Source: a virus
Reading direction: 5' to 3' (one strand)
IMG/VR virus record: IMGVR_UViG_3300009706_001692
Span: 1 to 29,458 of that record
DNA: 29,458 bases
The notes under the pieces were generated by a model, which searched no databases, was not told the origin of the DNA, and saw nothing but the letters and a program-made list of their open reading frames with translations. This document shows, piece by piece, positions 1 to 29,458 of this stretch (positions are counted from its first letter, which is position 1; every line of letters starts with the position of its first letter). The translations under genes were made by a program, and so were the position numbers.

Positions 1-449
1 ATGTAGGGGCACGCCGATACACGGCCAACTGGAGCAAGCAGAATGCGCCATGGTACGACTCCGAACGAATGGAGGACGACCGCACTGCACAGGTGGCAGC
101 AGCAGTATGCGAACTGGCTGTAGCCAAGGCCACCAACCGCTACTGGCATGGGCACATATGGCATGCGACCGAGCATCACAAGTACAAGGACATGCCTGAC
201 GTGGGGCGCAACATCGAAGTGCGTCGGGTGCGTACCAGCCTCAACGCTGCTGTACGCCGGCACCAGGTAGGCAAGGGGCTAGTGCTGTTCGTAGCCAAGG
301 CTGTACCCCCAGAGTTGAGGGACGTGGATGTGCTGGGCTGGATCGACTACGACGAGGCATGGGAGAAGGGTGAGCCCTCCTCCTATGACAGCGAGGGAAC
401 TCGACTAATCTCTCCTGAGCACCTCACACCAGTAGGGGGAGAGTACTAG
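1..449 (+). CDS. Possible PD-(D/E)XK-like phage nuclease, 5' end cut by window edge
   Basis: This frame is open from the left edge; the first ATG is at 69, but translatable sequence (RRYTANWSKQNAPWYDSER) precedes it, so the gene probably begins outside the window. The visible part reads E-x-AK-x-x-x-YW, then a DVG...EVRR segment, then a basic strand, then FVAKAVPP...VLGWIDYDEA. That order (D, then ExR/K about ten residues later, then a strand ending in 'V-x-GWI-x-x-x-EA') resembles small phage proteins that I believe carry a reduced PD-(D/E)XK fold, with EVR in place of ExK. Fold and function are inferred; no catalytic activity can be proven from sequence. It leads a + strand group with the next two genes, and the following gene starts 9 bases after its stop. 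Confidence 0.6.
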   Translation, partial: VGARRYTANWSKQNAPWYDSERMEDDRTAQVAAAVCELAVAKATNRYWHGHIWHATEHHKYKDMPDVGRNIEVRRVRTSLNAAVRRHQVGKGLVLFVAKAVPPELRDVDVLGWIDYDEAWEKGEPSSYDSEGTRLISPEHLTPVGGEY

Positions 450-458
450 GAGAGAGAG

Positions 459-749
459 ATGATCGAAGACTCAGTGGTCGACGACACGCTCTCACGCCTA
501 TACGAACTCTCACACACAGCACAGCAGCAGGGGGCAGAGAAGGTACATCACACCACCCGTGACGCCGCCGAAACCATCATGCTTCTACAGGCAGAGATCA
601 GAGACATGCGGGCTGAGTACGCCGAGAAGTATGACCTCACCACCTCAGTGGTCAAGGCACTACACACCTACGTCAAGGATGTGGAGGACGACCCCATCCT
701 CGGGCCACCAGTCAGGGAGTGGGTCAGGCTAGTGAGGTACGAGGAGTGA
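459..749 (+). CDS. Small predicted helical protein of unknown function
   Basis: A 96-aa protein with a strong purine-rich ribosome binding site (AGGAGAGAGAG) directly before its ATG, 9 bases after the preceding gene. The sequence is mostly charged and helix-favouring, with many E, R, K and A residues and a histidine/glutamine-rich stretch near residues 20-32, and no obvious membrane segment or metal site. The next gene probably starts at a GTG overlapping this stop codon (GTGA), so the two are likely translated together. I do not recognise a family. Confidence 0.75.
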   Translation: MIEDSVVDDTLSRLYELSHTAQQQGAEKVHHTTRDAAETIMLLQAEIRDMRAEYAEKYDLTTSVVKALHTYVKDVEDDPILGPPVREWVRLVRYEE

Positions 750-910
750 GGCCAGCCGAGAGGTACGCCATCTGCCTCACATGCGAGGAGTTCAGGCCAT
801 GGGCCAAGCAGTGCAAGGTATGCAAGTGCATCATGCCGATCAAGGTACGGCTCCCTCAGTCAGCGTGTCCACTAGGTAAGTGGTTACCCGTGGAGGGCAT
901 GGACCTCTAG
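746..910 (+). CDS. Cys-rich mini-protein, probable zinc-binding phage family
   Basis: About 54 aa. I place the start at the GTG at 746, which overlaps the stop of the upstream gene (GTGA); an in-frame ATG at 719 would lie deep inside that gene. The protein has the pattern ICLTCEEF...QCKVCKCIMPIKVRLPQSACPLGKW: a CxxC, then CxxCxC, then a final CP-x-GKW. This arrangement recurs in small proteins of marine and actinobacterial phages (I recall a DUF6171-like family) and would suit one or two bound zinc ions. Its role is unknown. It is the last + strand gene before a converging - strand operon whose stop lies 18 bases further on. Confidence 0.7.
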   Translation: MRPAERYAICLTCEEFRPWAKQCKVCKCIMPIKVRLPQSACPLGKWLPVEGMDL

Positions 911-927
911 GTCCCTACCCCCACCCC

Positions 928-1692
928 CTACCCCCCGCTGCTAGGCAGGGTCAACACCTCACCGGGCACCAGGTGCCACGGCTCGACATGTGTGTTCAAT
1001 GAGACCACGGCTTCGTAGGCATGCTGCCTGCTACCACTGCACTGATGACTCACCACACTCCACACCGAGCCACCTGTGGCCCACACTGTGTGCTCACCAC
1101 CAATGCACGAGTAGTTGTCCTGCAGGGCCACTGCCACACCGGCCGTCACACCGAGGGCACCTACGCATACGCATATGCACAGGCTCATGAGGCTCATGCG
1201 ACGCCGCAGCCAACGGCCTGCTCTGAACAGAGACGATGGGGTGAGCAGATGAGGGGGGCGCTGAGGAGGGACATGGCCAGCGGCAAAGGCACGACACCAC
1301 ATGTATATGTAGGCGAGGCGAGACGTTTGAGGCGAGGGTGGGGCTGTGAGTAGTGATTGTGTGTGAGAGGGCTGAGGATGGCTGTGTGGGGGGCTGAGAG
1401 GAGATGAGAGCGAAGGGGTGAGGTCGGAAACGAGAGCGTTGATGGCATGAGCGATGGCTTCGATGTTGGCTTCAGCGAAGGAGGGGGGTGGAGGGTGTGA
1501 GAATTGCGATGAGGGGTGGGTGGTTTGGGTGAGAATGCGATCGTCGGGGCCTTCGGGCGAGGGGTGACCGGCCTGGGTGCGCACGGTTGATGATTTTCTG
1601 TTCCTTTGTTCTGGTTTGTTTAATCTCGTTTGTGGTTGGTTGTTTTCTGTCTGGGGGTGGTTCGGGTTGGGAGTGGGGGGGCTGTGGCCCAT
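928..1692 (-). CDS. Membrane-anchored LysM protein with proline-rich N-terminus
   Basis: A 254-aa protein. Residues 1-150 are low complexity (Pro, Ser, Thr, His). Residues 162-165 are basic (LRRR), followed by one hydrophobic segment at about 167-190 and then a LysM-like domain at about 200-250: HTVWATGGSVWSVV..., later SLNTHVEPWHLVPGEVLTLP, matching the family plan 'YTV-GDTLWSIA ... LN-x-x-x-x-L-x-PG-x-L-x-LP'. By the positive-inside rule the LysM part would face outward, where it could bind peptidoglycan. The start at 1692 is supported by a TGATG overlap with the upstream 35-aa gene; an internal ATG at 1197 just before the hydrophobic segment is the alternative. A role in lysis or cell-wall attachment is inferred. 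Last gene of its operon. Confidence 0.7.
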   Translation of the reverse strand: MGHSPPTPNPNHPQTENNQPQTRLNKPEQRNRKSSTVRTQAGHPSPEGPDDRILTQTTHPSSQFSHPPPPSFAEANIEAIAHAINALVSDLTPSLSSPLSPPHSHPQPSHTQSLLTAPPSPQTSRLAYIYMWCRAFAAGHVPPQRPPHLLTPSSLFRAGRWLRRRMSLMSLCICVCVGALGVTAGVAVALQDNYSCIGGEHTVWATGGSVWSVVSHQCSGSRQHAYEAVVSLNTHVEPWHLVPGEVLTLPSSGG

Positions 1693-1799
1693 CAGTTGTC
1701 GTGGGGTTTGGTTGTTGTGATGGTGGTTGATATGGCGAGGGTGGCGTCGAAGAGGATGTTTTTTAGTTGGTTTCTTGTGTTGTTGTTGTTGTTGGTCAT
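1692..1799 (-). CDS. Tiny 35-aa Asn/Thr-rich coupled ORF
   Basis: This gene is too short for most gene callers. It starts at an ATG sharing ATGA with the stop of the upstream 100-aa gene, and its stop TGA shares TGATG with the ATG of the LysM gene, so it exactly fills the gap between two genes with translational-coupling overlaps on both sides. The product begins MTNNNNNTRNQLKNILF and ends in a Thr-rich tail. No function can be assigned. It may be a real micro-protein or serve to keep ribosomes moving into the LysM gene. Confidence 0.55.
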   Translation of the reverse strand: MTNNNNNTRNQLKNILFDATLAISTTITTTKPHDN

Positions 1800-2098
1800 A
1801 GTGCGAGTCCTAGGGTTAGGGCCCATGTGGCGGTGATGATGGTGATTCCTAGCCAGATGAGTGTGTGGGTTCGGAGTTGTCGTTGAAGGTTTGTTGTGTT
1901 TTGTCGGTCGGCCATTTTGGCGATTTGGTCGCCGTCGATTGGGAATCCGTATTCGACGTAGTCGTCGGCTTGGAGGAGGATTTCGATGCAGGTGGAGATG
2001 ATGGTGGTGGTTTGGGTGGTGTGGTCGTCGCCTTCTTCTTCGGAGTTGTGTGTGAGGTTGACGAGGTAGGTTTCTAGGAGTGAGGCGGTGGTGGCCAT
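1796..2098 (-). CDS. Small protein with a C-terminal membrane segment
   Basis: A 100-aa protein with a good ribosome binding site (AAGGA five bases before the ATG). Residues 1-75 are soluble, with an acidic patch (NSEEEGDD) and a helical middle; residues about 79-100 form one hydrophobic segment (LIWLGITIITATWALTLGLAL) ending at the C-terminus, as in tail-anchored proteins. It lies directly upstream of the LysM membrane protein and is coupled to it through the 35-aa ORF, so a joint role at the membrane is plausible. A holin is possible but a single C-terminal segment is not diagnostic. The coding strand is unusually rich in C and A. Confidence 0.7.
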   Translation of the reverse strand: MATTASLLETYLVNLTHNSEEEGDDHTTQTTTIISTCIEILLQADDYVEYGFPIDGDQIAKMADRQNTTNLQRQLRTHTLIWLGITIITATWALTLGLAL

Positions 2099-2163
2099 GG
2101 TTTTCCTTGGGGGGTTGGCAGTGGTCCCGTTTATTTAAACTGGGTGGTGGGGTCTAGTGTAGT

Positions 2164-2340
2164 TTAGGTTTTGTTTTGGGGGGTTGTGTCGTTTCGGGCT
2201 TTGCGTATGCGTTTGTTTTCGGTGCGCATTACGTTGTCGCGTAGGGCTTTGCGTGCTTCGGTTTCGTCGAGGGTGTTGGCGTCGACGCCGAGTATTTGTG
2301 CTGCCTTGAGGATGATGTCTTCAAGGTTTCCGCGACTCAT
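2164..2340 (-). CDS. Small basic protein, unknown
   Basis: 58 aa. I set the start at 2340, where ATG shares TAATG with the stop of the upstream Lys-rich gene; an in-frame ATG at 2364 would overlap that gene by 25 bases and has less support. The sequence (MSRGNLEDIILKAAQILGVDANTLDETEARKALRDN...) looks like a compact helical N-terminus followed by a basic tail RTENKRIRKARND. A nucleic-acid-binding role is conceivable from the charge but not shown. No family recognised. Confidence 0.65.
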   Translation of the reverse strand: MSRGNLEDIILKAAQILGVDANTLDETEARKALRDNVMRTENKRIRKARNDTTPQNKT

Positions 2341-2708
2341 TATTCTCCGACGAGCCAGGTCCATATTCGGGCTATTCGCGATTTTTTGGTTTGTGTTGTG
2401 GGGGTGGCGTCCTTGGACATTGCTACATAACCTTTCTTTATGGGTGGGGGCTTCGTCTTTATGGGTGGGGGCTTCGGAGCGTAGGGCTTTTTGGGGGTTG
2501 TTGCTTCCCGTTGTTTTGCTACGGGGTTCCTTGGCTTAGTTGTTGCTTTGGTTCCTGGCTTGGTCGTAGCCTTCGGTTTCTTGATGGATTCGTTCACGTC
2601 GGGGGTCGATTTGTCGTCGCTTTTGTACGTTCCGTCCGTGTTGCGGGCGCGTTTGGCGGAAGTCTTTTTTGTGGCCGCTTTTTTTGCGGCTGGTTTCTTT
2701 TGTGTCAT
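2340..2708 (-). CDS. Lys/Ala/Pro-rich histone-like tail protein
   Basis: 122 aa and very basic. Residues 1-20 hold KPAAKK, KKTSAK and similar repeats like histone H1 or AlgP-type tails. Residues 21-40 read ARNTDGTYKSDDKSTPDVNES, which resembles a short motif I recall from several phage proteins (R-N-x-x-G-x-F/Y...DDPSTPDVNEA). A near-duplicate PPPIKTKPPPIKK lies at about 83-95, and the C-terminus ends RIARIWTWLVGE. DNA binding or a flexible linker role is inferred. On the - strand a TAACAT hexamer lies six bases before the ATG, as in leaderless promoters, and no good ribosome binding site is present. First gene of the left - strand operon. Confidence 0.7.
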   Translation of the reverse strand: MTQKKPAAKKAATKKTSAKRARNTDGTYKSDDKSTPDVNESIKKPKATTKPGTKATTKPRNPVAKQREATTPKKPYAPKPPPIKTKPPPIKKGYVAMSKDATPTTQTKKSRIARIWTWLVGE

Positions 2709-2767
2709 AACCCTATGTTAGTCGGGTTGCTCTCCGCTGAGGGTTACTTGAAGTAATCTGATCCCCG

Positions 2768-3415
2768 ATGGACACCTACCCCGATGTGTACGCCAAACTT
2801 GCGTTGGCTATTACCAGCATGCAACTCGCAAAGCAGAATGCGGTTGAAGAATTTGGAATCGGCGAGGATCTCCCTTTCATGTTCATGGGGTGGAGGGGGG
2901 ATCAACTATCGGTGATCATGGTGTTCAGTCGTGCCGACATGAAACTGCCTGTGTCTAAACGGGTCCCTAAGGTGGGAATGATCTGCGACGTAATGAGATC
3001 GGTTTACTGGACTGATTCGATTACTTTTATCGCTGAGGGGTACATGTCGAAGGCGCCTTGGAATCTTAAGGGTAAGAAATTGCAGGAGGCGTTCGCGGCG
3101 AATGACCCCAAGGTTGTGGAATGCATCACGTCGAGTCATGTTTCAACGAATCGTCACGGCGAGCCTGAAGTCATGTTGATGAGCACGCCGTACAACACTT
3201 TGCTGGGGAAGCATGTGGTGTGGGGGGATCAGGCCACTTTCTCCCAGGGTGTCGGCGCGGTGTTTCAAGATGCGCCTGTTCTCAATGTCGTGATGACGGG
3301 CCTTAAGGAAGATTGTGAGCATATGAGTCTGGAGGAACAGGAGCAGGTTGTGGCGCACCTGTTCTCTAACGGAGTTAGTGTTCAGGAGTTTGAACCGCCG
3401 GGATCTATTCAGTAA
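2768..3415 (+). CDS. Unknown phage protein, 215 aa
   Basis: A single + strand gene placed between two - strand groups. The start ATG at 2768 has only a weak ribosome binding site; a TAATCT hexamer lies eight bases before it. The protein reads as a mixed alpha/beta globular domain with no signal peptide or membrane segment. Notable stretches are FMFMGWRGDQLSVIMVF near the start, TDSITFIAEGYMSK in the middle, and a C-terminal SLEEQEQVVAHLFSNGVSVQEFEPP. I recognise no catalytic motif. Its stop overlaps that of the converging gene by 11 bases, and eight T's follow its stop codon, but no GC-rich hairpin precedes them. Confidence 0.75.
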   Translation: MDTYPDVYAKLALAITSMQLAKQNAVEEFGIGEDLPFMFMGWRGDQLSVIMVFSRADMKLPVSKRVPKVGMICDVMRSVYWTDSITFIAEGYMSKAPWNLKGKKLQEAFAANDPKVVECITSSHVSTNRHGEPEVMLMSTPYNTLLGKHVVWGDQATFSQGVGAVFQDAPVLNVVMTGLKEDCEHMSLEEQEQVVAHLFSNGVSVQEFEPPGSIQ

Positions 3416-3665
3416 TTTTTTTTGCTGGTGGCGCTGTTCCACAGGTGTAGTGAGATCGTTTCGATTCGCCTAGCACTCCGCATTTGTTGCATTCCTCGAT
3501 CGGGTCCCAATCGTCGGATGCTTCTGGGTATCGGGTGGCGAGGTGAATGGTTTGCCAAGTGTGGCTGGAGATGTTGCGTTCGGCCTCAGCCTCAGAACCC
3601 TTGAACGGGGGCGAGATGTAAACCAGTTTCTCCCAGAACCGACTGTTCAGTCCGACGATTTTCAA
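3405..3665 (-). CDS. Small Cys-pair protein with TTG start
   Basis: 86 aa. The start is a TTG that shares TTGA with the stop of the upstream gene, so translation is probably coupled; the ribosome binding site is weak. The C-terminal half reads DWDPIEECNKCGVLGESKRSHYTCG, a CxxCG followed by a later TCG, a pattern I have seen in small actinophage proteins ('ERCxRCGVxxGSK...PCG') that probably bind zinc. The N-terminal half (FWEKLVYISPPFKGSEAEAERNISSHTW) has no recognisable domain. Its 3' end converges on and overlaps the + gene at 2768-3415. Function unknown. Confidence 0.65.
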   Translation of the reverse strand: MKIVGLNSRFWEKLVYISPPFKGSEAEAERNISSHTWQTIHLATRYPEASDDWDPIEECNKCGVLGESKRSHYTCGTAPPAKKITE

Positions 3666-4126
3666 TAGATTCCGTCAGGATCTGGTTCCGCTGGTTGGGG
3701 TGCTGGAGCCTCGTTTTCGGTGAGGAAGATCTCATCGACGATGATTCTGGCGTACTTTTTGCGGAGCCGCCAGATTTTTCGGTTCAATTCGATGAGCCCT
3801 TCGGTCTCTCGGGCCTTGCTCACCAAGTCCACGTCGAAGGTGCCGTGACGTTTGAACATCATTTCGTCTAGGTCTGGTCCGTCAAGGACGATGTCTGAGA
3901 TCCAGTTTGCCGATTCGTCGATCTTGAGCATCAGGTCGCACAGACCCTCTTCGCCGAACTCGTTCATTACCCGGCCAACGATTGTTTCTACAAGGTTGGA
4001 TCGGTAGACCTGGCTGACGTTCATGGATGAGGTCACGAACTCGGAGATGAAGTTGACGAGGTCTTCGCGCGTGGGGCCAGGGTCGTCAAGGCCTGTGGGT
4101 TCGTCGGAATCGTCAAGTTCTGACAT
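3662..4126 (-). CDS. Unknown acidic phage protein, 154 aa
   Basis: I place the start at 4126 (MSELDDSDEP), preceded by GGGAG at a suitable distance. The frame stays open upstream to 4258, but that would overlap the divergent SSB gene and its promoter space. The product has an acidic disordered start (about residues 1-20), a helical core with FISEFVTSSMNVSQVYRSNLVETIVGRVMNEFGEEGLCDLMLKI, a basic helix LNRKIWRLRKKYARIIVDEIF near 115-135, and an acidic Pro-rich tail. No family recognised. It shares TTGA with the next gene and lies divergent to SSB, so it may act in replication or recombination; that is only guilt by position. Confidence 0.7.
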   Translation of the reverse strand: MSELDDSDEPTGLDDPGPTREDLVNFISEFVTSSMNVSQVYRSNLVETIVGRVMNEFGEEGLCDLMLKIDESANWISDIVLDGPDLDEMMFKRHGTFDVDLVSKARETEGLIELNRKIWRLRKKYARIIVDEIFLTENEAPAPQPAEPDPDGIY

Positions 4127-4202
4127 AGGAGTCTCCCGGGGTCTTTCTACATTATGCCCGACGGAAGCGCCGGCTTGTGTTACCTTAGGGGCTTCGACGG
4201 GG

Positions 4203-4216
4203 GCGTGCCCCCACAA
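4203..4216. repeat. GC-rich inverted repeat upstream of SSB
   Basis: GGGGG-CGTG-CCCCC forms a short perfect hairpin between the divergent genes at 4126 (-) and 4237 (+), about 20 bases before the SSB start. There is no T-run, so it is unlikely to be a terminator. It may be an operator or a leader hairpin in the ssb mRNA. I could not identify a convincing -35/-10 pair nearby. Confidence 0.35.
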
Positions 4217-4236
4217 CAGAAGAGAGATGAGCGCAC

Positions 4237-4674
4237 ATGGTTGCATTTTCACCCGCAATAATCATTGGGAATCTGACTGCGGATCCCAAGTTGACGTACA
4301 CCGACGGTGGGGCGGCGTTGCTGAAGTTCGGCATCGCATCGAACCATTACTATCGAGACAAGGACGACGAGAAGCAGGAAAAGACCTCCTTCTTCGATGT
4401 CGCTGCCTGGCGCTACCTCGCCGAGGACTCAGCCTCTGTTTTGGAGAAGGGCGTGGGCGTCATCGTTCAGGGCCGACTGGAACAGCGCACATGGGAGGCC
4501 GACGACGGAACCAAGCGTTCCAAGGTTGAACTCATTGCCGATCACATCGGTGTCCTGACTCGTTCTATCGAGGACTTCACTCGCAAGCGACGCGGAGAAG
4601 GCGGGAGTCAGGCTTCTACGGCATCGCCTCGGGCCAAGCAAGCGGAGCCTGCGCTTGAGAAGGACCCTTTCTAG
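4237..4674 (+). CDS. ssb: Single-stranded DNA-binding protein
   Basis: 145 aa with an OB fold of the bacterial SSB type. It opens IIIGNLTADPKLTYTDGGAALLKFGIASN, then FFDVAAWRYLAEDSASVLEKGVGVIVQGRLEQRTWEADDGTKRSKVELIADHIGVL, matching the SSB core (G-x-L-x-x-DPxL..., F-x-V-x-x-W, KG-x-x-V-x-V-x-GRL..R.W). A disordered tail ends EKDPF, an acidic tip of the kind that recruits replication and repair partners. It would coat single-stranded DNA during phage replication. It is a single gene, divergent from 4126 and followed by a strong terminator. A purine-rich GAGAG lies upstream of the ATG, slightly far for an ideal ribosome binding site. Confidence 0.95.
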   Translation: MVAFSPAIIIGNLTADPKLTYTDGGAALLKFGIASNHYYRDKDDEKQEKTSFFDVAAWRYLAEDSASVLEKGVGVIVQGRLEQRTWEADDGTKRSKVELIADHIGVLTRSIEDFTRKRRGEGGSQASTASPRAKQAEPALEKDPF

Positions 4675-4724
4675 TACTCTTGTAGTACGGCGAACCGGTC
4701 AACTTCTCGGAGTTGCACCATCTT

Positions 4725-4759
4725 GAGAAGGCCCCCCTCACGGGGGGTTTTCTCTTTTT
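4725..4759 (+). terminator. Rho-independent terminator after ssb
   Basis: A C6 / TCAC / G6 hairpin (arms 4732-4737 and 4742-4747) is extended by GAGAA...TTCTC and followed by TTTTCTCTTTTT on the + strand. The T-rich tail is only on this strand, so it serves ssb. The - strand lysin gene ends inside its tail. Confidence 0.9.
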
Positions 4760-5675
4760 ACGCTCCTGCTGACGGTGGGAGGGTCGAGGTCGTGGTCGGC
4801 GGTTGCGCGGTGGGACCCCAGCAGTGCCGTGAGGGATTCCAGTGATGGATGCCGCTGCTGTAGAACAGCCACGAGGCGACAGCGACGTTGGCTCGTCCGT
4901 GGAACGGGTGGTAGTCGCCCCATCCGGCTTTCTCGGAGCGTTCCCCCCAGTACTTGGCGAGGTGCTGGAACCAGCCGACGGCGAGAGCCGACGACACCAC
5001 GTCTGAACCAATGTGATGGGCTTGCCCGCTGGATTCGCAGAAAGCGATCTTGAGTGCCAACACCCTGTCTTCGGGCTTGAAGTATTCGTTGATCAGTTCC
5101 CCCAAGGTGGGGAGTTCGTAGTGCCCGTCACCCGGCTCGCATTCGTGTGAACATGGCGTCAGCACCTGTCCAAACTCTGGGTAGTTCCGATAGAGGAGGG
5201 TGTGTGGGCCACCAAGCGATTCAACGTGGGCCTTGCGTGTCTTCGGCCCGTAGACGCCGTCAACGGATTGCATGCCGAGTTCGATCTGGAGGTCGGTGAC
5301 CTCTTGGGATCGTTCGAAATACCGGTATTGCTGGCCGGTCATGGAGTTGGCGTATTCCAGTGGTGGGGGCACCGTACCGGTCATTTGTTCACGGTTTATA
5401 TCCAGCGCGAGTCTAGTGGGTATCGATGCATGCCTGGCTGGAATAGTGATTGCCCCCGCCGGCGACGTGGGGGGGATATGTGTTGCCGGCGGGGACAGAG
5501 TGGTTTCGGGCGCGACTCGGATGGGTATCGGTCTGGCTCTGACCCGAAAGGCTTCTGAGAATGTGGATGCGTTTTCTGCTGTGGCGGTGGCACCGGCGAA
5601 GGCGAGATTGGCTCCGATCCAGATAAAGGATAGAAGGACGCCAAGAAGCACACGGGATCGCAGGGGGACGGTCAT
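4758..5675 (-). CDS. Secreted lysozyme-like lysin with peptidoglycan-binding domain
   Basis: 305 aa. Residues 1-30 form a signal peptide or anchor (RSRVLLGVLLSFIWIGANLAFAGATA). Residues 45-105 are a Pro/Thr-rich spacer. Residues 126-155 (VTDLQIELGMQSVDGVYGPKTRKA) fit the peptidoglycan-binding type 1 repeat. Residues 200-287 form a transglycosylase/lysozyme-like domain: ALKIAFCESSGQAHHIGSD...AVGWFQHLAKYW...AVASWLFYSSGIHHWNPSRHCW, with E214 in CESS the likely catalytic acid and C213/C286 a possible disulfide. The tail PPTTTSTLPPSAGA is a linker style I associate with Acidimicrobiia. It probably cuts the glycan strands of the host wall. Unlike most endolysins it carries its own export signal. 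The upstream 5684 gene precedes it by 8 bases. Confidence 0.85.
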   Translation of the reverse strand: MTVPLRSRVLLGVLLSFIWIGANLAFAGATATAENASTFSEAFRVRARPIPIRVAPETTLSPPATHIPPTSPAGAITIPARHASIPTRLALDINREQMTGTVPPPLEYANSMTGQQYRYFERSQEVTDLQIELGMQSVDGVYGPKTRKAHVESLGGPHTLLYRNYPEFGQVLTPCSHECEPGDGHYELPTLGELINEYFKPEDRVLALKIAFCESSGQAHHIGSDVVSSALAVGWFQHLAKYWGERSEKAGWGDYHPFHGRANVAVASWLFYSSGIHHWNPSRHCWGPTAQPPTTTSTLPPSAGA

Positions 5676-5683
5676 GCGACAGT

Positions 5684-5959
5684 TTACAGTTCTACGTCTT
5701 CGACTAACGTCTCGTTCAATTTTTCGTCGAGGAAGTGGACGATGTCCATCAGTTTGATGCTGACGATCATCTCGTTATCGGCATGGAGTTCTTGAATCTC
5801 CATGGACATGGAGTCCATCAGGAGGGCCGCCTGTTCGCCGGCTTCTTCGATCAGGTCATCAATCGTGGACTCTTCTAGTTCGAAAGTGTCCGTGAATTCC
5901 ATGAACCACTCGGTGATGTGATTTAGGACGGCGAGGCGTGCATCGTTTATGGAAGGCAT
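5684..5959 (-). CDS. Small acidic helical protein
   Basis: 91 aa and strongly acidic (FELEESTIDDLIEEAGEQAALLMDSMSMEIQELHADNEM). It is predicted to be almost all helix, perhaps coiled coil at residues 25-60. No membrane segment or metal site. It begins the two-gene - strand unit with the lysin; the spacing of 8 bases suggests one transcript. The ribosome binding site before the ATG is weak. No family recognised. Confidence 0.7.
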   Translation of the reverse strand: MPSINDARLAVLNHITEWFMEFTDTFELEESTIDDLIEEAGEQAALLMDSMSMEIQELHADNEMIVSIKLMDIVHFLDEKLNETLVEDVEL

Positions 5960-6085
5960 GCTTCAAGCGTACTTGAGATGTTGGAAGCCTGCAAGGGGAA
6001 TCTGGCCACAGATATTTTTATTTCCCTTAACTCCTGGTCAGTGTCGGTTTCTGGAGCGAAGAGACCCGAGGGACAGAAAAAAGGG

Positions 6086-6114
6086 TTGTCAGCCGGCCGC
6101 TTGATCTGTAATGT
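6086..6114 (+). promoter_or_regulatory. Sigma70-type promoter for the 6150-13170 block
   Basis: TTGTCA (6086-6091), a 17-base spacer, then TAATGT (6109-6114). Transcription would begin near 6121, about 30 bases before the gene start at 6150. This also argues against the in-frame ATG at 6111, which lies inside the -10 box. It lies in the 190-base gap between divergent genes. Confidence 0.6.
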
Positions 6115-6149
6115 CATCAATCCAATACCTCTGCCGGAAAGCGACCGTC

Positions 6150-6695
6150 ATGATTACCGAGTCCCTCACCCTTTCGGAAGTTCCCACTGCTTCTTCCGTC
6201 TCCAATCGTCTGTCACGCGAAGGTGCCGACCGGGAAGAGATCTACGACGCTCTTGTCGCAGAGTTCCGAGGACTCGTTACCAGCAATGTCGGCACCGATG
6301 CGCTGATCGCTTGGTTGACCCCGATGTTCAGATGGAGTGCTCGAAACTCTGGAGGCCGTAGCAAGAACGCGGTGCTGGAGCAGAAGCAGGAAGAGGAGAA
6401 GGACAAACAGATCACCCGCATCGACGATGGCAAGGTCATCAAGGGTCCATACGCTCACTTCTTCAATCCGACCGTGATGGATCAACGCCACCACATCAAC
6501 GGTCGTCTCGTGTTCTTCAAGCATATGACTCGAGCGGACTTCCTGAACAAGATCGACGAGATCGACAAGGCCATCGACGGCCATCACGCACTCCGCCGCT
6601 CCTACTCGGAGCCCTTGGCGATACTGGACAAACTGCAGAGCGACACCTTTGAAGAGGCGGCACTCAAGGTGAAGGTTTCCCAAAAGGCAGCCTAG
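6150..6695 (+). CDS. Unknown protein, possibly replication-associated
   Basis: 181 aa from the ATG at 6150, which has GGAAAG at good spacing; the upstream in-frame ATG at 6111 lies in the predicted promoter. The sequence is soluble and helical: SNRLSREGADREEIYDALVAEFRGLVTSNVGTDALIAWL, a Lys/Glu-rich middle (EQKQEEEKDKQITRIDDGK), then HFFNPTVMDQRHHINGRLVFFKHMTRADFLNKIDEIDKAID. I recognise no catalytic motif. It is first in a long + strand block, 71 bases before an IS110-related gene, which suggests a role in DNA handling; this is positional inference only. Confidence 0.75.
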   Translation: MITESLTLSEVPTASSVSNRLSREGADREEIYDALVAEFRGLVTSNVGTDALIAWLTPMFRWSARNSGGRSKNAVLEQKQEEEKDKQITRIDDGKVIKGPYAHFFNPTVMDQRHHINGRLVFFKHMTRADFLNKIDEIDKAIDGHHALRRSYSEPLAILDKLQSDTFEEAALKVKVSQKAA

Positions 6696-6766
6696 GTCTA
6701 GGGCCATCCGCCCGAGAAGCAATACCCGTATATATAACCGATACCTATCCCGAAAGGGTCATAAAT

Positions 6767-7693
6767 ATGTATGAGCAACTGCAAGCAGATTTCCGCGATC
6801 TCCGGCTTTACGCCCGGAACCTCACGGACCTCAAGGACACTCGGATTCGACACGAGAACCGCATTTATGCGGATGTGTGTTTCGGTCTCGAAGAGCCCTT
6901 GGGAAAGACGCATCCAGACTATTTGGAGGCGTTGAGCGACGGGGAAGTTGTTTCTCTTATCGACGCAGACTTCATGGACGAAGACGAGCGCAAGCGTATT
7001 CGCAAGTCCTTGAAGGCCATGTCGGTTTACGGTCTGCTTTGTGCTTCCGAAAAGGCAGCGCAGCGCCAAACTACCGACGCGATGTTGAACGTTTGTTCTG
7101 GTCCGGCCATGTCTGAATGGCTTGCCACGCCCGGCGTTGGCGCTGACATTGTTGCTCGTGTTCTTGGCGAGGTCGGCCATCCCGTGATCGCGTTCCCGAT
7201 GCACTGGGAGGAAAACCTCAATTACAAGGAAGGCGGCAAAGAGGACAAGAAGTTCCTCGTGCCGAGTGTTCAGCCCGACGGCGAATTCTTCTTCGAGCGC
7301 ATGGTTTCGCAACTCTGGTCGTACTGCGGTGTCGGCGATGCAAACCGTAGGCACCGAAAGGGCGAGACGCAGGAAGAGGCGCTGGCTGCCGGTTCGAAGT
7401 TCACCAAATCCCTGATTTGGAACATGTCGCAGTCATGTCTGAAAATGACTGGCGAGCCCGACAAGAACGGTTTTGTGAAGGCCCGTTCTCCTTACAAGAA
7501 CACCTACGACGATGCTCGTGCCCACTACGACCTTCGCGAGGGGCAGCCTTGCGATAGGTGCAAGGGTGAGCCCTGTCGTCCCATCCACCGTCACAACATG
7601 GCAGTTCGTAAGGTCATGAAGACGATGCTTTGCGACTTGTGGGTGGCTGCTCGCTCCGATTTGGGAGTCACGGCTATCGAGCAGGCTGCCTAA
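6767..7693 (+). CDS. IS110-transposase-related HhH protein without the nuclease domain
   Basis: 308 aa. Residues 119-296 follow the order of the C-terminal domain of IS110/IS116/IS902 transposases: a helix-hairpin-helix ATPGVGADIVARVLGEVGHP (120-139), QLWSYCGVGDANRRHRKGE (182-200), a GSKFTKSLIWNMSQSCLK helix (209-226), SPYKNTYDDARAHY (241-254), then IHRHNMAVRKVMKTMLCDLWVAA (273-295). A CxxC...C cluster (262-270) is inserted. The N-terminal 115 residues do not show the DEDD RuvC-like nuclease, and the usual serine of the SG motif seems replaced (RHRKG), so I infer a non-catalytic, domesticated DNA- or RNA-binding protein rather than a mobile element. There are no terminal repeats. Its stop overlaps the next start (TAATG). 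Confidence 0.75.
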   Translation: MYEQLQADFRDLRLYARNLTDLKDTRIRHENRIYADVCFGLEEPLGKTHPDYLEALSDGEVVSLIDADFMDEDERKRIRKSLKAMSVYGLLCASEKAAQRQTTDAMLNVCSGPAMSEWLATPGVGADIVARVLGEVGHPVIAFPMHWEENLNYKEGGKEDKKFLVPSVQPDGEFFFERMVSQLWSYCGVGDANRRHRKGETQEEALAAGSKFTKSLIWNMSQSCLKMTGEPDKNGFVKARSPYKNTYDDARAHYDLREGQPCDRCKGEPCRPIHRHNMAVRKVMKTMLCDLWVAARSDLGVTAIEQAA

Positions 7694-7893
7694 TGAGCGG
7701 CTACGACGAACTCTCCGAGGCGTATCGAGTCGACATAGATCGAATCATTGACTCGATTCTGGCCCTGCCGGCTCCAACCGACGAGCAGCGGAAAAACGCT
7801 GATGTTGCCGGCGATCCGGTATGGCAAGTTCTTGCTTGCGCTCATGAAGACATCGTCCACATTGGCGCTGTTCGAGAACGAGCGAAGGCTTAA
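7693..7893 (+). CDS. Small unknown protein coupled to the IS110-like gene
   Basis: 66 aa, starting at the ATG in the TAATG overlap with the previous stop; an in-frame upstream ATG at 7630 lies inside that gene and is unlikely. The product (MSGYDELSEAYRVDIDRIIDSILALPAPTDEQRKNADVAGDPVWQVL...) is acidic and helical, with no recognisable motif. Tight coupling suggests it works with the IS110-like protein. It is followed by a 232-base stretch without a clear gene. Confidence 0.7.
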   Translation: MSGYDELSEAYRVDIDRIIDSILALPAPTDEQRKNADVAGDPVWQVLACAHEDIVHIGAVRERAKA

Positions 7894-7908
7894 AGCCATT
7901 TTTCTCAA

Positions 7909-7962
7909 CCCGGCCACAGGCGACACGGTACCCACGATCGACGCGCCGGGTCTTTCTAGTGG
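7909..7962 (+). repeat. Non-coding 54-bp-type repeat, copy 1
   Basis: The first 26 bases (7909-7934, containing GGCGACACGGTACCCA) are identical to copy 2 at 8015-8040, and CGCCGGGTC recurs at the same distance. CCCGGC (7909-7914) can pair with GCCGGG (7945-7950). A more diverged third unit lies between them, with GATACCCA at 7978-7985. The stretch 7894-8125 holds no gene I can support. Confidence 0.8.
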
Positions 7963-8014
7963 AGCCATTAATCCGCCGATACCCACATTGGACCTGCGCT
8001 CCGCTGTTTTCTAC

Positions 8015-8068
8015 CCCGGCCACAGGCGACACGGTACCCATAGTCGTCACGCCGGGTCATTCTCTGGG
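8015..8068 (+). repeat. Non-coding 54-bp-type repeat, copy 2
   Basis: This copy starts 106 bases after copy 1 and has the same CCCGGC / GCCGGG arms (8015-8020 and 8051-8056). It aligns without gaps to the in-gene linker repeat at 8756: by hand count 29 of 40 positions agree, including CGGTACCCA and CACGCC. Confidence 0.8.
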
Positions 8069-8125
8069 GCCATGCCAGAAACGAAACCCAGATGGCTGTC
8101 GCCCTAGACTTTCGAAGGAGTTGTA

Positions 8126-9133
8126 ATGATACTTAAATCACTTATGGCCATGACCGTATTCGCCCTAGTGCTATCAGTCGGCCAGGCCAGTGCCTCCCAC
8201 GATGCTATCTATTCGCCCTGTGGCACGGAGTACGGCTTCATACACATGACCTACGACGAATGGGCCGCACACATCACCACGATGGAAGCCAACGGCACCA
8301 TCCCGCCGGGAGTCGTATTCCGTTACAACGAAGAACTCCACGGCGGCAAGGGTTTAGAAGACCCAAGAGTTGTCTGGGCTAGAAACCTGACCGACGGACA
8401 GATCCTGTCGATTGACGATTGGGCTAACGGCGATTATCCGGAGATTGAAGCCCTGATGTTTTCTTCGGGTCTGATCCCCGAATGGATTTTGGATGCCAAC
8501 AGGACTGTACGAAGATTCAACGATCCCTACTGGGCGCAAGCCAACCCGCTGACGCCGACATGGACCGTCTGGCAGTCGCTCTGCATGGCCAACTACGGGT
8601 ACTCGCTTCCGGCCATGGAGATCAATGAGGCGGGGGTATGGGAATCAAATATTCCAACGACCACAACTATTGACACGGTCGTTCCTACAACAGATCCGGC
8701 GGGGGCCACCTCGGGTTCGGGAACCAACCAAGACGCGCTCCCGCCAACTACGACACAGGCCACATCAGACTCGGTACCCAATGAAGACACGCCTGTGCCC
8801 ACTACAACGCAGGCCCCATCAGAACCGATACCCGAGACTGGAACGCCTGCGACCACTACGACTCAGGCCATAGCCGTTGCGATACCCAGCGAGGTCACGC
8901 CTGAGTCATCCCCGCCCGCCTTACAAGCGACACCCAGCCCTCTCCCGGCGGGGTATGACCTATTCACTGCCCAGTATGAGGGCTGGCCTTTCGAGCAGAC
9001 GTTGAGGCTGTTGGAAGAGCGGTATCCGCAGGGAACTCCAGGAAAGTATCATTTCCGGTTGTCGTATGCTGTCGACTTCCTTCGGGGCGGGGGCTTGATC
9101 GGGGGGCTGGACGCTGTTTGGAACGCCGGTTGA
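8126..9133 (+). CDS. Secreted protein with four 18-aa Pro/Thr linker repeats
   Basis: 335 aa with a strong AAGGAG seven bases before the ATG. Residues 1-23 are a signal peptide ending A-S-A before SHDAIY. Residues 24-175 are a globular domain (HMTYDEWAAHITTMEANGTIPPGVVFRYNEEL...TWTVWQSLCMANYGYSLP) with two cysteines, family unknown. Residues 177-275 are a Pro/Thr linker that includes four 18-residue repeats (DNA 8702-8917), and residues about 276-335 form a second small domain (YDLFTAQYEGWPFEQTLRLLEERYPQGTPGKYHF...). It would be exported by the host Sec system. Its placement inside the early + strand block is odd for a secreted protein. Superinfection exclusion or envelope modification is possible but unproven. 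Confidence 0.85.
   Translation: MILKSLMAMTVFALVLSVGQASASHDAIYSPCGTEYGFIHMTYDEWAAHITTMEANGTIPPGVVFRYNEELHGGKGLEDPRVVWARNLTDGQILSIDDWANGDYPEIEALMFSSGLIPEWILDANRTVRRFNDPYWAQANPLTPTWTVWQSLCMANYGYSLPAMEINEAGVWESNIPTTTTIDTVVPTTDPAGATSGSGTNQDALPPTTTQATSDSVPNEDTPVPTTTQAPSEPIPETGTPATTTTQAIAVAIPSEVTPESSPPALQATPSPLPAGYDLFTAQYEGWPFEQTLRLLEERYPQGTPGKYHFRLSYAVDFLRGGGLIGGLDAVWNAG
8702..8917 (+). repeat. Four 54-bp in-frame tandem repeats (linker)
   Basis: Units start at 8702, 8756, 8810 and 8864 and encode GATSGSGTNQDALPPTTT, QATSDSVPNEDTPVPTTT, QAPSEPIPETGTPATTTT and QAIAVAIPSEVTPESSPP. The period is exactly 54 bases (18 codons). Divergence between units shows that the duplication is not recent. Confidence 0.85.
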
Positions 9134-9159
9134 CAAGTCTGGCTTGTTTCATCTAGAAT
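9130..9159 (+). promoter_or_regulatory. Consensus sigma70-type promoter, leaderless layout
   Basis: TTGACA (9130-9135), an 18-base spacer, then TAGAAT (9154-9159). Six bases separate the -10 box from the ATG at 9166, so transcription would begin at or next to the start codon. The -35 box overlaps the stop codon of the upstream gene. Confidence 0.75.
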
Positions 9160-9165
9160 ATGGTT

Positions 9166-9345
9166 ATGACAACATTTGAGATGAGCGTGATATTCGACTT
9201 GGATTCCGAGGAAGAGGCGGTTGAGGCGATTGACCGTCTCGGCGCAGCCTTCACCGAACACCTTCCGACCTGGGCCGCGAGCGTGAAGTCTGCGGATACG
9301 TCCGAAACCGTCCCAACCTTCAAACCAGTAGGAGAGCAGTCATGA
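9166..9345 (+). CDS. Small unknown protein, probably from a leaderless mRNA
   Basis: 59 aa from the ATG at 9166 (MTTFEMSVIFDLDSEEEAVEAIDRLGAAF...); an in-frame ATG lies two codons earlier, at 9160, too close to the -10 box. There is no ribosome binding site, which fits leaderless translation, common in actinobacteria. The sequence predicts a beta strand, an acidic helix and an amphipathic helix, and may fold as a small alpha/beta unit; no family recognised. It shares ATGA with the DUF932 gene that follows, so it likely leads that transcript. Confidence 0.7.
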   Translation: MTTFEMSVIFDLDSEEEAVEAIDRLGAAFTEHLPTWAASVKSADTSETVPTFKPVGEQS

Positions 9346-10376
9346 GTCACGAATTGGAAATCAATGAAGCCGGCAACGCCCGCATGGCTTATTCCGATCG
9401 TGAGATTCCATGGCATCGGCTAGGAACTCCCATGCGTGGACTCCAGACTGCCGAAGCAATGCTTACTGCCGCACAAGCCGACTTCGATGTGGTGCTTGCC
9501 GACGTGGCCGCAATTGACGCAAACGGAAACGTTCTCTACAACAATCTGGGTTTGGAGTCAGAGCCGGTCAAGATTGAAAACAGCCGGGCCACAATCCGAG
9601 TGAATCCAGATGGGTCGTTCGATGGGCTTGCCACGGTAGGCACCCGGTTCGTTGTCGAACAGAACAAGGATTGCCTGATGCGAGCCTTGGACATCGTGGG
9701 GGCTTCCAAAGGTGACGCAGTTGTCGATACCGTAGGGGTTCTGCGCGGCGGCCGAGAGTTCTTCGCTTGTCTTGATTTGGGCTCGCTGGTTATCGACCCC
9801 AATGGGATCAATGACAAGATCGATCGCTATCTGCTCGTTCAGAACGGGCATGACGGACGTACCCCGATCACGTTCGCCAATACTCCCATTCGGGCGGTCT
9901 GCAAGAACACGGTCGTCTTCGGAGTGCGGAAGGCCAAGAGCATTTTCCGAGCCAAACACACGCGTAATGCCGACAAAGCCGTGGAGGCTGCACGGGACGT
10001 ACTCAACATCTCGGTGGAATGGGCTCGAGGCTTTCAGGAGATGGCTGAACAGTTGTTGCGAATTCCCGTTCCGGCTGGCTCCCGACAATTCGACTCCGTG
10101 TTTAATACAGTATTCCCGGATTCGAGTTCTTTCACGGATCGGCAACGCGATCATCGCGATGATGTGCAGATGACCATGCGTGGCCTGTACACCTCTCCTA
10201 GGAACGCTGCCGGCTTTGGATACAACGGGTGGTCCACCTATAACGCTTTCGCCGAATACTTTGATCACACGCGCGAGGGTGACGCTGACGCCAAGGCAGC
10301 ATCGTCGATGAATTACACGTCGTGGGTTTCAAAGAACAAACAAGCCGTTCAGCAGGCTCTCTTGTCTTTGGCATAA
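9342..10376 (+). CDS. DUF932 phage/plasmid-like protein
   Basis: 344 aa with AGGAG before the ATG, overlapping the upstream stop (ATGA). It shows the family hallmarks: IPWHRLGTPM near the N-terminus, LATVGTRFVVEQNKDCLMRALDIVG at about 95-120, GGREFFACLDLG at 136-147, YLLVQNGHDGRTPITFANTPIRAVCKNTVVFG at 163-195, and a C-terminal Y-N-x-W-x-x-x-N-A-x-x-E-Y-F-DH segment. DUF932 (TIGR03299-type) proteins are common on phages and plasmids; their biochemical role is not established, though anti-defence or DNA-binding roles have been suggested. The length is usual for the family. Confidence 0.85.
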   Translation: MSHELEINEAGNARMAYSDREIPWHRLGTPMRGLQTAEAMLTAAQADFDVVLADVAAIDANGNVLYNNLGLESEPVKIENSRATIRVNPDGSFDGLATVGTRFVVEQNKDCLMRALDIVGASKGDAVVDTVGVLRGGREFFACLDLGSLVIDPNGINDKIDRYLLVQNGHDGRTPITFANTPIRAVCKNTVVFGVRKAKSIFRAKHTRNADKAVEAARDVLNISVEWARGFQEMAEQLLRIPVPAGSRQFDSVFNTVFPDSSSFTDRQRDHRDDVQMTMRGLYTSPRNAAGFGYNGWSTYNAFAEYFDHTREGDADAKAASSMNYTSWVSKNKQAVQQALLSLA

Positions 10377-10381
10377 CTGCT

Positions 10382-10591
10382 ATGGGTTGGAAGGATCGTG
10401 CGGAGTGCAAGGGCGTGGACACCAATGTGTTCTTTTCTGGTGCTGCGAGCACGGCTCAGGCTGTTGAGAGATACTGTAGTAAGTGTCTCGTCAGCGATCA
10501 GTGTCTTGCTGAGGGGATGGCCAGTTCCAGAGTGTTCGGCATCTGGGGTGGCACTACCCAGAGCGACCGGACGCGAATGAGAGCATGGTGA
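10382..10591 (+). CDS. WhiB-family iron-sulfur transcription factor
   Basis: 69 aa from the ATG at 10382 (MGWKDRAECKG...), the usual WhiB opening; a GTG at 10322 would overlap the DUF932 gene. The four cluster cysteines are C9, C32, C35 and C41, giving C-x22-C-x2-C-x5-C, followed by FGIWGGTT, the WhiB glycine-tryptophan turn. WhiB proteins bind a 4Fe-4S cluster and the host sigma factor and occur only in actinobacteria and their phages, so this gene is the best host marker in the window. It lacks a long basic tail. It probably redirects host or phage promoters. It overlaps the next gene. Confidence 0.9.
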   Translation: MGWKDRAECKGVDTNVFFSGAASTAQAVERYCSKCLVSDQCLAEGMASSRVFGIWGGTTQSDRTRMRAW

Positions 10592-10827
10592 ACATGTACG
10601 TTTACATCAAAATCGGAGACAGTTTCCACGCAGGTTTTTACATGACAAAGTACGCTCATGATGGAAAGCCTTACAACCAGTTCATGGCTGAAACCGGATG
10701 GGCGAACGAATGGGCTGCAGCAGCCAGGGTCAACTACCTTAACGGTGGTACTGGTGCCCCCCCCATAACGCCTGTTCCTAAGAATGTTCCCGGGAAGGAA
10801 CCTAAATCACCTACAATTGTTGGGTGA
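10585..10827 (+). CDS. Small unknown protein
   Basis: 80 aa. Possible starts are ATG 10585, GTG 10588 (sharing GTGA with the whiB stop) or ATG 10594; the coupled GTG is as plausible as the first ATG. The product (MYVYIKIGDSFHAGFYMTKYAHDGKPYNQFMAETGWANEWAAAARVNYLNGG...) has an aromatic N-terminal strand region, one amphipathic helix and a Pro-rich tail. No family recognised. It continues the chain of overlapping genes from whiB. Confidence 0.65.
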   Translation: MVNMYVYIKIGDSFHAGFYMTKYAHDGKPYNQFMAETGWANEWAAAARVNYLNGGTGAPPITPVPKNVPGKEPKSPTIVG

Positions 10828-11159
10828 ATATCAATCCAACACCAGATGGCGGATTTCAGGCACGCTCATCCCTCGCGGGAATCGGTCTTCCCGACGGCTA
10901 TGTCGTTCACGCTGACCGCGGGCCATGTCCAGTTTGTGGCCATCCGACTGGCGACTGCGTCGGTACCCTGGAATCCCCCGATGCTCTCGTCGGTTGGCAC
11001 GACAGTCCAGACAAGATGAGGCATGTCCAGATGGTCTATCTGGAAGAGGATGTTTGGGAGGATAGGCAAATCACGCCGGGTCGCATGACCAAAATCCTTC
11101 GGCATCGGGCCGGATCGACGATCCCTTTCGCGGAAGCCCAAAAACTCGGCTTGGTTTGA
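10824..11159 (+). CDS. Small protein with zinc-finger-like CPVCG motif
   Basis: 111 aa with a GTG start sharing GTGA with the upstream stop. Residues 30-45 read RGPCPVCGHPTGDC, a CPxCG...C zinc-knuckle-like site; later segments (LVGWHDSPDKMRHVQMVYLEEDVWEDRQITPGRMTKILRHRAG) are mixed. Such short treble-clef or ribbon proteins are common accessory genes in actinophages; the function is unknown. It is the last coupled gene before the ribonucleotide reductase. Confidence 0.7.
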   Translation: MNINPTPDGGFQARSSLAGIGLPDGYVVHADRGPCPVCGHPTGDCVGTLESPDALVGWHDSPDKMRHVQMVYLEEDVWEDRQITPGRMTKILRHRAGSTIPFAEAQKLGLV

Positions 11160-11183
11160 CACCTTCCGTATTTCTTTGTGGTC

Positions 11184-11189
11184 TACAAT
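11184..11189 (+). promoter_or_regulatory. Possible -10 box for the ribonucleotide reductase gene
   Basis: TACAAT matches the -10 consensus at five of six positions. The nearest TTGACA (11156-11161) is 22 bases away, longer than usual, so the pairing is doubtful. It would give a leader of about 50 bases before the start at 11248. Confidence 0.35.
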
Positions 11190-11247
11190 CGGTAGGGGTT
11201 CTTTATCCCCGTCCCGCTCGCCCTACCGAATCGAAAATTGCAGGTCA

Positions 11248-13170
11248 ATGCCCTACATTACGGACGATTTCATTGAGTCATATAGAACACAAACACCACC
11301 TTGGGGTTTCGGGGGATTAGGGGAGATAGTATTTCTTAGAACGTACAGTCGCAAGACTGAGGATGACCGTTCAGAGTCGTGGCCAGAGACTCTTCAGCGG
11401 GTAATCAATGGTGCCATTGAAATCGGTGTGCCGTACACCCAGGCCGATGTCGAACTTCTGTTCGATCACATGTTTCATTTGCGTTGTTCGTTCGCCGGCC
11501 GTGGGCTCTGGCAGTTGGGCACACCCCTCGTTCAAAACATGGGTGGAGCGAGTCTCAACAACTGTTACTTCGTCAACATCGAGACGGTGGAAGATTTCGA
11601 GTTTGTGTTCGACATGCTCATGCTGGGCGGAGGCGTTGGTTTTTCCGTGGAGCGAGCCAAGATTCACGAACTCCCCAAGGTGAAGCCGGGCGTGACCATC
11701 ACCCACGAGCGAACCAACGATGCCGACATCATCGTGCCCGACTCGCGTCAGGGTTGGAGTCGCCTGCTGCACTCGACTCTCAAGTCGTTCTTTGATACAG
11801 GTAAGTCGTTCTCTTATTCCACGATTCTGGTTCGGGAATCGGGAGCCGCACTCAAGACATTCGGCGGTACGGCTTCAGGGCCAGGTGCTCTGATCGATGG
11901 AATTGCCGACATTTGCACAGTGATGCAAGGGCGAGAGGGTAAAAAGTTACGGTCTGTTGATGTTCTAGATGTATGCAACATCATTGGACGGGTGGTGGTG
12001 TCTGGCTCGGCGCGACGTTCCGCCGAGATTGCCATCGGTGACCCCGATGACGTTCTCTTCCTCCGAGCCAAGAACTGGGCAACGGGAACAGTCCCCGCCT
12101 GGCGATCGAACAGCAATAACAGCATTTATGCCGATTCCTACGACGAGATCCTGCCGGAGTTGTGGAAGGGGTATAACGGGAATGGGGAACCGTATGGATT
12201 GGTTAATCGTAAGTTGGCTCGAAAGGTGGGAAGGCTCGGAGAGAATAAGACAGATAACAGCATCGAGGGGTTCAACCCCTGCGCCGAGATAGCGCTCGGT
12301 GACGGGGAGTCGTGCAATCTGGCGACGATTTTTCTACCGAACATCGAGTCGCTGAAGCAGATGCGGGAAATTTCCCGCTTGCTTTATCTGGCGCAGAAAC
12401 AGGTCACACGGCTTGAGTACCCCTACGAGAAGACGACCAAGATCGTTGCCAAGAATGCGAGGCTGGGTCAGTCTGTTACCGGAGTGCTGCAGGCATCCGA
12501 AAAGCAATTGGGCTGGATGTCGGAAATCTATGATTACCTGTCTGGGCTGGACGAGCAGTATTCTGCGAAACACAACCTGCCCAAGTCGGTTCGTCTGACC
12601 ACGGTTCAACCCTCAGGGACGCTGTCTCTGCTGCCGGGGGTTACACCGGGCGTACACCCGGCATACGCCCGCTACTACATCCGGCGGGTTAGATTCCGTT
12701 CAACGGATCCGTTGGTGGAGGCGTGTCGCCAGCGTGGCTACAAGGTTCAATGGGATGTTGGTTTAGATGGACAGAAGGATCGCACCAGTCAGGTCGTCGA
12801 GTTCCCTTGCGAGTCTCCAAAAGATGCCATTTTAGCGAGCGACATGTCGGCGATAGATCAACTGGAGTGGATCAAGCGCTTGCAAACCGAGTGGGCGGAT
12901 AACGCTGTGTCGGTGACGGTGTACTACCGGCTGGGTGAACTGCCAGAGATCCAGGAGTGGCTAACGAAGAACTACAAGAATTCGATTAAGAGTGTGTCAT
13001 TCTTGTTACACACCGATCACAATTTCCCTCTACCTCCATACGAAGAGATAACAGAAGCAGAATATGAGAAATCAGTCGCGAGTGTCAATCTTTCGGTTCC
13101 ACTGGTGGCTGTGGGCTCCGACTCTGTTGTTTTTGATGACTGCGACACTGGTGCGTGCCCTGTTCGTTAG
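11248..13170 (+). CDS. nrdJ: Class II (adenosylcobalamin) ribonucleotide reductase, monomeric type
   Basis: 640 aa from MPYITDDFIES at 11248; the frame is open to 11176 but lacks a good earlier start. It makes deoxynucleotides for phage DNA. Visible hallmarks are N-N-C106 (first redox cysteine), N343-P-C345-A-E347 (radical-site cysteine with its Asn and Glu partners), C356 exactly 11 residues after C345 as in the Lactobacillus enzyme (C408/C419), VQPSGTLSLLPGVTPGVHP, and the C-terminal C632-x4-C637 pair in CDTGACPVR that shuttles electrons. The single-chain plan with this tail marks the RTPR-like monomeric class II enzyme, which reduces nucleoside triphosphates using vitamin B12 coenzyme. It is shorter than the roughly 740-aa bacterial form. 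Its 3' end meets the next gene with a 2-base gap. Confidence 0.93.
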   Translation: MPYITDDFIESYRTQTPPWGFGGLGEIVFLRTYSRKTEDDRSESWPETLQRVINGAIEIGVPYTQADVELLFDHMFHLRCSFAGRGLWQLGTPLVQNMGGASLNNCYFVNIETVEDFEFVFDMLMLGGGVGFSVERAKIHELPKVKPGVTITHERTNDADIIVPDSRQGWSRLLHSTLKSFFDTGKSFSYSTILVRESGAALKTFGGTASGPGALIDGIADICTVMQGREGKKLRSVDVLDVCNIIGRVVVSGSARRSAEIAIGDPDDVLFLRAKNWATGTVPAWRSNSNNSIYADSYDEILPELWKGYNGNGEPYGLVNRKLARKVGRLGENKTDNSIEGFNPCAEIALGDGESCNLATIFLPNIESLKQMREISRLLYLAQKQVTRLEYPYEKTTKIVAKNARLGQSVTGVLQASEKQLGWMSEIYDYLSGLDEQYSAKHNLPKSVRLTTVQPSGTLSLLPGVTPGVHPAYARYYIRRVRFRSTDPLVEACRQRGYKVQWDVGLDGQKDRTSQVVEFPCESPKDAILASDMSAIDQLEWIKRLQTEWADNAVSVTVYYRLGELPEIQEWLTKNYKNSIKSVSFLLHTDHNFPLPPYEEITEAEYEKSVASVNLSVPLVAVGSDSVVFDDCDTGACPVR

Positions 13171-13172
13171 GG

Positions 13173-14060
13173 CTAAAGAGATTCGATCTGATCTGCCAAT
13201 GCCCTGAGTTGCTGGGCTATGCCGAGAATGTATCCGGCATCCACGAAGGCCTTCGGGTCGGGGAGTTCTGGAATGTCCGACCATTTTGCTTCTTCTGGCG
13301 TGGGATCGAGTGGTTCAACTGTTTCGGATTCTGCGGTTTCCTTGGCGGCTTCTTCCTTCTCGGCGATCATTCTGGCGATCGCTTCCCAGTCGATGCCCGG
13401 ATCAGCGAGATCGGGACCGAGGTTTTCCAACTTGTAGTCGGAAATATCCCACGCCATGTTTTCTGGGGCTACGGCTGGTCCGCCATAATAGGCATCCAAC
13501 CACGCCCAAGTAACAGCAGTTTTATCTGTTACAACTAGGTTATGTCGAACCCAGTCGCCTCCGTCTACACGAGCCCGAATGAAGCCCTCGTCGAAATCGG
13601 CTTCACACTCAAAGAGAACGGCATCGCCGCCAATTTTAAGTTGTCCGACTTTGACCGAATCACCCCATCGTGGGACTTGTCCCAGGTGGTAAAAGTACAT
13701 GCCGATGGGCATGTAACCGTCTTTGGACTTGCCGAACCATGTGCGGAACGAGAACCCGTCGGGGGCGGGCTGCCGGTTGCCGTGACCGTAGGATTGACCC
13801 TTGGCGTTTTTGTACCGTAGATCGGCAAACCCCAGGGTCTTTCCCGTACTGTGGGAATTCCAATTGCTGAGTGCCCTGACCATGTAGGACACCTTCACAT
13901 GGCGGGAGGGTGGCACCTCTTTGTACAGGGCGCATCCGTAGTGGTTGCCCTCGCGGAACATCAGTCGTAAAGCGTCGCCGCTCACATAGGCGTTCTTGAT
14001 GTCTCCTTTCCACGAGTTCTGCCATCCATCTTCAAATGTTTCATGAACCAAAATAGACAT
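13173..14060 (-). CDS. Polysaccharide-lyase-14-like jelly-roll protein with helical tail
   Basis: 295 aa. Residues 1-205 read as a beta jelly roll of the polysaccharide lyase 14 / concanavalin-like type: GDALRLMFREGNHYGCALYKEVPPSRHVKVSYMVRAL, GKTLGFADLRY...APDGFSFRTWFGKSKDGYMPIGMYFYH, later RARVDGGDWVRHNLVVTD and WLDAYYGGPAVAPENMAWDISDYKL. A Glu-rich helix (about 225-250) and a C-terminal helix (AGYILGIAQQLRALADQIESL) follow and may mediate oligomerisation. Such domains in chloroviruses and bacteria cut uronic-acid polymers; in a phage this could be a capsule depolymerase or virion decoration protein. Enzyme activity is inferred from fold only. It starts 2 bases after the nuclease gene. Confidence 0.7.
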   Translation of the reverse strand: MSILVHETFEDGWQNSWKGDIKNAYVSGDALRLMFREGNHYGCALYKEVPPSRHVKVSYMVRALSNWNSHSTGKTLGFADLRYKNAKGQSYGHGNRQPAPDGFSFRTWFGKSKDGYMPIGMYFYHLGQVPRWGDSVKVGQLKIGGDAVLFECEADFDEGFIRARVDGGDWVRHNLVVTDKTAVTWAWLDAYYGGPAVAPENMAWDISDYKLENLGPDLADPGIDWEAIARMIAEKEEAAKETAESETVEPLDPTPEEAKWSDIPELPDPKAFVDAGYILGIAQQLRALADQIESL

Positions 14061-14062
14061 GA

Positions 14063-14455
14063 TTAACTCTTACGCTTCCCGCCGAAGTACTCCACGGCAT
14101 TTCCACTATCGAGGAGATCTGCGTTAAGGCATGCAGTCATCTGACCGTCTGACCAGATGGTGGCAAGGATGCGTCCGTACTTGCCGGCCTTGTCTTTGCT
14201 TGTTTGAAGCATGATGTCCGGATGCCCGTCCAACCAGTCCACTACATAGTCTTTTGCTTGGAGGCCTAGTGCTTTCTCCTCAAGGTCTCTGGTTCGACTC
14301 TCCGGCGTGTTGATTCCATAGAGGCGCACGCGAACCTTGTGATGGATGGAGAATCCCAGGTCAACCATTAGATCCAGGGTGTCACCATCCACTACCCTCA
14401 CAACCGTGGCGTTGTAGCAAAAGCGTTCAATCTTCGTTTGATCGGAATTTGACAT
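14063..14455 (-). CDS. Staphylococcal-nuclease-like (SNase/thermonuclease) protein
   Basis: 130 aa. It matches the SNase OB-fold nuclease: ATVVRVVDGDTLDLMVDLG, then VRVRLYGINTPESR, then GKYGRILATIW. The likely catalytic set is present: D23 and/or D25 (VDGDT), R44 (RLYG), E52 (TPE) and R95 (YGR). The usual second calcium-binding Asp is Asn49 (GIN instead of GID), a substitution I believe occurs in other phage versions. No signal peptide is present, so it acts inside the cell or is packaged; degradation of host DNA is plausible. It overlaps the upstream small gene by 29 bases and precedes the lyase-like gene by 2. Confidence 0.88.
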   Translation of the reverse strand: MSNSDQTKIERFCYNATVVRVVDGDTLDLMVDLGFSIHHKVRVRLYGINTPESRTRDLEEKALGLQAKDYVVDWLDGHPDIMLQTSKDKAGKYGRILATIWSDGQMTACLNADLLDSGNAVEYFGGKRKS

Positions 14456-14618
14456 CTCTGTCCTCTTGTTGAAGTCGCCTCTGGCGTCGTACTTTTTTGG
14501 GGTTGTCGGAGAGTTCGTCGTGCATTAACTCTTCGAGGTCTTCTATCGAGCCTTTGAATCCGGTAGCCAAGCGTTCCCACTCTTCCCAGATCTCGCTGTC
14601 GGATGAGTTCTTGGCCAC
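14427..14618 (-). CDS. Small charged protein with GTG start
   Basis: 63 aa starting at GTG 14618 (MAKNSSDSEIWEEWERLATGFKGSIEDLEELMHDELSDN...), ending in a basic tail KKVRRQRRLQQEDRDVKFRS. There is no ribosome binding site; a TAATAT hexamer lies six bases before the GTG, the same spacing as the leaderless-type promoter at 9154. The 3' end overlaps the nuclease gene by 29 bases. A helical structure is likely; no family recognised. Confidence 0.6.
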   Translation of the reverse strand: MAKNSSDSEIWEEWERLATGFKGSIEDLEELMHDELSDNPKKVRRQRRLQQEDRDVKFRSNED

Positions 14619-14634
14619 GACTACATATTAGTCG
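14618..14634. repeat. Perfect 17-bp inverted repeat (operator candidate)
   Basis: CGACTA-CATAT-TAGTCG covers the stop of the 45-aa ORF, the candidate -10 hexamer and the GTG start of the 63-aa gene on the - strand. It could be a regulator binding site. Confidence 0.4.
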
Positions 14635-14765
14635 CTATTCGGGTCCATCCGAATAACCACTGTTTCTGGAGGATCATGGGGGTTGCTCCAGGGGTTGAGA
14701 ATAGGGCGTTCGCCAAATGCTTCTTGGCGCCAGTAGAACTCATCGTCCGGTTTCGGGTAGTGCAT
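14628..14765 (-). CDS. 45-aa small protein, easily missed
   Basis: The frame from ATG 14765 to TAA 14628 encodes MHYPKPDDEFYWRQEAFGERP, then ILNPWSNPHDPPETVVIRMDPNSD. The sequence is not low complexity, is rich in aromatic residues and acids, and fits neatly between the capsid terminator and the next gene (9-base gap). It is too short for common cut-offs. No strong ribosome binding site is seen. Function unknown. Confidence 0.55.
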   Translation of the reverse strand: MHYPKPDDEFYWRQEAFGERPILNPWSNPHDPPETVVIRMDPNSD

Positions 14766-14801
14766 TGCACGCTACTGCTTTCAAAATCATTTTTGTACAA
14801 C

Positions 14802-14845
14802 TAAAAGCCCCCGGCTTGCCCACCCTGGTGGTGGGGGCCGGGGGC
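14802..14845 (-). terminator. Rho-independent terminator after the capsid gene
   Basis: On the - strand, GCCCCCGGC (14845-14837) pairs with GCCGGGGGC (14815-14807), extended inside by CCACC/GGTGG, and is followed directly by TTTTAGTT. The T-run is present only in the - direction, so it ends the capsid transcript. Confidence 0.9.
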
Positions 14846-14896
14846 CTCTAGTTCACGGAGGCGTTAGTCGCTTCCGTTACCAGTTAGGATCTAGGA

Positions 14897-16237
14897 TCAA
14901 CTGGGAGCCGCATCGAAGGTGATCTTGGTGAAGGCCTCTGGGCGCTTCACTGCCAGGGCGAGACGCTGCTCGGCCAGGATCACGATTGCGTTGCGCACGA
15001 AGAAGTCTGAATGCTGCTCCGAAACGCGGATGTTGGCTTGCTCGCGGTCGTACAACTGCGCGCCAGTACCGAAAGCGCCCACCAAAGCGGTGCCCTCAGC
15101 AATAGCCGGAGTCTCAACAACCGGAATTCGCCACACGCGAGGCTCGCCACCGAGTGCCACGGAGACGGCGACCAGGTACTGGCCGTTTCCGTCCTTCGTC
15201 AACTCGATGTCTTCCCAGTCGTTCGGATGCATCACGACGCCCGTGGGCTCGTAGTATGCAAGGAACGACAGGGTTGCCGCGCGCCGAATGGCGTCTGCCT
15301 TGGTGTCCTTGACCGGCAGTGTTGCACCGGCTGACCATGAGTAGGTCTGGATACCTGTGGTCTGGAGAACGCCAGTCAGGTTTTCACCTGAGCCAGAACC
15401 GTTAAGGATCTGAGCGTCTTCCTGCAGCCTCAGGCCGTACATCAACTCGTTGTCGATGATCGACCGCAACTGCGGCTCGTCGGCCAGGACGTTGCGGTGA
15501 GCAGCCTCCCAGTGAGCGAGGGTCCGCACGGGAGCCTGCTCGCCAACGAACGTGAATGCCGACTGTGGCTTGGCCGTGAAGACCTCAGGCGAACCTGAGC
15601 GCTCCCCGACTGCTGCAGCAGCGTTGGTGAACCCGGTCATGCGGAAGTACTCCACGATGGCCGCGTTGGTGGTCCGTGTCGGGAAAAGTTCCCGAACTCG
15701 CTTCGTCCGCTGTGGCGGAATAACGATCGGATCACGCTGAATGCTGCCGAACGCGCCAGGGGTGCCGGTCGGGAGACCCGAGTAGACATCCTTGACGTTG
15801 TATTCGAAGGCACTCTTCGTGGTCAGTGAACCCTCAAACTGCCAAGGGTTCGGCATGTTGGCGCCGTTGCGACCGTTCTGGAGGGACTTGAACTCCTCCG
15901 AGTCGCAGAAGGCCTGGCCGAGGGTCTTGTACTGAGGCTGGGCACCTGCAAAAGCAGCGCCTGCAGCAGCAGCACCAGAAACCGATTCGACTTCGACCTC
16001 GGGGGAAGAGGGGGTTGCGCCCCACTCGTTGATTGCATCAAGGTCCTGAATGCCCTTGATGAGACCCTGCAACTCCTTGATGTCGACCATGTTCTTGTCG
16101 AAAGCGCCTTTGCGCTCTTGATCGACAATGAGAACATCGTCTTCCACCTTGAAGGAGTCAGCAATGGTTTGGTTGTCCGCCATTTTGGTGCGAAGTGCGG
16201 TCTGCAGTTCGCCCATGCGGGAAGTGTCTTGTGACAT
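14897..16237 (-). CDS. HK97-fold major capsid protein
   Basis: 446 aa with GAGG about eight bases before the ATG. Residues 1-70 are helical and charged, as in the scaffolding delta domain of HK97-type capsid precursors, and residues 71-100 are an Ala/Gly-rich link where cleavage would be expected. The remaining part is the mature shell domain: VIPPQRTKRVRELFPTRTTNAAIVEYFRMTGF, HWEAAHRNVLADEPQLRSIIDNELMYGLRLQEDAQILNGSGSGENLTGVLQTTG, ADAIRRAATLSFLAYYEPTGVVMHPNDWEDIEL, VVETPAIAEGTALVGAFGTGAQLYDREQANIRVSEQHSDFFVRNAIVILAEQRLALAVKRPEAFTKI. It forms the icosahedral shell. It does not contain the GLRSxR motif of the upstream giant proteins. A strong terminator follows it. Confidence 0.95.
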   Translation of the reverse strand: MSQDTSRMGELQTALRTKMADNQTIADSFKVEDDVLIVDQERKGAFDKNMVDIKELQGLIKGIQDLDAINEWGATPSSPEVEVESVSGAAAAGAAFAGAQPQYKTLGQAFCDSEEFKSLQNGRNGANMPNPWQFEGSLTTKSAFEYNVKDVYSGLPTGTPGAFGSIQRDPIVIPPQRTKRVRELFPTRTTNAAIVEYFRMTGFTNAAAAVGERSGSPEVFTAKPQSAFTFVGEQAPVRTLAHWEAAHRNVLADEPQLRSIIDNELMYGLRLQEDAQILNGSGSGENLTGVLQTTGIQTYSWSAGATLPVKDTKADAIRRAATLSFLAYYEPTGVVMHPNDWEDIELTKDGNGQYLVAVSVALGGEPRVWRIPVVETPAIAEGTALVGAFGTGAQLYDREQANIRVSEQHSDFFVRNAIVILAEQRLALAVKRPEAFTKITFDAAPS

Positions 16238-16307
16238 ATGCTCGCCTCTGTGAGAGAAAGTTGGGTAGTTGCTTTGTTTGCAGGGTCTAGGTAAGCACCT
16301 GTCCCAT

Positions 16308-16324
16308 TAGTAAATAGATTACTA
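16308..16324. repeat. Perfect 17-bp inverted repeat upstream of the capsid gene
   Basis: TAGTAA-ATAGA-TTACTA lies in the 110-base gap between the 55-aa gene and the capsid gene. Arm and spacer lengths equal those of the inverted repeat at 14618. On the - strand a TTGCAC hexamer lies 17 bases before TAGTAA, a weak promoter possibility. Confidence 0.4.
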
Positions 16325-16347
16325 GGCTTCTTCTGCTAGCAGTGCAA

Positions 16348-16515
16348 CTACTGCGATTTGGGGTATCGCGAACCTATTTCTTCGAGTGTCTCTGGAAAGC
16401 GGGGTTTGGCTTTCCTGGCTTTCTCGATCTTGTCTGTGTACCGTTTGGCCTGTTTGATATACGCTTCGGCTTCTTCGATCACGCTCGGCTGTTCGTTAAC
16501 GCGACGCTTAGTCAT
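16348..16515 (-). CDS. Small basic helical protein before the capsid gene
   Basis: 55 aa from the ATG at 16515, which overlaps the end of the upstream 50-aa gene by 8 bases; an earlier in-frame ATG at 16539 is less likely. The sequence MTKRRVNEQPSVIEEAEAYIKQAKRYTDKIEKARKAKPRFPETLEEIGSRYPKSQ is a predicted basic helix or coiled coil. Position between a giant virion gene and the capsid gene suggests an assembly or head-related role; no family recognised. Confidence 0.65.
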   Translation of the reverse strand: MTKRRVNEQPSVIEEAEAYIKQAKRYTDKIEKARKAKPRFPETLEEIGSRYPKSQ

Positions 16516-16660
16516 ACGATGGTAGTCCCAACGCTTCATAAGAGTCGTCTGTTCGATTTCTTATCCAGTCTCGATTGCGGGGGTCTGCATCCAGATCAGG
16601 AAACTGCTTATCCTGGGAAGCGTTCGAGGACTTGGATGGTTTGTTTTCCGTGGCGGACAA
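16508..16660 (-). CDS. 50-aa protein with TTG start overlapping the giant gene
   Basis: I place the start at TTG 16660, which has a perfect AAGGAG six bases upstream, both lying inside the end of the giant gene (53-base overlap). A longer frame up to 16717 lacks such a site. The product ends DADPRNRDWIRNRTDDSYEALGLPSYD and opens with a Ser/Lys-rich stretch. No domain recognised. The overlap ties its translation to the giant protein. Confidence 0.6.
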   Translation of the reverse strand: MSATENKPSKSSNASQDKQFPDLDADPRNRDWIRNRTDDSYEALGLPSYD

Positions 16661-19600
16661 TGCACTCTCCTTCCGACAAACAGCCGAAGCCGTTGGTTGA
16701 TAGACCGACGATATCATCGATGGAAACTTCTGATTTCATAACAAATCCGGTCAGATCTGGTTCGTTTGCTCCCATCCCCATGTTGGCAAAGCCTCTGGCC
16801 GTCTCTTCTGTAATCGACCATGCGGTCAATGCCGAGCCTGGCCTGTCTGCCCCAAGAGTCTGAGGTGGCTGACCTATGAGTGCATCTAGGTGGTCTGCTT
16901 CAGATCCGTCAAAGATAACTCCCCGATACAGGGTTAGTTTCTCTATTCCCAGTGCTTTCAGCCGTTTCACGGTGGCTCGTTGTTCTGCGGCAAGGACGGC
17001 TTGATATGCCTCTCCGTAGTAATGTTCTAAAGCGAGGGTTTGAACAATGGCCCGCTCGCCCGAATTCCGTCCCGTCGCGCGTTTCCGGATCATATTGCGA
17101 CGGTGGTCCATGTTTCTGTGAGACTGCGTTTCATCCATGGGTCCGAGGTTTTTAACAACTTTGGCTGCTCGTTTCTTAAGTTCAGCGTAGTTTATGTTCC
17201 TCGGTACGAAGTCCTGGGCTTCTTCATCCCATTCCACCCTGGGGACGGCATGGAATATTTCCCTCTGGATTTTCTCGTCGTCCCAGCCCAATGTTCTGGC
17301 CATGGACAATTGGGTTAGCAAGGCCCCTGAGTCGTGCCCGCCTGATACGCGGGTCCAATGATCATGTATGCGGTTCACCAAACCCTCAACGCGATCAGGA
17401 CCAACAGCCTTTTCGATAATGTCTTTTTCCTCAGGAGTTATCTCATCCACGAGTGTCTTAACGCCCTGGCGCTTTACCTCTGCCCTCCATCCCTGTGGTA
17501 CGCCGACGATTATCGAGCCCCCCTCTTCGAGGTTGATGTTGCTGCCGTATACCTCGACGCCGTCCGCCCGTGCCGCTGACGGACCCGTGTTTTGCCCGAA
17601 TGATATCGTTTTGGCTTCCTTGAGTTTTTTCATGTCTGCATCGTCGAGGGGGTCCAGTCCGGCCACTTTCAGCGACTCGCTGATTACGGCAATAGTTGTT
17701 TCTCTCTCGGCCGCCGACATTGGCTGCCTACTACTTTTAAGACCTCCCCCGGCTGCTTCCCTTGTGGCCTTGGCCCGTCGTCGAACAGTGCTGCCCATCT
17801 CGCCACCGCTCATATTTCCGAAACCGGCCAGGCTGTGAGTTGTTGCAACCTCTACGAACTCAACCATGTCCGGATCCAAGAACATGTAGTCGGTACGACT
17901 CATCTCTCGGATGCCTACCTCATGCGACTTGACTACGTCATAGCCAAGATCTTTGATAGCAGCATTCATCTGGTTGCGAATAAGATCTAGCCGATCTGAG
18001 GGTAAGAACCCATCCAACTCCCCACGTCCATATGCCACATCGCCTTCCTGCATGTACTTTTGTATTTGCAGCAAGGTCTCTGGGCCAGTTACTTCGCCGC
18101 GCTTACGGTCAATGAAATCAAGAGTGGCTTCCAGTTCTTCCTCGAGATATTTGATCTTCCAGTTATCTCTTCTCTCTGCTTGCGAGGATTTTTTGATTTC
18201 ACGCAAGAGAGACTCGATGGCAGGGATGGCAACCCCGTCAAGAACATCGTCTGGGAGCGGATCCATAACGTCCAATATCTGAGGCGGGTTTTCGCCCTTC
18301 CATCTTGTTGTATGCAAATGTCCGGGATCGACGGTGTCGTATCCGCCCTCGGCATTGCGTTGCCAAGGATTAGCCCATCCTTTGATTGCCGGGAACGCAC
18401 TGGCAGTCGTGTAAATACCCGGTCCCCACTGGCCCGAGTCGTTACGGCTGACTTCATAATCAACGTCTCCGGTCAGATCAACAGGGCCGCCGTGGTACAA
18501 GGTGATGGGATCACCGTCTTTGATATGTCCATCGAATATGCCGCGAATGGGGCTTGTTTCCTGGTTATGGACCCCCACGCCAGAATCAAGACCAGATTCT
18601 GTTAGCCGCCTGTACCCCTCTGTGGTCTGCCTGATTCGTAGGGTCTCAGCGAGATCTTCCATGAACTCGGGGTCTCGTTCCTCTACGAGTTCTCGTATGG
18701 CTTCCAGGTAGTCGGGCTTGATTGGAGCATCACGCCCTCCCATCATCCCGCGAGGTGAAGACCGCATCTCGTAAGCAAGTTGATCCAGAATCGTGTCCGA
18801 CTGCTCGGCCCCCGCTTCGGCAAATATCTCGCGCAACTGTCCTATCGCTTCGTTGTGGAGTCGCTCATCTTCCGCATCTGCATCATCAGTTCTCTTGGAC
18901 TCGAACCCCCCATCAATCCCCATGTCTTCCAAATGCTGGTCGACCTGCTCCCGTGTGAGGAACGTGGCGTCGCCATCGTAAAAGTCGCCGCCGAACAGGC
19001 TCACCTGCGTTTCCTCGTACTCGGCAGGAGAGAAGCGTCCGGCGATATCCACCTCTTCCATTTCGCCCGCCCTGTAGTACACGTCCCGGGCCATGTCGGG
19101 TTTCAACGCCTCAAGTCGTCCGCGATCCATGTCGTCGAACTCCAAAATATCGTCGCCGTCTCTAACACTGGCGTAATCGCGAACCATCGTCACATCACGC
19201 ACTGGCGCTGCAGCGTTGGCTTCGTTTGCCCTATCGATTGCCTCCAGGAAGGAATCGATTGTTGCCTGCTTCTGCTTGGGCGGCAGATCCATGCCCTCGA
19301 CCAACACAAGGATTTGCTCTTTGGCGTGGTCCCGATCGGCTGAACTCATCAACGGGGGAGGAGGCTTGACAGCGTCGTACTCAACCCAGGCGTGCCCGGA
19401 TCGCTCCCCCACCTTTGGGAATACCGGTGAGCCGACAACAACCCGGACATTGGTTACAGGATCACCATCTGCGTCCACACCCTTTTCTGCAAGTTCTACA
19501 GCAGCGCGATACGAGGCAGAATAACAATCACCATCGCCGGATCGGAGTTCGTAGCCGTACTGTTCCTCGAACGCCCGTTCACCATCGGTCTGAATTCCTT

Positions 19601-21572
19601 TGGCTTTCAGGTGGCGGCGATAAGCGTCTTGGAGGTTTTCACCTTCGTCACCTCGCCGACTCGCGAGGCTGCCTGGGGCTCGAATGGCTTTCTCTCGTCG
19701 TGCTTCATCCCACTTCCTGAAGCCCCCAGGATTCTCGCCTTCTTCCCTGAGCCTTTCGGCATACGTTTTGCCCCTGCGGGGATCATCTCTCTGGGAATAC
19801 CTAGTTACCGCCGGTCGGTCAGCGACCTTTCCCCGGAACAAAACCGGGTCCCCATCAGAATCTTTAGGATCGAAGATTTCATTGAACTTATCTTCATCGT
19901 ATATGACAAGGTGCCCATCTTTAAAAGTAGCCACCAGAGGGGGTGCTTCGTCTATGGACCCACCGTTGTCATATATGTGGGCTTCATCTATACGACCCTC
20001 TTCGACATACTTCACGACTTGATCAAGAACATTCATAGCATCTTCGGGTTCGGCCCCATACCTGCGCCTCTGGTTGGTGCGACGATCAGCGATTCTGCGG
20101 GAACGTTCATCGTCAGGAACGTGAAGATAGTGCATTACTGAAGCCGTGTCGCTTCTCCGACCGTTCCTGTGATCCCGTCCCGGGAAAAGCACACTGTTCA
20201 TCAGGAGTCCGTCCTTGCCGGTTCCCTGAACAACAACGTCCATGCCCTCCTCTAGGGCTTCTTGCAGAGTCCTTCCCGACTGGTCTCTGGAGAACTGGTG
20301 CGACTCCCCAGAGCCTTCGCCGAAGTTCCATCGTTTATGAAATCTCTTGTAATCGTCCGGATTGGTATGAGCGGCTTCACTCGCGTCCGGAACTAGAAGA
20401 TGTCCCAGGCTGGTTCTTGCAGTTTTCCCTGATCCCGGTGCGCCATAAACCCAATGAACTCGCTGCACAGGTTTGCCGCGATGCTCTTGATCGACTGCAT
20501 CGAGGGTCGCTTTACGGTATTTGGCAGCCTTCTCCGTATCCGACAGATCGCGGTCTTCTTCGGGAGTGAGTTTGAAGCCGCGTACCGATTTGAACCCACC
20601 AGTCGCCTCGGCGAACTCGTAGTATTCGGCCATCTCGTCAATCTCCGTGTCAGTTACCGGGGAATTGAGACGCGAGTCCCTCATGTCCAAGTTGAACTCA
20701 CGTCGATCTCTTTCCAGATCGCGTCGTCGCTCACTCCGATCCGCCGATCGTTCTGCACGCCGTCGACCGGTTCTGGTCGTTCGGGGGCCAAATCGCCAAC
20801 CCCCGACAGGACCATCACGTCGGGACCGCAGACCTGGGACTCGTGGAGTAGCCGGGCGCTCCCAAACAGTTCCCTCCTGAACCAGCATGTCCATATCTGC
20901 ATCCCGCGCATCCGCATTGAAGGCAGTTGTTGCGGCAACACGAGCACGGTTGAGTTTCCGACCGAGAGCCTTCCCCTCGTACAGTTCTTCCATCAACGAC
21001 TTTTTCCGGCGCAATTGTCGGCGAACCTCACGAGAAACTGCGCGCTCTAGCGTGCGCCGGGCTTGGCGACGTTGATAGTTGCGGCCAAACGCTGTTGACC
21101 CAGTGCGCTTTGCATAATCAGTCATGTTGCTGCACGGCATCCAAACGGTGTTCCCAGTACGGGACACACGCCTAGAAACACCGATGCATCCCAACTGGCG
21201 GGATCGCCGACGAGCCAACCGGGGAGTCGTAAACACATCCGGGTCTTCCTCATCCGGAGCCCAGGGTGCGGACTTAACTGAACCGCCGACAAGACCGCCA
21301 CCAGCGATCGTGTCGATGGAAGTCACACCCCGTTCAGCGAGAGGTTCCCAGTCTCGTTTGTTTTTTCCCTTGGAATTACGAGATCGGCGACGCTGCTCAA
21401 CTACCCGAACGGTGTTTTTCTTGTCTTTTTTGACAAGTTCTTCGTATTCCTCCATGGTTGTGCACGGCATCCACTTCCCGTCGGGGTGCTTGTGCGCGCC
21501 AGTACAGCCCATTTCTTGGGCGAGGCGTAGCGCGGCTGCCTTGGACGCCACCAGATCGGTATCTGTCGCCAT
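16608..21572 (-). CDS. Giant polyvalent virion-type protein: Cys-pair repeats, Zeta-like kinase, Cys/His peptidase-like, two ART domains
   Basis: 1,654 aa from ATG 21572, five bases after the previous stop (the frame is open to 21677). Domains: a duplicated GC-x-G...WMPC module (residues 15-46, 121-155); Arg-rich helices (165-215); an LVQEGTV module (218-240); a Zeta-toxin/UNAG-kinase-like P-loop domain (about 365-565) with GAPGSGKT at 377-384, NPDDY and VVVQGT; a Cys/His peptidase-like domain (about 670-735) with GDC683YSASYRAA and GH727AWVEYD; an ADP-ribosyltransferase-like domain (about 1020-1240) with LYHGG, GPGIYTT and LGYDVV; and a second ART (1545-1654) with YR1550G, WS1586IT and E1634-x-E1636. 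Several G-[LFMY]-x-S-x-R motifs separate these. Residues 1284-1510 are unassigned. This matches phage polyvalent proteins thought to be packaged and injected like T4 Alt. Domain calls are by motif; kinase and peptidase activity are inferred. Confidence 0.85.
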   Translation of the reverse strand: MATDTDLVASKAAALRLAQEMGCTGAHKHPDGKWMPCTTMEEYEELVKKDKKNTVRVVEQRRRSRNSKGKNKRDWEPLAERGVTSIDTIAGGGLVGGSVKSAPWAPDEEDPDVFTTPRLARRRSRQLGCIGVSRRVSRTGNTVWMPCSNMTDYAKRTGSTAFGRNYQRRQARRTLERAVSREVRRQLRRKKSLMEELYEGKALGRKLNRARVAATTAFNADARDADMDMLVQEGTVWERPATPRVPGLRSRRDGPVGGWRFGPRTTRTGRRRAERSADRSERRRDLERDRREFNLDMRDSRLNSPVTDTEIDEMAEYYEFAEATGGFKSVRGFKLTPEEDRDLSDTEKAAKYRKATLDAVDQEHRGKPVQRVHWVYGAPGSGKTARTSLGHLLVPDASEAAHTNPDDYKRFHKRWNFGEGSGESHQFSRDQSGRTLQEALEEGMDVVVQGTGKDGLLMNSVLFPGRDHRNGRRSDTASVMHYLHVPDDERSRRIADRRTNQRRRYGAEPEDAMNVLDQVVKYVEEGRIDEAHIYDNGGSIDEAPPLVATFKDGHLVIYDEDKFNEIFDPKDSDGDPVLFRGKVADRPAVTRYSQRDDPRRGKTYAERLREEGENPGGFRKWDEARREKAIRAPGSLASRRGDEGENLQDAYRRHLKAKGIQTDGERAFEEQYGYELRSGDGDCYSASYRAAVELAEKGVDADGDPVTNVRVVVGSPVFPKVGERSGHAWVEYDAVKPPPPLMSSADRDHAKEQILVLVEGMDLPPKQKQATIDSFLEAIDRANEANAAAPVRDVTMVRDYASVRDGDDILEFDDMDRGRLEALKPDMARDVYYRAGEMEEVDIAGRFSPAEYEETQVSLFGGDFYDGDATFLTREQVDQHLEDMGIDGGFESKRTDDADAEDERLHNEAIGQLREIFAEAGAEQSDTILDQLAYEMRSSPRGMMGGRDAPIKPDYLEAIRELVEERDPEFMEDLAETLRIRQTTEGYRRLTESGLDSGVGVHNQETSPIRGIFDGHIKDGDPITLYHGGPVDLTGDVDYEVSRNDSGQWGPGIYTTASAFPAIKGWANPWQRNAEGGYDTVDPGHLHTTRWKGENPPQILDVMDPLPDDVLDGVAIPAIESLLREIKKSSQAERRDNWKIKYLEEELEATLDFIDRKRGEVTGPETLLQIQKYMQEGDVAYGRGELDGFLPSDRLDLIRNQMNAAIKDLGYDVVKSHEVGIREMSRTDYMFLDPDMVEFVEVATTHSLAGFGNMSGGEMGSTVRRRAKATREAAGGGLKSSRQPMSAAERETTIAVISESLKVAGLDPLDDADMKKLKEAKTISFGQNTGPSAARADGVEVYGSNINLEEGGSIIVGVPQGWRAEVKRQGVKTLVDEITPEEKDIIEKAVGPDRVEGLVNRIHDHWTRVSGGHDSGALLTQLSMARTLGWDDEKIQREIFHAVPRVEWDEEAQDFVPRNINYAELKKRAAKVVKNLGPMDETQSHRNMDHRRNMIRKRATGRNSGERAIVQTLALEHYYGEAYQAVLAAEQRATVKRLKALGIEKLTLYRGVIFDGSEADHLDALIGQPPQTLGADRPGSALTAWSITEETARGFANMGMGANEPDLTGFVMKSEVSIDDIVGLSTNGFGCLSEGECIVRHGKQTIQVLERFPG
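20421..20444 (-). other. Walker A (P-loop) of the Zeta-like kinase domain
   Basis: The codons spell GAPGSGKT inside the giant gene, preceded by the strand VHWVY, as in Zeta-toxin and related kinases. The downstream NPDDY could supply the acidic catalytic residue. Confidence 0.85.
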
Positions 21573-21577
21573 GGCGA

Positions 21578-21886
21578 CTAGCCGCTTTGGATTTTGGCAG
21601 CAGCCTGTGTAGCGGCCTCTGAATCGTTCGGGTACCGCTTCTGATACATGCGGGCCTCTTCGATCTGCTCGGCCCACTTCTGCATCACTTCAGCGAATGG
21701 ATCGTCTGCGTCTTCGTCAATGCCGAGAGTGAAGTCCTCAACGAAGTTGTTTTGTTCTTTCGGATTAATGGAGAAGGGCGGGTAGTCGACCAGAAGTGAC
21801 AGTTCCTGATGGGTTTCGGCGAGTTCGCCCATACGAGCGGCGTGCGCTTCTCTCTCTTTGGGGGAACTACCTAGTTTGTATCCCAT
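21578..21886 (-). CDS. Small unknown protein between the two giant genes
   Basis: 102 aa. The ATG at 21886 shares TAATG with the stop of the upstream giant gene, and its own stop lies five bases before the next giant gene, so the three are probably co-translated in sequence. The product (MGYKLGSSPKEREAHAARMGELAETHQELSLLVDYPPFSIN...DDPFAEVMQKWAEQIEEARMYQKRYP) is helical with an acidic centre. No domain recognised. It lacks the GLRSxR motif. A chaperone- or adaptor-like role for the giant proteins is possible but unsupported. Confidence 0.75.
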   Translation of the reverse strand: MGYKLGSSPKEREAHAARMGELAETHQELSLLVDYPPFSINPKEQNNFVEDFTLGIDEDADDPFAEVMQKWAEQIEEARMYQKRYPNDSEAATQAAAKIQSG

Positions 21887-24800
21887 TAGTGGAAACTCCC
21901 ATACGAGGGGATTAGTTCTCTGAGGCGAGCCTGATCCAGTTTCCCCTCTTTGGCCAACTTCTCGATTATCTCAGTGACTTCTTCACCGGTAACCGGATGG
22001 TCCAGCACCATCACCGAGGCTCGGTTGGAAAGGCTGACCACGCCGCCATGCCGCTGAACCGCATCGTATCCGTAGAACGGCAGAGTATCGAAAAGGAAAT
22101 GGTCTTCCCTGGAATCTAACTTTTGGACAGATGCTGGCAGTTTCCCTAGGAAGTCCCAAGCCGCTTCCAACTGTGTCGGATCAAGGTCTCCGGAGTCATG
22201 CAAATCTAGAACCTGATCGACTATCGATCCGAACTCCGTGTCTCTCCAACCAGCCGTCATGGGCTTCATTGAGCCCTTCGAACCGCCAATACCGAAACCG
22301 GAACCAGTGGGCAAAATCTTTGATGGATTGTTGGGGTCTTGAGGTTCCCGGTGGTCGGCTCGCCCTTTGACCTGCAGGCGTCCACCTGTAGCCTTTTCTG
22401 CTGCGTCAAGGGCTGCCCGAACTGCGGCAGAAAAGTTGTCCCCATCGTGCTTGATTGAAGTTGGGGCTTCGGTGTCGACAAGCCCTGCCGCACTAAGAAC
22501 CCCGACGATCGATTCGGCTTCGTCGTTGATCTCGGCAAGTTTACCCCATCCAACGAGTCTGGTTTCAGGCGTAATAAACGTCAGGGGTCCTGATCCGTAG
22601 CCGCCGAACATGAATCCCTTCGACACAGGATCTGATAACGAACCATCGGGTTGACGTACACGGACGGGCGGCTCTGCATTATTTTCACCGGCACCATGCA
22701 CTTCGCCCCCCTGGCCTCCAACGAAGCGCGAAACGAGACGCGTCCACTGCTCCCAGTAGACATCGCCTTCTCTCGAATTGCCGTCCTTGTCCCGACCCAG
22801 GCCACGCAACATGGGCTTGAATCCCTCACGAAGTTTGAACCTTCCCGGGTAGTCCGGATCTTCTTCGAATACCACGTCTTGGATTTCTTCGGGACCAACC
22901 ATTTCCGGAAGACCACTATGTCCGGCGTGGAACCAGGAAGCGTCAATAATGTCATCGCGCGTTCTCGGTGAATCTTTGCCTTTCTGCCGTTTCTTCGCTA
23001 CGTCCTTCCCAGTCGCTGTTCCGCGTCTGACTCTGGTGAGGCGTGCCAATCGATCGATAAAGGTGCTGTCAACGACCAGAGCGCCTTCGACTTTCTCCCA
23101 TTGCTCCAAGTCGTCACCGGTACCGGCGAAGTACGTTGTGGCAGCGGCACCACCGAGCGGCTTGTCAACGTCACGGGCTCCACTGGTCCGGTTTTCGCTG
23201 ATTCTGCCAAGTCGTTGATCGCTAGTGAGCCTGCCGAGTTTCTTCGCCTTCTTCTTGGCCCTCTTGAGTTCCATTTGTTCGAGCGGGCTCAGTTTCTTCT
23301 TCCAAGGCTGAACGCTCTTCGTCGGTCCAGCGCCACCCGTACCGGCACCTCCGGCTTGGGCTGCACGCCGCTGGGCAGCCAACTGTTGCCTGCGTATATA
23401 GGCAGCAGGCACGCCGGGAGACAGAATGGCTGTTCCGATTCGCTCCCGTATCGGTCCCTTATCCTCACCCTTGGGCATCTTCTGCCTAAATTTCCTACTC
23501 CGGCGTTTGACGTGTTTCTTGTACTCATCCATGCTGTCGTGGCCGGCGATGGCACCCCAAACCGTTGACTTTTTGCCACCAGTTTTTGTAACACCCTTGA
23601 TCTTTTCGGGAAGGGTTTGGTCCTTGGATCGCGCGATATCCAGAAACCGCTTGCGGGCTTCGGGGTGGAGATGTTCTAATGCCTCATAGTTTCCACTTCT
23701 GCGCATCTGTTGAAGAACCTGCAGAGAATCCAACAGTTTCCTCTTGGTAGTGATGCGCTGACCAACAGTACCGGTGGTTTCAAGCAACTGGACCTGGAAG
23801 GCCTGTTCGAAGGTTCGCACACCCGTGTTCTCGCCCCTACCTATCTGTTCTAATCTCCACTCGGTTACCGGCGGGGTTGGATCATCCTTGCCAATATGCC
23901 CGGATCTAATCATCTCGGCCCTAACGGCATCCCCGAACATATCTGCGTAAGTCTGATGTTGGGTTGCATTTCCGCCAGCGAGACCACTGTCGAAACTATT
24001 AGCCCTGGGAGAGATGTCTTGTCGGCCAGACATCAGTTCTATTTCGAGTTGGTCGGCTGCGTCCTCAAAGGCTTTAGCATGCGCCGGGGACATCACCCCA
24101 GCGTCATCAGTGAGCGAATCCCAAATCTCTCCGTCGGCTGTGCCGGCTTGCCGTGGACTGTCCTCGCGGTAGAGGGTTGGAAGAGTCATCATTGTTTTGT
24201 CGGCTTCGTCACCACGTCTGGAGGCCAGACCGAGTGGACGAGCAGAACGTTGCGTTGTCGCAACACGCATACGAGCACGAGACGGTTCACGTTGTGACTG
24301 CAACCCACCGCCACCGATGGAATGCCGTTCCGCGTCGGTTATTTCTCCACCCTGACTCCAGAAGCGTTGACTGACCGCTCTCCGCGCAGCGCTTCTTTCA
24401 GGATCCGACCACGGTGCCCCATCACGCGATGACCGCAGGCCACGCTCACGGGCCTTTTCGATTGCGGCCAATTGCTGTTGGGCAAGTTCGTTGATCTTCT
24501 TCTTGTTGGGCTTCTTTTTGCCGCGTTCGTCACCAATCTGTTCGGAAAGTCCAGCGATTGTGCTTTCGGCTTCTTCGCGGGCTTCCCTCCAGTCCGCATC
24601 CCAATCATCCGTTGTTCGACTAGAACGGTAGCCAGAGGCGACACGGCCCTTGCCCATTGCCTCACCGAGTTGTTCGCGAAGTTCAGCCTCTGACTCCTGA
24701 AGGGGTCGGACTTGTTTCCGGAGACTATGGACAGCCTTGGTGTCGTCTTTCCCCTGGGCCTCATCGATCCGTTCGAAGAGGGGTTTGATTTTGCCATCGC

Positions 24801-27800
24801 GGAGTGCGTCGATTTGCTTATTGAGAGAATCGACTTTGGCTGTGTCCACTGCCGGCGCTTCAGGCACTTCTGTTGCGTCGTCCCCTCCCTCTGTCCGCCG
24901 CTGATCGCGTCCCTCTAGTCTTTCCGTGAGGGTTTCCCCTGCTCGTACCGAACGGAATCCACCAGTGCCGCCTGGATCGCGCTCGGCGTCTTCGGCGTAT
25001 TGGAGCATTTCTGGTGATGTGCCCAGGTAGGCGACTTCACGGAACCGGACCTCTTCCGGATCCATGTTGAATCGGTCAGCCACTTCGTCCAGAGACATTC
25101 CACGCATGCGAGACTCAGCGATACGCCGATTCAAGTTTGGCTGAGTATTGAACTTCTCTTGGCCCGAACGGCCATGGGCGTGAGTGATTTCACGCATCCG
25201 AACCTCAGCCCGGTCCATGTCGTACTTCTCAGCGACTTCCTCGATGGTCATACGGAAGCCCACACGATCCTCAAAGATGCGCCGGTTTAGATCCGGCTGG
25301 GCCTCATACCTTTCCTGGCCGGACAGCAAACTCATGTGTTCCATCTCGCGACGCCGAACCTCGACACGATCCATGTCGTACTTGTCAGCAACCGCGTCGA
25401 ATGCCATCGGCGTCATGCGGTCATTGAAGATGGCTTCATTGAGTTTTTGATCCCGCACGAACGGGTCGTCGTGATGCAGGAGGTCGGGATCGGTGTCTCT
25501 CTCCGGATCAAAGTCCCGATCAATGAATGAGCGGAACCCTGCCTCGCGAGCCCATTCGATGTCATTCAGGGCTTGCCGGCCGGCTTCTTCGAGTTCATTA
25601 CCTCTCGTGAACTCTTCTTGACGCATCTCATCCGTCATCCGGTTGAGTGACTCTTCGATCCGCTGATCCATCATGTCGCGGATTTCTTCTTGCGTTTCTT
25701 TCCAGTTGTCAGGATCTTGTGCGTACCGGGACTCTGGTCCGTCGTCTGGGACGTGTTTGTCTAGCCAGCCTTGGACGCCTTCGGGGTGACGTTTGAGCCA
25801 CTCGGGGTCGACTTGATCGATGGTGGTGCCGTCCGATCGCATCGCTCTAACCATGGGGGGCGGATCGTTGCGTGGGTCGTATGGGTCGTTTGAGCCGCGT
25901 GAGGAGTAGAGGCCGTCTCGACGAAATCCCATGTTCCCTTCGCCAAGAGTCTGAGGGCCACCGGGGTCATTCTCGCGACCCGGGAAAGGCTGACGCCAAT
26001 ACTCTTGCGTCCCTCCCGGATTCTCTTCAGATGGGGCGCCAGGGTGTGCCCTCCACGTTTTGAGTTCTTCTTCGATTTCTTTCCAGTCATCTGGATCGCT
26101 GCGCTGAGAGCGCAAGCCACCTCCACCGGGGCGACGAGGATCGAGATAATCCGTGAACATCCCCTGGCCGGTCGCCAGGTTCCGTGAGAGCGTGTCGAAG
26201 TCGAGGAGGTGATATTTCACCGCACCCTGAGCAGCGAGGTGTTCGCCGGTCTCCGTGTTTATGGTTTGCAACAGTTCGCGAGTTTCAGAGTCCAGATCAG
26301 TCGCCTTGGCGATCCCTTCCCTGTTCCTATCGTTCGACTCTAAGTAAACTTTTAGTGCGCTCCGCACCTGGTCTTGCTTTTCCCGTTCGTCGAGTGCATG
26401 GCGTTTCCCGCCCTTGTCGCCTTGAGCGAAGGAACCGAGTCGCTCCTTTTGGGTGTAATCAGAGAGACTCCACATTCCAACCTTGGCTGTGCCACCCTCG
26501 GCACCGTCCATGTCTCGGGTTTTGTCTGTACGCGGCGCTCCTTTACGGAGACTTTCGGGTGGAACGGCTCCGAGCCAGCCATTGCCGATGGTGGCGACAT
26601 TTTTTAGATCTGCGAGAATTATTTTTCTGGTGATTTCCAGTGGGCCGGCCGGCTTGTCCGGATCTGTGGGATCCTCACGGTGAACCGTTTTCCCGTGGCC
26701 GAGAATGGAGTCGACCCAGTCTTCTGTCCTCAGGTGAGGGAAGTCAGCGTTGGTGCCCTGAGCCGAATCACCCGGAGCGACCGCCAGCCGATACCGAATG
26801 TTCTCGACATCAACAGGCATCTTGGCGGCCTTGGCTGCCTCCCGAAATTGTTCCCAATGTTCGCCGTTCATCAGGTCGAGTTGCTCTAGACGGAGTTGGT
26901 CTTTAGCCTTGAATTCTGCAAAGGTGCCAGCATTCTTTCTTCCACTCTTGCTAAGGCCGTCGTACCTTTTCCGGGAAATTCTCTCTAGGGTATCTTTGAG
27001 TACTTCTTCGGGATAGGCATCGGCATTCGTTTTACTGAGACCTGTTTCGATGGCTTCTATTCTGAGGTTGGCCGTTACTCGATCCGGGGGGAGACTCACT
27101 CCCGAGTGCTCCTCCCTTCCACCGGCGGACAATCCGAAAAAGGCAAATCCACTTCCTACCAGTGCGTCAAAGAATTCCCCACCGGGACCGTATTTCTCAC
27201 CCGGTGTAGAACTACCCGATTTCATTGTCGTCGACGGCATGTTCCCTTGAGGGTCGGAAAACTTGCCGCCCGTGCTTCCGCTTTCGGCGTGCCTGCCGGC
27301 CTCGGTGTTGCGGGTGTCGATGTCGGCGATGATGTCGTGTCCCAATCGCCGGGATTGGAAACCTGGACTCTGACGGGATTCATCGTAAGCAGCGATGCGC
27401 CCATTGCCCGTGGGGTAGAAGCCCGTAACAAGAGTGTCGAGCCATTTCCTCTGATCTTCGTCCGTCCCATTCAGGGCGGTGGAGAAGAGATTCTGATCGT
27501 CGCCGCTATCGGGGTCAACCCATTCCTCGTAGGGAATGTCATCGTCGATGGCCCTATCGAGACCGTCGTAATGTGCGGCTGCATCTTCGGGTGTAGCGAA
27601 TGTGTCCAGGTCGTACAGGTCTTCGGCTCGGTTTCCGAAGGCCGAGTCCAGGTCGCGGTATTGGCCGACGACCATCCAGCCCTCTTCGCCTTCCAAGACC
27701 TCGCTTGCGCGAATGATCTCTATATTCATGTTGCCGGTGCTTATTTTGGCAACGGCGTCGCTGCCGCCGTGGAACTCTGATTCGTGCCAATCCCTGGGGT

Positions 27801-29458
27801 CGTCGGGATCGCGGATGTCCCAATCCGGATTGATTCGCGGGTTGAGCAGGCTGTCATAAACGCTGTCACCCCGTTGGGAGCGCAGACCATCATCCATTTG
27901 CCGGTCTTTCCACACCTCGTATGGAGAAGGACCGGACGGACCTGTGATCATGTACTTGGACGGATCATCCCAGAAATCTTCCTCTACCGAAGCAAGGAAC
28001 TTGGAGCGAGTGTCGCCGGCTGTTCCACGATCGGGGAGCAACTCGTCGAGTGTTTTGCCGAAATCGGCACCGTCGTCGTCGGTGATGTCCCAATTGTTTT
28101 CTGTGATCAGTTCGTCCAGCAATCTGTTTGATCGATTACTGATTTCGTCCGAGTCGTACAACTTGCCGATGGGCGTCTTGCCGACACGTTTCGTTAGGGC
28201 ATCGAGGCCGCGCTCTTCTTCTGGCGTGGGACCTTCGGCCCAGGGGTCATTCCCCCGCTGGGAGCGCATGCCGCCAGCGGCACGGTCCTCACCACGATCC
28301 TCGGCACGTCCTTCCGCCCTGAGGATTTCGATCCGCTCCTCGCGAGCAGCAACCTCGTAGTCGTCTTCGTCTTCTCGACGGTCTAGTTCGATTTCGTGGT
28401 CATTGATTTCTTGCTGCCATCGCGCTTTCTTGGCATCATCGGTTTCACTATCTCGGCGTCGGTAGTAATCGTCGAGGCCGGTCTCCATGTCGTCGGTCGA
28501 GGTATGGTCGAACCTGTCTTCTAGCGACTGCTCTCGCTGCCGTCGAACTTCTTGGTACCGGTTTCCAGCAGGATGAAAGCCATAAGACGATCTATGTTTT
28601 TCTGCGACTAAAGATCTGAGTTGTCCAAAGGTGGACCCAGGCCCTGTACCAAGTACCCGAGCATCATTCCCAAGTCGTCGGAGTTCTTCAACTGCCTCTT
28701 CCCTGGTCATGCCACTCCACCGCTCGGGCATCGACCCATCAGTGGACATGAGTGCGTCGCGCATCCTTCTGTACTCCGCACTGTCCTCTCGGCGTTCACG
28801 ATCACCCTCTGGTGTCCCATAAGGTGCGTTCCGGCGGACGCTTCGATCAAATTCGCGGAAGGAGCGCAGGCCGCCGCTAGCGTCGTCGTCCATTTGCCGG
28901 TCTCTTGCTACGTCATATGGATCAGGAGGCCCGGGACCACGACGCAACCCGTCCATCTCCATGAGTGCATCAGGATCGCCATTAAAGGCAGCCTCAGAGA
29001 GATCCCTAATGGCTTTCTGCCATTCTTCAGGGAGATCTTTGATCGGTTTATTGAGTTGTGCATCCAGTTCATCTTCGTCGAGGGTGGATGTGAAATCTTG
29101 CAGTTTGCTCCAACCATCCTGTGGAAGTTCATCAGACAACTCGTCCAATGTGTAGTCCTGCATTGCACTACGGAAACGGTCCCACTGGCGTTCGTACTCT
29201 TTTTCGTACTCTGGATCATCGTCCGGCTGGTAGTAGGCATCGGATCGGCTTGAACTGAGACCCTGCCGCATTCTCCTAGCCGAACGGTCGCGATCAGCGG
29301 GGGTACGACGGGCTGTGCTGGGAGTGCCAGGAAGGTTTGGTTTACCCGGTAGTGCGGGACGCTCGTAGACGGTGCCTTCCTGAACGAGCATGTCGAGATC
29401 AGCGTCTCGTGCATCGGCATCGAACCCAGCAGCGCTACGTCCAGCCCCTTGACCAATA
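21886..29458 (-). CDS. Giant modular virion-type protein, 5' end beyond the window
   Basis: More than 2,500 codons; the frame runs through the right edge, so the true start is outside. Residues are counted from the Met at 29391. Just before and after it lies the LVQEGTV module shared with the other giant. The rest is charged and modular: repeated PY-[DE]-V-x-x-DRQMDD ends (158-169, 490-501), repeated DPD-[DN]-WKE-x-x-EE segments (1099-1109, 1227-1236), three tandem 51-52-residue HTH-like repeats (1317-1470), a coiled-coil region (1515-1580), a basic Lys/Arg-rich region (1960-2060), and a C-terminal domain (about 2075-2501) ending GYDAVQRHGGVVSLSNRASVMVLDH, which faintly resembles the end of an ART-like fold. 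Twelve G-[LFMY]-x-S-x-R motifs divide it. It lies where portal/MuF/protease genes normally precede the capsid gene. No catalytic motif is certain. Confidence 0.85.
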   Translation of the reverse strand, partial: IGQGAGRSAAGFDADARDADLDMLVQEGTVYERPALPGKPNLPGTPSTARRTPADRDRSARRMRQGLSSSRSDAYYQPDDDPEYEKEYERQWDRFRSAMQDYTLDELSDELPQDGWSKLQDFTSTLDEDELDAQLNKPIKDLPEEWQKAIRDLSEAAFNGDPDALMEMDGLRRGPGPPDPYDVARDRQMDDDASGGLRSFREFDRSVRRNAPYGTPEGDRERREDSAEYRRMRDALMSTDGSMPERWSGMTREEAVEELRRLGNDARVLGTGPGSTFGQLRSLVAEKHRSSYGFHPAGNRYQEVRRQREQSLEDRFDHTSTDDMETGLDDYYRRRDSETDDAKKARWQQEINDHEIELDRREDEDDYEVAAREERIEILRAEGRAEDRGEDRAAGGMRSQRGNDPWAEGPTPEEERGLDALTKRVGKTPIGKLYDSDEISNRSNRLLDELITENNWDITDDDGADFGKTLDELLPDRGTAGDTRSKFLASVEEDFWDDPSKYMITGPSGPSPYEVWKDRQMDDGLRSQRGDSVYDSLLNPRINPDWDIRDPDDPRDWHESEFHGGSDAVAKISTGNMNIEIIRASEVLEGEEGWMVVGQYRDLDSAFGNRAEDLYDLDTFATPEDAAAHYDGLDRAIDDDIPYEEWVDPDSGDDQNLFSTALNGTDEDQRKWLDTLVTGFYPTGNGRIAAYDESRQSPGFQSRRLGHDIIADIDTRNTEAGRHAESGSTGGKFSDPQGNMPSTTMKSGSSTPGEKYGPGGEFFDALVGSGFAFFGLSAGGREEHSGVSLPPDRVTANLRIEAIETGLSKTNADAYPEEVLKDTLERISRKRYDGLSKSGRKNAGTFAEFKAKDQLRLEQLDLMNGEHWEQFREAAKAAKMPVDVENIRYRLAVAPGDSAQGTNADFPHLRTEDWVDSILGHGKTVHREDPTDPDKPAGPLEITRKIILADLKNVATIGNGWLGAVPPESLRKGAPRTDKTRDMDGAEGGTAKVGMWSLSDYTQKERLGSFAQGDKGGKRHALDEREKQDQVRSALKVYLESNDRNREGIAKATDLDSETRELLQTINTETGEHLAAQGAVKYHLLDFDTLSRNLATGQGMFTDYLDPRRPGGGGLRSQRSDPDDWKEIEEELKTWRAHPGAPSEENPGGTQEYWRQPFPGRENDPGGPQTLGEGNMGFRRDGLYSSRGSNDPYDPRNDPPPMVRAMRSDGTTIDQVDPEWLKRHPEGVQGWLDKHVPDDGPESRYAQDPDNWKETQEEIRDMMDQRIEESLNRMTDEMRQEEFTRGNELEEAGRQALNDIEWAREAGFRSFIDRDFDPERDTDPDLLHHDDPFVRDQKLNEAIFNDRMTPMAFDAVADKYDMDRVEVRRREMEHMSLLSGQERYEAQPDLNRRIFEDRVGFRMTIEEVAEKYDMDRAEVRMREITHAHGRSGQEKFNTQPNLNRRIAESRMRGMSLDEVADRFNMDPEEVRFREVAYLGTSPEMLQYAEDAERDPGGTGGFRSVRAGETLTERLEGRDQRRTEGGDDATEVPEAPAVDTAKVDSLNKQIDALRDGKIKPLFERIDEAQGKDDTKAVHSLRKQVRPLQESEAELREQLGEAMGKGRVASGYRSSRTTDDWDADWREAREEAESTIAGLSEQIGDERGKKKPNKKKINELAQQQLAAIEKARERGLRSSRDGAPWSDPERSAARRAVSQRFWSQGGEITDAERHSIGGGGLQSQREPSRARMRVATTQRSARPLGLASRRGDEADKTMMTLPTLYREDSPRQAGTADGEIWDSLTDDAGVMSPAHAKAFEDAADQLEIELMSGRQDISPRANSFDSGLAGGNATQHQTYADMFGDAVRAEMIRSGHIGKDDPTPPVTEWRLEQIGRGENTGVRTFEQAFQVQLLETTGTVGQRITTKRKLLDSLQVLQQMRRSGNYEALEHLHPEARKRFLDIARSKDQTLPEKIKGVTKTGGKKSTVWGAIAGHDSMDEYKKHVKRRSRKFRQKMPKGEDKGPIRERIGTAILSPGVPAAYIRRQQLAAQRRAAQAGGAGTGGAGPTKSVQPWKKKLSPLEQMELKRAKKKAKKLGRLTSDQRLGRISENRTSGARDVDKPLGGAAATTYFAGTGDDLEQWEKVEGALVVDSTFIDRLARLTRVRRGTATGKDVAKKRQKGKDSPRTRDDIIDASWFHAGHSGLPEMVGPEEIQDVVFEEDPDYPGRFKLREGFKPMLRGLGRDKDGNSREGDVYWEQWTRLVSRFVGGQGGEVHGAGENNAEPPVRVRQPDGSLSDPVSKGFMFGGYGSGPLTFITPETRLVGWGKLAEINDEAESIVGVLSAAGLVDTEAPTSIKHDGDNFSAAVRAALDAAEKATGGRLQVKGRADHREPQDPNNPSKILPTGSGFGIGGSKGSMKPMTAGWRDTEFGSIVDQVLDLHDSGDLDPTQLEAAWDFLGKLPASVQKLDSREDHFLFDTLPFYGYDAVQRHGGVVSLSNRASVMVLDHPVTGEEVTEIIEKLAKEGKLDQARLRELIPSYGSFH
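24988..25443 (-). repeat. Three tandem 51-52-residue HTH-like repeats in the giant gene
   Basis: Each unit runs LN-x-x-I-x-x-x-R ... M-x-x-x-x-VA-[DE]-[KR]-[YF]-[DN]-MD-x-x-EVR-x-RE and the first two continue with SGQE...QP. Units begin at residues 1317, 1368 and 1420. 'EVAEKYDMDRAEVRMRE' reads like a helix-turn-helix with two helices and a turn, so nucleic acid binding is possible. Confidence 0.8.

Follow-up and report, generated by a model that had tools for sequence, protein, structure and literature searches.

The question of how polyvalent proteins, a known class of long chains, are packed, separated and delivered is raised by one gene in IMGVR_UViG_3300009706_001692, an IMG/VR virus fragment of 29458 bases (the window, covering the whole fragment) from an uncultured aquatic virus of bacteria. 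An initial annotation had placed a kinase, a peptidase-like domain and two ADP-ribosyltransferase (ART)-like domains in a single protein of this virus. Here we describe the conserved core to which such enzymes are attached and the short peptide tags at which most of the modules start, and we consider what may recognize these tags.

The gene and its neighbours

The single protein is encoded by a 1654-aa gene on the minus strand (16608-21572; the strand was unstated in the annotation), with ATG at 21572 and stop at 16608; a plus-strand reading of the interval was ruled out by its many stops. The minus-strand open frame as a whole begins with GTG at 21677 and runs down to 16608 (1689 aa, P0001). 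We consider ATG 21572 the likelier start because a 102-aa ORF on the same strand (21578-21886) ends at 21578, and because relatives begin at the equivalent point, just before the first DUF3721 repeat. This short ORF separates the gene from a second giant gene of 2523 aa (21886-29457, minus strand), which carries an acidic tag and 12 linker tags and runs off the record. The next gene downstream (14897-16237, minus strand) encodes an HK97-type major capsid protein (Phage_capsid, 8.8e-46), ~45-56% identical to capsid proteins of Gordonia and Brevibacterium phages. On the opposite strand, a ribonucleotide reductase (11176-13170, plus strand; PHROG 367, 2e-140) and a PHROG 1221 protein (9342-10376, plus strand; 3e-54) were also identified.

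All four motif sets quoted in the annotation are present, each inside a block conserved in L003, a relative that is 79-84% identical to the 1654-aa protein over the other motif blocks and 44% identical in the C-terminal ART. With this conservation, and that of the kinase, Cys/His and C-terminal ART residues in further relatives described below, the motifs exceed what chance would give. In P0001 numbering they are GAPGSGKT (residues ~411-418), GDCYSA...GHAWVE (~716-765), LYHGG...GPGIYTT (~1059-1090) and LYRG...WS...EGE (~1584-1671, including E1636 in the annotation's numbering). Cultured phage records contained no close relatives of the full protein or of its core, a PDB sequence search gave no credible match and PADLOC returned no hits.

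A conserved core with optional cargo

A scan of IMG/VR with the capsid protein returned 405 relatives, 80 of which were fetched, and the final count at the fetched loci was 59 ORFs bearing a conserved N-terminal core of ~215 aa. In the window this core spans 20928-21572 (minus strand), and the shortest family members, of 206-253 aa, consist of nothing else. Pfam PF12518 (DUF3721) matches it in two stretches (4.1e-15 per protein), namely repeat 1 (GCTGAHKHPDGKWMPC, 21453-21548, minus strand) and a DUF3721-like repeat 2 (GCIGVSRRVSRTGNTVWMPC, 21120-21218, approximate bounds, minus strand) that is strongly conserved in the family. In larger family members the core is followed by a basic stretch, then by an acidic tag, DxDxDGxVQEGTxxERP (in this virus DADMDMLVQEGTVWERP), and finally by cargo. 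In the 1654-aa protein the acidic tag (NADARDADMDMLVQEGTVWERP, 20853-20918, minus strand) sits where the core meets the cargo; other giants that bear cargo have a single copy close to their N-terminus, for example after an S78 protease, and core-only relatives lack it.

Of the cargo seen behind the core, the kinase was the most frequent. The L003 chain reaches 3001 aa, and a core-type giant of another genome (G005) has DnaJ, NUDIX and Zeta_toxin cargo. Wherever the available stretch covered the position, the relatives' capsid gene was usually preceded upstream by a core-bearing gene. The position is therefore a family rule and the enzymes are the additions, so that a location directly upstream of the capsid gene, which had been thought unusual, is what these phages ordinarily show. 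The DUF3721 core is near-universal in the phage group, whereas the kinase, the peptidase and the ARTs are C-terminal cargo that may be present or absent. Neither the optional nature of this cargo nor the division into tag-separated modules common to one genome's giants figured in the initial annotation.

Related capsid genes also occur in genome bins (L197-L203) assigned to Phycisphaerae, Acidimicrobiia, Actinomycetota, Gammaproteobacteria and Verrucomicrobiales. These bins are contradictory as to host and are probably mis-binned phage contigs.

Enzyme modules of the 1654-aa protein

The kinase domain (19848-20525, minus strand) has a Zeta/PezT fold, as predicted by structural modelling. An AlphaFold model of residues 345-945 gave pLDDT values of about 70-95 across most of the domain, and the best Foldseek matches of the kinase model were Zeta toxin (1gvn_B, 1.2e-6) and PezT (2p5t_F, 2.5e-6). 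Pfam Zeta_toxin scored just under its cut-off on the window protein (1.6e-4, 21.6 bits versus 22.3), and the kinase domains of ten relatives scored above it. A 26-sequence alignment further showed an invariant P-loop G..G.GK, a PD..K motif and lid arginines R184 and R188. The Zeta-toxin-like kinase first read from the P-loop is thus borne out by the model (E-values around 1e-6) and by the family search, and it may act as a UDP-sugar (UNAG) kinase.

The Cys/His domain (18963-19610, minus strand) may be papain/transglutaminase-like. Its Cys and His are kept in four relatives (L003, L016, L051 and L081), Transglut_core matches two of these, L081 and L051, under the cut-off (0.015-0.028), and the model shows a helix followed by two strands at pLDDT of about 53-79. 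Foldseek gave no clearly non-kinase fold for this region among the matches listed, and profile scans for further relatives of this domain and of the first ART found only L003's contig. Of the proposed papain/transglutaminase-like peptidase, the conserved Cys/His pair therefore stands, and the fold is left with the sub-cut-off matches in relatives and a medium-confidence model.

The C-terminal domain (16638-17078, minus strand) is supported as an R-S-ExE ART by its residues and by a relative. Six diverse sequences all keep R, S (STS-like) and ExE; a profile built without L178 finds L178 at 1.3e-9, and the L178 domain matches Pfam DRAT, an ADP-ribosyltransferase, above the cut-off (1.5e-6). The AlphaFold model here is of medium to low confidence, and Foldseek found no match for it. 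The invariant residues and the DRAT link through L178 nevertheless agree with the R...S...ExE ART of the initial annotation. A helical region precedes the domain (17088-17690, minus strand; aligned in L003 and L015, with helices in the AlphaFold model).

We tentatively assign the middle module (17808-18530, minus strand) as a putative H-Y-D-type ART. It carries H (LYHGG), Y (GPGIYTT) and D (RTDYMF), conserved in L003 only, and in these two sequences the residues follow the order of Tox-ART-HYD2 (ART-PolyVal), in which H lies on strand 1, Y on strand 2 and D on strand 5 (PMC5512222). The segment had no Pfam match, Foldseek was empty, and a profile comparison with ART-PolyVal and the GMA6 ART gave no support. 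The assignment is tentative because the AlphaFold model is poor here and the profile comparison was empty; the pattern claimed for the first ART-like segment is present, and the fold claimed for it does not emerge from the model. Separately, L003 (residues ~885-1030 of the 3005-aa frame), L044 and L096 share a recurrent short ART-like cargo domain, VYRAxP...GDWVxPSxxYAxxHG, that has no Pfam match.

Linker tags mark the start of modules

Most modules start at a short tag, of the GLxSxR type in this virus. In the 1654-aa protein these are GLRSRR (20817-20834), GFKSVR (20580-20597), GFESKR (18891-18908), GLKSSR (17727-17744) and a fifth, variant copy, GSLASRR (19653-19673), all on the minus strand. 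The pattern G-[LFMYI]-x-S-x-R was observed 4 times in this protein versus 0.2-0.55 expected, 12 times in the second giant versus 0.3-0.9 and 11 times in an S78 protease giant versus 0.42, where the expectations vary with the pattern and the number of shuffles (one pattern allowed S/T, R/K and V, the other neither T nor V). Codons at the tags vary freely, which argues for selection on the peptide and rules out an explanation at the DNA level.

Tag types follow lineages: GLxSxR, GMRS, STRS, R[LF]SSG and ISGRM were distinguished. R[LFM]SSG occurs 12 and 7 times in separate giants of G003 and 16 and 7 times in those of G004, and [IV][ST]GxM occurs 4, 1, 3 and 9 times in giants of G005 and 4, 1, 2 and 11 times in those of G006. 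Outside these genomes the two types are near zero, except in G008, which shares [IV][ST]GxM, and within each of them the other types are likewise near zero. In any one genome, hardly any of the modules that lie between tags are homologous to one another (0-3 matching pairs, most of them in the first module), so the tags did not spread as passengers of domain duplications. Tags are sparse in some giants (4 in 2496 aa in the near-identical virus L004/G002, and 1 in 2480 aa).

Comparison of related giants identified nine large indels. The downstream block starts within 5 aa of a tag in 14 of 18 cases (3.9% at random) and the upstream block ends near one in only 2 of 18, counts in which the two proteins of each pair are not independent. 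Thus, the tag belongs to the start of a module. Such borders could also fit an ordinary polyvalent protein in which the motifs are just flexible joints that make it easier to shuffle modules and that no factor recognizes. Recombination borders do coincide with tags, and the four tags covered by AlphaFold models lie in low-confidence, presumably disordered stretches (pLDDT about 38-60). However, the varying codons speak against a DNA-level recombination site, and neutral joints would not stay alike across the non-homologous genes of one genome while differing between genomes. We regard mere joints as improbable.

Several further observations concern tags and modules elsewhere. The second giant has a 781-aa C-terminal stretch without a tag, and its modules lack Pfam assignments except for weak sub-threshold matches. 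Two giants of another genome (G009, L194-L196; 2672 and 3381 aa) have almost none of the known tag types and carry either another tag or none. In cultured Gordonia and Brevibacterium phages (GMA6 Orf13/14, DalanDe gp27 and Cantare gp11/12; L007, L006 and L005), large proteins at the same place in the operon have an RxVRTxEGxxxYGxPIGxxI-like signature near their start. GMA6 Orf14 has it twice, and it may be a counterpart of the linker tag. In an unrelated phage (L096:3997-11787 and L097:4276-11856), a string of effector modules comes after a MuF-like head protein; most of them have a repeated KFNPYHDELGRFTTAD-type tag in front, and they include three copies of the R-S-E ART described here. This reads as a second, independent tag-per-module design.

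The head operon and its proteases

The near-identical virus L004/G002 extends upstream beyond the window, and the S78 protease gene described here lies on that contig, outside the window record. Its operon encodes a portal-like protein and a 578-aa scaffold-like protein, names that reflect only sequence and position. It further encodes a giant of 2887 aa whose N-terminal part is a Peptidase_S78 prohead protease (1.2e-8), a 2496-aa giant matching ART-PolyVal just under the Pfam cut-off (2.2e-6), proteins of 1096 and 664 aa, and the window's second giant. ParB_N and KTSC matches in these giants are likewise just under the Pfam cut-off. A protease scan matched at least 600 stretches, at least 593 of them from relatives. 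Minimal S78-type proteases (~460 aa) lack the acidic tag, and others carry it at 430-640, together with cargo. The longest chains include protease giants of 3967 aa (G003) and 4203 aa (G004), whose cargo includes ArdC-N with MPTase-PolyVal and a UvrD helicase; a sister giant carries RNase T.

Metallopeptidase domains within the giants offer one possible means of processing. HEYTH and HEFSH motifs occur in two giants of L004/G002, MPTase-PolyVal is present in the G003 and G004 giants, and autoproteolysis has been proposed for MPTase-PolyVal proteins (PMC5512222), so that the tags might be cut in the head or after injection by the giants' own HExxH domains. Yet the GLxSxR-lineage giants and the one ISGRM-lineage giant scanned are tagged and have no MPTase-PolyVal match, and we give this route little credence.

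The occurrence of one tag type across unrelated proteins of a genome, differing between genomes, suggests that a factor reads the tag in trans. It points to a single recognizing factor, a proposition that is directly testable, and the S78 prohead protease of the same operon, itself fused to tag and cargo in the near-identical virus, is the obvious candidate. We read the 1654-aa gene as a conserved head-operon protein extended by cargo: after the core and its acidic tag of DxDxDG-like type, an optional string of effectors (Zeta-like kinase, Cys/His domain and two ARTs, one of them putative) has been added. The GLxSxR linker tag marks most of the module starts, and it marks modules in the other giants of the virus too, including the S78 prohead protease fusion. 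The sequences and models show this architecture, the tags with their genome specificity, and the identity of the kinase and of the R-S-E ART; the following steps are our proposal. These giants are most likely polyproteins: their head-protein part would bring them into the prohead, the S78 protease would cut them at the tags during maturation, and the released effectors would be injected with the DNA, disabling or reprogramming the host. We put the probability of this reading at a little under 0.6.

Its parts differ in strength. A hydrophobic-x-small core is common to the tags and to a variable site in the N-arm of the capsid protein (S-L-T-T in this virus), a weak link between them. The N-arm site hardly changes across lineages (SLTG in G003/G004, whose tags are RFSSG, and SLTS/SLTN in G005/G006, whose tags are ISGRM), and strict covariation with tag type was not seen. 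Further points against the reading are the giants with few or almost no tags, the upstream block ends that do not coincide with tags, and the position of the S78 gene on the near-identical contig. Given so weak a shared core and a capsid site that fails to follow the tag type, we rate cleavage at the tags by the S78 protease as only somewhat better than an even bet; packaging and injection, which the head-operon context suggests, we rate somewhat higher. Whether the aquatic phage group at large builds head-packaged effector polyproteins, with cargo chains of up to ~4200 aa fused to head genes that include the prohead protease, and with that protease cutting them into many separate injected effectors at tags that have diverged between lineages and are uniform within a genome, we regard as evenly poised.

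The tags could alternatively be encapsidation or docking signals, bound by a head component that coevolves within each lineage, the giant being packaged and injected uncut. As modules move, the tag does remain attached to the beginning of the module downstream of it, the unrelated MuF phage repeats its longer tag before effector modules, and transfer of N4 virion RNA polymerase and of RP4 TraC1 takes place without cleavage (PMC5512222). However, a single packaging signal per chain would be enough, a separate acidic tag is already present once per chain, and as many as 16 tags per chain would be excessive. We consider docking unlikely, if far from negligible, and favour cleavage by the prohead protease.

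Beyond the mechanism, the tags provide a computational means of dividing giant phage proteins into effector modules. The phages carrying tagged giants are abundant, widespread, uncultured and aquatic.

Comparison with known systems

The 1654-aa protein is supported as a polyvalent-type protein, a known kind, with packaging and injection suggested by genomic context. It joins unrelated activities, a Zeta-fold kinase and an R-S-E ART, in one chain, and its sister giants carry further domains. The initial reading as a polyvalent protein fits well with these unrelated enzyme domains in one chain within a head operon, as in the polyvalent proteins of Iyer et al. 2017 (PMC5512222), which are also large chains of unrelated enzyme domains tied to head genes, include ARTs, Zeta-like kinases (there MuF-fused) and metallopeptidases, and have been likened to polyproteins. 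In contrast, assemblin-like peptidases are always C-terminal there, and the S78 protease is N-terminal here. Alt-type R-S-E ARTs are stated there to be absent from genuine polyvalent proteins and are present here, which agrees with the earlier view that two ART types in one chain are unusual. Its text makes no use of the word 'linker', and the parts consulted describe no genome-specific tags. In the open-access sources read, where absence is no proof of novelty, we found neither serial cargo on a DUF3721 core protein, nor genome-specific linker tags common to giants, nor a polyvalent chain that combines an R-S-E ART with a putative H-Y-D ART.

T4 Alt is an ART that is packaged in the head and injected (PMC5512222, PMC9503650). 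The resemblance to Alt and to gp21-type prohead maturation lies in an R-S-E ART that here too would be packaged in the head and injected. The prohead protease gp245 of SPN3US cuts head proteins at a short P3-x-P1 motif, A-x-E (PMC10052503), much as we suggest for the tags. Unlike the arrangement proposed here, its cuts mostly remove propeptides from N-termini (14 sites in nine proteins), and the release of numerous effectors out of a single chain is not reported for it.

Alike in position are DalanDe gp27 of a Gordonia phage (1633 aa, annotated as 'capsid maturation protease') and GMA6 Orf13 (ART), which lie upstream of capsid proteins ~45-53% identical to that of the window and likewise place an S78-type protease in a very large chain, although they lack GLxSxR tags and have another N-terminal signature. 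Effector fusions to head proteins, including a processing serine peptidase, are already known (PMC9503650). MuF polymorphic toxins and MuF-effector fusions (PMC5576092, PMC9503650) similarly join a head protein to C-terminal effector domains, with Alt/VIP2 ARTs on MuF, whereas the carriers here are a DUF3721 core protein and a prohead protease, each followed by several effectors in series.
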